Positions 1 through 64,000 are shown, counted from the stretch's first letter. The stretch is 64,000 bases of DNA from a virus (IMGVR_UViG_3300036770_008442:62001-126000); one strand, 5' to 3'. The notes: generated by a model from the sequence alone, not told the origin. Translations and numbers: made by a program.

Positions 1-883
1 GACTAGCTTGAACTGCAATATTGGCGGTGTTCCCTAGAAGTGCTAAGAGTTCACCAGCTCCCGCTTGTTCTGAAAGTCCAGTAAATGCTCTGCCCAAAAC
101 CGATTTAAAAAATCCTTGATCAAATCCCTCTTGCTTTAATAAGTCAGCCTGGGTTTTTGACTGCCACACAAGTCCAGTAGAAAATCCTACAATATCACTT
201 AAAGAATTATCTGTTGCTCCGCCCCACCAGGTAACAGCTTGGGCAACAGGCCTACCCGCTCCCTGAAATTTAAAGTAATCAGATTGAATAACTCCATCGG
301 GCAAAGAAAGATTATCCCTCATGGGAGAGGGAAATCTTCTAAGAGTAATCATATAATTATTGGGGATAGTTCCATAATATTTACAATATAAAAAATCACC
401 CCATGTATAGGGAGCAGAAGCACCTCCCAAAATTTGAGAAGTCTGAAATGATGCAGACTCACTACTCCCTCCGCCTTCTGCTGCTTCTATAGCTTCATTA
501 GAATATTTAACCAGGGATCCAGCACTTGGATTTTTCGATTTAAAGGATGAAATTCCTGTATTAAAATCAGTTCTTTCCGATTTATAATACAGGTCAGTAA
601 AATTATTTCCGGAAGGATTTCTTAAGGAATAAAATAAAAACTGACCATATTTGTCCTGCCCATCTTGATAAAAACCTCCTCTATAAAAAAGAGTTCTTGC
701 AGTTGGGACAGTTAACGGAATGGCAGATCCTAAATTAGATCTAGCAGAAATCAGATTATCCGCTCCTTGCTGTCTTCCTACTTCACCTAGTGAGAAAGTT
801 TTTTCTGCCTGATTTTCCCTTATGTTTCTTTCAACTTCGGCGGAAGTAGGTGAATTAGTATTCGTAAATGTTTCGGATGACAT
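1..883 (-). CDS. Partial virion-like structural protein (C-terminus beyond window)
   Basis: An uninterrupted minus-strand frame starts at the ATG at 883 and runs off the left edge, giving about 294 residues. The translation begins MSSETFTNTNSPTSAE and is rich in Ser, Gly, Asn and aromatic residues. It has a segment with YTWGDFLYCKYYG and a later AVTWWGGATDNSL. I see no transmembrane segment near the N-terminus and no catalytic motif. The composition and its place at the end of a run of small genes in a T4-like genome suggest a baseplate or other virion component, but I do not recognise the family. The true length is unknown because the 3' end lies outside the window. Confidence 0.7.
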   Translation of the reverse strand, partial: MSSETFTNTNSPTSAEVERNIRENQAEKTFSLGEVGRQQGADNLISARSNLGSAIPLTVPTARTLFYRGGFYQDGQDKYGQFLFYSLRNPSGNNFTDLYYKSERTDFNTGISSFKSKNPSAGSLVKYSNEAIEAAEGGGSSESASFQTSQILGGASAPYTWGDFLYCKYYGTIPNNYMITLRRFPSPMRDNLSLPDGVIQSDYFKFQGAGRPVAQAVTWWGGATDNSLSDIVGFSTGLVWQSKTQADLLKQEGFDQGFFKSVLGRAFTGLSEQAGAGELLALLGNTANIAVQAS

Positions 884-895
884 GAAATAACAGTA

Positions 896-1234
896 CTATT
901 TTTCATCAATATGGATGGTATAGTCTATTTTTTCTTCTATTTCATTGTCTAAGAAATACCTTAGATTTTCAATGAAAGAAGAAGAAATATTCTTATAGAC
1001 CACCAAAATATCTTGAGTTTTAGTACTATATATTCCTTGTATAATTTTCCTCTGAACTGTATAGTTTATGACAAATTCGGACTCGGATGTCAAAAATTCT
1101 AAGCTATATCCGAGTTCTCTAATAATTTTACCAATATCTACTATAAAAAAAGAAGACTCTGGACAATGTTTTTTCTTAGCCTCTTTCGGGGAGCAATTAG
1201 TAAGAATAAATCTTATTTCCCTTGCTCCCTCCAT
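896..1234 (-). CDS. Small protein of unknown function (112 aa)
   Basis: The ATG at 1234 opens a 112-residue protein beginning MEGAREIRFILTNC. It has an alternating hydrophobic and charged pattern consistent with a small alpha/beta fold, ends in an acidic tail and contains two cysteines near the N-terminus. It starts two bases before the stop of the upstream gene and lies 12 bases before the next gene, so it is part of one operon. No recognisable motif was found. A plus-strand frame inside it is treated as a shadow. Confidence 0.7.
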   Translation of the reverse strand: MEGAREIRFILTNCSPKEAKKKHCPESSFFIVDIGKIIRELGYSLEFLTSESEFVINYTVQRKIIQGIYSTKTQDILVVYKNISSSFIENLRYFLDNEIEEKIDYTIHIDEK

Positions 1235-1236
1235 TA

Positions 1237-1581
1237 TTAGGCAATCTTTTCTTTAGAATCTAGAAAATTATCAGAATCAGATCCCTGAGGTAAATCGGAA
1301 TTCTGTAAATAATTAGAACCTAAAAAATCAAAAGAAGATCCAGAAACATTTTCATTAGAGTTGATGAGACCGGAAATAGATTCTCCCTCTATTCTTTCAG
1401 TATTTTTTCTCTCAGATTCAAGTTCTAAATTTTTAATTCTTTCCAAATGTCCGAGATGTAAATATTTACCCATCTCTTGGGATCTTCTATATCTTTCCCT
1501 CTGCTGATCTAAAGTTTCTTCTTTCCCTAAATACCCCAACTTTTTAGCAAGTTGTCTTCTTTGTCTTCTAGATTCACTCAT
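1237..1581 (-). CDS. Small basic/acidic hypothetical protein (114 aa)
   Basis: This 114-residue protein starts MSESRRQRRQLAKKLG. The first ~45 residues are strongly basic (RRQRRQLAKK, QQRERYRRSQ) and helical. The second half is Ser/Asn/Asp-rich and looks disordered. A basic N-terminal helix followed by an acidic tail could bind nucleic acid or a partner protein, but the family is not recognised. It is packed between the NUDIX gene upstream (11-base gap) and a small gene downstream (two-base gap), consistent with co-transcription. Confidence 0.65.
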   Translation of the reverse strand: MSESRRQRRQLAKKLGYLGKEETLDQQRERYRRSQEMGKYLHLGHLERIKNLELESERKNTERIEGESISGLINSNENVSGSSFDFLGSNYLQNSDLPQGSDSDNFLDSKEKIA

Positions 1582-1592
1582 TTTAGAATTTT

Positions 1593-2153
1593 TTAAATTG
1601 TACTTGATTTCGAAGGAGACGTACTTTGTATATCTATCCCCAAAACATATTTGAAAAGTTTTAAGAAGAGACCAGGGATAAAAATATCTTTAGCTTTTAC
1701 GACATCATTGGCTGGAATAAACATAAATTCCATCTCCTGTTCTTTCTGACTACCGTCTGTAATAGGATCTCTCTTTTCTATATTCGTAACATCAACCGCA
1801 AAGCAAGGTTGTTCGTGTTGGACGAATTTAGACGAAGTTACAGATCCAAGATAATACCATCTTTTATTATCAGAAACCTCGAATCCAGCTTCCTCGAGCA
1901 ACTCTCTTTTGGCCGTTGTCAATAAATCAGGATCTTCGTCTTCAGTTGTTCCTGTAATCAGGGTAACAGAATATCCTTCATCCCTGAATGGATTTTTTTC
2001 TTTCAAAACACCAATTCCAAGTGGAAGTCCTTCCTCATCAGAAACAAAAGGCATAATGACAACATTGACAAAGAGAGGCATTACACCCACTTCATTATCG
2101 ATTTCTATTAAATGTATATTTGGCGCCTCATACAGAATTTTGCGTTGACTCAT
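1593..2153 (-). CDS. NUDIX hydrolase
   Basis: A 186-residue protein with a NUDIX box at residues 68-91: glycine G68, then the core RELLEEAGF at 83-91 containing the metal-binding Glu residues. The spacing between the first glycine and the RE core is one residue longer than the textbook GX5EX7REUXEEXGU pattern, and the first Glu is displaced. The family hydrolyses nucleoside diphosphates linked to another moiety; T4-like phages carry NUDIX enzymes of this size (T4 NudE is one), and ADP-ribose or ADP-sugar substrates are common. The 5' end overlaps the upstream gene by 26 bases, so translation is probably coupled. The substrate cannot be read from the sequence. Confidence 0.85.
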   Translation of the reverse strand: MSQRKILYEAPNIHLIEIDNEVGVMPLFVNVVIMPFVSDEEGLPLGIGVLKEKNPFRDEGYSVTLITGTTEDEDPDLLTTAKRELLEEAGFEVSDNKRWYYLGSVTSSKFVQHEQPCFAVDVTNIEKRDPITDGSQKEQEMEFMFIPANDVVKAKDIFIPGLFLKLFKYVLGIDIQSTSPSKSSTI

Positions 2154-2781
2154 TTTGTTCTGCTATATTTTTGGTTGTTTTTTTCTTCTCATAATATGCT
2201 GCAATTGACTCAGCCAAAGCAGATCTGACGTCCTCCATATCAATTCCTTCCGTTACATAATCAATTATCTCCGAATCCGCATCTTCAAATGAACTGACTA
2301 GAACTTGATAAAGATTCTTCGTTGGAAGATTGATTTTTAGATTTAAAGAAACCTCTACCCAATTGGATTTTTGTTTTTTTAATAGTGTATATATCGGAGA
2401 TTCTTTGATCTCAGCTTTAGCAGAGGAAACATGATTTTTTCTAGTTTCTTGTTCTTCTATTAAATAATTATTGGGTAAAATAGCTGGAGAAGATATTGGG
2501 ATAATATCATCAGGAATAGGAATCGAGTATTGTTCCATGTACTCTTCTAGAATGTCTAGATTTATCCTTTTACCACTCCTGAAAAGAACATAGGTCATAC
2601 CCGTTGATTCGTCAATCTCAACATCTTTATATTTCTCAGATGATCCCATGCTTTCACCTTTGATCCAAAGAAAAGTTTTTTCGGAGAGATCCGACTTAAT
2701 TTCTTCTAAAGTTTTTTCCTTTATTTCCATATTTTTTTTTCTAGAGAAAATCGAATTTAACCATCTCATAAATTGAGACAT
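2128..2781 (-). CDS. Hypothetical protein (217 aa)
   Basis: Starts at the ATG at 2781 (MSQFMRWLNSIFSRKK). The N-terminus is short, basic and amphipathic, followed by a charged region, a hydrophobic beta-rich middle (VEVSLNLKINLP) and a helical C-terminus ending in a Lys-rich, Asn/Gln-rich tail. No known motif. The last 26 bases overlap the NUDIX gene. A GATATATA 8-mer occurs inside this coding region at 2388-2395, but it lies more than 200 bases from the next start and I do not treat it as a promoter. Confidence 0.65.
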   Translation of the reverse strand: MSQFMRWLNSIFSRKKNMEIKEKTLEEIKSDLSEKTFLWIKGESMGSSEKYKDVEIDESTGMTYVLFRSGKRINLDILEEYMEQYSIPIPDDIIPISSPAILPNNYLIEEQETRKNHVSSAKAEIKESPIYTLLKKQKSNWVEVSLNLKINLPTKNLYQVLVSSFEDADSEIIDYVTEGIDMEDVRSALAESIAAYYEKKKTTKNIAEQNESTQNSV

Positions 2782-2865
2782 TAAGAAATATTTTAGTCAC
2801 TATTCAGTAAAATAGTATCCAGGGGATTTAGACTTTTATATTCGATAAAGAAATTAAGTTCCGAT

Positions 2866-3792
2866 TTATCTCTTATAAAATTTAGATCTCGCATCAGAAT
2901 ACATTTCCTCTATGTGTTTTACCGGTATAGTATTCTTTAAAGCATCCATGACTTGAAGTATTTCCAGATGCTCTTTTTTATTTTTCTGTATATCTTCTTT
3001 AGAATTTGAATTATCCTTCCAGGTGTGATATTTCAATGATTTCAGCAGATAATCCACCAATTTTTTCTGGCCTGGTTCCGTATCTAAACCTAAACAAACC
3101 TGAACGAGATAAGAGTCCATGGGTGAAGATAGCATATCCCCTATCGAGTCATGAGAAGCCTCATACTTACAATGTTGGGTTTTATATTTACATAAAAAAT
3201 CCCCTCCTGTTTTATTGATTACGAGACATGGATGAACATCAGAGTCCTTTTTGAAAAAAGAAATTTTCTTAAACAGATTAAGATCATCTTTCTTCAGTAT
3301 CTCCACAAAATACCCATTTTCCAACTCGCATTCATAGGACTTTTGTCCGAGTCTATGGATTTTTTTTACCCTTGAATCTAGACCTAGTGTATCCAGTAAA
3401 ATTTCTAGATCGTCCGAAATTTGACTGAGCGGATCCTGAATTTTAGAAATTTTAGAAGTCAGATAATAATCAATGAAATCCTCAAATAATGCAGAGTTCC
3501 GATCGTCATTAAACCAATTCATATCGGTTTTTACTGTGATTACACTTTTGGAATCTAGATCTTTTTTAGATATGCATTTAGAAGGAATTGATATTTTTTG
3601 ATCCTTAAAATTAAAGGTCACATTTTCATCATCCTCGTCTAAAGAAATGCGGTCATTGTTCCCATTTTTGGAGACCTTGATCTTCAGGGTGCCATCAATA
3701 AATGGACCTAATATCCCGGCTTCCTTTTTCGAAAAAGAACCTAGTGATTCTTTTTTCTTAAAATTTAAAAAGTTAACTGCTTTGTTACTCAT
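2866..3792 (-). CDS. Hypothetical protein (308 aa)
   Basis: A 308-residue, Lys/Asp-rich soluble protein starting MSNKAVNFLNFKKKES. The middle (residues ~100-160) looks helical and there are five cysteines scattered through the central and C-terminal part. A C-terminal helix (EEMYSDARSKFYKR) closes the protein. The start overlaps the end of the upstream gene by 8 bases, which suggests translational coupling. I do not recognise the family. A 73-base non-coding gap follows it before the next gene, with no clear terminator. Confidence 0.65.
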   Translation of the reverse strand: MSNKAVNFLNFKKKESLGSFSKKEAGILGPFIDGTLKIKVSKNGNNDRISLDEDDENVTFNFKDQKISIPSKCISKKDLDSKSVITVKTDMNWFNDDRNSALFEDFIDYYLTSKISKIQDPLSQISDDLEILLDTLGLDSRVKKIHRLGQKSYECELENGYFVEILKKDDLNLFKKISFFKKDSDVHPCLVINKTGGDFLCKYKTQHCKYEASHDSIGDMLSSPMDSYLVQVCLGLDTEPGQKKLVDYLLKSLKYHTWKDNSNSKEDIQKNKKEHLEILQVMDALKNTIPVKHIEEMYSDARSKFYKR

Positions 3793-4222
3793 TTTCCCCG
3801 AAAAATACGACTATATAAAAATCTTTTGGATTCATTGATTTTTTCATATCAATAGACAGTGAAACGGGATTGCTTGGAATAATTCTTTCCCCCTTTTTGC
3901 ACAAAACCAAAGATGGATCAATATTCTCGCCTGGAACTATATCAAACTCAAACTCTTTTGGTGGATCTGGATATTGATCACAATAAATTTCAATTTCTAT
4001 ATTCGATATTTTGAAGGATAAGTCCTGAATTCCCTCTTTGGATCTTTGAATACTAACTTGATATTCAATCTCACACTTAAGGTCATCGACGTCAGTCAAT
4101 TCGGGAGGTCTATTTGACAATTCAACATCCAAAAAAGAAAGATCACAAAAAAAAGTGTGATCACTCGAAAAGTTTTTATTTTTAGAAACGCTGTATGAAT
4201 TATAGTCCTGAATTCTAGCCAT
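3785..4222 (-). CDS. Hypothetical protein (145 aa), first gene of a minus-strand unit
   Basis: I place the start at the ATG at 4222 (MARIQDYNSYSV). A TTG three bases upstream is also in frame but less likely. The protein is predicted to be beta-rich, with two conserved-looking Pro/Asp stretches (NRPPELTDVDD, YDQYPDPP-like). No motif is recognised. A GATATATA promoter motif lies 24 bases before the start, making this the first gene of the leftmost operon. The plus-strand gene on its other side is transcribed divergently. Confidence 0.65.
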   Translation of the reverse strand: MARIQDYNSYSVSKNKNFSSDHTFFCDLSFLDVELSNRPPELTDVDDLKCEIEYQVSIQRSKEGIQDLSFKISNIEIEIYCDQYPDPPKEFEFDIVPGENIDPSLVLCKKGERIIPSNPVSLSIDMKKSMNPKDFYIVVFFGENE

Positions 4223-4245
4223 CAAAAATCGGGTATTTTACTGCC

Positions 4246-4253
4246 TATATATC
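4246..4253 (-). promoter_or_regulatory. Late-promoter-like GATATATA motif
   Basis: The minus strand reads TTATTGGATATATAGGC, 24 bases before the ATG at 4222. This matches the recurrent GATATATA element seen before many genes in the window and resembles the T4 late -10 element. It faces away from a TATATAAA element on the plus strand at 4302, forming a divergent promoter region. Confidence 0.6.
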
Positions 4254-4301
4254 CAATAAAAAAATACTATTTCTTTCCAAATCGGATTTTCTAAATCTGA
4301 A

Positions 4302-4309
4302 TATATAAA
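4302..4309 (+). promoter_or_regulatory. Plus-strand TATATAAA promoter-like element
   Basis: The plus strand reads GAATATATAAAATAAAAT just before the only plus-strand gene. It is the same AT-rich core as the minus-strand motif but with A instead of G two bases upstream. The motif ends 8 bases before the first ATG (4317), so transcription may begin at or near that codon, which would favour the second ATG at 4326. Confidence 0.45.
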
Positions 4310-4316
4310 ATAAAAT

Positions 4317-5054
4317 ATGCGTACCATGAAGGATTTAAAAGCAACATGGTTTATCGAAAATCCTATTGATCAAGAACATAAGCAATATCTGCTGCTTGAC
4401 TTTCTAAAGAGTGTTAATCAGGATATTTACGACGAAGACATTTACTATCCGATTAAAAGAATTTTTTCTATGATCAAGGAACTCACCTATTCTAGAATTC
4501 TAATTCAGGAAGGAAATGAAATTTCATCCAAAAAATTAAACAGAGAATTAGAAGCCATCAACAAATACATTCAGGAAGCAAACTTATCAACAGAGGAAAA
4601 AGAGGAATGTCTAAAAATCATCGAATCTTCCCTCTCAATTTTATACAAGTATGCAGAACTCGGAATGGAGTTATGGAAAAATATAGAGAAGAGAATCAGA
4701 ACTTATGATCTGCAAACAGCCAAAAAATCAGATCATCAAGAATATGGGATCTTGCTTTTTCGAAACATGGCTTCGGATAAAATTTATCCCTACTGGTGGC
4801 AAAAAGAGAAAACAAATTCAGGATCAAAGGGTGGAACCCTTTTAAAATATGTAGAAATTAAAAATCCATATTTTATATTATCCTATGAGTTCTGTGTTCA
4901 TGAAATTATCGAATCCATGGGATTAAAAGATAAAAGGGATCCAGTAATCACGATCATGGAGGTATATGAAGATTTCAATAAAGAATCTGTGATTTTGAAA
5001 ATAGCAAAAGAGCTATTCATAAGAAAAATATACCTCGAGGAGAATCAAAGATAA
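4317..5054 (+). CDS. Lone plus-strand hypothetical protein (245 aa)
   Basis: This is the only gene on the plus strand. It encodes 245 residues (MRTMKDLKATWFIE) and could instead start at the ATG at 4326 if the promoter-like element at 4302 sets the 5' end. The first ~140 residues are helical and charged (EEKEECLKIIESSLSIL). The C-terminal half contains a Trp/Tyr-rich segment (YPYWWQKEKTN) followed by a helical tail. There is no signal peptide or transmembrane segment. It converges on the glycosyltransferase-like gene with a two-base gap. I do not recognise the family. The opposite orientation suggests separate regulation, perhaps early expression. Confidence 0.7.
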   Translation: MRTMKDLKATWFIENPIDQEHKQYLLLDFLKSVNQDIYDEDIYYPIKRIFSMIKELTYSRILIQEGNEISSKKLNRELEAINKYIQEANLSTEEKEECLKIIESSLSILYKYAELGMELWKNIEKRIRTYDLQTAKKSDHQEYGILLFRNMASDKIYPYWWQKEKTNSGSKGGTLLKYVEIKNPYFILSYEFCVHEIIESMGLKDKRDPVITIMEVYEDFNKESVILKIAKELFIRKIYLEENQR

Positions 5055-5056
5055 AT

Positions 5057-5725
5057 TTATTGGGATTCTTTCCAAACATTATCTATGAGTGAAAATCCTT
5101 GGTGTTGAACTGCTAATCTTTCTTTGATGATTGCAAATCTAGAATTTCCACTAGACCAAAAAGCCTCATTAAACCAAATATCAGGACTATCCCAAGATAA
5201 ATTTTCTAAAGCATTTAAAATAATCTGTCTAGAACTTTGGGGTATAACCACACAATGGGCCAGGATAATCTTGTTAGTGATGTAGAAATTCAGATTCTCC
5301 TGATCAAACTCTATATAAGGAGATTGTAAATGACCATTAACGTATCTCGATCCAAGAGAAAGATAATGCGCCTTCTTTTCATTCAAAAATTCCAAACCCT
5401 CCTTCAGTCTATTCACAAATTCATCATGGCTACATACTAGGATACAATCACATTCACAGAGTACTAAAGCTTCAATGTCCTCTGTAAAATTATCCAGGAT
5501 AGCCTTTTTAAAAGACTGAAATGCTCCATAATGACCCGGACCGTGATTAGTAAAAGGTGATTGAGTTACGGCAGGAATTTTTTTCCAATCTTCTCCAGAG
5601 TATCTTTGATTGATCTGTTGAATGTAATTAATACCCATATTTCCCAAAGGAGAAAGGGATTTAATAGATTCCTGTTCTCTCTCCGTGTCTACCTCCGTTA
5701 GAATATGAACCAGTTTTATATTCAT
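5057..5725 (-). CDS. Glycosyltransferase-like protein
   Basis: I choose the ATG at 5725 (MNIKLVHILTEVDTEREQE), giving 222 residues. A longer frame reaching 5779 runs through a tRNA-like sequence and would be spurious. The fold signature is a strand at the N-terminus (KLVHIL), a helical region with HGPGHYGAFQSFKKAI, then ALVLCECDCILV, whose C-E-C-D-C resembles the acidic metal/nucleotide-sugar site of GT-A enzymes. Later segments (SPYIEFD, NLSWDSPDIWFNEAF) fit an acceptor region. The call is by pattern only; the donor and acceptor are unknown. The gene converges with the plus-strand gene and lies 17 bases downstream of the tRNA-like gene. Confidence 0.5.
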   Translation of the reverse strand: MNIKLVHILTEVDTEREQESIKSLSPLGNMGINYIQQINQRYSGEDWKKIPAVTQSPFTNHGPGHYGAFQSFKKAILDNFTEDIEALVLCECDCILVCSHDEFVNRLKEGLEFLNEKKAHYLSLGSRYVNGHLQSPYIEFDQENLNFYITNKIILAHCVVIPQSSRQIILNALENLSWDSPDIWFNEAFWSSGNSRFAIIKERLAVQHQGFSLIDNVWKESQ

Positions 5726-5742
5726 GATAACAATTAAAATTG

Positions 5743-5813
5743 ACAGGATAGCAGGATTCGAACCTGCATTTCTGCACACTTCACAGATGCGCTACCCATT
5801 GCGCTTTATCCCG
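5743..5813 (-). tRNA. tRNA-like gene with an atypical anticodon arm
   Basis: The minus strand folds into a cloverleaf of 71 nt without an encoded CCA. The acceptor stem is CGGGATA/TATCCTG (7 bp, one G-T). The D-stem is GCGC/GCGC with loop AATGGGTA containing the conserved GG. The T-arm is GCAGG-TTCGAAT-CCTGC with a canonical TTCGAAT loop. The anticodon stem TCTGT/GCAGA encloses GAAGTGT, which lacks the usual T33, and the variable loop is only three nt (AAT). The nominal anticodon AGT is therefore unreliable and the amino acid identity cannot be assigned. Acceptor and T-arm quality argue that this is a real tRNA or a recently decayed one. Confidence 0.7.
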
Positions 5814-5850
5814 AAATAAGATTTGTAAAAATAGGATAATCGAATTCCAA

Positions 5851-6219
5851 TTAGAATTTGTTGGAATCAAATTCATTTAATCTAGAAATGAAGAACTCAT
5901 AAGATTCATTTTCCGAAGTGTCCATAGTGGCTCTCATCCCAGGATCAATATTAGTGCTTCCGACCCCGTTAATATAATTTCTTTCGCCAAAAGCATTATA
6001 TCCTGGAACCTGTATTCCGGCTTTTTCTGGTGAAAAAACAGCATCTGCATATCCAACCCAATCGTAAGCAGGCTCTCTCTTTATCTTATGTAATCCAGAT
6101 CTGCCCTCTGTACTTGTCTGATTTTCTTCAGAAAATGGTTTAAAATTTTCATCGTGGACTTTTTTTCTGAATTGATCAAAGTCTAATATTTCTCTTTTAG
6201 AAACGTCGTTTATATTCAT
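5851..6219 (-). CDS. Hypothetical protein with a possible capsid-targeting-like N-terminus (122 aa)
   Basis: 122 residues starting MNINDVSKREILDFDQFRKK. The N-terminal stretch ILDFDQFRKKVHDEN resembles the FxEF...E segments found in several head-region proteins here, though it lacks the full [LIV]NE site. The rest is Gly/Asn-rich and low in hydrophobics, with AYDWVGYADAVFSPEKAG in the middle. No enzymatic motif. It lies 12 bases after the gene at 6232-6885 and is probably co-transcribed from the promoter at 6906. It could be a small internal head protein, which is inference only. Confidence 0.55.
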   Translation of the reverse strand: MNINDVSKREILDFDQFRKKVHDENFKPFSEENQTSTEGRSGLHKIKREPAYDWVGYADAVFSPEKAGIQVPGYNAFGERNYINGVGSTNIDPGMRATMDTSENESYEFFISRLNEFDSNKF

Positions 6220-6231
6220 GACAAATTAAGA

Positions 6232-6885
6232 TTAAGTGAATGCTTTAGCTTCTTTTGCTCCCCCAGTAGATAAACTAGATAATCTAGATAGAAAATCATC
6301 CACCATATTACCCGATTTTTCAGATTGACCAGATTTAGACTGAAGAGCGCTTTCCATTTTAGACCTTTCTGATGGAGTAAGATTTTTAGCAAATTGATCC
6401 TGAGATTCTGGTTGAAACCCAGTAAAGGCTTCCAAATAAAATTTTTCTAGGGATTTTCTAAATTGTTCCCTTTTAACTTGATTACTAAATAATTCGGAGA
6501 TAGTTTTATAAATCAGCCCTTTATTATCGATCCCCAATTTTTCAGCTATTCCATCTAGACCCATTTCTACTAAAAATTCCATAGTTGCGTCTGCTGCTTT
6601 AGGAGCTAAATATCCAGCTTTAGCTTTACCCTGGAAGATAATTATGAAATAATCTGTTACTGGTATCTGCTCAATAAAATTCTGAACTAGTTTACTAAAA
6701 ATAGAATCTTCATTTATTCCTAGCATAGAAAGAAGATAAGCAGTAACCTTAGCCTTAAAAACATCTCCTATGGAAGTTGCAATAGAACTAAATCCAGATC
6801 CAATAGACCCAAAGAAATCCTTTAAGTCCTCATTCATATCAAGGGATCCGTTTTTATTTATACGAAATTCATGAAAAGTCATCAT
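6232..6885 (-). CDS. Hypothetical putative internal head protein (217 aa)
   Basis: I start it at the ATG at 6885 (MMTFHEFRINKNGSLDMNED). A TTG-initiated extension to 6915 would run across the GATATATA promoter motif at 6906-6913 and is rejected. The N-terminus reads TFHEFR...SLDMNE, ending at E19, similar to the capsid-targeting/prohead protease sites of neighbouring head proteins. Next come a Gly/Ser-rich amphipathic stretch (DFFGSIGSGFSSIATSIGDVF) and a helical body with hydrophobic IPVTDYFIIIF. The C-terminus is Ser/Gly-rich. Function unknown. The context suggests a packaged protein, possibly membrane-active. Confidence 0.55.
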   Translation of the reverse strand: MMTFHEFRINKNGSLDMNEDLKDFFGSIGSGFSSIATSIGDVFKAKVTAYLLSMLGINEDSIFSKLVQNFIEQIPVTDYFIIIFQGKAKAGYLAPKAADATMEFLVEMGLDGIAEKLGIDNKGLIYKTISELFSNQVKREQFRKSLEKFYLEAFTGFQPESQDQFAKNLTPSERSKMESALQSKSGQSEKSGNMVDDFLSRLSSLSTGGAKEAKAFT

Positions 6886-6905
6886 AGATGAATATCTTTT
6901 TCTCT

Positions 6906-6913
6906 TATATATC
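6906..6913 (-). promoter_or_regulatory. Late-promoter-like GATATATA motif
   Basis: The minus strand reads CTTTTGATATATAAGAG, 21 bases before the ATG at 6885. It lies between the asparagine synthase gene's stop (6932) and this gene, and it decides the start codon of the downstream gene. Confidence 0.6.
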
Positions 6914-6931
6914 AAAAGAAAATAGATTTAT

Positions 6932-8326
6932 TTAATCCATGAAAGAGTCAACTACTTTTTGTCTATAATTTATCTTGTCAATCTTTATATCTGGATTTTT
7001 TAGAGCTTCTTTATCACGATAAACTATCTCATGGGGTAGAAGAACGTCAAAAGTATCCTTCAGAATTTTTTTATTCTTTCTCCATTCTAAAGGAAGGTGT
7101 AAAGCAAATCTAACTATGTCTAAATTTAAAAAAGGATTACGTAGCTCAAGAGTGTGGGCCATTGAAAGTTTATCCAGTCTAGGCAAATGATAATAGCTCA
7201 GCTCGTCAAAAATATCTGATTTTTGGGAGTCATACTCGTTGATTCTTCTATATCCTCCAAAAAGTTCGTCTGATCCATCCCCGCTTAGAACTATTCGATA
7301 CCCTCCAAATTTTTTAACAGCTTCAAAAAGATAGTACTGAGGTATAACAGATCCAAGATCTATAGGTCCCTCGTTCCATTTTTTGTAAATCTCAGAGTTT
7401 TTCTCCTCTGTCATAGAGTAATCCAAAAAAGTAATCTCTCGGGAAAGTCTTGAAGCAAGAAGATTGACATATTCAGTCTCTCCATTTTCAATACTAAACC
7501 ATTTTACATCAGATCCAATCTGATCCAAAATGGATGCTATAATAGAAGAATCTAGTCCCCCGGAAACAAGAAGAGAGACGGGGAAATCCTTGGAAATAAG
7601 ACGATTTGAAACAGATTCAAACATTTTACCCCAGAGCCACTCCATGTGATCTTCATAGCTTGCCCCGATCAATTCCGAAATAGGATGATCAAATCCCTTA
7701 TAATATTCGGGATATTCCGTTTTAAATTCCGGGTAATCTAATTGGTAATAATAGAGAGTGTTTGGTAGAAATCTTTTGACCTCCTGGTATGTGGTTCGAT
7801 TGTTTGTGTTATATCCCCACTTTCTAATCTGTCCCATAGTCACTTGATCTATCTCGCTATTAGAACTAGTTAAGCCCTTAATCTCAGAACAGATCTCGCC
7901 TAAGTTATTGTAATATAAAGGTTTTTTGCCTAATGGATCGGTAAAGCAAATAACGCTATTATCCGTAGCATCATAGATAACGATTGCCCAAAAACCATCC
8001 CAGGTTTGGATTTCAGGCAAAAAGAGGGAGCAAAACATTTCAAAAGATCCGCCCCTATATCTAGAAAAAAGTTGATACAAATATTCACTATCTGACGAAA
8101 ATCTTTCCCTGTCATAGTTGAATATTTCACCATTGAATAGAAGAAATATTCCCTCTGAAATTTCAAAAGGCTGTTTCCATGAATCCCCATCCTTAGTTTG
8201 AATGGGAAGTCTGTGGTGACACAAATACCATTCATTTTTAGAGATTACATTTCTTTCTATTCCTCGATGACTAATTGAATTTAGGTTAGTCTCCGTTCCT
8301 GTTTGAGTGATTAATATTCCGCACAT
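6932..8326 (-). CDS. asnB: Glutamine-hydrolysing asparagine synthase (AsnB-like)
   Basis: 464 residues with both domains intact. The class II glutaminase domain has catalytic Cys2 (MCGILI), SHRGIE at 19-24, CHHRLPIQ at 36-43 and LFNGEIFNY at 63-71, all glutamine-site motifs. The synthetase domain has TDPLGKKPLYY at 129-139, the PPi-loop SGGLDSS at 255-261, GDGSDELFGGYRR and LSMAHTLELRNPFL. The family converts Asp, Gln and ATP to Asn; relatives amidate sugars or other carboxylates. At 464 residues it is shorter than bacterial AsnB (about 550). It sits with a P-loop kinase (one-base gap) and glycosyltransferase-like genes, so a role in glycan or nucleotide modification rather than asparagine supply is possible. 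Confidence 0.9.
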   Translation of the reverse strand: MCGILITQTGTETNLNSISHRGIERNVISKNEWYLCHHRLPIQTKDGDSWKQPFEISEGIFLLFNGEIFNYDRERFSSDSEYLYQLFSRYRGGSFEMFCSLFLPEIQTWDGFWAIVIYDATDNSVICFTDPLGKKPLYYNNLGEICSEIKGLTSSNSEIDQVTMGQIRKWGYNTNNRTTYQEVKRFLPNTLYYYQLDYPEFKTEYPEYYKGFDHPISELIGASYEDHMEWLWGKMFESVSNRLISKDFPVSLLVSGGLDSSIIASILDQIGSDVKWFSIENGETEYVNLLASRLSREITFLDYSMTEEKNSEIYKKWNEGPIDLGSVIPQYYLFEAVKKFGGYRIVLSGDGSDELFGGYRRINEYDSQKSDIFDELSYYHLPRLDKLSMAHTLELRNPFLNLDIVRFALHLPLEWRKNKKILKDTFDVLLPHEIVYRDKEALKNPDIKIDKINYRQKVVDSFMD

Positions 8327-8327
8327 A

Positions 8328-8864
8328 TTATAAATTCTCTAATTGCTTATAGACCTTGTAGTCAAAAGTGTTCTGAATTTCTTTGACCTTAATTTTATAA
8401 GAGGAAGATAGAGTCTGAATAAAATCATCCATGATATTTTTCTCATCCTGGAGACCATCTCTGAAATCCCAATTATCTTTATCCCTTTTGTTTTGATTTG
8501 GATTATTCCCTGTAACATAAACAATTTGGCAATTCTTTAAAAGACCCTGCTGGTTGATCATCTGAAGCTCGGAAAAAGCTTTGGCTTCGGAAATTCTGCC
8601 CGACATCACACCCCAAGTAAGAACTGTTAAAATTCCCCTATCCAAAATAAAATCAGGCAGAATACCATCCCTATTTAATTGAAGGAGCATAAGTTCTTTA
8701 CCCAGAGCAAAGTCATGTGTTCTCTCACCATTATCAGGTAATTTAAGAGAATTGAACCAGAAAGCAAAATCGAATTTAAAAACAGGAATTGCTTTTAAAA
8801 GAGAATATTTATCCACTAAAAAAGTTTTACCCGAGTTTCTGGGTCCTTCAAAGATTGTGATCAT
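8328..8864 (-). CDS. P-loop nucleoside/nucleotide kinase-like protein
   Basis: 178 residues starting MITIFEGPRNSGKTFLVD. A Walker A motif is at residues 7-14 (GPRNSGKT), and a later FILDRGILTVLTWG resembles the DRS/DRG segment of deoxynucleoside and thymidylate kinases. A C-terminal region with NPNQNKRDKDNW may form the lid. The family phosphorylates (deoxy)nucleosides or monophosphates. The exact substrate is not readable, and a polynucleotide-kinase-like role cannot be excluded. The gene lies directly upstream of the asparagine synthase in one operon. Confidence 0.7.
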   Translation of the reverse strand: MITIFEGPRNSGKTFLVDKYSLLKAIPVFKFDFAFWFNSLKLPDNGERTHDFALGKELMLLQLNRDGILPDFILDRGILTVLTWGVMSGRISEAKAFSELQMINQQGLLKNCQIVYVTGNNPNQNKRDKDNWDFRDGLQDEKNIMDDFIQTLSSSYKIKVKEIQNTFDYKVYKQLENL

Positions 8865-8876
8865 TAAATCTTTTGT

Positions 8877-9719
8877 TTAAATTCTTACAGCATAAGGAGA
8901 GATAGATTTCCACAATTCATGATTAAGCCAAACAGAAACAGATTCATCCTCTAGCCGTAGACGACGATCCTTAAAAACATATTTAGGAAAATCTGCAGGC
9001 AGATTTTTATCTAGGATGTGCTTATACATAAGGCATCCTAAAACCTGCTGCTCCGGACAGAGATGAGTAAAATCAGGATAGGGATTTGGATCAGGAAATT
9101 TGGTTAGAAGATTCTTATTTGAGCAGAGGTCCAGATATTCTTTAAAAAAAGATCTGGACCTTTGAGTATTTCGAATGAAAATCCGGCTAGAAGCTACTTC
9201 TCTGCATCTGGAAACTATTTCAGATTTTTGGGGATCTCCTATAATAAAATCTGTAGTGTATCTTTTTCCATGCATAGATATAAGAGGAACCCTATCTTCA
9301 TTATATTCAAAAGGAAAGAAGAAATCTGATTGATTAGAATCAAGTAAAAAATTTACAGTCTCTCTTATTTTGGGCCAATCTGTTTGCCAATATTGAGGGT
9401 ATTTAGAAAAGTTACAATCGTGATAAATTAATAAAGATCCCTCCGGGATTGTCTCCAAAGTTGTGTGAATAAGAAATGATTTAAAGTCTCCACATCCTAT
9501 CGAGCTTAATCCCGGATTCATAGGAAATTCATCGGGATAAGAATTACAAAATCCCTCAGATCCAGGAATAGATTTAAGTGTTCTGGGGGTGTGAATAAAG
9601 ATCTCGTCAAAATATTCCCCGAATAAAGATTTAAGATCGATAGAATTTTGAGATAGATTCAGTCCATTGTCAAAAGGAGGACCCTCCGTACAAAAAGTTA
9701 AAAAGTATATTTTCTCCAT
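8877..9719 (-). CDS. Glycosyltransferase-like protein (280 aa)
   Basis: I use the ATG at 9719 (MEKIYFLTFCTEG); an in-frame GTG at 9734 would add five residues. The protein begins with a strand KIYFLTFCTEGPPFDNG, as in sugar-nucleotide binding folds. It contains GSLLIYHDCNFSKYPQYW, where HDCN could be a metal-binding acidic motif. A C-terminal part has PEQQVLGCLMYKHIL and aromatic acceptor-site-like residues. This resembles capsule or LPS-type sugar transferases, but the family is not certain. It is the first gene after the terminator at 9769-9797, in the cluster with the kinase and asparagine synthase. Confidence 0.5.
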   Translation of the reverse strand: MEKIYFLTFCTEGPPFDNGLNLSQNSIDLKSLFGEYFDEIFIHTPRTLKSIPGSEGFCNSYPDEFPMNPGLSSIGCGDFKSFLIHTTLETIPEGSLLIYHDCNFSKYPQYWQTDWPKIRETVNFLLDSNQSDFFFPFEYNEDRVPLISMHGKRYTTDFIIGDPQKSEIVSRCREVASSRIFIRNTQRSRSFFKEYLDLCSNKNLLTKFPDPNPYPDFTHLCPEQQVLGCLMYKHILDKNLPADFPKYVFKDRRLRLEDESVSVWLNHELWKSISPYAVRI

Positions 9720-9768
9720 CCTATTTAAATTCACATCCTTGTATCAAAATCCCCTAAAATATTTCATA

Positions 9769-9797
9769 AAAAAAGCAGAAACGAATTCTGCTTTTTT
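9769..9797 (-). terminator. Rho-independent terminator (usable in both directions)
   Basis: AAAAAAGCAGAA (9769-9780), loop ACGAA, then TTCTGCTTTTTT (9786-9797) form a 12-bp perfect hairpin with a T-tract on either strand. On the minus strand it follows the stop of the 9817-12198 gene and closes the head-protein operon. Confidence 0.85.
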
Positions 9798-9816
9798 AAA
9801 ATTAGTATGGGGCCAT

Positions 9817-12198
9817 TTAAGATTTTTTCGGCTCAATAATAAAAATAGAATTACCCAGATCTCCTGATATTGAGTCTTTATCTATGATTGACATCCTTTT
9901 CAGATGATTCTTTTTGCTCTTGAGAATGGCTGGGATTTTTTTAACAGTCTGATAAACTCTAGAGGTGTGTTGATCCCCCATATCTCCATCCATGTCCCAG
10001 CATTCCATACATTGAGAATTATTCGCATCTTCTTTAACGGGAGAGAGTGAACACATTGACTCCTGAACCATCGAAGATCCAGATTTAAACATGGGATTTT
10101 TTGTCATCTTTTCGAGAATCTCCTGAGTTTCAATTCCAAATTTTTCAAGCATCATTTCTAATGCACATCCCCATTTTTCTTTTTTCTTATCATAAGAAAC
10201 TAAAGGAGAAAGAAAAACAATATTATTATAGAGAAATCTTTGCTCGGAGGGGGAAAGTTTGTCCAAGTGAATATCATCCCCGCAAATTCCATGAACGGAA
10301 GAGCAAATGGAATCTAAAGATTTCGGGGGAATAAATCCTCTTTGAATGTGATCCGAAGCAGGCTTCAGAGAATCATGACAGGATCGATATGGTGATTCCA
10401 TCTCTTTCAAATGGCTTTTTGCAAGATCTGCATTTTTTCCAAAGACTCCATCGATGGGTTTACATTTAGTTTCCTTATCAACACCGCAAAAATTCTTGTA
10501 ATATGAGGTGTAAAGATTGCCATAATCTTTGACATCATCTTCTTCCGTACCAATCATAGAAGAGTATTTAGCCCAGTTTAAAGGCTTGTTAACATTAGAT
10601 GTCAATTTTTTGGTGGGATATAAAGATCCAGGTCCCTTTTCATCCGCAATAAAGAAGTAGGCAAACTCCTTGTCATTGTTTACAGTATCAGTCCAAGCTG
10701 TGACAAAATCCGCAGGATATGATCCTTTAAGACTTCCATCTTCTCTCAAGAAATCCTCAGCCTCTGCGTTTTTATTATATCCCTTTACTCTTAAAGATTT
10801 TGCCAGCTTTTCTGCAAGCAACGAATCGGAGGGCTTGCTGCTTTCTTCGTTAAAAGTGCCAAGCTCATCCTGGTATTTTTTAATCTCATTTTCTATTTTT
10901 TCAGGATCCAAATAAGTTTTATTTTCAAACGTTCTCATAAATGAATCGACATTTAAAACAAAGGACTCCGACAAATTAGCATAAGAAGATCTCAGTTTTT
11001 CAAGGGAATCCTTTATCCCCTGTTTATCATCACCAGAAACCTGGTCTAGCTTAAGAATTGAATCAACAAAGGATCTATCAACTTCTCCGTTAGAATTCTT
11101 ATTGCCCATAACACTTTGTATGGATTTTATAGCAACAGAGGTAGAAGATTCAAATTTACCATTAGCTCCACCTGATGGATTTAAGATGCTTTTAATTGGT
11201 GCATAAGCATCGATTAAAGCCTTTTGAATCGATTTTATAAGATCTGAATTTTTTAATCTGGCATCTGAATCTTTATCTCCCATCTTCAAAGGAAAAACCC
11301 GATCATTCATCTTAGATTCTTTTTCATCCATATCATCTCTCATTTTGGACTGAATTATACCTTCCTGAGTATATGCTTTGGTATAAGAATCTAAAGCTTG
11401 AGTTAAAAGATCATTGACATCCCCCATTTTTTTCATAAGATCCTCATTTTTCTGGATCTTCTGCATAATGAGTTCAGATGACTTAACTATATAATTGTGA
11501 TACTCCTGAGATAGATTATCCACTTTTTTCTCTAAGTCCAAAAGCTCTTTTCTATCTGAATCAGAAACCACATTTTTCTTATCAAAAGATAATCCATCTA
11601 ATTTTTGATCAAGTTGGGAAAAGATCCTTTGCCAATCCCTTCCATATCCAGATTTGGCATCTTTGCCCTTGGAATCTATAATCAGAGATGTTAGAATTTT
11701 TTTTAACCTATTGTATCTTCCGCTATGGCCAATTCCTAAACTCTCATTCAGTTGTGACTTTGCAATCAAATTTATTCCAACTAAAATTCTTTCAAGAATT
11801 TTTTCCAGAATTTCAATAGTTTTAGCCTCTAGGGAAGAATCAATTTCAATCATCCTGGAAATAGTTTCCCCCGTTTCTTTCATGGCCTGAAGATAAAGCT
11901 GTTTGTTTTCTGCATAAACAGGATCTACAACCTCAGTTTCAGAAGCAATATCTTTTAGCTTAGCCAGCAGATTTTTAAACTTGGGGGATCCCTTAATAAC
12001 TTCGACTTTTTTGCTAAAAGATTCCGGATTTCTATTTTTATCCGGAGCTAAATCAAAGACTATTTTCTTAAATATTCCAGCTAGAATCTCTGCCGACTTT
12101 TTAGAAAGATCGATAGCTTCAGAACTCTCATTGAGCATAAAAGAACTAGAAAAAATAGATCTAGCAGCAGGATTGTTTCTTAAATAATCGGTTCTCAT
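9817..12198 (-). CDS. Large putative internal head protein with a prohead-protease site (793 aa)
   Basis: The start is the ATG at 12198 (MRTDYLRNNPAARSIF); a TTG further upstream (12210) is less likely. The N-terminus contains SSSFMLNE followed by SSEAID, cleavable after E24 by the T4 gp21 rule ([LI]xE before a small residue). Residues ~25-330 are coiled-coil-like (long Lys/Asp/Glu/Leu helices). The C-terminal half has many cysteines (CGVDKETKC, SCHDS, CSSVHGICGDD, QCMECWDMDGD). No enzyme motif is recognised. It is transcribed with the other head proteins and ends at a strong terminator. I infer a packaged virion protein. Confidence 0.65.
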   Translation of the reverse strand: MRTDYLRNNPAARSIFSSSFMLNESSEAIDLSKKSAEILAGIFKKIVFDLAPDKNRNPESFSKKVEVIKGSPKFKNLLAKLKDIASETEVVDPVYAENKQLYLQAMKETGETISRMIEIDSSLEAKTIEILEKILERILVGINLIAKSQLNESLGIGHSGRYNRLKKILTSLIIDSKGKDAKSGYGRDWQRIFSQLDQKLDGLSFDKKNVVSDSDRKELLDLEKKVDNLSQEYHNYIVKSSELIMQKIQKNEDLMKKMGDVNDLLTQALDSYTKAYTQEGIIQSKMRDDMDEKESKMNDRVFPLKMGDKDSDARLKNSDLIKSIQKALIDAYAPIKSILNPSGGANGKFESSTSVAIKSIQSVMGNKNSNGEVDRSFVDSILKLDQVSGDDKQGIKDSLEKLRSSYANLSESFVLNVDSFMRTFENKTYLDPEKIENEIKKYQDELGTFNEESSKPSDSLLAEKLAKSLRVKGYNKNAEAEDFLREDGSLKGSYPADFVTAWTDTVNNDKEFAYFFIADEKGPGSLYPTKKLTSNVNKPLNWAKYSSMIGTEEDDVKDYGNLYTSYYKNFCGVDKETKCKPIDGVFGKNADLAKSHLKEMESPYRSCHDSLKPASDHIQRGFIPPKSLDSICSSVHGICGDDIHLDKLSPSEQRFLYNNIVFLSPLVSYDKKKEKWGCALEMMLEKFGIETQEILEKMTKNPMFKSGSSMVQESMCSLSPVKEDANNSQCMECWDMDGDMGDQHTSRVYQTVKKIPAILKSKKNHLKRMSIIDKDSISGDLGNSIFIIEPKKS

Positions 12199-12206
12199 TT
12201 TTTTAT

Positions 12207-12476
12207 TCAATAAATATTTGTCTTATCCCCGGATTTATCCTTAGCCTCCATAGCCAAAGCCAATTTGTTCAGTAAAGCGGGGAGTTGGCCATAGAGAAGT
12301 GCTTGCTTCTTAATTGAAGCTGCCTTAGCAGAGGTCGTTGTTGCTTTTTTTTCCACTGCAGATTCGGCTGAAATTTCTGAAAATTTTAAATTAACATCAG
12401 CTTTAGCCTTTGCTAAATCTTCATTAACTCCCTCGTTAATGCTGAATTCTGATAGATTTGTAATCAATTTATTCAT
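12207..12476 (-). CDS. Small Ala/Lys-rich putative head protein (89 aa)
   Basis: The ATG at 12476 (MNKLITNLSEFSINEG) overlaps the upstream gene's stop as ATGAATAA, suggesting coupling. A longer GTG frame to 12512 is rejected. Residues 12-15 read SINE followed by G, then VNE at 17-19: two potential gp21 cleavage sites within a short N-terminal peptide. The remainder is an Ala/Lys/Ser-rich helix (KKATTTSAKAASIKK). Size and composition resemble T4 internal proteins that are packaged with DNA. No catalytic motif. Confidence 0.6.
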   Translation of the reverse strand: MNKLITNLSEFSINEGVNEDLAKAKADVNLKFSEISAESAVEKKATTTSAKAASIKKQALLYGQLPALLNKLALAMEAKDKSGDKTNIY

Positions 12477-13359
12477 ATCTTCTAGCAATAGTAATTTTTG
12501 TTCTAAGATCACGGATCTGTCTCATTAAATTTTCTCTAAAATCCTTGAATGCTTTACTTGCATCCTTATTCTCAGATCCTTTTAAAACTCCCGAAGCTTC
12601 TAGACGATCTCTTTCAGTATCGATAAATGCGTATCTCTCGTTTCTCTCTGTCATCAAAACCTTTATTAAGACTTTAATTTGTGATTTTTCTAATCCTTGA
12701 ACATATTTAGTAAACTGAGCTGCATTCATGGCTAGAATGGGATCTAAGGAAAATTTAGGTCTGTCCAAATTATAGACCTCCTCTTCATCATCTCTTGCTA
12801 CTGATTTAGAAAAATCAAGTCTCCCAAATTTCTTTACAAAATTAGCATCTTTTTCTTTTGCAGAAATTAGTGCTTTCTTATATTTACGATAAAGTTCATC
12901 TGAAACTGTTTCATCCGTTAAATCCTTTGAAATCTTGTAGATCTTTTCAGCTAAATCTGCTTCTAACCTAGATTTTTTAGAATTCCAGTAAGAAATTAAT
13001 TTAGAATTTTCTCCAACTATTTCTTCTACCTTATTATCTATTTTAGCTATTTCAGCCGCCTTTTTCTTATTCAGAGCAGAGATTAAACCTCTATTTCTGT
13101 CTATCATTCTCTCCAATTTTTTATACTCCGCTGCATCATTTTTTGTCTGACCTTTTTGGATATCCAAAGCATCTATCTCGGTTTGAATCTCGTTCCAATC
13201 TTTAATATATTTCGTTTCTATCGTATTAATTTTCGACAGAAGATTATCTATTTTAGAAATAGATCCGCCAAAATTAGAACTGAGCCAGTTCATAATCTTA
13301 TCCATAGAACTGGACTCGTTTACAGATCTATTATCCCATTCAGAAAATCTTAAAATCAT
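12469..13359 (-). CDS. Coiled-coil putative internal head protein, paralogue of the next upstream gene (296 aa)
   Basis: Begins MILRFSEWDNRSVNE, then SSSM: a capsid-targeting-like FSEW segment and a VNE|S site ending at E15. The next stretch, MDKIMNWLSSNFGGSISKID, parallels LDSIKNFLSKNLLGGLSRLN in the upstream neighbour, so the two are likely paralogues. The rest is long charged coiled coil with RxEADLAEKIYK and a basic C-terminus (RQIRDLRTKITIARR). It lies one base after the upstream gene. The inferred role is a DNA-associated or core protein of the prohead. Confidence 0.6.
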   Translation of the reverse strand: MILRFSEWDNRSVNESSSMDKIMNWLSSNFGGSISKIDNLLSKINTIETKYIKDWNEIQTEIDALDIQKGQTKNDAAEYKKLERMIDRNRGLISALNKKKAAEIAKIDNKVEEIVGENSKLISYWNSKKSRLEADLAEKIYKISKDLTDETVSDELYRKYKKALISAKEKDANFVKKFGRLDFSKSVARDDEEEVYNLDRPKFSLDPILAMNAAQFTKYVQGLEKSQIKVLIKVLMTERNERYAFIDTERDRLEASGVLKGSENKDASKAFKDFRENLMRQIRDLRTKITIARRYE

Positions 13360-13360
13360 C

Positions 13361-14458
13361 TTATTTAATTTTTTTTATAGCGGATTCAACCTGTTGTACA
13401 TCAGGAACTGGATAAATCTCCAATAGTAGCATTTCACTTGTTAAATTCTTATCATCAGAAACCGCTTTATTGATCTTTTTAAATAATTCAGACAAAGAGG
13501 GTTGATCCTTAATTTTACCCGAGATTTCTTTTCTGCTGTTACCCAAATCAGAATAAAGTTTTATCAGATTATCACAAGAATCAATTTCCTCAGAAAACCC
13601 ATATATTTTTTTAAGATCTTGATCGAAATAGCTCTGTTTATAAGAAACACCTTTAGAATTAACATGTTTAATTTTTTTTAGCAGATCTTCCAAATAGTCC
13701 TTTAATTCTTTTTTTAGATCTTTAGCCCTATCCTGTGTTTTTTTCTTAAGCTTCACAATGGTATCCGGATCGTTTTCTTTAATTACCTTCTTCAGTTCTA
13801 TTATATTCGATAGATCTTTTTCGTCAATGTTCAATTCTTTATTCTTATTAGTTTGGGCTTTGAATCTATTAACTAATTCCTCAGCCTTTGATTGAGCTGA
13901 TGCTAATCTTTTTTCTAATTTTTTAATCTCTACCGCATCCTCACTTCTTTTTTTAGCATTATCATATTCAAATTTGGCTAGTTCAGAAGCATCTTCTGCC
14001 AATCCCGCCTCAAAATATTCCTTCCTTCTTTCATTATCGCCTATTGTTTTTTCAGCAAGTTTTAGACCTTTTTCGATCTGTGTTTTTTTGAACTTAACCA
14101 AAGAAGAATATTCTTTTTTCTTTCTTTCCATTTCATTTTGTACTTGAAGAATAGCTGATTTTTCACCGGATCCCCTGGTCTTGTCAAGCTTTAATTCCAA
14201 AAAATCAATGTCATCCGAAATTTTATCCTTCGCTAAAATTAATTCTTTGTTTATTGCAAGATTGTTTTTTCTAATATCGTCTAATATATTTAAGCGGGAG
14301 AGACCACCTAATAGGTTCTTTGATAAGAAATTCTTAATAGAATCCAATCCGCTGGATTCATTTAGTTGCTCATTAATATATTTTACATCACTGCGATTCA
14401 GAGGCTCCGTTAGATCCCTTATGATTAAAAAATCGCGATGACTTAAGATTTTTTTCAT
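13361..14458 (-). CDS. Coiled-coil putative internal head protein (365 aa)
   Basis: 365 residues, starting MKKILSHRDFLIIRDLTE. The N-terminal propeptide-like stretch ends YINEQLNE|SSG with cleavage predicted after E34. Next comes LDSIKNFLSKNLLGGLSRLN, shared in pattern with the downstream 296-aa protein. The bulk is Lys/Glu-rich coiled coil (residues ~65-270). It is the first gene of the unit that starts at the GATATATA promoter at 14482, just beyond the gp23 terminator. Function is inferred as prohead core or internal protein; no homologue is named. Confidence 0.6.
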   Translation of the reverse strand: MKKILSHRDFLIIRDLTEPLNRSDVKYINEQLNESSGLDSIKNFLSKNLLGGLSRLNILDDIRKNNLAINKELILAKDKISDDIDFLELKLDKTRGSGEKSAILQVQNEMERKKKEYSSLVKFKKTQIEKGLKLAEKTIGDNERRKEYFEAGLAEDASELAKFEYDNAKKRSEDAVEIKKLEKRLASAQSKAEELVNRFKAQTNKNKELNIDEKDLSNIIELKKVIKENDPDTIVKLKKKTQDRAKDLKKELKDYLEDLLKKIKHVNSKGVSYKQSYFDQDLKKIYGFSEEIDSCDNLIKLYSDLGNSRKEISGKIKDQPSLSELFKKINKAVSDDKNLTSEMLLLEIYPVPDVQQVESAIKKIK

Positions 14459-14481
14459 AATAAAAAAAGGTTTATTTCATT

Positions 14482-14489
14482 TATATATC
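14482..14489 (-). promoter_or_regulatory. Late-promoter-like GATATATA motif
   Basis: The minus strand reads TTTGTAGATATATAAATG, 24 bases before the ATG at 14458 and just after the gp23 terminator. It restarts transcription for the internal-head-protein genes. Confidence 0.65.
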
Positions 14490-14500
14490 TACAAACAAAA

Positions 14501-14532
14501 AGAAACCCCGGGTTTTTTAACCCAGGGTTTCT
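14501..14532 (-). terminator. Rho-independent terminator after the major capsid gene
   Basis: Read on the minus strand, AGAAACCCTGGGTT pairs with ACCCGGGGTTTCT across a short A-rich loop and is followed by a run of five T. It begins 22 bases after the gp23 stop and would separate the abundant capsid transcript from the genes beyond. Confidence 0.9.
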
Positions 14533-14554
14533 AAAATCAATTTAAACTAAAGGA

Positions 14555-16249
14555 TTAGGAAAGTCCTCCAGCAGGTACATTGACGTGCAAGCAGAAGTAC
14601 ATGGTTTCGGGGTGGAAACCAGCTTCGACGAGAGCGTAACGTGACTTAACTGCGATCTTCGGAGACATCGTACCCTCTGAGATGGTCTGAATAGATTCAG
14701 CCATCATGTAAGGCATAAACTTGAGACCTGGCTCATCATCTCCGCCCTTTCTTCCAATGAGAATTCTATTGTCGTTGAATTTCATGTTCTGGTCGACGTA
14801 AACAGTCATACCAGCGAGAGAACCAACTGGGTAAAGAGTTCCATTGTTCTGGGTCAGGGTATTAGAGAAAGGAGCAAAAGTAAACTGTGAAATGTCCTGA
14901 AGTGCACTTGCAACGTTAGCGTTAGTAACGATAAAGTTAGCAGGGCCTCTTCTTCCTCTGTTAGCAACTACGTTTGCTCCAGCAAGAATTCTAGAGAAGA
15001 GTCTTCTCTGGAGAGTAGACAAGTTCTCGTAGGTTCCTGAAGCAGGACCAGCAGTACCAGCAAGGGTTAAACCGGTGTCTGATTTTCCAACGTAAGAAGG
15101 AATGGAGTAAGAACCAGCAGTACCACCGATAACGAGGTTGAGGTTCAAGTTTTGTCCTTCTGTAGTGAAGAAATCATAGTGGTTAGACCATCCAAGGGCA
15201 AATGCTCTAGAAAGGATGTGCTTATTAATAGCCTGTGAAACTTCGTTAACAAGAGCATTTTCAATCATTGAAATAACGTCAATTCCAAATTGCTTATTCA
15301 AGTCTTGGATTTGCTCAGTGGTAACAGAAGCAGCTACCTGGAATGTATCAGCCTCCACGAATTTTGTGAAAGTCGAAAGACCCATTGACTGGTAGTAATT
15401 ACTTTCACCGTATGCTCTAAGCATTGGGTTGTAGGTCTTAGTACCATCAACGAAAGGTCCTTGCCAATCATCGGAGTTTTGGAAGCCAGCTCCAGAGAAT
15501 CCTTGGATGTGATCCTCGAGGGCCTTAACCAATTCAGCAGAAGCTGTAGTAGTACCAGCTTGTGATCCGTTAATTGAAGTACCTACTTTAGTTGCTCCAC
15601 CATCAACAACAGCAGCTACAGATTCCCCCGCTGTAATTCCATCAACCTTAAAGATTGGGAATCCGTCGATTCTGGAGAGTCCGACAAATTTGGTTGTGAT
15701 GTATGCACCAGCAGAGGTAGCATTGGTGATGTAGTAAGTTGTACCAACTGCAAAATCACCAGGATATCCAGCTGCAGGGCTCGTAAGTCTGAGCTTAATC
15801 ATAGCAGGAGCTGCTGCCAAAGCATCAGCTGCAGTAGATCCAACAGAGGTTGGGCTAAGCTTACCACCAGCATAAACGTAATCTAGGTAAGAAAGAACAC
15901 CGGTAGGTCCAGACATCGGGATAACCGGAACGATGTCAAATCCAACCGTCTTCGCAGCAACCTGAATTGCCAAGGGAAGAAGTGAAGGAAATTTATCGCC
16001 AGATCCTTGCCAAGATGTGTTGTAAAAACCAGCATTAGCGTTAGTGCTAGTTGGGAAGGTTGGAGGTACAACTGCTCCCATACCGTTTACAACATTGAGC
16101 GACTGGTATGCACCAGCAGACTCATTCAAAGAATGGTAGTGGCAGTATTTGCTCAACCATGTCTTCTTTTCAACATCAGCGATACCTGCTTTTTGCTCAA
16201 TGATAGGAGCCCAGGTATCGAAGATTTCTGCTTCATTAATCAGTTTCAT
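14555..16249 (-). CDS. 23: Major capsid protein, T4 gp23-like
   Basis: 564 residues. The N-terminus (MKLINEAEIFDTWAPIIEQK) parallels the gp23 delta domain. GFDIVPVIPMSGPTGVLSYL matches the T4 gp23 region with DICGVQPMNSPTG. The propeptide ends HSLNE|SAGAY, so processing after E43 by the gp21 protease is expected (T4 cuts after E65). The C-terminal EPGLKFMPYMMAES and KIAVKSRYALVEAGFHP are also gp23-like. The gene is visibly richer in G+C and in a restricted codon set than its neighbours, as expected for the most abundant virion protein. It lies 31 bases after the gp21-scaffold gene and is closed by a strong terminator. Confidence 0.95.
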   Translation of the reverse strand: MKLINEAEIFDTWAPIIEQKAGIADVEKKTWLSKYCHYHSLNESAGAYQSLNVVNGMGAVVPPTFPTSTNANAGFYNTSWQGSGDKFPSLLPLAIQVAAKTVGFDIVPVIPMSGPTGVLSYLDYVYAGGKLSPTSVGSTAADALAAAPAMIKLRLTSPAAGYPGDFAVGTTYYITNATSAGAYITTKFVGLSRIDGFPIFKVDGITAGESVAAVVDGGATKVGTSINGSQAGTTTASAELVKALEDHIQGFSGAGFQNSDDWQGPFVDGTKTYNPMLRAYGESNYYQSMGLSTFTKFVEADTFQVAASVTTEQIQDLNKQFGIDVISMIENALVNEVSQAINKHILSRAFALGWSNHYDFFTTEGQNLNLNLVIGGTAGSYSIPSYVGKSDTGLTLAGTAGPASGTYENLSTLQRRLFSRILAGANVVANRGRRGPANFIVTNANVASALQDISQFTFAPFSNTLTQNNGTLYPVGSLAGMTVYVDQNMKFNDNRILIGRKGGDDEPGLKFMPYMMAESIQTISEGTMSPKIAVKSRYALVEAGFHPETMYFCLHVNVPAGGLS

Positions 16250-16280
16250 TTTTTGTATTGTTTATTTTTTTTTAATTTTT

Positions 16281-18305
16281 TTAGAACTTGCCTTCTAAAG
16301 ATTTAGCTACCCAATTCAGATAATCATTTGAGTATCCTTTAACGGGGAGTTCATTCTTTACAGACTCTGTGTTTTGTTGATTCTCATTCATCTTTTGAAG
16401 ACCAATACTATTCAAGCCTAAAGTCCGAGTAGCCCAGAAGTTCTTAATCTGATATGGGGTATCTAAGTTATAAAAGGCAGATTGTGCAATAATAGATTGC
16501 TTCTGTCCTTCATTTAAAGACTCCCAAATCGGGGAAAAAGACTCTGGCATTTGGTCGATAAACTTGTAACCAGTTTGTGTTCTTTCAGATTCATTTAGAA
16601 TCTCATCTGCTTTTTGTGTTTGAGCAGTTGACTGGAATTTCTTCGCAGCCTCATTTATGTTTTGTTCGGTTTTTTGTGTTTTAACCGATTCAATTAAAGA
16701 ATCTATCTTGTTAGAGATTGAAGAATAATCTCCAGCAAATCCAGATTCATTTAAATCACCACGAGATGCTACTTCAGCGCTTCTTCTTAAGTTGTTATTA
16801 TTAGAAGAAGATCCATTAAAATTAAATTTCTCTGAAATAGAATCAACTTGAGAAATATTACCGTTTAATTTTTCAGCAAGATAATCAGAATAAGCAATAC
16901 CCTTATCCAAATTTTCTGCTAGGTATTCCGAATAGTTAATATTCTTATTTAAATTCTCAGCAATGTATTCAGTATATTCAATTCCTTGGTCAAGTTTTTC
17001 TGCCAGATATTCAGAATAAGCAATACCCTTATCCAAATTTTCTGCTAGATATTCAGAGTAGTTAATATTCTTCTCTACATTTTCTGCTAGATATTCAGAA
17101 TAAGAAATACTAGAGTCTAACTTTTCTGCTATGTATTCAGAATAAGAAATGTTCTTCTCGAGATTTTCAGCAACATATTCTGAATACTGAATTCCATCGT
17201 CGACCTTTTCTGCTAAATAATTAGAATACTCGATGGTCTGATCAACCTTTTCCGCAATGTATTCTGAATATGAAATAGACTTGTCCACATTTTCTGCTAG
17301 ATACTTAGAGTAAGAAATAGTTTTATCTAGATTTTCAGCTAAGTATTTAGAATATGAAATACTGCCGTCGAGATTTTCAGCTAAATACTCTCCGTATTTA
17401 ATAGCATTCTCTAAATTTTCAGCGAGATATTCTGAATATTTTTCTAACTTGGCAACTCTTTTTTCCAGAGCAGCACAATCAACATTATTATTTGAAGATT
17501 CGCTAACATTTTTCATACCAGAAATCTGGGCTTCTATATCTTCCATTTTTCTTTTGAGGAAAATGGAATACTGATTCAGTTCATCAGCAGTAACGTATTC
17601 TTTTTTAGACTCCATGATATTGGATTTATTTTTTTCGGTGTTAAATATTTTTTGAAACTCTTCGTTATTTTCAACTTTATATATCTTCAGATCGGAATGA
17701 TTTTTTAAACCCAACGACTCATTTACACATTCCAATTTATCTGTAATTGAACCCTTGGTAATTTTAGAAAAATCATCCATTGTAAATCCTGCGCTTTCGT
17801 ATACTCTTTCCAATTGTGCATCCTTAAATCCAGGATCTGCAACGAGATCATAAGTGAAAATTTTCTTGATCTGAACTTTTTTATCGGGTCCGACATTACC
17901 TGCAGCTCTAGAAGAAATACAAAGGGGTATTCCTGCATCAACTAATTTTTTAGCGATTTGTCCAGCCGGGGTATCTAAAAGACGGACCTTAATTTTAATT
18001 AGTCTGCCCTCCTTATCGTGTTCTAAATCCTCGATAATATGGGAAATATTTTTTAAAGAGACATCAAATTCTTTCGGGTGATCCAATTCACCTAAAAGTC
18101 TTTTCTGTTTGATTTTTTCCCTTAAGTATTCAAGATGGGGTAAATATTCTCCCTCTTCGTAGACTCGATTATTATTATTTTCCTTTCCAAATTCAGCAGC
18201 AATACCTTTCAAAACATATTCATCCTCCGAAGTTTTAGAAACCGAAAGATTATTATTCTGTTTTTCTAAGATAAATAATAAATCCCCATTTGAGAAATTG
18301 TGCAT
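16281..18305 (-). CDS. 21: Prohead protease (gp21-like) fused to a repeat-rich scaffold-like domain
   Basis: 674 residues. Residues 1-185 form the protease: GIAAEFG at 34-40, LLGELDHPKEF with the candidate catalytic His76, and PLCISSRAAGN with Ser131/132, as in T4 gp21 (212 aa). Residues ~186-289 are a charged linker with VNE|SLG at 194-198. Residues 290-485 are fourteen 14-residue repeats of the type YSEYLAENLDKGIA, predicted to be long coiled coil. The C-terminal part has further candidate cleavage sites (LNE|SGF, INE|AAK, LNE|SER, LNE|GQK). In T4 the scaffold gp22 is a separate gene; no separate gp22 is visible here, so I infer a protease-scaffold fusion immediately before gp23. Confidence 0.85.
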   Translation of the reverse strand: MHNFSNGDLLFILEKQNNNLSVSKTSEDEYVLKGIAAEFGKENNNNRVYEEGEYLPHLEYLREKIKQKRLLGELDHPKEFDVSLKNISHIIEDLEHDKEGRLIKIKVRLLDTPAGQIAKKLVDAGIPLCISSRAAGNVGPDKKVQIKKIFTYDLVADPGFKDAQLERVYESAGFTMDDFSKITKGSITDKLECVNESLGLKNHSDLKIYKVENNEEFQKIFNTEKNKSNIMESKKEYVTADELNQYSIFLKRKMEDIEAQISGMKNVSESSNNNVDCAALEKRVAKLEKYSEYLAENLENAIKYGEYLAENLDGSISYSKYLAENLDKTISYSKYLAENVDKSISYSEYIAEKVDQTIEYSNYLAEKVDDGIQYSEYVAENLEKNISYSEYIAEKLDSSISYSEYLAENVEKNINYSEYLAENLDKGIAYSEYLAEKLDQGIEYTEYIAENLNKNINYSEYLAENLDKGIAYSDYLAEKLNGNISQVDSISEKFNFNGSSSNNNNLRRSAEVASRGDLNESGFAGDYSSISNKIDSLIESVKTQKTEQNINEAAKKFQSTAQTQKADEILNESERTQTGYKFIDQMPESFSPIWESLNEGQKQSIIAQSAFYNLDTPYQIKNFWATRTLGLNSIGLQKMNENQQNTESVKNELPVKGYSNDYLNWVAKSLEGKF
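16851..17438 (-). repeat. Fourteen tandem 42-bp coding repeats (14-aa units)
   Basis: The region encodes 14 consecutive units with consensus Y-[ST]-x-Y-[LIV]-A-E-[NK]-[LV]-x-x-x-I-x inside the gp21 fusion protein, residues 290-485. DNA copies are diverged, with many synonymous and some conservative changes, so this is an old, selected array rather than a recent slippage product. Fourteen residues equal two heptads, which fits a continuous coiled coil. Confidence 0.95.
17688..17695 (-). promoter_or_regulatory. Possible internal promoter in the protease-scaffold gene
   Basis: A GATATATA 8-mer lies inside the coding region (codons for LKIYK). It is 73 bases before an in-frame ATG at 17615 (Met231, MESKKEYVTADELNQ), the start of the scaffold-like half. 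It could allow a separate scaffold product, but an 8-mer in AT-rich coding DNA can occur by chance. Confidence 0.3.
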
Positions 18306-18330
18306 TCCTATGTATCTTTTATTTTGTTAC

Positions 18331-18338
18331 TATATATC
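18331..18338 (-). promoter_or_regulatory. Late-promoter-like GATATATA motif
   Basis: The minus strand reads AAACCGATATATAGTAAC, 26 bases before the gp21-scaffold ATG at 18305, in the short gap after the 915-aa gene. Confidence 0.65.
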
Positions 18339-18368
18339 GGTTTTATCTGTAAAAAATTTGACGTTTTT

Positions 18369-21116
18369 TTATCTTGAGCTTTTTATGGAGCTTTCGATGT
18401 CATTTACAAATTTCACAGCTTCTTCGAATCCTAATTCCCCTCTTTTAACTACTCTTTTTCTATCACCTACTCTAGAAAGTTTATTTCTTAAAATAACTTC
18501 AGTCGGTTGATCGAATCTGTCATATCTAATTTTTGCATATGTTACATTTTCCCAATCTGATATTGCCAGATTGTTTTTTAATTCCTCGGTACCAAATTGC
18601 TCAAGTGGATTTATCCCTTCTCTTGGTTTAGTATCCCTAATAATCGATGCATTTTTTCTAGATTTCAAGGAAAGATCACCACCATCTCCAGTATCTTCTT
18701 TATCCTCAACATCCTCTATTTCTATTTTTTCTTCAGGTTCTTCCTGTTGCTCCTCCTCTTTTTCTTCCTCCTTATATTCAAAAATTCCATATCTGGGGTT
18801 TTTCACCTTGTCGTCAGATGTAACCTCCACCCGAATTGGATCACCCTCTGACGGGCTCATACTAGAATTATCTACTACAAAATAATTGAAATCGCCTGGA
18901 TTTTCTAAAATTTCAGGATTTGCATATTCCTTTTCAACCACTTTATAAACTATGACTGGGATTTGACCATATTCATTGGAACTTGATGCAGGGGATTTTT
19001 CAGGATCGGTCTCGGGTTCAGGAAGACCCTGTGCCCATTTTTTATCATCCTCCGTCTCTTGGTTATCCTCCGTCTCTTGGTCAGGATCCTCTTCTTTCTT
19101 TTCTTCTCCTTTCTGATCTTCTTCTCTTTGTCCTTCTGCTTCTTCGCCCCTTGTTTTTTCCTCCTCCTTTTCATTACCAGCATCTTCTTCTTTCTCAGCT
19201 AACAGAGAGAATTCATCAAAAGATAATGCTCTATTTTTAGAGATTCTCTCTTCTTTATTATCAATCGTAAGAGATTCATTACTTTTCTCATCGATAACAG
19301 GAAAAATATTATCTAAGGGAAGATCTTTAATCTGTGATTCTGAAAGAAGAGATCCTTTTACGTTTACAACCTCTCCCGATTCGTTTGTATAATAGAAAAC
19401 GTAATCTTCTGAAGCATCTTTAGGAACTGTCAACGGATAGTCAGGTGCTTTTGAATATTCGTCCTGCAAGAGATCCCAATCACAAAATCCGACTAAAGAG
19501 GTCGAAAGCATGTAATCTTCTATATTAGGAATAGCAAGAATTCTAAGTTCTAGGTCATCGTTATCGGCAAATCCCCTTGAAAATTCAGAATCATTATCGA
19601 AAGAAAGCAGAACTAGATTGTTGTCTTCCACAACATTCTGAAGCATTTTGGAATTAACCTGGAGCAAAATAAAGATCGATCTATTCTCTTTTTGTCCTAT
19701 TTTTACAAGCTCCATGGTAGTTCTAGTGTCATTCTTGCTCATGCTCAATACATCTATAACAACATCCCATCCGCTTGCTCCTCCGTCACTAGTCCAACAG
19801 ACAGTAATAGATCTCCCAACCGGAATGTTTTTTGGTTTAAAAGATCCATATGCGAAATCATCAACCTCTGAAAATTTAGGAGCCTGTTTGTCGCTTAACC
19901 AATTCCAGGTTTGATTTATTCCACTGCCTACTACCTGAACAGCTAAAAGTATCCAACCAATCGGATTAGATGCCTCTGCAGCTACAGTGGCCCCAGCTGC
20001 TCCTCCGGCTGCTGCTCTAGCTCCGAAGATAGAAGCTGCTCTTGCTCCACCTGAAGCAACAAGTCTTTGTGCAGCTTGTTTTACACTTGTAGCTGCTGCT
20101 CCTCTTAATAATGCTCCGTTGCTTGCATAAGCAGCACCACCTTTAACAAAAGCCCCAGAAGGTAAAACCACCTTTCCAGCATTAAGTAAACCGGATAATC
20201 CAGCTCTAGATGCAAGTCTAGATCCAAAAGCTTTTAGACCCGCTAGCCCGCCTACTCTAGAAGAAGCAGGAGCCAAACTTCTGACAACTGCACTATTACC
20301 GAAACTATAAATATTTCTTGCAGTCTTTGCTAAAAGCCAGGTACTATAGATTCCACCAACAGCGGTAAGGGCTAAATAAATTCCGCCTATAGCACCCAGC
20401 CCAAGGGCAACATCAGCAACATATTTGGATATATCATCCAAAAGACTTTCTGTTTCTTTCACCTCTCCAGTAGGTATGGCGTAATCAAACTCACATAAAA
20501 TCAGATTCCCAACATCATATTTTCGGGTAATTCTAAGAGCACTTCTAGAACTATAAACAGGATTTCCCGCTTCATCCAAGAAATCAACAATTACAGCTTG
20601 TGGATCACCCTCTGGAAAATCTTCATCCACCGTTAATTCAGTCTTCAGTTTTCCTTCATTAATTAGTTTTTGTACCGCAAAAGTTAACTTCTGAAATTTA
20701 GCTAAAAACTCTTTATTTGGTGAATCCTCTTCCGACTCTTCCTCGTTCAGGCGAACATATTCAGAAAAAGAAATAACTTTTTTTCTCTCAATCAGATTAT
20801 AAACTTGATCCTCCGCGTAATCGTAAAAAATATTAGATGTTCTAGATGATTTTTCAAGGAGAGCTTGAGATTTTTTATAGATGTTTTCTGCAGATTCAGC
20901 TTGCCATGATCTAGGATTTGATTCTAGCCATTTTTTCCATTTGTCTGTATACGTCCACCATTGAAAATCATTCAAAGAGAGTTCTTCTCCTTCAAGATCC
21001 ATAGGAATATTTATAATGGGAAATAGATTATCCTTAGAAATTTGACTCGGATTTACAGATTGGTCAGTTCCAGCAGTTCCTATGAACTTTAGACCTTTTT
21101 TAAAAGCTATAATCAT
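18369..21116 (-). CDS. Large putative internal/pilot-type head protein (915 aa)
   Basis: 915 residues. Two segments resemble capsid-targeting/protease sites: ISFSEYVRLNE ending at E125 and LSFDEFSLLAE ending at E641. Residues ~235-415 form a long Gly/Ala-rich hydrophobic region (DVALGLGAIGGIYLALTAVG; ASIFGARAAAGGAAGATVAA) that could insert in membranes. Residues ~645-730 and ~780-830 are very acidic, low complexity (EEKTRGEEAEGQREEDQKGE). The C-terminus is more globular. The family is not recognised. Position directly before the prohead protease and the membrane-active-looking middle suggest a packaged protein ejected with DNA, which is inference. Confidence 0.6.
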   Translation of the reverse strand: MIIAFKKGLKFIGTAGTDQSVNPSQISKDNLFPIINIPMDLEGEELSLNDFQWWTYTDKWKKWLESNPRSWQAESAENIYKKSQALLEKSSRTSNIFYDYAEDQVYNLIERKKVISFSEYVRLNEEESEEDSPNKEFLAKFQKLTFAVQKLINEGKLKTELTVDEDFPEGDPQAVIVDFLDEAGNPVYSSRSALRITRKYDVGNLILCEFDYAIPTGEVKETESLLDDISKYVADVALGLGAIGGIYLALTAVGGIYSTWLLAKTARNIYSFGNSAVVRSLAPASSRVGGLAGLKAFGSRLASRAGLSGLLNAGKVVLPSGAFVKGGAAYASNGALLRGAAATSVKQAAQRLVASGGARAASIFGARAAAGGAAGATVAAEASNPIGWILLAVQVVGSGINQTWNWLSDKQAPKFSEVDDFAYGSFKPKNIPVGRSITVCWTSDGGASGWDVVIDVLSMSKNDTRTTMELVKIGQKENRSIFILLQVNSKMLQNVVEDNNLVLLSFDNDSEFSRGFADNDDLELRILAIPNIEDYMLSTSLVGFCDWDLLQDEYSKAPDYPLTVPKDASEDYVFYYTNESGEVVNVKGSLLSESQIKDLPLDNIFPVIDEKSNESLTIDNKEERISKNRALSFDEFSLLAEKEEDAGNEKEEEKTRGEEAEGQREEDQKGEEKKEEDPDQETEDNQETEDDKKWAQGLPEPETDPEKSPASSSNEYGQIPVIVYKVVEKEYANPEILENPGDFNYFVVDNSSMSPSEGDPIRVEVTSDDKVKNPRYGIFEYKEEEKEEEQQEEPEEKIEIEDVEDKEDTGDGGDLSLKSRKNASIIRDTKPREGINPLEQFGTEELKNNLAISDWENVTYAKIRYDRFDQPTEVILRNKLSRVGDRKRVVKRGELGFEEAVKFVNDIESSIKSSR

Positions 21117-21127
21117 CTTTTATTTTT

Positions 21128-21919
21128 TTATTCAGAATAAATCCTAGAATAAGATTTAGAAATTAGACTTATTAATTTCTCTATATATCCACTATTTCTA
21201 AGCTTTTTAAAGACAAGATTACCGACTGAAAATTCCCCGGATTTTTGCAATCCGTCCTTTCTCATTTTTTGAATTTTTGTTTTTAAATTATTCAGTCTTT
21301 TATAAAGATCTTTAGCATTTTCGGGGAGTCTAGAAGCCAAGACAAGATCTGACTCCATCTTATTTATTTCAGCTACTATTCCCTCAAACTTTTTTGTTAC
21401 ATCTTGCTCATCGATACTAGGCGGATCAAATTTGGGCTTTCTGATCCATTTTCCATTTTTTAAAGAGTATAGACCAGATGCAGTGTGAGGTTCAGAGACA
21501 TCCTGAAGATAGAGCTCAACATCATGACCTCTAATTACAACATCATGTCTCAGATTCCAAATAAATCTTATTCCGTCAATAGCGACTTTTAAAGCCTCTT
21601 TTGGAACTTTTATTTTAGAAAAATCCACTAAGACATGGACATCTAAATCCGAATTTTCAGTGTAATTAAAATTAGAAAGGGATCCGGTGAGCTGAATGTC
21701 ACTGATTTCAACATTCCCTATCAGTTCCTCAAATTTCTCAAAAAAATCTTTGGATATTCTAATTAATTTTTTTCTAACTAGAGAATCAAATACCCACTCT
21801 TTTTTACCATCTTTAGTCTTATACGAATCCCAGAATTTTGGATTTAATTCATCATTATAAAACTCTCCTATCTTTGATTCGTTTAAAAAATATGAAGAAA
21901 AACTTTTAATTTGGCCCAC
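21128..21919 (-). CDS. Nucleotidyltransferase-fold protein with a prohead-protease N-terminus
   Basis: 263 residues from a GTG at 21919 (no nearby ATG). The N-terminus MGQIKSFSSYFLNE|SKIG has the capsid-targeting pattern and a predicted cut after E14. The body has the pol-beta nucleotidyltransferase signature: LTGSLSNFNYTENSDLDVHV, that is GS followed by DxD, with WNLRHDVVIRGHDVELYLQD as a likely third acidic strand. The family transfers NMP or other nucleotidyl groups to proteins, RNA or small molecules. A head-targeted member would be analogous in logic to T4 Alt, a packaged enzyme injected into the host. The target is unknown. It is first in a unit driven from the promoter at 21942. Confidence 0.75.
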   Translation of the reverse strand: MGQIKSFSSYFLNESKIGEFYNDELNPKFWDSYKTKDGKKEWVFDSLVRKKLIRISKDFFEKFEELIGNVEISDIQLTGSLSNFNYTENSDLDVHVLVDFSKIKVPKEALKVAIDGIRFIWNLRHDVVIRGHDVELYLQDVSEPHTASGLYSLKNGKWIRKPKFDPPSIDEQDVTKKFEGIVAEINKMESDLVLASRLPENAKDLYKRLNNLKTKIQKMRKDGLQKSGEFSVGNLVFKKLRNSGYIEKLISLISKSYSRIYSE

Positions 21920-21959
21920 AAAAAAAGGATTATTTGGAATTTATATATCCAAATAATCC
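21920..21959 (-). promoter_or_regulatory. 12-bp inverted repeat plus T-tract with a GATATATA promoter in its loop
   Basis: GGATTATTTGGA (21927-21938) and TCCAAATAATCC (21948-21959) are perfect complements around a 9-base loop. On the minus strand the hairpin is followed by seven T (21926-21920), like a terminator for the exonuclease gene. The promoter core GATATATA (21949-21942) lies in the loop and right-arm edge, 23 bases before the GTG start of the nucleotidyltransferase gene. Confidence 0.7.
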
Positions 21960-21981
21960 AGAGTTAATTTTTTATAGTCTA

Positions 21982-22686
21982 CTAGAAAGATACCCTTTGC
22001 AAAATTTCTATAACTGTTTTTACATCTCTTTCGCAATAAGATGCAATTTCCTCAATTGGGTTTCCGGACCAATAATGGAGATTAACTTTAGATCCATCGA
22101 TTTGATCCTTGGGAGAATCTATTCCCAGTGAACAAGAAAGAAGATCCAGGGATAGATATCTTTGTTGGGACCAACTACCAAATGAAAATATTTCAGATGT
22201 ATCTAAATAATTAATCTCCCATGGTTTTTTATTCCACACCATTAAATTTGAAGGAAGATATTCTGGACCAAGAGTATACAGAATTCTCTTGCCCAAACAA
22301 GGAACATCAAATCCCTTTATGTTGTGCCCAGTCAGCCTCAAATTTTTAAGGTTGGCATTTGAAATAACTTTAAAGCATTTTTTAAGAATTTCCTCCTCGT
22401 TCTCGTCATAAAAAGAATTAATTCGGACCGATCCCTCATGAATTACTCCAAAGGAGACACAAATAATTTTACAAAATTCAGGCTCCAAAGAAGCTTTTTC
22501 GAGGTATATCTGGGCATCGTCAAGATCTCTCATTTCCTCATAAGTAGATCTATAATATTTAGCTCTGCGAGACCATAATAATGCAAGACGGGGTGATTCC
22601 TCTTCCAGAATACGAAAATCTGATTTCTGCGTGACTGTCTCGATATCTAAAAAGAGACAGCTTTCTAATATTCTTTTCTCTATCAT
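21982..22686 (-). CDS. DEDD-family 3'-5' exonuclease (PolB exonuclease-like)
   Basis: 234 residues with the three exonuclease motifs: LFLDIET with D14 and E16 (ExoI), GHNIKGFDVPCLGKR with D127 (ExoII), and YCERD with Y217 and D221 (ExoIII, Y-x3-D). The arrangement matches the stand-alone predicted 3'-5' exonucleases related to the PolB proofreading domain that are common in Bacteroidota. A role in DNA repair or recombination together with the adjacent glycosylase is likely. The start overlaps the glycosylase stop by four bases (ATGA). Confidence 0.85.
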   Translation of the reverse strand: MIEKRILESCLFLDIETVTQKSDFRILEEESPRLALLWSRRAKYYRSTYEEMRDLDDAQIYLEKASLEPEFCKIICVSFGVIHEGSVRINSFYDENEEEILKKCFKVISNANLKNLRLTGHNIKGFDVPCLGKRILYTLGPEYLPSNLMVWNKKPWEINYLDTSEIFSFGSWSQQRYLSLDLLSCSLGIDSPKDQIDGSKVNLHYWSGNPIEEIASYCERDVKTVIEILQRVSF

Positions 22687-23462
22687 TTTTTTGTAATTTT
22701 TTTGGGATCATACCAAAATCTACGACCATTTACGTCAACAACATTATTCATAGCCGGATTTCTATAACATAAAATTAGATCGCTTATGTTTGAAACCTCT
22801 CCGAATGGATTTTTCCAGTCCTGTAGTTGTCCCCCGCCTAACTCATAAACTTTTAGAGGTATATCTCGGCAAAGATCTAGAATTTCCGGATTTTTTTCTA
22901 TTGCGAGTTTAGAACTAGTCCAGGGATCCAAATCAACCCGATATAAAATTTCGGCTCTGAGATAATTCCCAATTCCATTAAACCATTTTTGGTTCATTAA
23001 AACCTCAAAAATAGGTTTGCTAAAATCCCTGGAATTAAATCCATTCGTATAAATATTTTGACAGAATTCCTCGAATTCAAAGGTGGGATCTGGCCCTCTG
23101 TTTTCACTCCAATTTCCCCAATTCCATCTGCCAAATCTTCTAACATCCACAAAAGACAAAGAACCAAATTCGGATTGAAAACTAAGGTGAGCATGTTTAG
23201 CAATCTGACCCGGTTCTAACCATTTAAAAAATCCACCCATGCCCATAGTCATCATCAGATTGGATTTTCTTTCGGATTCAAGATCAGCTAGGATAAGCAT
23301 GATCTCCTTCCCCCTACTCAAGGACCTGATCGTAAAATTAGGAGAGAATTCTATCTCTTTTCCTTTATGAACTGGATTTTTTCTAATTGTTTTAAAGATC
23401 ACCCCTTCCGACATCCGATTGACATAATCAGAAGTCAATTTCAATTCAGCTAATTCTGGCAT
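22683..23462 (-). CDS. nei: Fpg/Nei-family DNA glycosylase/AP lyase
   Basis: 259 residues beginning MPELAELK, with the catalytic Pro2 and Glu3. The beta-sandwich contains VDVRRFGRW at 105-113. The helix-two-turn-helix DNA-binding signature FNGIGNYLRAE is at 161-171. The C-terminal finger (232-252) has only one cysteine but keeps an Arg in NGRRFWYDPKK, so it looks like a zincless finger as in NEIL1-type and viral members. The family excises oxidised bases and nicks the abasic site by beta/delta elimination. It is part of a repair cluster with a 3'-5' exonuclease and a UvdE-like endonuclease. Confidence 0.9.
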   Translation of the reverse strand: MPELAELKLTSDYVNRMSEGVIFKTIRKNPVHKGKEIEFSPNFTIRSLSRGKEIMLILADLESERKSNLMMTMGMGGFFKWLEPGQIAKHAHLSFQSEFGSLSFVDVRRFGRWNWGNWSENRGPDPTFEFEEFCQNIYTNGFNSRDFSKPIFEVLMNQKWFNGIGNYLRAEILYRVDLDPWTSSKLAIEKNPEILDLCRDIPLKVYELGGGQLQDWKNPFGEVSNISDLILCYRNPAMNNVVDVNGRRFWYDPKKITKK

Positions 23463-23504
23463 TATGTTTTTATTGGCCTAAAGTAATCAAATTGAGGTCA
23501 TTAA

Positions 23505-24395
23505 TTACTTAGAAGAAATTTTAGAAATAACCTTGGGTTTTAAAGAAAGATAATCCATCATATATTTAACACAGGATTCATCCCCCGCTGGGGATTCTAT
23601 AACACAATCCAAATTTAAACTAAAAGTTGGAATTCGGTGGCTTAAAAACTTCGATGGTTCTTTAGAAAGGGCTAATCCATTTTCATCTATCTGATCAGGC
23701 TCTCCGTGGATCATAATTGGGATTTGTCCTAGTTCCCAAGTGGAAACGCTAAGAAAAAGTGCTTCTCTAAAAGAAAGACCTCCACTATTAAAAGAATGGG
23801 AAAGAGATCTGAAAGTAATTGGAATTCCGCAATCGTAATAAACACCAGACAATAAATCTGTTACAGAAAAAAGACTGGGTTTTTCATCATTACAGACAGT
23901 AATTAATTTCTTGACATTCTGAGGCAATGAATTAACCACCATAGAAAATCTTCTTGCCGTTTCTTTCCTATTTGAATATGCGGTCCCGATTCTTAAACAT
24001 ATGGATCTGGAAGAAATACCTAACAGATCTAAAAAATGGGAAATTTTTATCAATTCTCTTTTAGTCTCCCTGACTACTTCTGATTTTTGAGATCCTAGAA
24101 AGAAATAGGACGGTAGATAAAAAATGATACGATGTGGGTTCTCATCGTTAATCTCTTTCGCAAAGTTTTCAATACTCAAAACCAGGTTTTGTGGTTCTGC
24201 TGTAAAGTCAGGAAATATAAAATTAGGGGGTATGGTAAAACAAGAAACTTTAATACCTAAAGAAATATCAGCAAATACCCGGTCTACAAAAATATTCAGA
24301 AATCCTTGACCCGTAGAGGGATCAGAAGAATTTATGTTTTTTAAAAAAACATTATTTATACACCCAATATTATTGGTTCCCCTGTTAAGTATCAT
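23505..24395 (-). CDS. UV damage endonuclease (UvdE)-like TIM-barrel protein
   Basis: 296 residues starting MILNRGTNNIGCINN. Segments ICLRIGTAYSNRKETARRF, KKLITVCNDEKPSLFSV and DCGIPITFRSLSHSFN follow the strand order and spacing of UvdE enzymes, where metal ligands (His, Glu, Asn/Asp) lie at the ends of barrel strands. Some expected ligands are replaced (for example Ser/Arg near the position of WHHH in classical UvdE). If active it would nick 5' to UV photoproducts. Its place beside Nei and a 3'-5' exonuclease supports a repair role. The alternative is a related AP endonuclease-type TIM barrel with altered specificity. Confidence 0.6.
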   Translation of the reverse strand: MILNRGTNNIGCINNVFLKNINSSDPSTGQGFLNIFVDRVFADISLGIKVSCFTIPPNFIFPDFTAEPQNLVLSIENFAKEINDENPHRIIFYLPSYFFLGSQKSEVVRETKRELIKISHFLDLLGISSRSICLRIGTAYSNRKETARRFSMVVNSLPQNVKKLITVCNDEKPSLFSVTDLLSGVYYDCGIPITFRSLSHSFNSGGLSFREALFLSVSTWELGQIPIMIHGEPDQIDENGLALSKEPSKFLSHRIPTFSLNLDCVIESPAGDESCVKYMMDYLSLKPKVISKISSK

Positions 24396-24433
24396 ACCAT
24401 GATTTTTACAGGGTAATTTAATGAAAGTTTCCC

Positions 24434-24961
24434 TTAACTGCCAGTCGATTCAACCCCTAAATCTGTGTTATTGAAAACAGTAGGAGAATTATAGACATCT
24501 GAAGGGAATGAATCAAATTTAAATTTAGAGATCACTTCCATATGTCCCTTATTACCATTATCCACAAATTCGACCGTATCTGGAATCAACTCAAGAACTT
24601 CTTCTTTCTTTTTTCCCTTAGAATTAACTTGTGCAAAATACCGATATGATTTATTATCAGGTGATCTTTCAGATCTAACGATCATACCAGCAACCTTTTT
24701 TTTATCATTAATAGGAACTCCAATTACGATGTCCCCTATTTGAAATTCAGATCCTTTGATATTTCTTTTGACGTTTGGATCTGGTCCTACACTCACAGAA
24801 AGATCCTTATAGGGCTTATATTGAATCTTAAATATGCCGTTAGCCCCACCATATCCGTAAGTATCTCCAAAAACCCCGACATCAAAAAATTCATTTATGC
24901 TCTTTAGGTGTTTCAAAATTAAAAAAATATTTCTACTATTTATCCGATTCAGATCCAGCAT
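24434..24961 (-). CDS. Hypothetical protein with possible head-targeting N-terminus (175 aa)
   Basis: The ATG at 24961 lies inside the end of the upstream gene, overlapping by 26 bases. The N-terminus MLDLNRINSRNIFLILKHLKSINE|FFD carries an INE at residue 24, similar to the head-protein set but followed by Phe rather than a small residue. The body has a beta-rich, SH3-like look (GSEFQIGDIVIGVPINDKKK; VAGMIVRSE). The C-terminus is disordered. No function recognised. Confidence 0.55.
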   Translation of the reverse strand: MLDLNRINSRNIFLILKHLKSINEFFDVGVFGDTYGYGGANGIFKIQYKPYKDLSVSVGPDPNVKRNIKGSEFQIGDIVIGVPINDKKKVAGMIVRSERSPDNKSYRYFAQVNSKGKKKEEVLELIPDTVEFVDNGNKGHMEVISKFKFDSFPSDVYNSPTVFNNTDLGVESTGS

Positions 24962-25478
24962 CTGCCAGATCTAAAATATCTTTTATCTTCTTGGCTAATT
25001 CGTAATTCTCTTTCTTCAAAGCACTCTCCATCATATCGCTTAAGATTTTATATCCTGGGTTTTCGGAGATCTGGGATGGTGCTGCATTAACAGTCAAGCA
25101 GATTCTCTGGGGAGAATAGATAACCTCTAATCTAGAATCAAAATTAGCAATCTCTTCTTCCGGAGAATCAGATTCATCCAATTCTTGATCTTGATCTATT
25201 TCTATATTTCCCCATTCTTGATTGAACCAAAATATCATCCATTGGCCATAAGCTAATTTTGAAACATCATTCTCTATGGCAAATTTAATTAAAGATTTAA
25301 GCTCATTTTTTATATCGTTTTTTGTCAACGATTCTGAATAAATTTTCCTTTTAATTCCGGGAATCACCTCACTTCCTTCCCCTACCCCGAATTTAAATAC
25401 TTTATGTACTTGATAAATTGAATCCCAATCCAGACTAGATATGGTGGTGTCAATTAATTTCTGAAAATCTTTTCTCAT
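24936..25478 (-). CDS. Hypothetical protein with a C-terminal UVR-like motif (180 aa)
   Basis: 180 residues from the ATG at 25478, 17 bases after a GATATATA motif. The N-terminal ~130 residues are unrecognised and include an acidic stretch (DQDQELDESDSPEEE). The C-terminus ILSDMMESALKKENYELAKK has the shape of the UVR motif of UvrB/UvrC and Clp adaptor proteins (helix with AL..ENYELA..I.). UVR motifs mediate protein-protein contacts. Together with neighbouring repair genes this hints at a partner in repair or proteolysis, but it is a short motif. Confidence 0.6.
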   Translation of the reverse strand: MRKDFQKLIDTTISSLDWDSIYQVHKVFKFGVGEGSEVIPGIKRKIYSESLTKNDIKNELKSLIKFAIENDVSKLAYGQWMIFWFNQEWGNIEIDQDQELDESDSPEEEIANFDSRLEVIYSPQRICLTVNAAPSQISENPGYKILSDMMESALKKENYELAKKIKDILDLADAGSESDK

Positions 25479-25494
25479 ATCGATTATTATATTC

Positions 25495-25502
25495 TATATA
25501 TC
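25495..25502 (-). promoter_or_regulatory. Late-promoter-like GATATATA motif
   Basis: The minus strand reads ATCTTGATATATAGAATA, 17 bases before the ATG at 25478, between the clamp-loader-subunit-like gene and the UVR-motif gene. Confidence 0.55.
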
Positions 25503-25506
25503 AAGA

Positions 25507-25932
25507 TTATTTCAGATCCATTGACATTTGTTGAGAAATATGGGCAATCCAATCAGAATATTCATTGGGATAAAACTTTTTAAGATCCTGAATTTCTCTC
25601 TTTGAAATTTCGAATTTTTCCATCACAAACTTTTCAGCCTCTTGATTATGATCGACCTTAATTGCTGATTTTAGGGGATTCTCAGATTTTTTTGTCTTGG
25701 TAAAAATCCAATTTGGGGTCTTGGTATAATATCTACTTAAATTATTATGCCACCAATCCACAACAGGTCTTGGGGAGATTTTAGTGTGATTAAATTGGTT
25801 AGCTTGGACTGGAAATTGGATACTCATGATCCTATTTACCATAAAGAAATTTTTGGTCTTATCGTTTCTGCTAACCTTATTCCAGTCTTTTTCGGACTTG
25901 AAAATTTTTTTTACTAATTCAAAAAGTTCCAT
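25507..25932 (-). CDS. Putative clamp loader small subunit (gp62-like)
   Basis: I start at the ATG at 25932 (MELFELVKKIFKSEKDW); a TTG six bases upstream is less likely. The 141-residue protein has FFMVNRIMSIQFPVQANQFN followed by a short stretch and a Trp/Tyr/Lys-rich TPNWIFTKTKK. This order resembles the small clamp-loader A subunit of T4-like phages (a VN-R-x-LS region, then a basic W-x-K region). It shares a block with gp44, RNase H and DNA ligase, as gp62 does in T4. Sequence support is thin, and direct similarity to T4 gp62 is not evident by eye. Confidence 0.45.
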   Translation of the reverse strand: MELFELVKKIFKSEKDWNKVSRNDKTKNFFMVNRIMSIQFPVQANQFNHTKISPRPVVDWWHNNLSRYYTKTPNWIFTKTKKSENPLKSAIKVDHNQEAEKFVMEKFEISKREIQDLKKFYPNEYSDWIAHISQQMSMDLK

Positions 25933-25934
25933 CT

Positions 25935-27068
25935 TCAAAAACTATTAAAAGGATCAAAATGTTTAGGAACAGACTGCGTAGTAACCCAATTAGTTCCCTC
26001 TAGAATTTTAATACGATCTAGAGTTATAGATTTTTTTTCCAGATTAATTCCCCTTTTAATTTCCGATATAATCCCACTTATTACGCTCATCGGAATAACT
26101 TTCTTATCCAGCCACATAAGCTTGTAATTCAATAAAAGATTTTTTGCAGCCTTCTCCCTATTTTCCTTATTATCCACGTCTTGCATAAGACGTAGAATTA
26201 ATTTGGAAATAAAATCAAGAAATTCCTCATCCCCTATCAAAGAATCAAATCCGTCATTATTCCATCTGGAATCCAAAAAAGACTCCATAATTTGGTCTGC
26301 TTTTTTAGGGGTTATCCTGTGGATTTTACCAGATTTCTCCATTTCCCAAGCGCTAGGAACATTATCTCCCTTGTCCCCTATTAGCATCTTATTAAAGATG
26401 TAATATTTTGGATCTACTTCTTGAAGATCAGCTTTCTTAATTAAACTCCGGAGCTTGTCCTTATCTGGATCTAACAAGGATCCCATACTAAATACAGTAG
26501 GCTGATCTACCGTATCTAACCACTTTTCTTTCCATCCAATTGGGGTTGTGAGAACATTATTTTTAGAATTATTACTCCAGACCAACGTCCAATTGTCTTT
26601 ATTCCACCTAGCCAATTGATGCAGATCCTTATCTGCAGAAACAACTATACAATTTTCTCCCTTTGTTGTAAAATAGTCTGACCAAAAATAAAGAAGGTCA
26701 TCACCCTCGGCACCTTCGGATTTAGAATAAATAAATCCCATTTTTTCAAGGTGATTACCAAAAGAGTGTAACAAATTAAAAAAGATGCTCCAATCAACCT
26801 CTTCATCTTTTATCCGGTTTGCCTTATAACCCCCACCTTCTATCTGAACATCCTTTCTCCAGCTTCTACTATCTGCAGTGAAGATCAATCTTCCTCCAGT
26901 GGGAATGCTTCTAAGAGAAGAACAAAGATCTGTCGATATTTTTCGGATAAACATGGATTGGTCAGATTCACTGCCAAGAATTTCTGCTGGGTTTTTAGAT
27001 CCCCAGCCTCCAAAAACACCCAGTGTTTTATGGAAAATATAGTTACCGTCTATTAGAACGTTTATCAT
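25935..27068 (-). CDS. rnh: FEN-type 5'-3' exonuclease / RNase H (T4 Rnh-like)
   Basis: 377 residues with the flap-nuclease acidic cluster: D7 in VLIDGNYIF, D66 in FTADSRSWRKD, the YKANR helical-gateway motif at 81-85, EGAEGDDLL with D123/D124, SADKD with D146/D148, and LIGDKGDNVPSA with D232/D235 leading into the helix-hairpin-helix. T4 RNase H (305 aa) removes RNA primers from Okazaki fragments. This protein is longer, with an insert around 160-225. It overlaps the upstream guanylate kinase gene by four bases. Confidence 0.9.
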   Translation of the reverse strand: MINVLIDGNYIFHKTLGVFGGWGSKNPAEILGSESDQSMFIRKISTDLCSSLRSIPTGGRLIFTADSRSWRKDVQIEGGGYKANRIKDEEVDWSIFFNLLHSFGNHLEKMGFIYSKSEGAEGDDLLYFWSDYFTTKGENCIVVSADKDLHQLARWNKDNWTLVWSNNSKNNVLTTPIGWKEKWLDTVDQPTVFSMGSLLDPDKDKLRSLIKKADLQEVDPKYYIFNKMLIGDKGDNVPSAWEMEKSGKIHRITPKKADQIMESFLDSRWNNDGFDSLIGDEEFLDFISKLILRLMQDVDNKENREKAAKNLLLNYKLMWLDKKVIPMSVISGIISEIKRGINLEKKSITLDRIKILEGTNWVTTQSVPKHFDPFNSF

Positions 27069-27598
27069 GGATTATAATTTTCCGGATTTGTCCAATCACC
27101 AGAGATTGGAAAGTATGGGTCAGTAATTTTGAGATCATAATCTCCAAAATTCAAAAAATCTAAGTTATCTGTGTGAAGCCTTCTTTCAGTTGAATCAGCA
27201 TCGTTTCTTGCAGAGAGCCTTGCTCTTCTTGTTTCCTCTTCTATATCAAGATAAACAATAAAAGAATCAGAACGATCTAGATCATTTAGAGATTTGAGGG
27301 ATGAAGGGGTCATGATGAAAAGATTAGAGGATCGAAAAGTATTTTCTGGAGTGCCATAAAACCAATTATTGAAATAAGCATGCTCGTAGAAAAACCCAGC
27401 AGACAAAAGACTTCTATGTTCCTCTTCGGAGATAAAGAAATAGTCTATTCCGTTTTCTTCTTTTTCTCTTTTAGGCCTAGTTGTAAAAGGAACACCAAAA
27501 GAAAAACCCCTTTTTTGAAGGGATTTTCTTAAATAATCTTTGCCGGATCCTCCGGCTCCTGTTATTATTAATCTTTTCTTGAATTCACTATTCTTCAT
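27065..27598 (-). CDS. gmk: Guanylate kinase-like (d)NMP kinase
   Basis: I place the start at the ATG at 27598 (MKNSEFKKRLIITGAGGSGK), 177 residues, overlapping the previous stop by 11 bases. An upstream start at 27631 would overlap more. The P-loop GAGGSGKDYL is followed by the GMP-binding block FGVPFTTRPKREKEENGIDYFFI, typical of guanylate kinases (TTRxxRxxE..G.DY.F), and by a lid with RRARLSARNDADSTERR. It would phosphorylate GMP or dGMP for phage DNA synthesis. Confidence 0.85.
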   Translation of the reverse strand: MKNSEFKKRLIITGAGGSGKDYLRKSLQKRGFSFGVPFTTRPKREKEENGIDYFFISEEEHRSLLSAGFFYEHAYFNNWFYGTPENTFRSSNLFIMTPSSLKSLNDLDRSDSFIVYLDIEEETRRARLSARNDADSTERRLHTDNLDFLNFGDYDLKITDPYFPISGDWTNPENYNP

Positions 27599-27899
27599 TA
27601 TCTTCTTCAGTAGATAAAATACCCTCCTCAAGATCGTTAAATCTCTTCTCCGCTAAATGATATCTGCTGCACGCCCACGCCCACTTACCAAAATCTTCAT
27701 TACCCGGAAATATTTCTCTTTCTGGCATATGAACTCCAAAAACTATTTTGGGCTTGTCTATTTTGATTTTAAAGACCTCCCATCCTATAGTCATATCCAA
27801 TTCTGGATCAAATTGTTCATAGATCATGGACTTTTCTCCCCTCTTATTCAACTTATAGATAAATCCATTTTTTCTAATCTCAGAAGATAATAATTCCAT
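27588..27899 (-). CDS. Hypothetical small protein in the replication operon (103 aa)
   Basis: 103 residues (MELLSSEIRKNGFIYKLNKR) with mixed alpha/beta character, IGWEVFKIKIDKPKIVFGVH in the middle and a C-terminal acidic tail (EEGILSTEEDNEE). A KWAWACSRYHLAEKRFNDL helix may mediate contacts. It overlaps the upstream clamp-loader gene by one base and the guanylate kinase by 11, so it belongs to the same operon. The family is not recognised. Confidence 0.65.
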   Translation of the reverse strand: MELLSSEIRKNGFIYKLNKRGEKSMIYEQFDPELDMTIGWEVFKIKIDKPKIVFGVHMPEREIFPGNEDFGKWAWACSRYHLAEKRFNDLEEGILSTEEDNEE

Positions 27900-28846
27900 T
27901 ACTCGATCAATTTTTGTATTTTGAAAATCAGAGACAAAAGGCTGACCACTGGATCTATTACCACCTGTCTTTGTGCCTGGTGTTCTGCAACTAAAACAAT
28001 GACGCCCGGGATAATAACAGCATACGATGATTTGTTCTTAATAATCCAATTGATAAACTCTTCGCCTAAGGCTGTCATAACATCATCTACCTTAGAAGAA
28101 TATTGGCCTACAATAGCCTGATAGTTTTTAACTGGATCTTTAGATTCGAAAATCATTCTGTAGATATCCTCATAGGACCATCCAGAATCATTAATTCTAG
28201 ATGAATCTATTTTATCAACTCCCTCAATTACCCAAGATTGAATTCTATTCAAGGAAGATCTAAGATCCGGAAAATACTCCTTTTCAAATTCATCCAAAGA
28301 ATCTTCATCAATTTCAATCTTCAGTTTTTGAAGTATTAGTTTAATTCGGGATCTCCATTCATTTTTAACATAATCCTCCTCTTCTTGAGAAATCGGATCA
28401 AAACTTATAACCTCAAATCTGCTTTGGATAGCTTCAGGAACCTTATTGATCCAATTGCAAGTTGCAACGAATCGAGTGTTAGCTGCAAATTTTTCTATCG
28501 TTCCTCTTAAAGCTTTATAGAACTGTTCGGATGCTCCATCAAACTCATCGAGTACCACTACCTTTTTTGATGATTTACCATCTAAGATAGAAATGGTAGA
28601 ACAGAAATCATTAATTTTCGTTCTTATGGTTTCAACTGAGCTCTCATCTGACACATTGATAAAAATATGGGGGGATCCGTTAGATAAAATTTTAGCAAGA
28701 GTTGTTTTACCACATCCTGGGCTTCCGGTCAAAAGAACATTATGATTTATGCCTTTATTCTCAAATAAGGATCTAATCCTCTTAGGCAAAATCATATGCC
28801 GTATTTCTTTGGGACGAAGTTTTTCAGTTAAAAGCTGATCAATCAT
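27899..28846 (-). CDS. 44: Sliding-clamp loader AAA+ subunit (gp44-like)
   Basis: 315 residues with Walker A GSPGCGKTT at 41-49, Walker B VVVLDEFD with D100/E101, sensor 1 ATCN ending at N131 and the arginine finger-like QSRFE at 141-145 (SRC-type loop). The C-terminal domain (after ~240) forms the oligomerisation collar. In T4, gp44 with gp62 loads the gp45 clamp, which also activates late transcription with gp55. The clamp gene itself is not in this window. The gene follows DNA ligase by 49 bases. Confidence 0.92.
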   Translation of the reverse strand: MIDQLLTEKLRPKEIRHMILPKRIRSLFENKGINHNVLLTGSPGCGKTTLAKILSNGSPHIFINVSDESSVETIRTKINDFCSTISILDGKSSKKVVVLDEFDGASEQFYKALRGTIEKFAANTRFVATCNWINKVPEAIQSRFEVISFDPISQEEEDYVKNEWRSRIKLILQKLKIEIDEDSLDEFEKEYFPDLRSSLNRIQSWVIEGVDKIDSSRINDSGWSYEDIYRMIFESKDPVKNYQAIVGQYSSKVDDVMTALGEEFINWIIKNKSSYAVIIPGVIVLVAEHQAQRQVVIDPVVSLLSLIFKIQKLIE

Positions 28847-28895
28847 AAGGATTCCTTTTGCTTTTTACAGGAAAAGGAGCCTTAAGTTTCCCCTT

Positions 28896-30236
28896 TTAAA
28901 AAAGATCAGATAGATCGTCTGGATCTTTTTTATCACTTCTCAGCTCTACAAACCTTGGCAAAAATAGACTCCTGTTATTATGTTTATCTGTGATGGGAAC
29001 ATTATATTGAACGGAAATAATAGATCCAATAAGTGAATCTGGATCTTTACTCAATTCAACCAGATCTAGATCTGTAAATCCCGCTCCTATCTTAACTCGA
29101 AGGGTTTTGGATAAATCAGTACAAACTAGACCACCAATAAATCCTTCTCTTTTCCCTTCACCCTCGTACCACCCCGTCACAATCAAATCGCACTCATTTA
29201 CTTCTTTTAATTTGACCCAATTTTTGCTTCTCTTGCACTCATAAAAGTGATCGTTTTTACAGATAACACCCTCACCTCCCTCGGAAACAATCTTTTTATA
29301 GATGGCCAGGATTTCCTCCATATTGTCCACCTCCCACATTTGACCCAATTTTATGAAGGTATAGTCTTCACGAGGATCAAAAAGATCAGATAGATTCTTT
29401 CTTCTTTCCGTATACTTAATATTCCCAATTCCCGATTTTAAAGTTTGTGAGGAATCTAGGTCAAAAATGTGAAATATGAAGTTTTTATCAATGTCTTCGG
29501 GGGCTGTTCCTTTTAGGATCTGCGTCACTTTACCAGAAACGGATTTTCTATTTAAATCGGTAAGCTCCCCATCGAAAAATATGTTTTTTAATCCCCCTGA
29601 TATTTTTTTTAGTTCTTTTGCTACATTCTTCATTCTAGAAGAATCAATCTCATTAAAGGCTCTGGTAAAGAATGAAAAATTTCCATCATCGTTCAGAATT
29701 GCAATGACTCTGACCCCATCATATTTTTCTTCACAGTATGCATTTTTCCATTTTACAATTTCACCTGAATCATCAGTAGCTAGCATAAGAGAAGGATCAG
29801 GGATTATCTCCCTCCCAATTGCCTTATTAATGAGCTTGGCACCAATTCCAATATTCATTCTCTTGGAAAGAACTTTGCCTAAAATTTTTCTAATTTCAAG
29901 ATCCCGATCAGGATCCAAGTGAAATTGATATCTTAAGATATTAGAAGCTCGAAGTCTCAATGAATCATTAGCAGCTGGTGCCTTTTTCAGATCCTCAACA
30001 AGTTCCACAAAGGTGTCCCAGAAAATCTCCTCACTTCCCTCGTAATTAATTCTATCGAGTCTAGAATTATCTATTTCTAGTTTATGAATTTTAGTGGTTA
30101 CAAAGGGATTAAAACATATATCTAAAAGATACAGCATCTTATCAGATAAATTTTGGGAGATAAGAGATTGCTTTTTTTTCTGCGAACCCTCGCCCGTACA
30201 TTTTTCCATTTCCAGAAAAACATCTAGTTCTTTCAT
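28896..30236 (-). CDS. 30: ATP-dependent DNA ligase (T4 gp30-like)
   Basis: 446 residues. Motif I is EEKYDGVRV with the adenylated Lys171, then the NFSFFTRAFNEID segment, motif III IFFDGELTD, motif IV EGGEGVICK and motif V NWVKLKE, followed by an OB-fold C-terminal domain (VKIGAGFTDLDL). The layout fits the ATP-dependent ligase family; T4 ligase has 487 residues. It seals Okazaki fragments and repair nicks and sits with RNase H and the clamp loader. A weak GC-poor hairpin at 28860-28885 follows its stop. A 148-residue plus-strand frame inside it is a shadow. Confidence 0.92.
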   Translation of the reverse strand: MKELDVFLEMEKCTGEGSQKKKQSLISQNLSDKMLYLLDICFNPFVTTKIHKLEIDNSRLDRINYEGSEEIFWDTFVELVEDLKKAPAANDSLRLRASNILRYQFHLDPDRDLEIRKILGKVLSKRMNIGIGAKLINKAIGREIIPDPSLMLATDDSGEIVKWKNAYCEEKYDGVRVIAILNDDGNFSFFTRAFNEIDSSRMKNVAKELKKISGGLKNIFFDGELTDLNRKSVSGKVTQILKGTAPEDIDKNFIFHIFDLDSSQTLKSGIGNIKYTERRKNLSDLFDPREDYTFIKLGQMWEVDNMEEILAIYKKIVSEGGEGVICKNDHFYECKRSKNWVKLKEVNECDLIVTGWYEGEGKREGFIGGLVCTDLSKTLRVKIGAGFTDLDLVELSKDPDSLIGSIISVQYNVPITDKHNNRSLFLPRFVELRSDKKDPDDLSDLF

Positions 30237-30311
30237 GTAATTAAAATCTTTGAGAAATAATTCTCCTAAAAATAAGAAAGATTAACAACTAAAAAAAATA
30301 ATTAGGGGGAA

Positions 30312-31304
30312 TTAAAGATAACTTTTTTCCGGTATCTGAATCTTTTTTTCCCCCATATACTCATAGATATCATTCGGATCAACAGGTACAGCACCCGAGA
30401 TTCGACAAACCAAAGATCCGGAGAGATTAGAAACATCTATACAATCAGTAAGGCTAAATCCGCTCAAGAACATGAGCATAAAAACAGCACTAACTGTGTC
30501 ACCTGCTCCAGAGACGTCCACTATATTAATCGAATGACCATTTACACTAAAGTTTGAATCATTCGAAGATAAAGCCATTCCCCTTTCAGACATGGTGATC
30601 AATGCATATTGGATGTCATATTTAGAAATTAGATTCTTTGCAAGATCAAAAATCTCAGCGACTGAAAGATTCTGGTTTTGGTTGATTTTCAATCCATCCT
30701 TAAGTTCCGATAGATTGGGCTTCAAAATGGTAGTTCCCTGATATTTAGTAAAATCCTTATCCTTAGGATCGGTTAAAACTGGGATTTTTAAGGTCTTACA
30801 TCTACTAATAATTTCAGAGATCAAACCCCTAGTTAAAACTCCCTTGCCATAATCCTGAAGAATAACACCGTCTAAATTTTGACAAATGGAATCAAAGGAT
30901 TCTAGAATAGAGAAAAACACATTCTCTGGAATATCAGAGGTTGTTTCATTATCTATTCTTGTTATCTGATGACCATTTCCTATGATTCGGGTTTTTACTG
31001 TAGTTGGCCTTTGATCAGAAATTAGGATCGGGGTAATCCCAGCCTGTTCTAATAAAACATTTAGAATATTAGAATACTCATCCTCTCCTGAAACTGAAAT
31101 TAAATAGCAGGTGGAACCAAAAACAGAAATATTCTGGGCAACATTAGCAGCTCCGCCCAAGCAATAGATCTCATCCTCTTTCAGAACAACAGGAACGGGA
31201 GCTTCGGGGGAAACCCGGTTAACTTTCCCATAAACGTAATGATCTAAAATGGAATCTCCGATTACTGCGATCCTTTTATTCGCAAAAACATTCACAAAAT
31301 TCAT
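30312..31304 (-). CDS. PfkB-family heptose-7-phosphate kinase-like enzyme (HldE/RfaE N-domain type)
   Basis: 330 residues. Residues 16-38 (GDSILDHYVYGKVNRVSPEA) and GGAANVAQN at 50-58 match the heptose-7-phosphate kinase domain of HldE/RfaE. VDVSGAGDTVSAVF carries the catalytic Asp of PfkB kinases, and QDYGKGVLTRGL is also typical. The cytidylyl/adenylyl-transferase C-domain of bifunctional HldE is absent, so this is an HldA-like kinase only. It would make heptose 1,7-bisphosphate in ADP-heptose synthesis. With a TibC-like heptosyltransferase at 57.2 kb it suggests a phage-supported heptose pathway. It lies between DNA ligase and the portal genes. Confidence 0.85.
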   Translation of the reverse strand: MNFVNVFANKRIAVIGDSILDHYVYGKVNRVSPEAPVPVVLKEDEIYCLGGAANVAQNISVFGSTCYLISVSGEDEYSNILNVLLEQAGITPILISDQRPTTVKTRIIGNGHQITRIDNETTSDIPENVFFSILESFDSICQNLDGVILQDYGKGVLTRGLISEIISRCKTLKIPVLTDPKDKDFTKYQGTTILKPNLSELKDGLKINQNQNLSVAEIFDLAKNLISKYDIQYALITMSERGMALSSNDSNFSVNGHSINIVDVSGAGDTVSAVFMLMFLSGFSLTDCIDVSNLSGSLVCRISGAVPVDPNDIYEYMGEKKIQIPEKSYL

Positions 31305-31314
31305 TTATCAACTG

Positions 31315-32919
31315 TTAAAGAGTAAACTGTTCTGGTTCATCTTCCCCTCCCTCACCCCCTCCTTTTTCCTTAGCTTCCTTCTCCGCTTGCTCTGCTTCTT
31401 TTTTCTTATATTCCTCATTTTTCCGATATTCATCCATCGATAATCCTAGCCATCTCTTAATTAAAAATTCCTTATCAAAATAAGGTTCCTCTTCATCCCC
31501 TATTCTTTGATTCATTTCCGACATAGAGTTTACAAATTCAGATCTCTTTGTTAAATTTTGGAGATTTAAGAATTCTTCAAAGATGTTTTCCCTTACATAA
31601 TCCAGTCCTAGATTAGACTTAAAGGATCGGTCTTTAGATAATTCTGGAAAATCTAAACACATTTGGATATAAAGAGGCTTAACCAATATTTCCTGAAAAA
31701 CCGATCTAATTCTGGTTAAAAACTTTTCATAACGGATTTCATCCCTCTCTAGCTGATCTATACTAATCTGATAATTAGCCGGGGTTCCACCTCTAAAAGA
31801 AAATCTAGCATATGGAATTTTTGAATCTAGTTTGAGCTTATTGTAGAAATAAACAACATTTTCCATCACATTAAAATCTGGTCCATTGGGATCTAAAGTC
31901 TCGATAGAAGGGGACTGTCCATCTTTTTCAGGAAAAAGATAGTTCTTGTAGAATTGCACCTTAGGTCTACCATTGACTGTCAATTCTCCAGAGAAATCAT
32001 TCAGTTCTATCTCCTCCTTGTAAATAGACATTAATTGACCCAAAGTTTGCATGGCTTTCTGCTGGGATTGGCTTCCAACCGGTATAACAAATTTGAGACG
32101 ATATGAAGCATTCATAACATTCCAAATAACCCGGGTATTCTCCATAATTCTAAGAATATTGTACGATCTCACAAGTCTTTCTACATAACTAACTCTAGAG
32201 ATCGTATTTCCCTTAGCATAAGACAAATAAATCACCTGCTCATTTTGGAGCTTTCTGGTCATATTATTATCATTTGGATATTGGATCCAGATCTGTTTAA
32301 ATTCACCATTTGGCTGAGGCTCTGTTGCTGGCTGAAGGGAAGTCGGATCCAATTCTTTGAATCCGACTATCTTTTTACCATTTGTAGAATAAACAATCTC
32401 AAAAGCCAAAAATCCATCAATAAGAAACTGTCTGAAATATTGCCAAGCTAAAACTGATTGTTGAAACCCAAACATCATATACAGATTCCTATATGATTCA
32501 TCTATTCGATCTAATATTTCTTTCTTAATTTCTATATTAGCAATGCCGGGATATGAAAAGAAGTTCTTATCGTCATAATTTATAGCATCATCTGTCAAGG
32601 TATCCAGAATAAAATCAATCTCCCCGTTGAGAGAAAATTTTCTTAGAAAATCCCTTTTGCCCAGATAGTCTTTATCAAAATAAGCAATATATTTTCTAAT
32701 TTTTGTGTCCTGATATCCCAAAGTCCAATAGAAGGCGGAATTTTCAGTAAATCCGGTTCCTTGCTCTTTGAAAAAATTAGATTCAGTTTGGCCAATAGCT
32801 TGGGAATTCCGGATTACCATATCCTCGTATTTCATCCCAAACTTCCCTATGCGACTCAGGTTTTTATATAAGACGTTTAAAAAACTTCTTTCCTGAACGT
32901 TATCCAAAAATCCGGCCAT
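31315..32919 (-). CDS. 20: Portal vertex protein, copy A (T4 gp20-like)
   Basis: 534 residues (MAGFLDNVQERSFLNVLYKN). It carries the gp20 block FDKDYLGKRDFLRKFSLN, the WQYFRQFLIDGFLAFEIVY wing region, VIWNVMNASYRLKFVIPVGS and the crown/stem region RIRSVFQEILVKPLYIQMC. The C-terminus is a Glu/Gly-rich tail. T4 gp20 (524 aa) forms the dodecameric portal through which DNA is packaged. This copy is about two-thirds identical, in the best blocks, to the gene immediately upstream (copy B), from which it is separated by 20 bases. Both look full length and intact. Confidence 0.9.
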   Translation of the reverse strand: MAGFLDNVQERSFLNVLYKNLSRIGKFGMKYEDMVIRNSQAIGQTESNFFKEQGTGFTENSAFYWTLGYQDTKIRKYIAYFDKDYLGKRDFLRKFSLNGEIDFILDTLTDDAINYDDKNFFSYPGIANIEIKKEILDRIDESYRNLYMMFGFQQSVLAWQYFRQFLIDGFLAFEIVYSTNGKKIVGFKELDPTSLQPATEPQPNGEFKQIWIQYPNDNNMTRKLQNEQVIYLSYAKGNTISRVSYVERLVRSYNILRIMENTRVIWNVMNASYRLKFVIPVGSQSQQKAMQTLGQLMSIYKEEIELNDFSGELTVNGRPKVQFYKNYLFPEKDGQSPSIETLDPNGPDFNVMENVVYFYNKLKLDSKIPYARFSFRGGTPANYQISIDQLERDEIRYEKFLTRIRSVFQEILVKPLYIQMCLDFPELSKDRSFKSNLGLDYVRENIFEEFLNLQNLTKRSEFVNSMSEMNQRIGDEEEPYFDKEFLIKRWLGLSMDEYRKNEEYKKKEAEQAEKEAKEKGGGEGGEDEPEQFTL

Positions 32920-32939
32920 TTTATTTAATTAACTTTTGT

Positions 32940-34589
32940 TTATGCTGTGGGTTCTTCAGTTCCTTCCGCGGGTGGAGCGGGCTCGCTCGGGGTGGCTGCG
33001 GGAGCTTCTGGCTGCTCGCCTTCTGGACTTTGTCCTTCAGCTTCTCCAGATTTTTCGCTCTCTTTCTTTTCCTTTTTTCTTTTCTCTTTTGCTTCCATGT
33101 TTGCCTTAATATCATCCTCGGTCATTCCCAGATAATTTTCTATCAGATAAGCAAGAGAAAAGAAAGGTTTTCCATCTGCATCTGTTAATCCATATAGAGA
33201 CGAAATAGATTCTTTTTTCTTGGACATAGTTTCCATCTCCTGATTAATTCGAAATGGATTATCAGAAACAAAGGTTAATCCTAATTGGCTTTTAAACAGA
33301 TGATCCTTTTCTAGTTCTGGAAAATCTTTACACATCTGGATCCAAAGTGGCTTTATGAGGATATCCTGGAAAATAGATCTAAGCCTTGTAATAAACTTAG
33401 AGAATCTTATTTCCTCCTTATCCAAACCCTCTGCAGAATTTGAATATTTTCCAATTGATCCACCGTCCGGTCCCTGAAATCTCGAAAATGGAATTTTAGA
33501 TTCTTGAGCAAGCTTATCGAAGAAATAAGCTAAAGGACCAGGGTCATTTAAATTGGGTCCAGCGTTGCTGATTGGTTCTATTGTAGGAGTACCATTAACA
33601 CCAGAAGGCATCAGATAATTTTTATAGAACTGAATCTTAGGTCTTCCGTCTATAGTTAATTCTCCGCTTTCGTCGTTGAATCTGATATCCTCTTTATAGA
33701 TACTCATTAATTCTCCCAAAGTCTGCATAGATTTTTGAGGAGATTTGGTACCAATAGGAACGGTCATTTTCATTCTAAATGAAGCATTCATCACGGACCA
33801 AATCACCCGAGTATATTCGATAATTCGGAGAACATTGTATGGTCTAATCAGTCTTTCGGTATAGCTAATTCTAGAAACCGAATTTCCCTTTGCGTATGAA
33901 ATGTAAATAATCTGGGAATCGTATAAAAGCCTTCTTCTATTCTCATCCTTTGGGTATTGGTACCAAACATTTAAATAAGTTCCATCTTTTTGTTTTTCAA
34001 CAGAAGGCATCAAAGTTGTTGCATCTAACTCCTTAAATCCAATAATTTCTTTCCCGTTATCATTGTAAATAATTTCAAAAGCTAAAAATCCATCGACCAT
34101 TAACTGTCTGAAATATTGCCAAGCACTGATATCATCAGTGAAGCCAAACATATCATACAGCTTTTTATAGTTAAGATCTATTCTATCGATTACTTTTTCT
34201 TTGATACCCGTTAGATTTAAAAAAGCAGGGTAGGCAAAAAAATTAAAAGAATCATAAGATATAGCCTCGTCACAAACAGTATCTAAAATGTATTCAATCT
34301 CTGGATTAAGAGCAAACTTTCTCAGATAATCTCTTTTTCCTGCATAATCCTTATCGAAATACCCAATGAATTGCTTTGTTGAAGTGTCCTGTCTGGCTAA
34401 AGAATACAACATGGCCTCATCTTCGATGGGACCTTTTTTCATGAATTCCGCCTCGACCTGACCGATGGCCTGGGAATTTCTAACCACTAAATCTCCGTAC
34501 CTCATACCAAAGGTACTAAGAGACTTCACAGAATCTCTGATTCTTTGAAATACTGGATTCCCCTGTGGGCTTTCTGTAAATCCTGCCAT
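32940..34589 (-). CDS. 20: Portal vertex protein, copy B (T4 gp20-like)
   Basis: 549 residues (MAGFTESPQGNPVFQRIRDS). The same gp20 architecture as the downstream copy: FDKDYAGKRDYLRKFALN, WQYFRQLMVDGFLAFEIIY, VIWSVMNASFRMKMTVPIGT, RLRSIFQDILIKPLWIQMC. In a 46-residue block around the first motif, 31 positions are identical to copy A. The C-terminal tail is Pro/Glu/Ala-rich and more extended than in copy A. It follows the 202-aa gene, and a GATATATA motif at 34647 lies 58 bases before its ATG. Either copy could be the true portal, or both could assemble together. Confidence 0.9.
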   Translation of the reverse strand: MAGFTESPQGNPVFQRIRDSVKSLSTFGMRYGDLVVRNSQAIGQVEAEFMKKGPIEDEAMLYSLARQDTSTKQFIGYFDKDYAGKRDYLRKFALNPEIEYILDTVCDEAISYDSFNFFAYPAFLNLTGIKEKVIDRIDLNYKKLYDMFGFTDDISAWQYFRQLMVDGFLAFEIIYNDNGKEIIGFKELDATTLMPSVEKQKDGTYLNVWYQYPKDENRRRLLYDSQIIYISYAKGNSVSRISYTERLIRPYNVLRIIEYTRVIWSVMNASFRMKMTVPIGTKSPQKSMQTLGELMSIYKEDIRFNDESGELTIDGRPKIQFYKNYLMPSGVNGTPTIEPISNAGPNLNDPGPLAYFFDKLAQESKIPFSRFQGPDGGSIGKYSNSAEGLDKEEIRFSKFITRLRSIFQDILIKPLWIQMCKDFPELEKDHLFKSQLGLTFVSDNPFRINQEMETMSKKKESISSLYGLTDADGKPFFSLAYLIENYLGMTEDDIKANMEAKEKRKKEKKESEKSGEAEGQSPEGEQPEAPAATPSEPAPPAEGTEEPTA

Positions 34590-34615
34590 CTAAAATTATT
34601 GTATGTTTTTTAGAT

Positions 34616-35224
34616 TTACTTTGACTTTAATTTCGATCTATATTCACTATATATCGAATTTAAAGGAAGTCCCTGTATAAACGAATCTGAAAGATATGCT
34701 ATTTTACACCAGTCCAGATAATCTACTGTTTTGATACTCCTAAAGTTTTCTTTCTTAAATCCAGTCACGGCAAAGGAATATCCAGTTCCTTCCAAAAGTC
34801 TAGATAATACATTTCCATTTAACTGAATAGGGATCTGGTCTCCCGGAATATTGGTCTCGTTGTCTTTAATTTTGTCATAAAACTGATTGAATAGTCTTAA
34901 TAATATCTGACCCCGATAATCGGGAGGAATAATGTTCAAATCAATTGATTTAAGTATTTTACCAGATTTTATTTCCTCCTCACCTAAAAAAATAAACAAA
35001 GGGTATCTATTAATGTACCTAATTTTATCAGAAATACGACTGTTAGTGGCATATTCCCCGGTATAAATTTTACCAGGTATCAGGAAAGAACCAATTTTTT
35101 CCTTACCTCCCTTTCCCTCTATCCCGTATTTTTCTTTAAAAAATTTATTCGTTGCATCCGAAAGAGCAGATAAGGAAGGAACCCCTTCTCTGTAATCTTT
35201 TATCTGCTGTTCAAAAGGCTTCAC
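34616..35224 (-). CDS. Hypothetical T4-like phage protein next to gp4 (202 aa)
   Basis: Starts at a GTG at 35224 overlapping the gp4 stop (GTGA). The most distinctive part is SFLIPGKIYTGEYATNSRIS, then RYPLFIFLGEE, then a LNIIPPDYRGQILLRL segment. This GK-x-Y ... PL-x-I ... LN-x-x-PP-x-x-R-x-x-LL pattern recurs, as I remember it, in an uncharacterised protein of T4-like phages, but I cannot name a function. Its place between gp4 and the portals suggests head or packaging. A promoter motif for the portal lies in its last codons. Confidence 0.6.
   Translation of the reverse strand: MKPFEQQIKDYREGVPSLSALSDATNKFFKEKYGIEGKGGKEKIGSFLIPGKIYTGEYATNSRISDKIRYINRYPLFIFLGEEEIKSGKILKSIDLNIIPPDYRGQILLRLFNQFYDKIKDNETNIPGDQIPIQLNGNVLSRLLEGTGYSFAVTGFKKENFRSIKTVDYLDWCKIAYLSDSFIQGLPLNSIYSEYRSKLKSK
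34647..34654 (-). promoter_or_regulatory. Late-promoter-like GATATATA motif inside the end of a gene
   Basis: The minus strand reads TTCGATATATAGTGAATA, 58 bases before the ATG of portal copy B and within the last codons of the 202-aa gene. The position suggests separate expression of the portal pair. Confidence 0.45.
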
Positions 35225-35706
35225 TTGTCATTAAATAAAAAGTTCTCATCTACTATCCCAAACTTGTATCCTCGAATTTCAGCCCAAATTTTAGCAGATT
35301 TGAATTTAGCTTGATTGGTAATCCAAATCTGCATTTTTTGGTTATATGATTTGAGCTTATTTAATGTGCTTGTTCCCTCGAAAACAGGTTTTTTAAATTG
35401 AGATTCGGGTTTTACCTCTAAAATCCATTCTTGCTTTTCCCCATTTTCTTTTTGGATCATAATATAAAAATCCACAAAATAATTGTGGTTTTTTTTATCC
35501 AACGGATTAAAATATGGAATTTTTATTGGTTCAGAACTCCATTTTAATATTAAACTATTGGTATCACAATACTTGCAAAATCTAAATTCCCAAGAAGATC
35601 TGCACACTATTTTATTAATGTCTCCTATATACTTATCTGGATTTTTGGGAACATAAAGTCCGGATTTATATCTTCCGTTGGGCTTTACTTTCTTAATATC
35701 AGACAT
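35221..35706 (-). CDS. 4: Head completion protein with TnsA-like nuclease fold (T4 gp4-like)
   Basis: 161 residues. GRYKSGLYVPKNPDKYIGDI and CRSSWEFRFCKYCDTN match the head-completion gp4 (gp50/gp4) family of T4-like phages. The nuclease-like core has the SWE helix, then LKWSSEPIKIPYFNP, YFVDFYI (D) and WILEVKPE (ExK). These are the E...D...ExK positions of the TnsA/VRR-type restriction endonuclease fold. In T4 gp4 is needed to finish filled heads before tail joining. It lies four bases after gp55 and overlaps the next gene. Confidence 0.85.
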   Translation of the reverse strand: MSDIKKVKPNGRYKSGLYVPKNPDKYIGDINKIVCRSSWEFRFCKYCDTNSLILKWSSEPIKIPYFNPLDKKNHNYFVDFYIMIQKENGEKQEWILEVKPESQFKKPVFEGTSTLNKLKSYNQKMQIWITNQAKFKSAKIWAEIRGYKFGIVDENFLFNDK

Positions 35707-35709
35707 TCT

Positions 35710-36066
35710 TTAAACATTGTAGGAATTATCCTCCCCTGTTATATATGAAAAAGGAATAGTCTTAGGTGATTTGGGAGGGTGAATTTTTTTCCATCCTTTT
35801 GCAAATCCATTTTTAGCTATCTGAGTGTAGTAAGCAAAGGGATTATTAGACTTAGTGGGATCAAATCTGTTCCAATATCTGCAGAGATCCTCCATGGCAA
35901 AAGCCATACAATCCTCTTTATCTTCTGGATCCCGGTAAGCCATTTTTTTGGATATACCCTGAATCATCAATGAAAACATTTTAATCGTATCAGGGGTTAA
36001 TTGACCCCTTTCTTTGGACTCTAAAATTGCTTTCATGAGATCCACATTTTTAACATAATCAGCCAT
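35710..36066 (-). CDS. 55: Late-transcription sigma factor (T4 gp55-like)
   Basis: I start at the ATG at 36066 (MADYVKNVDLMKAILESK), 118 residues; an upstream in-frame extension runs through the preceding gene's 3' end. ADYVKNVDLMKAI parallels T4 gp55 NYVNNKELLQAI. The later segment with MIQGISKKMAYR, MEDLCRYWNRFDPTKSNNPF and YYTQIAKNGF parallels the gp55 sigma-2-like region ([24 protein letters not shown]). T4 gp55 (185 aa) directs host RNA polymerase to TATAAATA late promoters. This protein is shorter and lacks an evident copy of the C-terminal clamp-binding SLDFLYE, though it ends with a short IPFSYITGEDNSYNV tail. Confidence 0.85.
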   Translation of the reverse strand: MADYVKNVDLMKAILESKERGQLTPDTIKMFSLMIQGISKKMAYRDPEDKEDCMAFAMEDLCRYWNRFDPTKSNNPFAYYTQIAKNGFAKGWKKIHPPKSPKTIPFSYITGEDNSYNV

Positions 36067-36118
36067 CGTACTTAAGGGATTCTTTATTTTTAGAATTAAC
36101 CCAAAAGTTAGTTTCGGG

Positions 36119-38820
36119 TTAATCTTTTTCCTCCAAATTTTCATCCTCATCGGAAATGAGCGAATCCCCAGAGGGTTTTTTGCCATCCGGAGCTACGCTC
36201 ATTCTACCTTCTATATTATCTACAAAAGGCTTTGGAGAATCGGATTGGTCCGCTGCCGAAGGAGCAAAAGACCAAACCCTACTTAATATTTTTTTTAGTT
36301 TTTTTTTGACTCTAAACTTTCCCCTAAATTGTAACCCATTTCCTTATTTACCTCAAAATCCAAAGATGAATCTTCCTTTGAAGTAGGAGCTTGTGCTAAT
36401 TCCTGATTAAGCTTTGAAATTTCTGGATTCTTTTGCTTCACGTTTGTTACTCTAACTGGATATTTAATTCTATTTATACCCCCTGGAGCTTGAGCGAAAT
36501 TATGGTTGGTCTTTTTTAATTCAGTCTCCGAAATTGGATTATCCGAATCCTCCGGAGCATATGCCATATTTCCGTTTTTCAAGTTATCTAAATCCTCATC
36601 ATTTTCATTCACATTATAACCCATTTTTAAATCTCCAGGTCCCTTAATTTTCACATCGAAATTAGTAGCTTTCTCTTTTCCCTCTGGTGCTTCTTCTAGT
36701 CCATCATTTCCAGATTTCTTAGAAGATTTTTTATTAGATACCTTTGAATCCTCATCAGGTGCACTTGAGGTATTTGATTTTAGAGAAGAAGCCGGAGTTT
36801 TAAATTTTGTCTTAGCCGTTTTAGGAGAAGGGGCTACTGATAATTCTTGTTCTTTAATCTCCTCCTGATATTCCATATCATACTCTGGTTCTTCAGATTT
36901 TCCCTTTAATGCCTCTTCAATATCAACAATTTCATCTACTCTAAAATCACCAGTTCTACCGTTGTCCATTAAAACAGTATAAGATCCACTAGTATTATCA
37001 ACCGAAATAATTTTCCCAGTGTTTCCCGATTCTTTCACTTTAACATAGCTTCCGATGGTAAATCCATCATCCTCATAAAGATTTAAAGGCTGCTCCTTAA
37101 TTCCAGATTCAATTGTTTCTATCTCTTGATTTACTAATTGCCATTTTTTTCTTAGAGCATTAAGTTCCATCTCTAAAATATCATGGGCTCTTTCAATTTC
37201 TTTAGAATTTGAATAAATAGGATTTCTGTCCATCAGATCATTAATCTTATTTATTTCCGATTCGACAATAGCAATATTCTCCATAATTTTAGCTCTATCG
37301 TTTATCATGATCGATCTAATCTTGGATTCACCCTGTAAAAACTCTGTTAATCCCTCCGAAATATCATATTTTAAGAAATCCTTAATCATGGAGGTTGCTT
37401 GAGTTCCATTGACCTCATATAAAGAATTTTCTCTCATAGATTCATTAATTCTATTGAGATAGATTTTTCCTCCCCATTTAATAAGATTGACGGAAGCTCC
37501 TTCATATAGATGTGATTCTAATCTCTTCGCAAAATCTATCTCAACAATAGACTCATAGTTTTCAAAAAGTCTTATAATATCAGAAACGACCTTAGACTCG
37601 TTGATACCAAAAATTCCCGAGATCTCCAATGAAATTTGTTTTGAAAGACTTAATTTATCCAAGGTATTTAATTTGACGTCTCTAGTTGAAACTTGTGTTG
37701 ATCCATTTTCTTCGAAGATCTTAAAAGATTTATCACCAACATAAACGCTTAGACCTTCCTCGTTGACCTTCACATAAGGAGCATAAAAAGATTCTAATAA
37801 TGATCTATATTCTTCCGGGAATTCCATAAATTCCTTCGAGTTTAATCTTCTTAGCCCACTGTTGGATGCTTCGAAAATATTGTTTCCAATAGTAAAGACA
37901 GTCTTCCCGCCACCTATTAAAACAGGGGAGAATAGTCTTGAAACTTTTGTGTTCAAAGAATTTACAGGGACATTGAGATTTTTACTACTGCTCTCCATCA
38001 ATCTCAATGAATTAAGAAGACCTCTGACAGCTGGATTAAAAGACCATCTAGAAATATCTTTAGAAAGAAGATTAACAGATTTGTTTTCCGATATCATCCA
38101 CTTGTTCAGGGATTCCAAAACTGGTGAATAAAAATCAGATCCAGCACTTCTTTCAATGTTATAAATAGTTTTTGCAACCTCAATCTCTGGCTTTAATAGA
38201 CCTACTTTATTGCTGATATTTTCAAAGATTCCTTTGACCTTATCATCCCATGTAAAATTGTGAAGGTCGTTTACAAAAGATTCCACAACCAAAAATTCAG
38301 GAAGTCCTTTGGTCTTCAAAAGATTCTGATATTTCTCAGCGACAATCTTCATCTGCGGATGGTCGTATATTCCGCTTTCCTTGATATCTAAAATAGATTC
38401 ATAAACCCCCAAATTGAAAACTTTTTGCGATTCAAGGAAAGATCTTGCAGAAGAATCTTTTTGAGCGGATTCTGCCAAACTTTCAGATATCATTCCATGA
38501 ATGTTATTTTCGGGAGCTTCATCAGTCCGATAAGATCCAGCATTATTTAAAGAATTTCTGCCCAATCCGCTCCAAGATTCCATGATTTTCTGAGCAGCAG
38601 CCTTGGACCTATCCAATTCTTGTGTTCTAATTTGTTGATAGGGATCAGGTTCTACTGAAATGGAATTATCCAATGATTGAACAGATTCCATAATTTGCTT
38701 CTCGTTTAAATCTGAAATATTCCCAGATTCTATCATATTGATATGAGATTCGCATATTGATTTTACCTCTGGAGATTTTGTTGTATCCCTAAGTGTTTTC
38801 AATTGGTTGAGTAAATCCAT
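36119..38820 (-). CDS. Very large AP-rich structural-type protein with a probable -1 frame extension
   Basis: The zero frame encodes 841 residues and stops at 36295. The -1 frame opens at the run TCA AAA AAA AAC TAA (slippery A AAA AAC) and continues open to a TAA at 36119, adding about 58 residues. The extension (SFAPSAADQSDSPKP, SVAPDGKKPSGDS, then an acidic end) has the same AP-plus-acidic low-complexity style as the zero-frame tail (SSAPDED, EEAPEG, YAPEDSDN, QAPGG). The N-terminal ~600 residues are helical with several INE/LNE sites. A KOW/SH3-like segment (GSYVKVKESGNTGKI; YTVLMDNGRTGDF) is near residue 630. The family is unrecognised; a core or scaffold protein is possible. It precedes gp55. 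Confidence 0.6.
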
Positions 38821-38847
38821 TTTTTGGTTTAGTTTTTTTACTTTGTA

Positions 38848-38855
38848 TATATATC
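38848..38855 (-). promoter_or_regulatory. Late-promoter-like GATATATA motif
   Basis: The minus strand reads AATAAGATATATATACAA, 28 bases before the ATG at 38820. A weaker AATATATAG lies a further 30 bases upstream (38881-38889). Confidence 0.6.
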
Positions 38856-38905
38856 TTATTTAAGTTAAATAAAATCTGTACTATATATTCAGTATGATTT
38901 GAGAA

Positions 38906-39451
38906 TTATCTGGCTATCAGTAGTTCTATTTTAACATTTATATTAGTATGCGGGTTGGTGAAAATAATACCTCCGTCAGTATATGGAAGATTTGATTCGC
39001 TTAAGTTCCATCCCGTATTCTCGGAATCTGTTGAACCCAATTTATTTCCGGTTAGTATCATTAATTCACCTACATTATACGTCCTCCCCTGATATGTCCA
39101 ATTGATATATTTTCTAGACTGTGGTGTTCCGTTGGTTGGGGTAGGAACTCCGGGAATAATTGGTACTTGAGATCCATAAAGAATTGGATTTTCGGGTTCT
39201 GGATAATTGACCTTCACGGCTATCCACCTAACGTATCCGTTGATATCACCAATATCGGTTTGACTGATTTTTACAGATTTTCCAGAATTTAAGGATATTC
39301 TAAGCTTAGAGTAAGCTACTACATCATCCAAAAGATCCTTGAAATCTAAAAAAACAGTTTTTTTAAAGTCCTCCTGAAGAACAAACTTATCCCGATTAAA
39401 TAAAAATCCATTTGGAGAATTTGGGGGACATTGGATAGGTCTAGTTGCCAT
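38906..39451 (-). CDS. Putative structural protein, paralogue B of a pair (181 aa)
   Basis: 181 residues (MATRPIQCPPNSPNGFLF). The C-terminal 80 residues, with INWTYQGRTYNVGELMILTG, GWNLSES and GGIIFTNPHTNINVKIELLIAR, align in order with the C-terminus of the adjacent protein at 39451. It is beta-rich with no catalytic motif, like decoration or fibre-type proteins. It overlaps the upstream gene at a TAATG junction and ends just before the promoter of the 38820 gene. Confidence 0.65.
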   Translation of the reverse strand: MATRPIQCPPNSPNGFLFNRDKFVLQEDFKKTVFLDFKDLLDDVVAYSKLRISLNSGKSVKISQTDIGDINGYVRWIAVKVNYPEPENPILYGSQVPIIPGVPTPTNGTPQSRKYINWTYQGRTYNVGELMILTGNKLGSTDSENTGWNLSESNLPYTDGGIIFTNPHTNINVKIELLIAR

Positions 39452-40125
39452 TAGTTAGCTGTCAATATTGTTAATTTTACCGAGTACTCAGTGGGGTTTG
39501 AGAAAACAAATCCACCAGTTGCAGCTCCAGTGTATCCGACTTGGGATTCAACATCAGGCCTAACCTCCCATCCTTTCCAAGAATATCCTTCTTTGATCTG
39601 GCCGGTAAGCATCATAATATCACTCATTACATATCTTTCGATTCCGTTATAATGCCAATAAAGCAATCTTTGATCTTCGGTTGCATCTGCGTAATAATCG
39701 GCTTTTGCCAATAAAAGACTGACCTCTCCTAAAGTTGTATCAAAATCACCAGGATCCAGGTTAATCGAGGTATTAGCAGGAATAACAAAAGTTTGTTTTT
39801 GATATCCGGAGAAACTTTGAAGGGGATGAAAGAAATCAGCTAATCCCAATGATTCTTCTATATCTGCTTGATAAGTAACATTTAGCGATGAATTAAAAAG
39901 TCTAACTTCTTTGGGATCATTAAAATTCGAGAAAGTTAAATTTACTCTTCTTAAAGATCCCGGGGTGTTTGCTATTAAGGTGTATTTCGTCAGAAAATCT
40001 CCGGTTTGACCTGGTGCTAACCCAGAAACACTGCTGCCTCCTACAAACATAGTTCCCCCTCCTGTCCCACCTAAAGTGGATTGTCCTCCATATATTTCTA
40101 AATCTCCTCCTGTGATAGAACTCAT
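39451..40125 (-). CDS. Putative structural protein, paralogue A of a pair (224 aa)
   Basis: 224 residues starting MSSITGGDLEIYGGQSTLGG. The N-terminal ~40 residues are Gly/Ser-rich. A jelly-roll-like beta region follows (KQTFVIPANTSINLDPGDF). The C-terminus, with LYWHYNGIERYVMSDIMMLT, WKGWEVR and GGFVFSNPTEYSVKLTIL, parallels the neighbouring paralogue. There is no enzymatic motif. The Gly-rich start and beta fold suggest a head fibre or decoration protein. Its stop codon overlaps the next start (TAATG). Confidence 0.65.
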   Translation of the reverse strand: MSSITGGDLEIYGGQSTLGGTGGGTMFVGGSSVSGLAPGQTGDFLTKYTLIANTPGSLRRVNLTFSNFNDPKEVRLFNSSLNVTYQADIEESLGLADFFHPLQSFSGYQKQTFVIPANTSINLDPGDFDTTLGEVSLLLAKADYYADATEDQRLLYWHYNGIERYVMSDIMMLTGQIKEGYSWKGWEVRPDVESQVGYTGAATGGFVFSNPTEYSVKLTILTAN

Positions 40126-40944
40126 TTAAATTCGGGTTGGATTCATATCTAGAGAATCTGGAGATTCAACAACACTTGGTCTCGTCCTCAAATTTTCTAA
40201 ATTTTTATTTTGATTTACATTTAGTACCTCCTTATTACTATCTATAATCGGGGTTTTGTAATCCGGAAGATCCGATAAACTAGTAACTTCTTTTAATTCA
40301 GGATCTACTTCATTTTCCAGGTTTGAATCGAATAGCATTTCTGATTTTTCAAAATTAGAAACAAGGGGCTCATTGATCTGATGATCCTCCTCTGGTATAT
40401 CAATAGTTTCTAAAGGTGACGAATTTTGTAATCCGTCAGGAGAGGATTCTTCAGTCTTATCTAAATCTTCATTAGATTTTTCTATATCTACAACAGATTC
40501 ATCTTCTGGCTTAATATAATCAACTAAAGACTTGATAAAACCTAAGGCAATAATAGGAAGTATTGCTCCACTAATAATAGACAGAAGTCTTTTTTGGTAA
40601 ATTAAGTCCTCCTCAACTAGACCAAAAAGTTCAACCCATTCTTGAAAATCGGTCAGATTTGTATATGCATAATAGGTATTTCCCATGGCTTGCATAGCAG
40701 TAAGAAGAACAAACAATGCCCAAATTATGGTTTTGTTCATTTTTTCTAAAACTATTAGGGAAGCCAGGGAAGCAGCAGCTCCAATTTCAAAAGCTATAGC
40801 CAAACAGATCGCAAGCCAATCTGGATTGGATATTTTAAAAAAATCAATAACGTGAATTGTTGAAATCAGAGAAACGATTCCATATAGGGAAACAAATGTC
40901 CCTATAATAAACCTATCTACTAATTTTGATTTTTTATTTTTCAC
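40126..40944 (-). CDS. Four-helix membrane protein with a long disordered tail (272 aa)
   Basis: Starts at a GTG at 40944 that overlaps the upstream stop by 11 bases. There are four likely transmembrane helices: about 13-34 (IIGTFVSLYGIVSLISTI), 43-65 (LAICLAIAFEIGAAASLASL), 72-92 (IIWALFVLLTAMQAMGN) and 119-140 (LLSIISGAILPIIALGFIKS). Residues ~145-272 are acidic and disordered. It could be a lysis-associated membrane protein or a superinfection/host-interaction factor; a holin assignment is not supported by motif. It is encoded with a single-helix membrane protein just upstream. Confidence 0.65.
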   Translation of the reverse strand: MKNKKSKLVDRFIIGTFVSLYGIVSLISTIHVIDFFKISNPDWLAICLAIAFEIGAAASLASLIVLEKMNKTIIWALFVLLTAMQAMGNTYYAYTNLTDFQEWVELFGLVEEDLIYQKRLLSIISGAILPIIALGFIKSLVDYIKPEDESVVDIEKSNEDLDKTEESSPDGLQNSSPLETIDIPEEDHQINEPLVSNFEKSEMLFDSNLENEVDPELKEVTSLSDLPDYKTPIIDSNKEVLNVNQNKNLENLRTRPSVVESPDSLDMNPTRI

Positions 40945-41251
40945 TAGTTTCTATTCTACTTTTAATTTCAGAGAGAGATGTTTTCTTCTTATCAAAATCA
41001 TCTTCATAAATTAAGAACTCAAACATCACTTTCCTCATTTCCTCTCTCATTTCGGCTTTTGTCAAAGTATTAATAGAATCTAATTTATTTACAATGGATT
41101 CATTGGATGATTTTTCTTCTTTTTTAATTCTAGAAATCTCTCGATCAATCCCGCATTGTTTGAAAAAAATTAAAACTAAAAAAACCAGCAATATGTACTG
41201 GAAATTGTCTTTGATTTTCTGTAACATGTCTAATAATTTTTTAATGTTCAT
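40934..41251 (-). CDS. Single-pass membrane protein with coiled coil (105 aa)
   Basis: The first in-frame ATG is at 41251, but a GATATATA promoter motif ends only three bases upstream, so transcription may start inside that codon. The ATG at 41227 (MLQKIKDNFQYILL) is then a better start. One hydrophobic helix (YILLVFLVLIFFKQCG) is followed by a long charged helix (REISRIKKEEKSSNES...). The topology, a short N-terminus, one TM helix then a coiled coil, resembles inner-membrane spanins or bundled membrane anchors. The function is unproven. Confidence 0.6.
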   Translation of the reverse strand: MNIKKLLDMLQKIKDNFQYILLVFLVLIFFKQCGIDREISRIKKEEKSSNESIVNKLDSINTLTKAEMREEMRKVMFEFLIYEDDFDKKKTSLSEIKSRIETSEK

Positions 41252-41253
41252 AC

Positions 41254-41261
41254 TATATATC
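41254..41261 (-). promoter_or_regulatory. Late-promoter-like GATATATA motif
   Basis: The minus strand reads AATCTGATATATAGTATG. The motif ends three bases before the first ATG (41251), which argues for a downstream start at 41227 and a ~27-base leader. Confidence 0.55.
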
Positions 41262-41335
41262 AGATTTTCTATTAGTGAATAACATTATTTTGTCCAATCA
41301 GAAAAATAGGGTCTAGTGTGAGCAAGACAAACAAA

Positions 41336-41360
41336 AAAGCCACCCCAATAGGGTGGCTTT
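41336..41360 (-). terminator. Rho-independent terminator
   Basis: AAAGCCACCC (41336-41345), loop CAATA, GGGTGGCTTT (41351-41360), with T/A runs on both sides. On the minus strand it lies 29 bases after the stop of the 41389-41919 gene, and is followed by TTTTTTG. It separates that gene from the membrane-protein unit. Confidence 0.9.
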
Positions 41361-41388
41361 AAAAAGAGCGTAGGATTTAGGATAACAA

Positions 41389-41919
41389 CTAAACTAGGTT
41401 TATTCCTTGTTGTGCTGCTGCCAGTTCTTTTTCTAGGTTTTGTATCTCCCTGGCATCATTCTTAGCGCTTTCCAAAGCGATCTCAAATGGCTTAATCATA
41501 GAAATAAATTTTTTAGCTTCCTCCAAACCAGTCCCAGATCTCTTTGACAGGAAATAATGACTAGCTTCAAGAGGCAAAGCGTTTAGAAAAACAACATTAT
41601 CTTTAATATCGCTTTTTTTCAGTCCATCCAAAATTTTACAAATCTCTATAATTCCAAGGGCTTCTTTTTCCTTCCAAGCTGCATCATTCTTCATAAATTC
41701 CTTAAATTCCTCGATTTGTTCCTTGGAATCAAATTTTACAGCATAAACCTTTTCGTACAATTTTTTCTTTGCATCAATTAAGGTTTTTTCAGCATTTTCA
41801 ATTCTACCCTGATCTAATTTACTTATCACATCAACTTCATCCGAATTGATGGTATTTACCTCAGATGCTGCCACCGAAAGAACTCTTGGATCTGATTGTT
41901 GTTTTCTATTTTTAGCCAT
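41389..41919 (-). CDS. Hypothetical helical protein (176 aa)
   Basis: 176 residues (MAKNRKQQSDPRVLSVAASE), mostly helical and Lys/Glu-rich with Ala-rich C-terminal helices (LEKELAAAQQGINLV). No motif recognised. It ends before a strong terminator, so it closes the operon that includes the sigma factor and nuclease genes. A variant promoter-like GATATATC lies at 41970-41977, about 50 bases before its start. T4 gp33-like late co-activator function was considered but no supporting motif is visible. Confidence 0.65.
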   Translation of the reverse strand: MAKNRKQQSDPRVLSVAASEVNTINSDEVDVISKLDQGRIENAEKTLIDAKKKLYEKVYAVKFDSKEQIEEFKEFMKNDAAWKEKEALGIIEICKILDGLKKSDIKDNVVFLNALPLEASHYFLSKRSGTGLEEAKKFISMIKPFEIALESAKNDAREIQNLEKELAAAQQGINLV

Positions 41920-41962
41920 TTTGTTTTTTTATTTTATTTTTAGAAAAAATCATTTTTTTGTT

Positions 41963-42766
41963 TCATTCAGATATATCGAAAATATCAAATTCCTCCCGAT
42001 TATGCTCAAGATAAACTTTCAGTCTATCTCTTAGATCTTTTACTGGATAAATCTTTGGTAATCCAGATGGTCCAATGTGACATAGAAACCCACCGTCTGT
42101 TTGGATCCCTGCTTCTTCCTCAATAATTAATCTATAGAGACTAATTTGGATTGAATATTCGTTATGGGAATTTTCATATAAATCACTAAAGGGGTGTAAC
42201 AATTTTTTATATCTTCCCTTATGATGTTTATCATCTTTAAATTCCTTGTTTGTTTTCCAGTCACCAATCAGGAAAAGAACCTTGTTCTGTTTTTGATCAA
42301 ACATTAAAAAAGGCTGATCGACAGTTCCTGCAAGTCTCCATTTTTTAGAAAAAACTTTGAGTTCGGATTCTAGAGGAATCAAATTTTTAAATTTGGATTC
42401 ATAGATAGTCATAAACTTTTCTATTCTATCTTTTAAATCTGGACTATCGGGAATTTCCGGATTCAGTCCACTCCAAAAATCTTCAATCCATTTATGGACA
42501 GCTGTTCCTAAAAAATTAGCATCATCCGTTTTATCCTGCCATTCTTTTTTTACAACCTCTGCATCTACTCCTCTCTCTGCTGCTTTCTTTTGAGACCAGT
42601 ATTCTCGATCAAAGGGAACCTTAAATTTTTTTAGAAATGTAGTAACAGAATCATACTTAACCCCACTAAAATGATAGGTGTGATTAGATTCATTAAAAAC
42701 AAAATTTGGATTTTTAAAAAAATCCAGTTTCGATTGATAATCTTTTTTAATTTTAGATAAATCCAT
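41963..42766 (-). CDS. PD-(D/E)XK nuclease, RecB-like
   Basis: 267 residues. The motif order is that of stand-alone RecB/Cas4-like nucleases: FLGTAVHKWIEDFW (the GxxxH helix), ELKVFSKKWRLAGTVDQPF (E...GxxD), VLFLIGDWKTNKEF (the D-W-K catalytic core) and EYSIQISLYRLIIEEE (QxxxY). These residues form the metal-dependent nuclease site. Possible roles are recombination, repair or host DNA degradation. It is in a unit with an ECF-like sigma factor and dCMP deaminase, and starts four bases after the preceding gene. Confidence 0.85.
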   Translation of the reverse strand: MDLSKIKKDYQSKLDFFKNPNFVFNESNHTYHFSGVKYDSVTTFLKKFKVPFDREYWSQKKAAERGVDAEVVKKEWQDKTDDANFLGTAVHKWIEDFWSGLNPEIPDSPDLKDRIEKFMTIYESKFKNLIPLESELKVFSKKWRLAGTVDQPFLMFDQKQNKVLFLIGDWKTNKEFKDDKHHKGRYKKLLHPFSDLYENSHNEYSIQISLYRLIIEEEAGIQTDGGFLCHIGPSGLPKIYPVKDLRDRLKVYLEHNREEFDIFDISE

Positions 42767-42770
42767 TCGA

Positions 42771-43220
42771 TTAAAACAGGACCTTGATTGAGTCCCAATT
42801 GTAAATTATAAGAATCGTAACAAAAATCTCTATCATAATTCTGGCTATCCAGATCCATGATAAATGTCTAAAAAAATAGTAATAGATAACCAGATAAGAG
42901 TCACCGTTTGTTTCCTCAATCGGCTTCAAAATTGGTGTCAGAATTTCCTGAAGATTTAATTGAGTGAGATATTCATTTACGGGCTTTATCTCCTCAAACA
43001 CAAATGCAGGTCTAGCATCAGGTGGAAAATCCCGAGACATTGTAACCTCAGGTGGTAAATTTACTACGGTGTAAATTCTTCCTATCCAATCATATCTTAA
43101 CCTTAAACGAGTCCAATATGGAGAATTCTGGGATTCTTTTTTAATCAGGGATCTGTAATCCAGATAGACTTTGAGTTCTTTTAATACTTGGAATATTCTC
43201 AGGAAAGCAAAAATTCTCAT
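42771..43220 (-). CDS. Hypothetical C-terminally membrane-anchored protein (149 aa)
   Basis: 149 residues, starting at an ATG that overlaps the sigma-factor stop by four bases. A soluble N-terminal ~110 residues (RIYTVVNLPPEVTMSRDFPP, then a polar stretch) is followed by aromatic YLVIYYYFFRHLSWIWIARI and a hydrophobic C-terminal helix (EIFVTILIIYNW), suggesting a tail anchor. No known motif. Translational coupling to the sigma factor may indicate shared timing rather than function. Confidence 0.65.
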   Translation of the reverse strand: MRIFAFLRIFQVLKELKVYLDYRSLIKKESQNSPYWTRLRLRYDWIGRIYTVVNLPPEVTMSRDFPPDARPAFVFEEIKPVNEYLTQLNLQEILTPILKPIEETNGDSYLVIYYYFFRHLSWIWIARIMIEIFVTILIIYNWDSIKVLF

Positions 43221-43837
43221 TTATTTTTGTTTTGTTTTTTCTCGAGATCCTCCATTTTCTTTCTAATTTTAGTTCTCGCTCTTCGTATCCTTGTAGCAAT
43301 GGATCTCTTTTTAATTCCATACTTATCCGCAATATCCTTGTACTTCATTCCGTGTATCTCCCGATCTATCATGATATCCCGATAGAGAATAGGTAAATCA
43401 CGAATTTCATCAATCACCTGCTCATAAACATCGTCAATATCAGATTCATTCGATAAAAATTCCCATAGAGGATCTTTCTCTATGTCATAAGAAGGGTTTA
43501 TTTCTTCGAATTTAGCAGATACATATTCAATTTCTTCAGACCCGTGTGAAACATATCTGCTTCTGCTTTTAAGCAACAGAAGAGACTCATTTCGAGCAAT
43601 ATTATAGCACCAGGTTGAAAAATTGCCTCTTTCTGTATCGTATTGATCAATCTTTGTCCAAACCTTGGACATAGCATTCATAAAAGCATCCTGGGCAAGT
43701 TCAAAATCCTTCAAGATTGTATAGCAATGGTTCAAAACACCAGGCTTTACTCTCTCATAAAGCGGATTAAATTCCCGCTGCTCTCTTGTTCTAATGAACT
43801 CCTCCGCTAAAACCTGGATATTTTTTTCTTTTGCCAT
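43217..43837 (-). CDS. ECF-like sigma-70 family factor
   Basis: 206 residues. Region 2 covers residues ~40-95: LKDFELAQDAFMNAMSKVWT, then GNFSTWCYNIARNESLLLLK, the classic ECF sigma2 pattern (W...NIARN). Region 4 covers ~145-195: LPILYRDIMIDREIHGMKYK, then KRSIATRIRRARTKIRKK, a helix-turn-helix of sigma4 type. It is distinct from the gp55-like factor at 35.7 kb, so the phage encodes two sigma-like proteins. It may direct a middle or host-promoter class. It overlaps the next gene by four bases. Confidence 0.88.
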   Translation of the reverse strand: MAKEKNIQVLAEEFIRTREQREFNPLYERVKPGVLNHCYTILKDFELAQDAFMNAMSKVWTKIDQYDTERGNFSTWCYNIARNESLLLLKSRSRYVSHGSEEIEYVSAKFEEINPSYDIEKDPLWEFLSNESDIDDVYEQVIDEIRDLPILYRDIMIDREIHGMKYKDIADKYGIKKRSIATRIRRARTKIRKKMEDLEKKQNKNK

Positions 43838-43852
43838 TTTGTACTTCCTATT

Positions 43853-44419
43853 TTAATTCTTGAGCCTTATTATTTGAATTCCTGCTTGGAATAAAAAGGC
43901 TAGAGAATCCGTCTTTCTATATAAATCACGAAAGACAAGTTTTTTTATTCCCGATTGTATTATGAGCTTAGAACACTCAAAGCAAGGGGAAACGGTAACA
44001 TACAAGGTTGAATTATCCGAACTTTGGGTGCTTCTAGCAAGTTTAGTAATAGCATTTGCCTCCGCGTGAAGCACGTGCGGAAGTGTTATGTTATTTTCAT
44101 CCTCGCAATCGTTTGGAAATCCAGAAGGAGACCCATTATATCCATCGGATATAATCATTTTGTTCTTTACAATTAAACTCCCAACCTGCATTCTTTTACA
44201 ATGAGAATTTTTAGACCAAACATGAGACATCTCCAAATAGATAATGTCACTTTTTTTATCCTTCAAAGAATATGTTGTTTCGTCTATTTCCTGTAAATCA
44301 GGCCTAAAAACAAAAATTTCATCCTGAGATGGATTTGCGATCCAAGACATTTCCGAATATTTATTCAAACCTGAAAAAAAAGCACTAGATTGGATCCTTA
44401 GAAGATTGGGACTAGACAT
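43853..44419 (-). CDS. cd: dCMP deaminase (zinc-dependent)
   Basis: 188 residues. The cytidine/deoxycytidylate deaminase zinc motif is present: HAEAN with H118 and E120 and SPCFECSKL with C146/C149. The substrate-loop-like DGYNGSPSGFPND at 92-104 is typical of dCMP deaminases. Residues 1-56 form an extension upstream of the usual start of the domain. T4 Cd converts dCMP to dUMP for thymidylate synthesis; thymidylate synthase is not in this window. It is upstream of the ECF sigma factor by 15 bases. Confidence 0.9.
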   Translation of the reverse strand: MSSPNLLRIQSSAFFSGLNKYSEMSWIANPSQDEIFVFRPDLQEIDETTYSLKDKKSDIIYLEMSHVWSKNSHCKRMQVGSLIVKNKMIISDGYNGSPSGFPNDCEDENNITLPHVLHAEANAITKLARSTQSSDNSTLYVTVSPCFECSKLIIQSGIKKLVFRDLYRKTDSLAFLFQAGIQIIRLKN

Positions 44420-44503
44420 AAAGGTGGTTATGTGTGAATTACTACTTGCCTATTCAAATATAAAGGATAGGGACGGATAAAAAAAATGAATGAGTATGAA
44501 AAT

Positions 44504-46147
44504 TTAAAACTGATTCGAGTACGGACGATATGGGTCTTCTTTAGATGCACTCATAGGACCATTTAAGACATTGAATATACCAGATAAAAGAAATTTTATT
44601 TGCTTCAGGTCATCAGTGTATACTACGTTTTCCTCTGATGATTGGTTTTTTATTTCTTTCTTATTTTTACCAGGATTACCTGTCATCGAATCTGAAGATT
44701 TCAGAGTCGTACTAGATTGGGTAATTTCAGCAGTAGAAGGTTTGGGCATTGATTTTTCCTGTGTTTCCGATGAATTTACTTCTTCTCTTCTCTGAGGATT
44801 TAAAGAACCTAAAAAATTGGTTTCTTTCTTCATCTCAACCCTATCCAAAGCTCTAGATACAGATTCCTCCAATTTTTCCTTTCCTTTTAAAATAGATTCT
44901 CTAAGATTAGGAGCAGATTCAGAGATCTTGCCGACTACTTTTTCCATCATGGATAAATTATCACCCCCCTTCAGATCCTTATTTGAAGATGTATTATCCA
45001 AAAAGTCGGGGGATTCTTCCACAAAAACATCAGATTCCCCAGTAGCAGAAATTTTAGAAACAGGATTGGAAAGTCTCTGCAGGTTCTCTAATGAAAAATT
45101 GTTCGGAGATGAATTAGATATTCTAAATCGATCAAGTTCTTCTTTTAGATAAGAAGGTTCTTCTACCAAACCTTCTTTCTCCGAAGCTCCCAATTTCTTC
45201 ACATATTCCATAAATTGGCCAGCCAGGTTCTGGTCCTCAGTCAGGTTAGATAAAGATTCAGAAATCTGCTTTATTAAAGGGTCCGATTGATCTACAGCGA
45301 GTTGTCCGATGTCAATAGAATTACTTAAATCTCGATTCCGGACTAATCCTGGGGATTCTTTAGAAAGAACTAAGGGATTATTAAGATCTAGTAGTTGATT
45401 TAAATTTTTAGAATTTTCCTCCTGGGTTGGGGATATTTTATTCTTTAGATCGAAGGAAGCTCCATCAACAATAGCCTGGCTATTTTCAGGATTCCCAATA
45501 AGATCAGGGATCTTACCTGAATTATTTTTTTCAGAAATACCTAAAAGCGCCTCTTCCAATTTTCTCTGTTCAATTTCTCTTTGTTCAAAACTGTTCTGAA
45601 TATTTCCTAAAATTTCCTCGGTTCTTTTTTCCTCTCTTGGAATTGGGGATTCCAAATCAGGATTTGTGGTGATAACATTACTTAGATTTGATTGGACCAG
45701 TTTCTGTGGAGTTTCTCTTTCAGGAATAGGTAATTTAGATCCCTTGATAATTTTCGGGGGAGATTCAGAAACTAGGTTTTCCATCGTCCTGTTTTCTGAA
45801 TTTTTATTTTCAAAAAGATCTATAGCCTTCGAAAATTCATTCATAGAATCCTTAAAAAATTTAGACACATCAAGAGGAGATTTTTTATTAGTATCCCGAT
45901 CCATATTGTCTAATTTTTTCGAGATGGAATCAGTAAATTCTCGAAACAATTCCTTCTGATTTTTGGATTCTATGTTAACCCTGTCATCATCAATTCCTTT
46001 TTTTTTCTTCTTTTCATCTTTCGCTGAATTTTTTTCAATCCTATCAACCTTTGAACTGTTATCTCGAAGTTCTTTATAAAAGATATCCATATTTTTATTT
46101 AGAAGAAGCATTTCCTCTAAAATTTTATTGGTATCTTTTCTGGTCAT
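44504..46147 (-). CDS. Long low-complexity, mostly disordered protein (547 aa)
   Basis: 547 residues with an N-terminal helix (MTRKDTNKILEEMLLLNKNM), then largely Ser/Asn/Glu/Lys low-complexity sequence with short helices, and a C-terminal SFxx-like helix (KQIKFLLSGIFNVLNGPMSA). No catalytic motif. It follows the hub protein genes and a GATATATA promoter lies 19 bases upstream. It may be a structural or assembly factor, for example a tail-related or scaffold protein, but at 547 residues it is too short and uneven to call a tape measure. Confidence 0.6.
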   Translation of the reverse strand: MTRKDTNKILEEMLLLNKNMDIFYKELRDNSSKVDRIEKNSAKDEKKKKKGIDDDRVNIESKNQKELFREFTDSISKKLDNMDRDTNKKSPLDVSKFFKDSMNEFSKAIDLFENKNSENRTMENLVSESPPKIIKGSKLPIPERETPQKLVQSNLSNVITTNPDLESPIPREEKRTEEILGNIQNSFEQREIEQRKLEEALLGISEKNNSGKIPDLIGNPENSQAIVDGASFDLKNKISPTQEENSKNLNQLLDLNNPLVLSKESPGLVRNRDLSNSIDIGQLAVDQSDPLIKQISESLSNLTEDQNLAGQFMEYVKKLGASEKEGLVEEPSYLKEELDRFRISNSSPNNFSLENLQRLSNPVSKISATGESDVFVEESPDFLDNTSSNKDLKGGDNLSMMEKVVGKISESAPNLRESILKGKEKLEESVSRALDRVEMKKETNFLGSLNPQRREEVNSSETQEKSMPKPSTAEITQSSTTLKSSDSMTGNPGKNKKEIKNQSSEENVVYTDDLKQIKFLLSGIFNVLNGPMSASKEDPYRPYSNQF

Positions 46148-46165
46148 TTTATGGAATTATTTTTT

Positions 46166-46173
46166 TATATATC
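46166..46173 (-). promoter_or_regulatory. Late-promoter-like GATATATA motif
   Basis: The minus strand reads TTCCCGATATATAAAAAA, 19 bases before the ATG at 46147, in the short gap after the gp51-like gene. Confidence 0.6.
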
Positions 46174-46184
46174 GGGAATAAAAA

Positions 46185-46445
46185 TCATCGATTAGAGAAA
46201 TTAAAAAGCTCGGTTTTTCCAGATTCATTAAGAGATTTCTTATTTTCTTTCTCTATAAAAATATTAAGTTTCTCTATCCAAATCTGATATTCATAAAAAG
46301 GAATGGATTCAATCCATTCGGGATTAACCTCGTGTTCTTTCCAAAGTCTAAATTTTAGTTCAAAATAATTCTCCAAAGATATCTGAAATAACGAAAAGAG
46401 ATCTGAACCCTCCGGGAAAGTAAATAGGAGCAGTGATCTCCCCAT
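46185..46445 (-). CDS. 51: Baseplate hub assembly protein (gp51-like), start uncertain
   Basis: Up to 86 residues from the ATG at 46445, but that start overlaps the gp26-like gene by 86 bases. A TTG at 46376 (residues LENYFELKFRLWKE onward) would give a ~64-residue protein with a small overlap and fits better. The C-terminal sequence with LENYFELKFRLWKEHEVNPE and IPFYEYQIWIEKLNIFIE resembles the small gp51/gp28-type hub assembly proteins that follow gp26 in T4-like phages. The identification rests on position and on a weak aromatic/Glu pattern. Confidence 0.55.
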   Translation of the reverse strand: MGRSLLLFTFPEGSDLFSLFQISLENYFELKFRLWKEHEVNPEWIESIPFYEYQIWIEKLNIFIEKENKKSLNESGKTELFNFSNR

Positions 46446-47376
46446 CACTGCATTTATCGCATTTTAATTCTACATTTAGTTTTGTTCCAATCCGGATCTT
46501 CTCTGTCAATTGAAAATAAGCAGAAAACTCCTCCTTGCTCCAATTATTAGACTCGATCATGGCCTCTCTAATTTTTTTATCATCCAGATCCCTCCAATCG
46601 TGAAAATAAAAGGGAGCTATTTTCACAAAACTCTCATCTACTGGAATATTCTGTTTAACTTGTTTTCTGACCCAATCTGTAATGATTTTAGAAACACCAA
46701 TGGAAGGGATAGACATTCTAATAGTTTTTCCACTTCTCTTAATTCTAAAAACAAATCTCCTTTCCTCAGACGAATAAAATTTCATGAGGTTTGGATCTAT
46801 TTCATAATTACTCAGAACGCCGGTTCTTAATTCTATTGCTTCTATCCCCGGACATGCTTCATTCGAACATTTTTTCTTTGGTGTTATGATAATTCTATTT
46901 TCTCCCTTTACGAAAGTAAGATCCCGAATTGCCATAATAATAAAAAATCTATCCTCCTGTTTAAGATCCCGATATGTGACAACACCAAAGGATCCAAATT
47001 TTATCCGGGAGCATGAGTCTAAAATCAAGTTCAGTTTCTCGTCAAGATCTAGCATATCTCCTTCATCAATCATCGAAAATAGACGGATCTCCTTGACCTC
47101 TGCAGGTCTAATAGCTATTTGGGTTTCTAATGGATAAAAAAGTCCTCTGGATGGAAGAATACCCACAGGTAAATTTTTCCATCCTAAATCCACAATTCCT
47201 GGAGAATTAGATTTCGTAAAATCCTCCTCCGGTATAGAATTCTTTTTATCAGTTACAAGCTGATCCGGATCGGGTGGCAGATCTGTAACCGGCGCATCAG
47301 TCACATCATCAAACTGGATCCCACCGGAAATTTCTTTTTGTTTTAAAATGTCTTCAGGAGACAAAAAATTATCCAT
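46360..47376 (-). CDS. 26: Baseplate hub subunit (T4 gp26-like)
   Basis: 338 residues. The N-terminal ~65 residues are disordered. Then LPVGILPSRGLFYPLETQIA and IRPAEVKEIRLFSMIDEGDM form the T4 baseplate gp26 signature (LPS-x-G-x-x-YP ... IRP-x-x-V-x-E). TYRDLKQEDRFFIIMAIRDL and a cysteine pair CSNEAC at ~167-172 with a second pair CDKC near 310 may bind zinc. The gene lies between the tail tube and gp51-like genes. It would be part of the central hub of the baseplate. The start is 65 bases after the tail tube gene with a promoter-like hairpin in between. Confidence 0.75.
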   Translation of the reverse strand: MDNFLSPEDILKQKEISGGIQFDDVTDAPVTDLPPDPDQLVTDKKNSIPEEDFTKSNSPGIVDLGWKNLPVGILPSRGLFYPLETQIAIRPAEVKEIRLFSMIDEGDMLDLDEKLNLILDSCSRIKFGSFGVVTYRDLKQEDRFFIIMAIRDLTFVKGENRIIITPKKKCSNEACPGIEAIELRTGVLSNYEIDPNLMKFYSSEERRFVFRIKRSGKTIRMSIPSIGVSKIITDWVRKQVKQNIPVDESFVKIAPFYFHDWRDLDDKKIREAMIESNNWSKEEFSAYFQLTEKIRIGTKLNVELKCDKCSDGEITAPIYFPGGFRSLFVISDIFGELF

Positions 47377-47378
47377 AT

Positions 47379-47410
47379 TGACTTTTTTCTATTATATAAC
47401 AGAAAAGTCA
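47379..47410 (-). promoter_or_regulatory. Inverted repeat flanking a promoter-like TTATATAATAG
   Basis: TGACTTTT (47379-47386) and AAAAGTCA (47403-47410) are perfect 8-bp complements. On the minus strand the intervening sequence is GTTATATAATAG, a variant of the AT-rich promoter core, 14 bases before the gp26-like start at 47376. The layout repeats that at 21920-21959. Confidence 0.45.
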
Positions 47411-47441
47411 TATTTCTCCAAAAAATCAAGAAATATTAGAA

Positions 47442-48020
47442 TCAGAGGAAAAGATCCTGCCAATAATCAGATTTCCAAGTTGTTTCCAAAGTGTAAATGG
47501 AATCACCAGCATCGTAGCTTAGTCCCATGGAATTGATTGCCTCCACTGGAAAACAATTATTCAGATTTACCCTTCTGAAAACATCTCCTTGTTTATTAAA
47601 AATAGAAATTATCATAGATCCAACATAATCCCTTTTTAATCCCATGGCTCCCGTCAAGGGATTGTAAATAAGATCAGACCATTGGCGTAGAATCTTATAA
47701 ACAGTCATGGAATTATTCTCATTTAAATTTACCTCAAAGGACACGTTGAATTGAACATCAGAAGTTGAGGGTTCACCTCCTGAATACCTTCTTTCTGCGA
47801 ATTTGTAAAACTGGGTAACGGGAGCGTTGGGCTGAAGATCAATCTGAAGGGCGCTGATGTTTTTAACCTGCTGGGTTAAAATGCCTTCTCCATTAAAAGT
47901 CACATTAGCTTCAGTTATAGCAGCTGGAGGATTAATTAAAACCTCGAACTGGTTTAAGAATACAGGTTCGTAATTATTCCTGGCTGCTTTTGAATTATTA
48001 AAATGAGGTAAACCTGCCAT
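47442..48020 (-). CDS. 19: Tail tube protein, copy 2 (T4 gp19-like)
   Basis: 192 residues. The N-terminal FEV (NQFEVLINPPAAITEA) strand, the RQWSDLIYNPLTGAMGLKRD segment and the C-terminal YTLETTWKSDYWQDLFL strand are those of the gp19/gp18-tube fold. T4 gp19 has 163 residues. It is clearly related to the adjacent copy (same RQW-x-DLIYNPLTGA core and the same YWQDLFL C-terminus). Two tube genes in tandem are unusual. One may form the tube and the other a baseplate-proximal or terminal ring (as gp54 does in T4). Confidence 0.85.
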   Translation of the reverse strand: MAGLPHFNNSKAARNNYEPVFLNQFEVLINPPAAITEANVTFNGEGILTQQVKNISALQIDLQPNAPVTQFYKFAERRYSGGEPSTSDVQFNVSFEVNLNENNSMTVYKILRQWSDLIYNPLTGAMGLKRDYVGSMIISIFNKQGDVFRRVNLNNCFPVEAINSMGLSYDAGDSIYTLETTWKSDYWQDLFL

Positions 48021-48035
48021 TTAAAAGAATTTTTT

Positions 48036-48590
48036 TTAGAGAAATAGATCTTGCCAATAATCAACCGCCCAAGTCATGTTTATCTCGTATAAGTTAGTAC
48101 CATTCACATAATCGAGTTCCATGGGATCAATAGCTTTTAAAGGAAAACAGTCTTTACAAGTTATTCTCCTAAAAACATTACCGTTTTTGTTGAAAACTGA
48201 AATTATAATGGTTCCTGTATAGTCTGCTTTGACCCCCTGAGCTCCTGTTAAAGGATTATAAATCAAATCTGTCCATTGTCTGAGGGTTTTAAACACATAC
48301 ATAGAATTTGCATCATCCAGATTAACAGTGAATTTAAGAGCAAGGTCTAATGTTGTAGTGTCAGGTTTACCACCTGCATAATTTCTTTTAGCAAACTTAT
48401 ATTTTTGAGCAACAAATCCTGGGTTTTTATCAACATCAAGACCACCAACAGACACCACATGTTCTAATAGAATAGGGCCTCCTGCAACAGCAGCAGGTGG
48501 TACAACATTCACCTCAAACTGATTGAGATAAACAGGCTCAAATTTATTGATCGAATTCAGTGAATTTTGATAATGTGATAATCCAGCCAT
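48036..48590 (-). CDS. 19: Tail tube protein, copy 1 (T4 gp19-like)
   Basis: 184 residues with NKFEPVYLNQFEVNVVPPAA, RQWTDLIYNPLTGAQGVKAD and the C-terminal YEINMTWAVDYWQDLFL, as in its neighbour. The fold and size match gp19. It is 15 bases upstream of copy 2 and 48 bases after the sheath gene, which carries AT-rich ATAAATATAAA upstream of it. In contractile-tail phages the tube polymerises inside the gp18 sheath. The two copies differ mainly in loops, consistent with divergence after duplication. Confidence 0.88.
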   Translation of the reverse strand: MAGLSHYQNSLNSINKFEPVYLNQFEVNVVPPAAVAGGPILLEHVVSVGGLDVDKNPGFVAQKYKFAKRNYAGGKPDTTTLDLALKFTVNLDDANSMYVFKTLRQWTDLIYNPLTGAQGVKADYTGTIIISVFNKNGNVFRRITCKDCFPLKAIDPMELDYVNGTNLYEINMTWAVDYWQDLFL

Positions 48591-48638
48591 TTAATGATTT
48601 TGATTTTTATATTTATCTAATTATCTCAATTTTTCAAA

Positions 48639-51600
48639 TTATACAAACTGAATAAATCCACCCGAAGAAATACCTCCAGTTCTAGTAACAGTAACTCTAT
48701 TAATAAATTTCTGGATACCTCTTGCGGGTTCTATGATAACGTCGATAATACCAATATTTTGGTCTATGATAGCAGGGGTATTATTAGAAGAATCCATAAT
48801 AACCTGGTAAGCATAAATGCCACCTCCTGCTCTTACACCATCTAAATAATTATCTACCAGAGTTTTAATTTCTAGTCTGATTGAATCCTCGTTGAAATCA
48901 AAGAGATAGTTAGCAAGGATTTCTTCAACATCAGATTCTAAGCTAATTAAAAGATCCCTGACGTGAACTAGATTAAACGCAGAATTTACTGTTTGGTATG
49001 CTGTCTGGTTTCCAAATATAACTACTCCGATTCCTCTCTTTTTAATTAAGGGGTTAAGACCCACTGGCTCGAGCCAACCTCTATCTGAATCGGTAAAATC
49101 ATATTCAACTCCAACGAGGTTGGTGGCAGATATAATTCCTCTTTTTTGACCGGCAATAATATTGTAAGGTTCACCATTTGAAAATTTTCGAACAAAATTA
49201 TTGGAAATGTATGCAGCCGGAGGAACATTAATATTCTTGTTGTTCTCTCTAATCGTTAAATATGGTGTATAGAAAGCTGCAAATTTAGCTCCCTGATCCT
49301 CAGTCGGTAAAGAGAATGTATAAGAAGGATTAAGCGATAAATTTCCGCCCTCTGAGATGTACTGAGCTTGTAAAGACGGTGCTGGATTAGCTGGGGTTGG
49401 AGCATTTGTAAATCTAGGATCAGTCGAAGATCTAAACTGAGCCATTGAGGGGGCATTAATCAGGGCCAAAGCCTTCTGCCTCATCATAGCCAATTTACTC
49501 AATTGATATTTAGAATTGGGTAGGATTTGACCACTGAAGGTATCCACAATATATCTAAAGCTTATAACATCCTTAGTTGCCAAAGTTGCAGCTATATTGG
49601 TGTCATACATAACGTCCAGAATCTCAGAAACTCTAGCATCAGTTCCATTAGGTCTATGAGAATCCTTCATTGTAAATCCGTTGAGGTAAGTGAAATCAAA
49701 GGATCTGGTAAACTGGGGGATAGACTTGAATTTCTGAACTTGGAGAGGACTACCAGCATAATAGAGAACCGGTCGAGCAGTAGTAACTTTAACTATTCCT
49801 GCAGTTGAGGTTTGAGCTACTGATGTGACTTTGGTCAATCTGCCCTGACGATTTGCTCCTTCAGTTTCACAAATATCCAAATCTGTCGATACTAAAAGAT
49901 CTCCAACAGAAATAGGAGAAGATGGAGAGGATGATATAGTGAAATTAGTTGGGTCAATTTTAGTAACAACACTGACGTATTGATTAATCGATCCAACAGA
50001 AGAAACTATGTCAGTTTTTCCAGCAGAAACTGTATTACCTATATTATCAGAAGCGTAAACACTACCAAAAGCTGGGTAGTCCTCCAATTGCGATGGATTT
50101 TGTCTAGCTTCATTATTGAATGCTCTTGCATAAGAGATGTTGTATTGATCTCTATCTACAGTATTTTGATAGGTGATATAATTAATACTGGTTCCAGTAT
50201 CATTTAGCCAGAGCTGATCCCCATCGGCAAGTTCACCATATAAGAGATCCTGATAGAAAGGAGTTTCAATCTGTCCAATTAAAGCATTGGAAGCAGTTCC
50301 ACCTGTGACAGAGGCCACACTGACAATATCTAAATAATCAGAAGCTACTATTTGGAAATATCCAGGATTAACATCTCCGGTTGCTCCGTCTAAATCAGCA
50401 TAAGGTTCAACTGAAATGCCCTGAGCTGAATAAGAGGGAGTATCTAAAGGATGAGAGAAAGTTAGAAGAACGTTTCCTCCAGTTTCAATAGCTCCAGATA
50501 TTTTAAGTTTAACCAGATCATTTTCAGAAAACTGATTAATCACAGTTCCAGTTAATCCAACGATTCCTGTCAGTTTACCAATAATATATGGTTGGGATGT
50601 AGCTGTCGGTGTTGCAAATTCAACAAGTGATTGTTTTTGAACCGATGTTAAAGTACCGGAAGAAGAGGTGACGATATAATGAAGTCCCCCGTATTTCAAG
50701 GCCGGGTCATAAGAATCAAAATTAGAAGTAGCAATACCAGCAGTAGCTCCACCAGAGTAAAGGGTAAACAAAGATCCAGTTTTAATAGAAGCTGTAGCTC
50801 CGGTGGCACTATCTGTTATTGTATTAACATTCTGAGAATATAGATAATCTGCCAACAAGTTTTGATCATAACTTAGAAAGTTCAATCGGGCATCAACTAG
50901 ATCTCTATCCGAAGTTAATTCATCGATTAGGTGATTCCCTACCAAATCAATCTTGTATGGATTGCTACAAATATTATCCAAAGCCTGCTCATCAACAGCA
51001 CAGAAGAGTCCAGTTGATGGGGTATTATTATTAATCAGGGTTTGGATGTATTGGTTATTCCCATTGAGATCGACAAAATCAGGAATTAAACATCCGGTTT
51101 GATTAACCACTATATTGACATCAGGCTGGGATAAAAAGCTAACAATCTGACTTTTGATGAAACCATTTCTGGTAAAATAAGAGCTCCATCTTGGATCCAA
51201 TGAAAGTGTTTCATAATCCGTCCAATCTCCAGAAACTGCAATAACGTCTATGAAATAGTCAGAAATATAATCATATGGATGCATAAAACTTGGAACGTTA
51301 TCAGCTCCATACCAATCAACAGCAAAAACATCGAATCCCTGTAAAGGTGGAGTTGCATCCGTTGATTTTCTCACAATAACACTCATGGATTCTTTTCCAA
51401 GATTCACAAGGTTAAAGATTCTACCGGTGTCTACAGATGACATGGTAGCCAAGAAATATTCAGGGTCTGCAAACCAAAATCTCTCCTTATTAAAAAATGA
51501 AGAGTAAAGTCTAGATGTTAAAACGCCATTGGATTGTTCTGTATCTACAGAATATCCAAAATAATTGACAACGTCTGCTGTTGAGCTATCGATGTCATTA

Positions 51601-51896
51601 TTTAAAGCAAGTAGGTTTAGCGCGAAAACGGGACCTGTTGATAAACAAGCAAAAATAGATCTATGAAAGAAAGATCCCTTTGCCTCTAGTGTTTTATCTA
51701 TATCACCAAAAATAGCCACCGCTGTAGTGACATCCGGTAAATAAACAGGAGCATTAAATGGTCCCTTGTTGGAAAATCCAACTACTAACCTAATTGTTTG
51801 TGACGTCAGAATAATATTTTCCGAAGCGTCGAATTCTAGAGTGTAAACACCCGAGGCTTTGAATTGTGATAAATCAAGTTTGATTTTCTTTGCCAT
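48639..51896 (-). CDS. 18: Tail sheath protein (T4 gp18-like), enlarged
   Basis: 1085 residues, much longer than T4 gp18 (659). The N-terminal beta domain with ILTSQTIRLVVGFSNKGPFN starts the sheath fold. The C-terminal domain with IAGQKRGIISATNLVGVEYD, RGIGVVIFGNQTAYQTVNSA and VIIEPARGIQKFINRVTVTR carries the handshake strands typical of contractile sheaths. The middle (~250-780) is an insertion of beta-rich, Thr/Ser-rich sequence that would face the outside of the tail. Two GATATATA motifs lie upstream (51924 and 51977), indicating strong late expression. Confidence 0.9.
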   Translation of the reverse strand: MAKKIKLDLSQFKASGVYTLEFDASENIILTSQTIRLVVGFSNKGPFNAPVYLPDVTTAVAIFGDIDKTLEAKGSFFHRSIFACLSTGPVFALNLLALNNDIDSSTADVVNYFGYSVDTEQSNGVLTSRLYSSFFNKERFWFADPEYFLATMSSVDTGRIFNLVNLGKESMSVIVRKSTDATPPLQGFDVFAVDWYGADNVPSFMHPYDYISDYFIDVIAVSGDWTDYETLSLDPRWSSYFTRNGFIKSQIVSFLSQPDVNIVVNQTGCLIPDFVDLNGNNQYIQTLINNNTPSTGLFCAVDEQALDNICSNPYKIDLVGNHLIDELTSDRDLVDARLNFLSYDQNLLADYLYSQNVNTITDSATGATASIKTGSLFTLYSGGATAGIATSNFDSYDPALKYGGLHYIVTSSSGTLTSVQKQSLVEFATPTATSQPYIIGKLTGIVGLTGTVINQFSENDLVKLKISGAIETGGNVLLTFSHPLDTPSYSAQGISVEPYADLDGATGDVNPGYFQIVASDYLDIVSVASVTGGTASNALIGQIETPFYQDLLYGELADGDQLWLNDTGTSINYITYQNTVDRDQYNISYARAFNNEARQNPSQLEDYPAFGSVYASDNIGNTVSAGKTDIVSSVGSINQYVSVVTKIDPTNFTISSSPSSPISVGDLLVSTDLDICETEGANRQGRLTKVTSVAQTSTAGIVKVTTARPVLYYAGSPLQVQKFKSIPQFTRSFDFTYLNGFTMKDSHRPNGTDARVSEILDVMYDTNIAATLATKDVISFRYIVDTFSGQILPNSKYQLSKLAMMRQKALALINAPSMAQFRSSTDPRFTNAPTPANPAPSLQAQYISEGGNLSLNPSYTFSLPTEDQGAKFAAFYTPYLTIRENNKNINVPPAAYISNNFVRKFSNGEPYNIIAGQKRGIISATNLVGVEYDFTDSDRGWLEPVGLNPLIKKRGIGVVIFGNQTAYQTVNSAFNLVHVRDLLISLESDVEEILANYLFDFNEDSIRLEIKTLVDNYLDGVRAGGGIYAYQVIMDSSNNTPAIIDQNIGIIDVIIEPARGIQKFINRVTVTRTGGISSGGFIQFV

Positions 51897-51923
51897 TACT
51901 GTTCAAAAGATATTTTTGCTTTG

Positions 51924-51931
51924 TATATATC
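51924..51931 (-). promoter_or_regulatory. Late-promoter-like GATATATA motif (proximal to gp18)
   Basis: The minus strand reads TTCTTAGATATATACAAA, 28 bases before the sheath ATG at 51896. It is the nearer of two such motifs. Confidence 0.6.
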
Positions 51932-51976
51932 TAAGAAAGGGATCCATAAAAAGATACGATCTCCACTTTCTTTTTC

Positions 51977-51984
51977 TATATATC
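51977..51984 (-). promoter_or_regulatory. Late-promoter-like GATATATA motif (distal to gp18)
   Basis: The minus strand reads TCTTTTGATATATAGAAA, 81 bases before the sheath ATG and just downstream of the terminase stop at 52002. Together with the copy at 51924 it makes a tandem promoter pair 53 bases apart. Confidence 0.55.
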
Positions 51985-52001
51985 AAAAGAAAATATGACT
52001 T

Positions 52002-53795
52002 TTACAACAGTTGGCTGAACGATGAATAAAATCCTCCTTCTTTCGTTCCACTTTCGTTCGTATTTCCTCCATTTAGCTTTGAATCTATCAAATCCCTATA
52101 CTCATCCTCTAAAGAATCATACATTTCCCCAATCATATCATAAAAAGCGGAGGATTCAAAAATCGAACTAATGTTAACTATTGTCATGGCGACGTCATCA
52201 TGACCAGTCTGGCTGGAATAAGTCCCACTAGAATTTAGACCAAATGAAAAAAGCTCAGGGATAGTCCAATCTTTTTCATTAATAATGATTTTATTGGATC
52301 GGATAAGGGATCTTACTATCTCGCAATATTTAAGCTTATTTTTCTCATTGTATTTAATGCCGGGCTTTAGAGATTTAGAAGATTCCGAATGTTTGGTGTG
52401 GATGATAATCTCCTGTGAAAGATCATCATTTACAAGCAATTTATCCAACAGGAATTCGCCCTTGAAATTAACCTCCATTAGGATTTTAATATTTTCAGGA
52501 TTAAAAACTTTGACAATCAGACATTCTAGGAGTCTTCTAAAATCCTCTATTTGGATTTCATTATCCCGATAAACCCCAACTTGAAGGAGTCCAAAGAAAT
52601 CAGATTCGTCATTGAACTCCCTGGTGTTTTCTATTACTTTTCTAGGCAGAGGAACAACCTTGAAAACATTTAAGACAGTAAAATCCCCTCTGCTCCCCCC
52701 TGCCAAATCTATGGAGATAATAAATCTATTTCTTTCTAATACTTCACCCTCCAATTGAAACTTAGGATGCCATTTAAAATTTTCATAGGATAGACCTAAA
52801 TCATGAAGCACATCTATCTCTTTCCAGACGTATTCAGTTTCATTGAATTTCATTTTTCTGAGCTCATTAGAACCCAATAAAAGCGTAGATGAACTTAAAA
52901 ACTGATTACCGTATTCCTGATTGAAAAGTTCTTGTGATCCAAGGTTAGAGACCTCTTTTTTTTTCCATTCTTCATCCCTTCCTGGAACTTGCCACCAATC
53001 AACCCGAATAGGATTAAAACTATTTTCTCCCCTAAGTGCTCCTTGATAAATCTCATAAAACTTATTCATCCCATTGGGAGTAGAAGTAATGATTATTCGA
53101 GATACATTAGAGGAGGATACAGTAGGATATGTAGATCTGAAGAAAGATTCAATAAAATTTGGATGAATGTGTGCAAACTCATCCATATAAAGAAAGTGGA
53201 TCGTAAAACCGATCGCTGAGGTTTTAGTGGTTGTTTTCGCGATTGCCCTGCAGCCATTATCAAATTTCATGGACATCACATTATTTACGATGATACCAGG
53301 TTTTAAGAACCATGGAAGTCCCTTAACAATGGATTTAATCTTATCCATTAATTCTTCTGCAGTTGAACCCACGTTTGCTAATATCATAGCATTTTTATCG
53401 TGATTGAAAAGCAGATACCATACTAAAATAATAGCAGAGGTAATAGATTTACCAACTTGTCTGGGTGCTAAAAAAATATTAAATCTATGAGCCTGATATT
53501 CTCTTAAAACAGATTCTTGATAGTCTCTAAGTTTAACGTAAAAAAGTCCATCGTCAGTCATAACTCTGCAATATTTAGCAAAATAAACGACGTCCTTTGC
53601 ACACTTCTGCATTTCTAGAATCTCCTCCTCTGTATATTGCCAGAGTAGATTTGATCTTTTTAATTCAGGATCACCGTCATGAAATGGGTTGTCTACTGAT
53701 TTATAATCCAGACCTTGCTCTTCTATCTCATAAAGAAGTCTTTCTACTTTTTTAGTACTCCAATAATTAGAGCTTATTTCTTCAGGTTCGTTCAT
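52002..53795 (-). CDS. 17: Terminase large subunit (T4 gp17-like)
   Basis: 597 residues. The ATPase has Walker A APRQVGKS at 110-117, Walker B FLYMDEF with D205/E206, and the coupling motif RIIITSTPNGMNKFYEIY. The nuclease domain has SIDLAGG with D363 and the C-terminal GHDDVAM near 555. T4 gp17 is 610 residues with the same order. It packages DNA through the portal and cuts the concatemer. It lies eight bases after the putative small terminase gene and before the sheath gene, the T4 order 16-17-18. Confidence 0.95.
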   Translation of the reverse strand: MNEPEEISSNYWSTKKVERLLYEIEEQGLDYKSVDNPFHDGDPELKRSNLLWQYTEEEILEMQKCAKDVVYFAKYCRVMTDDGLFYVKLRDYQESVLREYQAHRFNIFLAPRQVGKSITSAIILVWYLLFNHDKNAMILANVGSTAEELMDKIKSIVKGLPWFLKPGIIVNNVMSMKFDNGCRAIAKTTTKTSAIGFTIHFLYMDEFAHIHPNFIESFFRSTYPTVSSSNVSRIIITSTPNGMNKFYEIYQGALRGENSFNPIRVDWWQVPGRDEEWKKKEVSNLGSQELFNQEYGNQFLSSSTLLLGSNELRKMKFNETEYVWKEIDVLHDLGLSYENFKWHPKFQLEGEVLERNRFIISIDLAGGSRGDFTVLNVFKVVPLPRKVIENTREFNDESDFFGLLQVGVYRDNEIQIEDFRRLLECLIVKVFNPENIKILMEVNFKGEFLLDKLLVNDDLSQEIIIHTKHSESSKSLKPGIKYNEKNKLKYCEIVRSLIRSNKIIINEKDWTIPELFSFGLNSSGTYSSQTGHDDVAMTIVNISSIFESSAFYDMIGEMYDSLEDEYRDLIDSKLNGGNTNESGTKEGGFYSSFSQLL

Positions 53796-53803
53796 AGATA
53801 TTT

Positions 53804-54571
53804 TTAATTAAAAAGATCATCATCAATTTGCAGCGAGTCTTCGTCATCTGGGGATTCATTTTCTGAATCAATCTGAGATTTTTTTCGGGCATTAACAACA
53901 GAGTTTTCATTCTGTTCATCGTCAATCTTGATGTCTTCAATTTCAGTTCCAATGATATCACGAAGTCCCTCCATTAATCCCTTGGTTCCTCTAACTCTAA
54001 TTCCAGTATCATTCTTAAATTTATCATAGACTCCAGATCCATCATCGCCTTGTTCCAACTGAACAATTCCTTTGTCTATTTTTTGCTCTATCTGAGATTG
54101 CAATTTCTTGTATCCCTGTTCCATTTTATCAAGGTATGCTTGATAATCTTTGGGCATTTGCATGATTTGAGATTGAAGCTGAGCTAAAACTTCAAACATT
54201 CTGGGATTACTATTTCCCATATCAATCTCTTCCAACAGCTTAGTAATAGCGTGTTGAGCAGTCTTTAGCTGAAGCATCATAGAAGCTAAATTAGTTGAAT
54301 CAGCTTTTTTCTTATATTCGATGTAATCTGCTTGACTTATTAAATTATCATCTATGTAAAATCTAACAACCGAATCTAATAGGGATTTTGCATCCCCTCC
54401 AGTTGTTTGGGTAGCATCAGTAAAATTGAGCATACCGATGGATTTAATTCGGGGTATATCTTCAGAGGTGACGGATTCTATTTTAAAATTCTCATCATTC
54501 ATGATGGAATCCAATGAAGCCTTCAGCTGCTCCTGTAGAATCTTCTCAGATTTTGGTTGTCTTCTAGGCAT
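53804..54571 (-). CDS. 16: Putative terminase small subunit (gp16-like)
   Basis: 255 residues. An N-terminal helical region (EKILQEQLKASLDSI) precedes a long central coiled coil (residues ~95-180, MLQLKTAQHAITKLLEEID; AQLQSQIMQM; AYLDKMEQGYKKLQSQIEQK) and an acidic C-terminal tail. A central coiled coil between N- and C-terminal domains is the organisation of T4 gp16 (164 aa). The position immediately before gp17 strengthens the call. The size is larger than T4 gp16 and the DNA-binding part is not obvious, so homology is inferred from context. Confidence 0.65.
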   Translation of the reverse strand: MPRRQPKSEKILQEQLKASLDSIMNDENFKIESVTSEDIPRIKSIGMLNFTDATQTTGGDAKSLLDSVVRFYIDDNLISQADYIEYKKKADSTNLASMMLQLKTAQHAITKLLEEIDMGNSNPRMFEVLAQLQSQIMQMPKDYQAYLDKMEQGYKKLQSQIEQKIDKGIVQLEQGDDGSGVYDKFKNDTGIRVRGTKGLMEGLRDIIGTEIEDIKIDDEQNENSVVNARKKSQIDSENESPDDEDSLQIDDDLFN

Positions 54572-54590
54572 ATTAATTTTTTAGAGGATC

Positions 54591-57134
54591 TTATTTATTT
54601 CGAGCAAATTTTGAGAGAACGAGCTTGGGTTTGGCGTTATCAATAATATAAGCTAGCTGTTCGTCCCTAACTACATTCTGATTTAAAACAATAGATTGCT
54701 TATCAATATCTATCATATTCTTAAAAAGTCTGATATTACTAAGCAAAACAGGGGATGTCCAAATTTTATAGGAATTGGAATCTGTTCCATAAAGAGGATT
54801 ATTGGGATCCGTAATTATCTCAGAGGGAGCATTAAAAGTGTAAGACTTAGACAATGATCTATAGTCCTCGTGGACCTTGACCAGATCACTAGATTGCTCT
54901 GTCGGATTGGTTGGATCATAGGACATTTTCCAGATATTAATCCCCATTTGACGGTATTTATTAGATATATTAACAACAAGTCCATACCATTCACCCTGCT
55001 CAGGTACGAACTGAAGTCGAGAATCGTATGTTAGTTCATTTAGGTTTATCTGAATACTACCTTGCTGAATAAAATTATTATTAGCAGGGAGATTAGTTCC
55101 GGAATGAACAATGTCTATTCGTAATCCTTGGGTAGTAAAATCAGGTCCGATATAAGTTCCATCGATCAGATTTCGGGCCTGGGCTTTTTGCATCTTATAG
55201 GGAAGAGGATTGGATTGATACGGAAGATTGGGATTAGGAATTGTGAATCTATATTCGTCAGGAGTGGCTAAAACCTTAAATCCCCCGGAATGATTAGAAT
55301 CAATTTGAACTGACACATAACCTTCCGGATTTCCTGAAAAATCAAGAAAGGGAGAAAGACCGTGCTTATAGGGATGGGTTGAAAATAGTATATTAGAACT
55401 ATTTTCAGAAATTTTTGTTATACCAAGAGGGGAAAATGGTTTTTTGGAAAGACTATTTTCATTGACATAATTTTTCAGACTAAACCAGCATGTATATGCT
55501 ATTTCCCCTTCATTATCCAGAAATGGCATGTTTTTGTACTTAACCGCAGTTCTGTATTTATTAGGTTCATAGATAAATTCACTATCAGAAACAAAAGCAT
55601 CAGACATGTCATAATAGTTATTGAAAACTATCGTCCAATTGTTATTTAGATCATATCCAATAATTGGCAGTTTATCATAGATATAAGATCTAGCAGGATC
55701 ATCCTCCCTTCTTTGACTAGAGGTAACATATTGTTGGGGTTTGGTAATTTTTAATTCCTCTGACTCAACTTCGGATCCAAATAGTTTTTCTGTGGTAACT
55801 ACTATCCCATCCAATTCTTCCTTATATGCAGGATCCCTAAAATAGGTGTTTGATTTTGGATTGTATTTTTTGAGCTCAACCTTAAAATAAACTGGGGAAT
55901 ACATGAAATCTCTGAACAAATAAGTAGAATTGATCTCATAAATTCTATTAGTGAAAGGAAAATATATGATGTCCCTTTTTCTGGGTTGAGCCCCTCTACC
56001 AAAAATACTCTCAAAATAAACCTTATCTATATGAACCTCAAAAGGCTCCTCAAATTGAATTCCAAAAGGGTCGTAATTAACCTTGGAGTCAGGAAACATA
56101 TTAGAAGGAACGACTACCTTTACACACTTCTCGTCGACGACGTTAAAAAGGGTGTATTCCTTGAGCACAACGTCTTTTCCTCGAGCCTGAGGTTGAACTG
56201 AATAATAATTTGTATCAAAACCAAATACCTTATTGACAATCAGGCTCAGATCCTTGTAGAGATTAACAGCTTTGTTAATAGCATAAGGATTAAAAGTGAA
56301 ATTACAATCATCAAAAACAACAGGCCTGTTTGATTTTTCAGCAGAACAGTTTGGGATCGGTTTGGGTATGATGGGTCCTACAGGACCATTGGGATCCGTT
56401 GCATAAACCAAATCCAAGTTAAAATCGACTATAACTACAGAAGGATCAATAGGTTCATCAGATTCATAAGCTATGGATCCATCGGGATTCAAAACAACTG
56501 AGGTGAATCTGAATTCCGGATAAAATGGTTTTTCAGGATCTAAGGGTATAGAGAATATATTCGAATCTAAATTGGAGGTATAATTCTGAGAAACCCCGGT
56601 TAAAGCAGTTCCAACATTAGTCCAAAGAGACCATGAATTGCCATCGACAGAATACCTAAAATCAATCGCTATATCATTAGCTATATCAGAATTTGATTCA
56701 CCATTAAGAAAAACAGATTCATTCACAAAAGCACCAGCCACGTCTATGATCCAACCATCAAAAGATTGAACCCCTCTAAACGGGGAATCCCAGGACAAAA
56801 CCCGATAATTCCCTATATAAGTGAAATTTAGAGCACTCTCTAATTGTTCTATTCTCTGGGAATACCACTCGGGGGTTTCACAAGGAACATAATAATAAAT
56901 TCCATCTGAAGCAAGAGCAGTATGATATCCATTACACCCCAATTGAACTGCTCTTGCCAAAGCAGCTCCTGTAGTTCCATAATAATTTCTCGTTGATGAA
57001 TCTACTATTTTTTCAGTATTAGCTAATTCATCCTGATATCTAAATCTAGGATCAGACAGGTTTTTTTGATCCCCGTTGCCGTCATAAATGGGAATTCCTC
57101 TTTTAGGAGGTCTATTTTCTGGTGTAAATGGCAT
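54591..57134 (-). CDS. Large neck/tail-type structural protein with gp14-like segment (847 aa)
   Basis: 847 residues. A middle segment, FESIFGRGAQPRKRDIIYFP, followed by TNRIYEINSTYLF and SPVYFKVELKKYNP, matches in pattern the neck protein gp14 of T4-like phages (F-x-x-I-F-G-x-x-x-x-P...D-x-I-x-F-x...YFKLxLxKY). The N-terminal ~330 residues and C-terminal ~350 residues are extra beta-rich domains with lectin-like features (e.g. EGYVSVQIDSNHSGG). T4 gp14 is 256 residues, so this would be an enlarged or fused version. It opens the structural block ahead of gp16 and has a promoter motif 44 bases upstream. Confidence 0.5.
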   Translation of the reverse strand: MPFTPENRPPKRGIPIYDGNGDQKNLSDPRFRYQDELANTEKIVDSSTRNYYGTTGAALARAVQLGCNGYHTALASDGIYYYVPCETPEWYSQRIEQLESALNFTYIGNYRVLSWDSPFRGVQSFDGWIIDVAGAFVNESVFLNGESNSDIANDIAIDFRYSVDGNSWSLWTNVGTALTGVSQNYTSNLDSNIFSIPLDPEKPFYPEFRFTSVVLNPDGSIAYESDEPIDPSVVIVDFNLDLVYATDPNGPVGPIIPKPIPNCSAEKSNRPVVFDDCNFTFNPYAINKAVNLYKDLSLIVNKVFGFDTNYYSVQPQARGKDVVLKEYTLFNVVDEKCVKVVVPSNMFPDSKVNYDPFGIQFEEPFEVHIDKVYFESIFGRGAQPRKRDIIYFPFTNRIYEINSTYLFRDFMYSPVYFKVELKKYNPKSNTYFRDPAYKEELDGIVVTTEKLFGSEVESEELKITKPQQYVTSSQRREDDPARSYIYDKLPIIGYDLNNNWTIVFNNYYDMSDAFVSDSEFIYEPNKYRTAVKYKNMPFLDNEGEIAYTCWFSLKNYVNENSLSKKPFSPLGITKISENSSNILFSTHPYKHGLSPFLDFSGNPEGYVSVQIDSNHSGGFKVLATPDEYRFTIPNPNLPYQSNPLPYKMQKAQARNLIDGTYIGPDFTTQGLRIDIVHSGTNLPANNNFIQQGSIQINLNELTYDSRLQFVPEQGEWYGLVVNISNKYRQMGINIWKMSYDPTNPTEQSSDLVKVHEDYRSLSKSYTFNAPSEIITDPNNPLYGTDSNSYKIWTSPVLLSNIRLFKNMIDIDKQSIVLNQNVVRDEQLAYIIDNAKPKLVLSKFARNK

Positions 57135-57177
57135 AAATTGGATATAATATTTGAGACCTGTCGGTTAGGTCTTCATT

Positions 57178-57185
57178 TATATATC
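57178..57185 (-). promoter_or_regulatory. Late-promoter-like GATATATA motif
   Basis: The minus strand reads AATCTGGATATATAAATG, 44 bases before the ATG at 57134. Downstream in the leader is a small hairpin AGACCT...AGGTCT (57154-57172). Confidence 0.6.
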
Positions 57186-57200
57186 CAGATTCAAAAGATC

Positions 57201-58382
57201 TTAAAGCCTCTCTTCCCAAATTAGCTTATCAATAGCATCCTGAACCATCTTGGGAGTGATGGAGGTAGTACAGAGAAATCGATCCGGAGTTTCTTTAAGT
57301 CTAGGACACCAGTTCCAATCACCCCTGTCAAATTTATGGGCAGGATCATTGAAGCATCCATGACAAACAGATTTATTAATCACCCGGTAGTTCTTATGAG
57401 TAAATTCGCACTTGGGTAAAGAAAAACCAGAAATCATCACAACGGGTTTATGAAGAGCCCAAGCAAGCCAGGATAATCCAGATCCAATCCCGATAAAAAA
57501 TTCACAGTGATAAAGATCTATAGCACGTTGGAGAATCCCAATTTCACCAGATTTATCCAGAATACCGTTCAGTTCAGCTGGCTGTTTTTGAATTAAAACC
57601 GGGGTATATCCCAAAGAAATAACATAATCCACCACAGATTGCCATCCTGAAGGATAATGCCAATGTTTGGCATTTGCAGTTGATTCTATTGCTATACAAA
57701 CGTACTTACCATCAATGGTGGGCTTACTGTTTTTAATAAGATCCGGAACTTCCGGAAATAAAATATCCCCATTAAAATCAATTCCAACATGATCTCCTGC
57801 AACTTGCTGCAGAGAAATAGTTCTTGGATCTCTTTTATGTTTATTCTCATCATCCTCGTCATACCAGCCTATCCCAAATACAGCCTCTGTGTTTCTTTCC
57901 CGATATCCAGGTGGAAAAAATCTAATGTCTGGATAAAAAAGAGTCAAAAGATCGTTCCAGAAAGTTGTGACGTAAAGATCACATGAATATTTCTCTTTTA
58001 ATTTGTGCACAACAGGGATCCATGCGAGAGTATCTCCTAGGGAAGAACTGTCGAAAGAAACCCCGATTTTAGATCCATGTAATGAATTTTCTAGATCGTA
58101 TCGATAAACAAGTTCATCCTGGACATAGCATTCACCGATCCATGGATAAAACCATTTTCTGAATAAACTTGTGTACATTCCTGAGGATGTATCCCCTTGA
58201 TAGACAACACTCCCGGATAATTTATCGATAAATTTAACCACTGCAGAGCCAGAAGCCTTAGATCCCTTGGCATCAATTCTTGGACCATAGTCAAAAACAA
58301 ATTGAAAATCAAGAGGTCTTTTGAAATGAAGATCTCCAGCTTTTTTATTATCTAAATAAACTTTAATGCCTCTGTTTTTCAT
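57201..58382 (-). CDS. TibC/BAHT-type autotransporter heptosyltransferase-like protein
   Basis: 393 residues. The C-terminus has four cysteines at 340, 343, 359 and 371 (CHGC ... WCP ... CTTSI). This is the iron-binding CxxC-x15-C-x11-C finger of the bacterial autotransporter heptosyltransferase (BAHT, TibC-like) family. The GT-B core has VSFDSSSLGDTLAWIPVVHK, CIAIESTANAKHWHYPSGWQ and IGIGSGLSWLAWALHKPVVM. TibC-type enzymes transfer heptose from ADP-heptose to Ser residues of autotransporter beta-helices. In a phage, the acceptor is likely a repeat-rich virion protein. It lies with other glycan genes and a heptose kinase is encoded at 30.3 kb. Confidence 0.85.
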   Translation of the reverse strand: MKNRGIKVYLDNKKAGDLHFKRPLDFQFVFDYGPRIDAKGSKASGSAVVKFIDKLSGSVVYQGDTSSGMYTSLFRKWFYPWIGECYVQDELVYRYDLENSLHGSKIGVSFDSSSLGDTLAWIPVVHKLKEKYSCDLYVTTFWNDLLTLFYPDIRFFPPGYRERNTEAVFGIGWYDEDDENKHKRDPRTISLQQVAGDHVGIDFNGDILFPEVPDLIKNSKPTIDGKYVCIAIESTANAKHWHYPSGWQSVVDYVISLGYTPVLIQKQPAELNGILDKSGEIGILQRAIDLYHCEFFIGIGSGLSWLAWALHKPVVMISGFSLPKCEFTHKNYRVINKSVCHGCFNDPAHKFDRGDWNWCPRLKETPDRFLCTTSITPKMVQDAIDKLIWEERL

Positions 58383-59434
58383 CTTAATTGAAGAATTTGA
58401 AGAATAGAATTGATATCTTTTTGAACATCCTCATAGGGACCGGACTGAGAAAGATAGGTCACCAAAGGATTATTGTCATAGCTATCCATATAAGGCTCCA
58501 GTCTTCTCATAAGAACAGGAAGATTCCAAGAAAGAGTCTCCTTAATAACAATCGGATTTAATTCCCACACAGAAGTAAAAACGAAAAGATCCGCTGCCTG
58601 GTAAAAGTTATCCACATCATTTCTTTCGCCCCAAATTCTACAATTACCAGGAACGTTTTTCATTAAAGGGGACCAATAGTCAGAAAAATTTGGAGCTTGA
58701 TTTCCGATGAAATGAAATTCTATTGGATAATCCTCCATTTTTCTGGCAATGTCCATCAGGTATCCTTGGTTTTTACCAGGAGTAAAAAGTCCCACATTGA
58801 TAATGTGCTTCTTATGAGCATCAAGTCCCAAGAGAGATAAAGCCTCCTGCCGTGGTGGACGTTGATAATTTTCTATTGGATATTCTAAAATATCTAAAGG
58901 GGTATCCAACTCAGAAAACTTATTCACCATCCACTGATTAACCATTACAAATTTATCAGGTCTCCAAGTTTTATCATATGGAGAAATATTTGAGCTGTGA
59001 CAAGTTTCATAGATATAATAAGGACGAGAACTATCAAAGATTTTCTCTATAATCGACTCATCCACAAAAAACTCTACAAAATCATCGAAATGAATGATAT
59101 CTGGACAAATATCCTGGATCAGGTCCAGAATTTTATTCTTGTCTTCACCTAGAGTAAAAAACCGATCCCCAAGCATTCCCTGAATTCGGTTTCTCTGAAC
59201 CACGTATTCATCAGACACGTTGCTATATTCAATACAGAATATTTCAGCCTGATCTAGAAAACACTCTATTTTTTTACAAAGGTATTGAGGCATCCCACCA
59301 GTAGACAGATGCGGAGCAACATAGAGAATTCTGGGTCTATCCCCAGAAGCCAACTTGATCCTATTCTCCAGATCTGCTAGAGTTTTGGATAGTCCATATT
59401 TAATTTTTCTAAGTTCTGTAGATGTATTCATCAT
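58379..59434 (-). CDS. GT4-family glycosyltransferase
   Basis: 351 residues. RILYVAPHLSTGGMPQYLCK opens the N-terminal Rossmann domain with the usual GG loop. The C-terminal domain has INVGLFTPGKNQGYLMDIAR, a variant donor-binding motif, and DLFVFTSVWELNPIVIKETL, the GT4 E-x7-E-like nucleotide-binding region. These retaining GT-B enzymes use nucleotide sugars. The acceptor is unknown. It overlaps the heptosyltransferase by four bases and follows a small coiled-coil gene, consistent with a single glycan operon. Confidence 0.85.
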   Translation of the reverse strand: MMNTSTELRKIKYGLSKTLADLENRIKLASGDRPRILYVAPHLSTGGMPQYLCKKIECFLDQAEIFCIEYSNVSDEYVVQRNRIQGMLGDRFFTLGEDKNKILDLIQDICPDIIHFDDFVEFFVDESIIEKIFDSSRPYYIYETCHSSNISPYDKTWRPDKFVMVNQWMVNKFSELDTPLDILEYPIENYQRPPRQEALSLLGLDAHKKHIINVGLFTPGKNQGYLMDIARKMEDYPIEFHFIGNQAPNFSDYWSPLMKNVPGNCRIWGERNDVDNFYQAADLFVFTSVWELNPIVIKETLSWNLPVLMRRLEPYMDSYDNNPLVTYLSQSGPYEDVQKDINSILQILQLR

Positions 59435-59706
59435 GAATTTTTAGTGTAAACTCCAGTGGCAAAATCCAACTGGCCTTCTCCATATCTACCTACAATATCT
59501 TCGGTTAGAGATCTTTCTAATTCACCAAGTTCAAGAGATTTTTTAAGCCCCTCTGAAATATTATCACTCAGAACCTGGAGTTCATTTTCTAGGAAATACT
59601 TTTGAATATTAAGTTTTCCAATGATCTCGACATTTTCCCTGATTTGATCTCTTAGGTCAATGATCGATTTTAGTTCATCCTCCGATAGTTTGATTTCGTT
59701 TTCCAT
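59431..59706 (-). CDS. Small coiled-coil protein in the glycan operon (91 aa)
   Basis: I start at the ATG at 59706 (MENEIKLSEDELKSIIDL); an upstream TTG is also in frame but less likely. The protein is a single long charged coiled coil (residues ~5-70), ending GEGQLDFATGVYTKNS. The gene overlaps the GT4 gene by four bases. It may be a structural or chaperone-like partner, but nothing specific can be said. Confidence 0.6.
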   Translation of the reverse strand: MENEIKLSEDELKSIIDLRDQIRENVEIIGKLNIQKYFLENELQVLSDNISEGLKKSLELGELERSLTEDIVGRYGEGQLDFATGVYTKNS

Positions 59707-59755
59707 TGTGTATTTTTTCAATTATAGACCCTATTTTTAGTTTTATTTCAGTCCT

Positions 59756-60526
59756 CTAGTCCATAGAATCCCACAATTTTTTCCAATCAATGAATTTATC
59801 TTTTTGTTCTTCAAACTGCATATGGAGGGCTAGAGATGGGATAGGGGTGAACAAAACCACATTATTTCTCCAGATTTCATTAATCGTAGTTCCCTCGTGG
59901 ATATTATTCTTTTCTCCCCATTCTGTCATATATTCAGTAGCCAGAAGCTTAAATTTTTCCCAATGTTCTCTAATTATCTCAGGAGAACAAAAGATGGAAA
60001 AAGTGGTGTATGTATTGACTCTCCAGTGTCTCTTGTCCCCTAAAACAATCCGAGTTGGGAAAATATATTCAGGCCTATAATTATCTGGATCGTCAAAAGG
60101 GTGTAAACAAACTTCCCTGCCTAGATTTCTTTTGAATGTCTGATAATCTTCTATCATTTCCTCTAGAGCAGAAGGAAAATGTAGATAGTCATCCTCGATG
60201 AGATAGACAAGATCCGCTTTACTTTTTTTTGCCTGTGAAAAAAATTGCAGAGCACTATAATTATGACCCGTCCTTTTCAAAGCAACGAATTGGCTTGGAT
60301 GTTTAGATCCAGCCAAAATTGCTAAGATCATTTCCTTAGTTTCTGGAGTAGAATGATCATCTAAACAGACGATCTTTGCTTCTTCGACCCTCTCTAAGGC
60401 AATAACTAAAGATTTAAGACACCTCTTAATAATCTGTTTTTTATCACTGCAGCAATATCTCTGTTGAAGAGGATGCTCGTGAATATTCGTCCGGTCGTGA
60501 GTTCTGATAATAACTTCTAACTTCAT
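59756..60526 (-). CDS. GT2-like glycosyltransferase
   Basis: 256 residues. MKLEVIIRTHDRTNIHEHPL is a GT2-type N-terminus. Next come a helical region (QIIKRCLKSLVIALERVEEA), IVCLDDHSTPETKEMILA and LVYLIEDDYLHFPSALEEMI with the IEDD metal-binding motif (DxD-like). The C-terminal portion has WEKFKLLATEYMTEWGEKNN. Its 5' end lies inside the 3' end of the sulfotransferase fusion gene, an unusually long 83-base overlap. It would add a sugar to a glycan built by the neighbouring enzymes. Confidence 0.8.
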   Translation of the reverse strand: MKLEVIIRTHDRTNIHEHPLQQRYCCSDKKQIIKRCLKSLVIALERVEEAKIVCLDDHSTPETKEMILAILAGSKHPSQFVALKRTGHNYSALQFFSQAKKSKADLVYLIEDDYLHFPSALEEMIEDYQTFKRNLGREVCLHPFDDPDNYRPEYIFPTRIVLGDKRHWRVNTYTTFSIFCSPEIIREHWEKFKLLATEYMTEWGEKNNIHEGTTINEIWRNNVVLFTPIPSLALHMQFEEQKDKFIDWKKLWDSMD

Positions 60527-62252
60527 CTGCCAGTGATTTTTCTAAACACTTAAAAGTGCTTACCCAACTATTATATTCGGTTTGGCGAAAAAGTTTTACC
60601 GAATCATACCAAGGACTTGAATTCCCAGGTAATGCCCAGATATAATAGGGAAGAATCGGAACAATCACCCAAGTCGGGATCCCCATGGCAGCAGAGAGAT
60701 GAGCAACGCTTGTACAAGAGGTGATCACAAGATCGCACGCAGAGATTTCTCTTCTCGTATCTTCCCAGGTTGATAAATTCACTTTTTGAACCCAAGATGG
60801 ACAGAGATCTTCCCCGTTATCTTTTTGTAGGGAAATGAATTCACAGTCAGGATTTTTAACCGCATTGAAAAGATAATGGGACGGAAATTTTCTAAATTGC
60901 TCGTGCTCAAATTCCGGATTTCCTTCCCATCTGAGACCTATTTTAAATTTTTTCTCAGGGGATCTAGGAATTCTTTGTATATAGGAAATACCAGAGAGAT
61001 CATCGTACTCATTTTCCAATATAGTGATCATAGACATAGAGGGAGCCCAAAAATCATGATAGGTTTCAGAAATAGCCGAATGTGAGATTAGAGCTTGGAT
61101 CTGATCATTTTGTCTAAATGTGTCAAATAAAAGAGGATCACAAGCAACAATGACCCGACAACCTCTTTGGCAAATACTGTTCACCCATCGATAATGAAGA
61201 ATCTGATCACCAAATCCGCCCTCTAAAGAAAGAATGACAGTTCCTTTGGAAATCCCATCCCAAATAGGTCTATGAGTAAGAGGTCTAGGATTTCCAAACA
61301 CACCCTCTATTCTACCTCTATCTAATAGCTTTTGACCTTCTAAGAGTTTTCCTTGAGACATTAAAAACCAGCCTCTATTAAAAGCGGCCCTGTTACAAAA
61401 AGGTCTTTTTTTCTCAATTTTTTGAGCTAGTTTCCAACTTTGACCGAATTTGCCCATTAGGGAAAGCTCTAACTGTCTATCCAAATCGCCCTTAGATATC
61501 TCAAATTCCCCTTTCCAGAATTGAGGTTGAATAAATCTTTCATGTAGATTTCCTAGAATTTTTTTAGGATCTAATTTTCTTTTTGAGATTTTTTTTCGAA
61601 TCTTATGTAGATCTTTAATGCCCCAAACCTCTTCATCTTTCTCCTTGACCAAATTACCATCTATGTTCTCGAAATCATAATTGTAAAAAGGAAGATCCAG
61701 AAAAAGATGAATTTTTTCTAGAGTTTCCCGAGGTCTTTGAACCAGATCGTCATAATCCACAAAATGAATTCTATCCGGAAAAGAATCCCAACCTCTTTTA
61801 AGTACAGAATAACTATTTTTAAGATGCTCAATTAATTGGGATTCTCTTAAAAAAGAATCTATATTTTCAGGATTGGTAATTTTCACAAAAGAAGCCGCAC
61901 AGCTATCTACATTTCTAACAGTGGCTACAATTTTTACGGGGTGACCTAAAACTTTCTCCATAGTGGAAATAATCTCAGGAGCAGGCCACCCTCTAGATTT
62001 ATCAAAAATGATCTCTTTTTCTATCTTCTCATACTTATTCTCAATTACACCCTTCAAGAGTCTGTAGATCTCTTCCGAATCTCGATCCTGAACTTCCTGA
62101 TGTTTCTGTGACCAAGAATTGACTACGGATCCCATAATATTCATGAGACCTGAGGTGGCTGATGAATAGATAGAGGGATTTTGATTTAATATAGCAGAGA
62201 GAAGAGTGCTTCCGCTTCTCGGAAGTCCAGCTAAAAAATAGTATTTTCTCAT
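60444..62252 (-). CDS. Sulfotransferase-TPR-glycosyltransferase fusion
   Basis: 602 residues. The N-terminal sulfotransferase has the PAPS 5'-phosphosulfate loop LPRSGSTLLSAIL at 10-22 and the 3'-phosphate site VATVRNVDSCAASF (R113, S117). A central helical segment (270-320; RAAFNRGWFLMSQGKLLEGQ) looks like TPR helices. The C-terminal GT domain has SLEGGFGDQILHYRWV, DLVITSCTSVAHLSAAMGIP, TWVIVPILPYYIW and SSPWYDSVKLFRQ, the signature of TPR-linked GT-B (GT9-like) enzymes. One polypeptide that can sulfate and glycosylate is rare in phages. It is translationally coupled (ATGA) to the RCC1 gene upstream. Confidence 0.85.
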   Translation of the reverse strand: MRKYYFLAGLPRSGSTLLSAILNQNPSIYSSATSGLMNIMGSVVNSWSQKHQEVQDRDSEEIYRLLKGVIENKYEKIEKEIIFDKSRGWPAPEIISTMEKVLGHPVKIVATVRNVDSCAASFVKITNPENIDSFLRESQLIEHLKNSYSVLKRGWDSFPDRIHFVDYDDLVQRPRETLEKIHLFLDLPFYNYDFENIDGNLVKEKDEEVWGIKDLHKIRKKISKRKLDPKKILGNLHERFIQPQFWKGEFEISKGDLDRQLELSLMGKFGQSWKLAQKIEKKRPFCNRAAFNRGWFLMSQGKLLEGQKLLDRGRIEGVFGNPRPLTHRPIWDGISKGTVILSLEGGFGDQILHYRWVNSICQRGCRVIVACDPLLFDTFRQNDQIQALISHSAISETYHDFWAPSMSMITILENEYDDLSGISYIQRIPRSPEKKFKIGLRWEGNPEFEHEQFRKFPSHYLFNAVKNPDCEFISLQKDNGEDLCPSWVQKVNLSTWEDTRREISACDLVITSCTSVAHLSAAMGIPTWVIVPILPYYIWALPGNSSPWYDSVKLFRQTEYNSWVSTFKCLEKSLADEVRSYYQNSRPDEYSRASSSTEILLQ

Positions 62253-63499
62253 AATGTTTTTATTCCAAAAGAAACATAAAGTCCTGCTGCTATATCAATC
62301 CAAGTTGTTAAATTTCCAACCTGAACGGGAGAAGAACGGGAAATTTGATTATTTTGGCCTAATACTCCTGCATTTCCACGTCCCCAAGCCCATAGAGTTC
62401 CATCTGTTTTTAAAGCTAAGGTGTGTCTATTAAAGCTTGAAGAAGCAACTTTAGACCAATCCGTTCCCAATCCAAGTTGAACGGGGGAGGATCTGGAGAT
62501 AATATTTCCTGTACCTAAATTTCCACCACTATTATCTCCCCAAACCCATAGAGTTCCATCTGTTTTAATGGAAAAACTGTTATAAGAACCAGTAAAGACT
62601 TTATCCCAATTAGTCCCTGTACCGATTTGGACGGGAGAAGATCTATTAATAGCATTACCCTGACCCAATTGTCCCGATTGATTATTTCCCCAAGCCCACA
62701 GGGTTCCATCTGTTTTTGAAGCCAAACAATGTCTTCTTCCTGTTGAGATCTTACTCCAAGTAGTTAATGAACCAATTTGAGTAGGAGAGCTTCTGTTCGA
62801 AGTAGAATTTAATCCCAATGCACCGCTAACTCCACTTCCCCAAGACCATAAGGTTCCATTGGTTTTTAAGGCGATACAAAATCCCCTTCCGCATGAGATT
62901 TCACTCCAATCGGTTCCGGTTCCAACTTGAACTGGAGAAGTTCTATTGGTTGTATTGTTTTGACCTAAAGCTCCAGTGCTATTCACTCCCCAGGTCCATA
63001 AAGTTCCATCTGTTTTAATAGCAGCAGAAATACTACCGTTTCCCGTTGAAAATTTATCCCAATTTGATAAAGAACCAACTTGAACAGGAGAACTTCGTGG
63101 AGTTACTCCATCACCATGACCCAAAGCCATAGCATCCCTATTATTATAGTAAGGAGGAAAGTAATAATGCCCTCCACCCCATGTCCACAAAGTGTTATCA
63201 CTTTTAATAGCGCCAGATACTTGAGGCATTCCATATGCATCGGCAGGTGAGTAATTAGTATATGTTCCACCAGAGCCAATATAGAGTCCACGATACATAG
63301 AAGTTGAAATAGACTTCCAAGTGTTTAAAGTCCCAACTTGAACGGGTGAACTTCTACCTATTAAAGTACCAAGTCCAAGGGTTCCCCTTAAAAAATACGG
63401 TGCGCCATCCGGTTTTCCCCAAGCCCACAATTCTCCAGCACTTACCGGAGGTGTCACCCCGGGGGTTCTATTGACAGCATTTAAAATTATACCAGGCAT
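62249..63499 (-). CDS. RCC1-type seven-repeat beta-propeller virion protein (416 aa)
   Basis: 416 residues with seven RCC1-like repeats of about 50 residues. Each has the form LWxWGxNxxGxLGxxNxxxRSSP followed by VQVGxxTxWxxIxxGxxxxxAIKTDG. Seven repeats would close a seven-bladed propeller. The N-terminus (MPGIILNAVNRTPGVTPPVS) is a short extension. RCC1-like proteins occur as phage tail-tip or head-decoration proteins in large environmental phages and can be adhesins. It follows the tail-fibre-type gene and precedes the glycan operon. A Ser/Thr-rich repetitive surface is a natural substrate for the glycan enzymes, which is inference. Confidence 0.8.
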   Translation of the reverse strand: MPGIILNAVNRTPGVTPPVSAGELWAWGKPDGAPYFLRGTLGLGTLIGRSSPVQVGTLNTWKSISTSMYRGLYIGSGGTYTNYSPADAYGMPQVSGAIKSDNTLWTWGGGHYYFPPYYNNRDAMALGHGDGVTPRSSPVQVGSLSNWDKFSTGNGSISAAIKTDGTLWTWGVNSTGALGQNNTTNRTSPVQVGTGTDWSEISCGRGFCIALKTNGTLWSWGSGVSGALGLNSTSNRSSPTQIGSLTTWSKISTGRRHCLASKTDGTLWAWGNNQSGQLGQGNAINRSSPVQIGTGTNWDKVFTGSYNSFSIKTDGTLWVWGDNSGGNLGTGNIISRSSPVQLGLGTDWSKVASSSFNRHTLALKTDGTLWAWGRGNAGVLGQNNQISRSSPVQVGNLTTWIDIAAGLYVSFGIKTL

Positions 63500-64000
63500 T
63501 AAGGAAATGTTTTTGCTAATTGAAAGATAGCATCTATCTCGGATTCACTCATACTAAGCAATTGACCGAAACTCACAATCAATGGGTGGTATCTATAAAT
63601 TTCAGTTGCATATTCCCACTCGATTTGAGCTTTTTTTCGATCCACTTCATTTTCAATAGCGCCTATCATAGTGTTTATTCCCTCTATATCTATAGAGCTC
63701 TCCACTAGGGCTAATCTAAATTGACGAGGTGTACATCTTTCAGGAGGTTTAGGAATCCGGTCTAAAAGTTCCTGCTCCGTTAAATCACGAATATAGTATT
63801 CATAGACAAATCGAAGAGTCGGAAGATCTACATATTCTCTTCTTTCTACCATCTGAGTAGCTTCATTGTACTCTGGAGCTTCTATCACCACCACCTCTAA
63901 CTCCACCATATTTGGAGGTAAAACCCCAGGTTGACCATCTACTAGATAGTTGCCATCCCTTATTCTTCCAAGCTCACCCGTTTCTGTGTTATAAAGTCTT
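63499..64000 (-). CDS. Tail-fibre/assembly-type protein, 5' end outside window
   Basis: The frame is open from position 63499 to the right edge; the internal ATG at 63909 is not the likely start. In-frame sequence upstream of it reads LYNTETGELGRIRDGNYLVD and GQPGVLPPNMVELEV, so the true N-terminus is beyond 64000. The C-terminal ~80 residues with CTPRQFRLALVESSIDIEGI and AQIEWEYATEIYRYHPLIVS resemble the C-terminal domain found in phage tail-fibre and fibre-assembly proteins. The gene overlaps the RCC1 start by one base (TAATG). Confidence 0.65.
   Translation of the reverse strand, partial: RLYNTETGELGRIRDGNYLVDGQPGVLPPNMVELEVVVIEAPEYNEATQMVERREYVDLPTLRFVYEYYIRDLTEQELLDRIPKPPERCTPRQFRLALVESSIDIEGINTMIGAIENEVDRKKAQIEWEYATEIYRYHPLIVSFGQLLSMSESEIDAIFQLAKTFP

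Follow-up and report, generated by a model that had tools for sequence, protein, structure and literature searches.

Tandem T4-type portal genes and tandem tail-tube genes in a myovirus lineage, and the possibility of hetero-oligomeric axial rings

Two portal genes in a late structural region

The stretch of viral DNA analysed here ("the window": 64,000 nucleotides, G000:C1:62001-126000 within a 128,254-base virus record) carries two gp20-like portal genes next to one another on the minus strand, with B transcribed before A:

32940..34589, minus strand: portal paralogue B (P0002), gp20-like, 549 aa, upstream member of the pair
32920..32939, minus strand: B-A intergenic gap, 20 bases, A/T-rich, without an inserted gene
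31315..32919, minus strand: portal paralogue A (P0001), gp20-like, 534 aa, downstream member of the pair

A preliminary description of this DNA had proposed just such a tandem, two intact gp20-like genes (534 and 549 aa) separated by 20 bases, and both the open reading frames and the matches to PF07230 (Portal_T4) bear it out: A matches with E 3.5e-59 and 201 bits (cut-off 22.9) over profile positions 9-433 of 433, and B with E 3.8e-58 and 198 bits (same cut-off) over positions 7-431. Both proteins also match the portal family phrog_213 (A, E 3e-55; B, E 6e-56), and neither reading frame has an internal stop in the window. When modelled with AlphaFold2, at moderate confidence (pLDDT 70.2 for A and 72.5 for B), both proteins have T4 gp20 structures as their best PDB match, with TM scores of 0.5-0.64 over 440-540 alignment columns. 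The alignment accounts for clip, stem, wing, crown and tunnel loop in both A and B, with no domain missing; together with the near end-to-end profile matches, this agrees with the earlier statement that neither copy is truncated or has lost its clip, wing or crown. A and B are members of the T4-type portal family. A 46-residue block of high similarity, singled out in the same description, is indeed present (A228-273 of the A/B alignment), with 33 identical residues counted by eye in place of the 31 first given.

Phage portals are textbook homododecamers, and an ordinary homododecameric system has one portal gene per genome; this genome has two of full length. T4 gp20 (PF07230; PDB 3ja7, 6uzc, 9mkb) resembles A and B in family, in fold and in having the same alignable domains and tunnel loop, and gp4-like and gp55-like genes accompany the portals here. 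It differs in being the product of one gene, whereas the present pair consists of tandem paralogues identical to each other at 257 of 503 aligned residues (51%; 73% similar), each only about 17-20% identical to T4 gp20 and with paralogue-specific, slightly longer tunnel loops.

The setting of the pair is that of the late structural and packaging genes of a myovirus: gp4-like and gp55-like genes lie beside it, and terminase, sheath, tube and gp23 genes lie elsewhere in the window, which also encodes a gp14/Hc2-like neck protein and a prohead protease.

34616..35224, minus strand: 202-aa conserved protein of unknown function, directly upstream of the portals
35221..35706, minus strand: gp4-like head-completion protein, TnsA-like fold (phrog_218, E 5e-45; PF08722)
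35710..36186, minus strand: gp55-like late sigma factor (phrog_234, E 4e-15)
48639..51896, minus strand: tail sheath, single copy in the examined record (phrog_34521, E 4e-120)
52002..53795, minus strand: large terminase, single copy, the packaging partner of the portal (PF03237; phrog_5989)
14555..16249, minus strand: gp23-like major capsid protein, with no second full-length copy in the record (PF07068, E 4e-40)

The gp4-like gene keeps its position near the portal, and in the phage genome LR756500 a gene of similar size occupies the place of the 202-aa protein. A search for promoters and terminators gave no match in the B-A gap, and promoter-like counts around the portal region are at chance level.

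Age and conservation of the portal pair

The nearest single-copy portals, 45-47% identical to both A and B, are those of LR756500 (462 kb) and its relatives L098-L177. These share the gene order gp55-like, gp4-like, ~200-aa gene, portal, but have a single gene each for portal and tail tube. More distant members of the same portal family, likewise with a single portal, are found in the large genomes of the Prevotella Lak phages, Sphingomonas phage PAU and Tenacibaculum phages PTm1/pT24, several of which have Bacteroidota hosts; the host of the two-portal lineage probably belongs to the Bacteroidota.

No second portal copy was found at 69 single-copy loci with at least 4 kb on either side. When 36 long contigs were searched over the whole record, two portals were present in 18/18 two-portal records and one of full length in each of the 18 others. 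A public phage collection has gp20 homologues in 1,920 records, at 1,922 places, and none of these records has two full-length copies: LR756501, where the extra match is a shortened portal-like ORF, and its twin LR756503 account for the two extra places. A search of cellular genomes for the A family found a single match, weak and 51 residues long. Each gene belongs to a known T4-type portal family, and it is the two-gene arrangement that is undescribed in the openly licensed literature; the earlier remark that no described phage with two functional paralogous T4-type portals is known holds for those papers and for the 1,920 public gp20 records.

In LR756501 and a related contig, a further portal-like protein, lacking the clip and 338-342 aa long, is encoded far away from the true portal. 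Portal-derived proteins of another form therefore exist, and one possibility is that only one of the present paralogues is the packaging portal, the other having been repurposed as an assembly initiator, a second neck ring, or a protein that regulates or chaperones portal assembly. One would expect faster evolution or missing parts in such a copy; A and B have both retained clip, stem, wing and crown, cover nearly the whole profile, are similarly close to the single-copy portals and, as described below, are equal in rate and constraint. We regard repurposing as decidedly unlikely.

Within the lineage, the pairing is very regular. When viral contigs were scanned with A, 80 distinct ones matched, and in all 76 that reach far enough upstream B lies directly before A; the other four start no more than 170 bases from the start of A, or inside it. 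A second scan used B, with loci partly from the same contigs as the first, and scoring by script found an intact B-A pair at 103 of the 108 loci with full upstream sequence. Three of the five exceptions are stop-to-stop frames that merely overlap; the other two (L076 and L312, loci of one contig) have a single in-frame stop in B. The B-A gap is 2-23 nt at the 108 measurable loci and never contains another gene. Since the tandem is found in every contig extending far enough, it is the product of neither chance nor an assembly artefact.

In sequence, 52 A/B gene pairs are distinct. In the tree, the A orthologues fall into one clade (support 100/100) and the B orthologues into a second (100/100); these are sister clades (100/99) that leave out every single-copy portal, and their stems are of similar length (0.58 and 0.53). 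This topology indicates that the duplication took place once, before the lineage radiated. Strong purifying selection has since kept both copies, with no decay of either in the lineage: the median dN/dS is 0.011 for A and 0.019 for B (31 pairs with unsaturated synonymous distance). Orthologue distances in A and B run closely in parallel (r=0.95, rate ratio 0.97, 40 distinct pairs), with a partial r of 0.70 given two neighbouring genes, although pairwise distances are not independent and these correlations are descriptive only. Across the lineage, both paralogues are thus retained jointly and under equal constraint.

Gene conversion between the copies has left no sign, A-B identity being 48-55% in every pair. 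As for degeneration of one copy, the ancestral conserved residues that have been lost are few and scattered over both, so that neither is clearly degenerating.

Could the pair nevertheless be a neutral relic of duplication persisting by chance, or an artefact of assembly? Single lesions do occur, namely the stop in B at L076/L312 and a frame break in A in the L294 contig. Against this stand the very low dN/dS of both copies over the 52 distinct pairs, reading frames that stay intact despite the extent of A-B divergence, and the origin of the pairs in independent metagenomes; the conservation data already contradict this explanation, and we consider it scarcely credible. A recently duplicated pseudogene in close relatives, which the preliminary description had named as grounds for abandoning its view, is likewise rejected, in view of the deep clades, the low dN/dS and the presence of both genes in all 76 related contigs where they could be sought.

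A matching duplication of the tail tube

The portal is not the only ring protein encoded twice. Upstream of the portal pair in the window lie two adjacent tail-tube genes, whose products both match tail-tube profiles and are 52% identical:

48036..48590, minus strand: tail tube paralogue T1, 184 aa (phrog_32623, E 6e-37; phrog_45, E 7e-12)
47442..48020, minus strand: tail tube paralogue T2, 192 aa (phrog_45, E 1e-12; phrog_32623, E 7e-31)

A single tube match is found in each of LR756500, LR756501, LR756504, LR745206, Lak-C1, PTm1 and PAU. In the set of 36 long contigs, two tandem tubes are present in 14/14 two-portal records with a tube match and one tube in 12/12 single-portal records with a match. 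Four two-portal records have no tube match, which is attributable to truncation: their portals are at most 13 kb from a contig end, and the tubes in the window are 13-14 kb upstream of the portals. T1 and T2 each form a clade (96/93 and 100/98), and these are sisters, separate from the single tubes. The tube has thus been duplicated to the same depth, and in the same clade, as the portal. Each duplication looks like a single event on the trees, and as both fall on the same branch they amount to one coincidence rather than a replicated association.

When sequences were compared all against all, no other tandem pair of ~50% identity was found in nearly all of G000 and in 40-60 kb of two other two-portal records, nor any such pair in 40 kb of a single-portal relative. 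A general duplication of structural genes was therefore rejected, the regions examined having otherwise only low-identity or tail-fibre pairs. One low-identity pair (25%) is at 38906-40125, and there is a separate tail-fibre pair.

One possibility is that each portal forms its own homomeric ring in one of two particle types, joined to its own tube type, so that there would be two virion or tail morphs. Two matched sets would explain why portal and tube are doubled in the same clade, and each portal paralogue keeps the full fold; the paired presence, equal rates and operon would also suit a homomeric ring of each kind. In the regions examined, however, there is no duplication of the genes for capsid, sheath, terminase or neck, and no lineage lacks either member. 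In addition, the sharing of an operon by B and A, with so short a gap at every locus, argues for coupled rather than alternative expression. Taken together, two particle types seem unlikely. A second portal for use at another vertex or stage is less favoured on similar grounds: the two genes form one tight operon, and no duplication of capsid, sheath, terminase or neck accompanies them in the regions examined.

The tube pair has a rival reading of its own, in that contractile injection systems (eCIS) and T4 (gp19/gp54) also have more than one tube-fold protein per system. The second tube protein of eCIS and T4 forms a cap at the baseplate end, and the T4 gp54-type proteins and the eCIS tube initiators are examples of tube paralogues that serve another role. 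Bacteroidales injection systems carry two tube genes (PMC7394362). The contractile two-tube systems differ from the present lineage in that no portal duplication accompanies the second tube protein. The literature matches for two tube proteins concern injection systems in one case and the tubular proteins A and B of a short-tailed phage in the other.

Divergent tunnel loops and possible mixed rings

Where do the two portals differ? A, B, single-copy and T4 portals were aligned, with domain boundaries taken from T4 gp20: wing 70-254 and 378-450, stem 255-278 and 359-377, clip 279-358, tunnel loop 374-398 and crown 451-524 (PMC4493910). At the low identity to T4 noted above, these boundaries are approximate on A and B, and the register of the A and B tunnel loops includes small indels. 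The stretches of most interest are:

31741..31869, minus strand: clip end, stem helix alpha-7 and tunnel loop of A, codons A351-393 (boundaries approximate); a 20-aa loop with a fixed Arg376, near-invariant among A orthologues
33414..33545, minus strand: the matching stretch of B, codons B349-392 (boundaries approximate); a 21-aa tunnel loop with a fixed Asp opposite Arg376 of A, near-invariant among B orthologues

Overall, 24% of the columns fixed in both paralogues differ between A and B. In alpha-7 and the tunnel loop (T4 359-398) the figure is 14 of 25 conserved columns (odds ratio 5.0, p=2.6e-4), and non-redundant sets give 13/24, compared with 40/215 elsewhere. The highest-scoring difference windows are at T4 355-398, with the alpha-7/loop region at or beside the maximum for the protein. 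A tunnel loop that simply evolves fast was rejected as the cause: control comparisons between single-copy clades show no excess in this region (odds ratio 0 to 0.1), and a depletion for the wider pair. Loop length also separates the paralogues, at 19-20 residues in A (mostly 20) and 21 in B, compared with mostly 18-19 in single-copy portals and 19 in T4. At one loop position the residue is Arg in A (frequency 0.98) and Asp in B (1.00), and mostly acidic in the single-copy portals; in the inner clip loop, a Lys kept in A is a fixed Gly in B.

Alpha-7 with the tunnel loop, the contact element that was mapped, is where the differences between A and B concentrate. T4 tunnel loops touch and interact with neighbouring loops and help to fix the subunit count at twelve; their deletion gives 28% 11-mers and blocks the completion of packaging (PMC4493910). 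In SPP1, the tunnel loops cross-talk with the terminase and have been proposed to act as a ratchet (PMC9701221).

Paralogue-specific tunnel loops would equally be expected if A and B each formed a ring of their own. A further alternative is that the two are interchangeable or conditional portals, each a working homododecamer, serving dosage or a particular temperature, infection stage or host. Both are complete, and their differing loops could give differing packaging properties. Copies of this sort, however, are usually lost or converted somewhere, and here 52 distinct pairs keep both without a sign of gene conversion; the tight shared operon also leaves no room for separate control of A and B. 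We find interchangeable or conditional use quite improbable.

Tight operon pairing, equal rates, paralogue-specific loops and the matching duplication of the tube all fit a hetero-oligomeric portal, one of the readings offered in the preliminary description and the one we favour. It would have arisen when tandem duplications in an ancestor doubled its T4-type portal gene and its tail-tube gene, both copies of each then being retained as obligatory, co-expressed and differing subunits of one ring. The portal would be an A/B hetero-oligomer, most simply an alternating 6+6 dodecamer of C6 symmetry, and the tube either a hetero-hexamer (3+3, for instance) or a stack of two disc types. In the portal, the division of labour would lie mainly in the channel gate, with distinct fixed tunnel loops carried on differing channel-side alpha-7 helices: given the fixed Arg/Asp difference, neighbouring loops could form A-B contacts that are impossible in a homomeric ring. 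The benefit would be a lowering of ring symmetry towards that of neck, tail and spike. In T4 a portal of 12-fold symmetry meets a neck that is 6-fold (PDB entry titles), and symmetry matching would be an attractive reason for hetero-rings.

The sequences show two intact, ancient and equally constrained portal genes that always occur together, divergence centred on alpha-7 and the tunnel loop, and a tube duplicated within that clade; co-assembly, alternation, stoichiometry and the reason for a hetero-ring we infer. That the axial rings are hetero-oligomeric, with a portal of A and B and a tube of T1 and T2, strikes us as an evenly balanced proposition. The fuller version is tentative, and may perhaps be right: obligatory hetero-rings in both axial systems, an (AB)6 portal of C6 symmetry with two kinds of DNA-gripping loop, and a (T1T2)3 tube of C3 symmetry.

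There is a precedent of a kind in the fungal V-ATPase proteolipid ring, in which a duplicated subunit became part of an obligatory hetero-ring and co-assembly has been demonstrated experimentally. The likeness, a ring subunit that is duplicated and then no longer pairs with itself, is one of analogy: the protein is unrelated, and co-assembly in the phage is predicted from its genes. If correct, the phage rings would be a viral case of a homomeric ring turned into an obligatory heteromeric one, and demonstration of a mixed ring would give phage portals a new architecture.

It has long been asked how a portal of 12-fold symmetry works against a capsid and a motor that are both 5-fold and a tail that is 6-fold. 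A lineage in which portal and tube are each split into two paralogues offers a ready-made genetic handle on this question: either kind of subunit, and above all either kind of tunnel loop, could be mutated on its own to probe each ring position. Should (AB)6 and (T1T2)3 prove true, gene duplication would have lowered ring symmetry stepwise from head to spike.

Lesions and possible fragments of portal genes

Among the two-portal loci, the 549-aa paralogue (portal B) carries one in-frame stop in L076/L312, which are the same contig, and the 534-aa paralogue (portal A) one frame break in L294, each pair being otherwise intact; these single lesions may be sequencing errors, or they may be genuine. 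Weak portal matches also occur in two huge-phage records that have a single full-length portal:

LR756500 256124-256309 (L096): short ORF, 190 aa, matching the clip region
LR756501 15154-15318 (L097): short ORF, 101 aa, matching the crown region

Both are possibly portal fragments. A 43% match at L313:319-477, in an uncultured Spirochaetaceae bacterium MAG, is limited to residues 1-51 of portal A, and the source is possibly a phage contig binned with the bacterium.

A clip-less portal-like protein in another clade

Two huge phages of a clade other than the two-portal lineage encode, in addition to the true portal, a portal-like protein of 338-342 aa:

LR756501 142020-143048 (= L356:1521-2549): clip-less portal-like ORF
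G036:C1:810-1826 (= L357): clip-less portal-like ORF

On our reading of the sequence, the N-terminal, wing, stem and alpha-8 parts appear to be kept and the clip to be absent; Pfam and PHROGs searches matched nothing. A thymidine-kinase-like gene adjoins it in both.

Capsid-like ORF, adjacent pairs and portal neighbours

Other features of the virus record, the first two outside the window (whole-record coordinates, G000:C1), include:

951-1403 (-): 151-aa ORF, containing a 46-residue stretch that shares 52% identity with the major capsid protein (window 14555-16249)
22082-23767 and 23781-25298 (-): adjacent collagen-like tail-fibre-type genes, 33% mutual identity
12469-13359 and 13361-14458 (-): adjacent pair beside the capsid gene, 26% identical
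38906-39451 and 39451-40125 (-): adjacent pair in the structural region, 25% identical
62249-63499 (-): RCC1-repeat-like protein, matching phrog_4219 (regulator of chromosome condensation)
30312-31304 (-): PfkB-family sugar kinase, resembling the heptose-kinase part of HldE

The 151-aa ORF is a capsid fragment or a short paralogue. The pair beside the capsid gene, for which no family match was found, is a possible head decoration pair, and that in the structural region a possible old tandem pair. The sugar kinase gene, which is the next gene downstream after portal A and separates the portal pair from a DNA ligase-like gene, is unusual company for portal genes.
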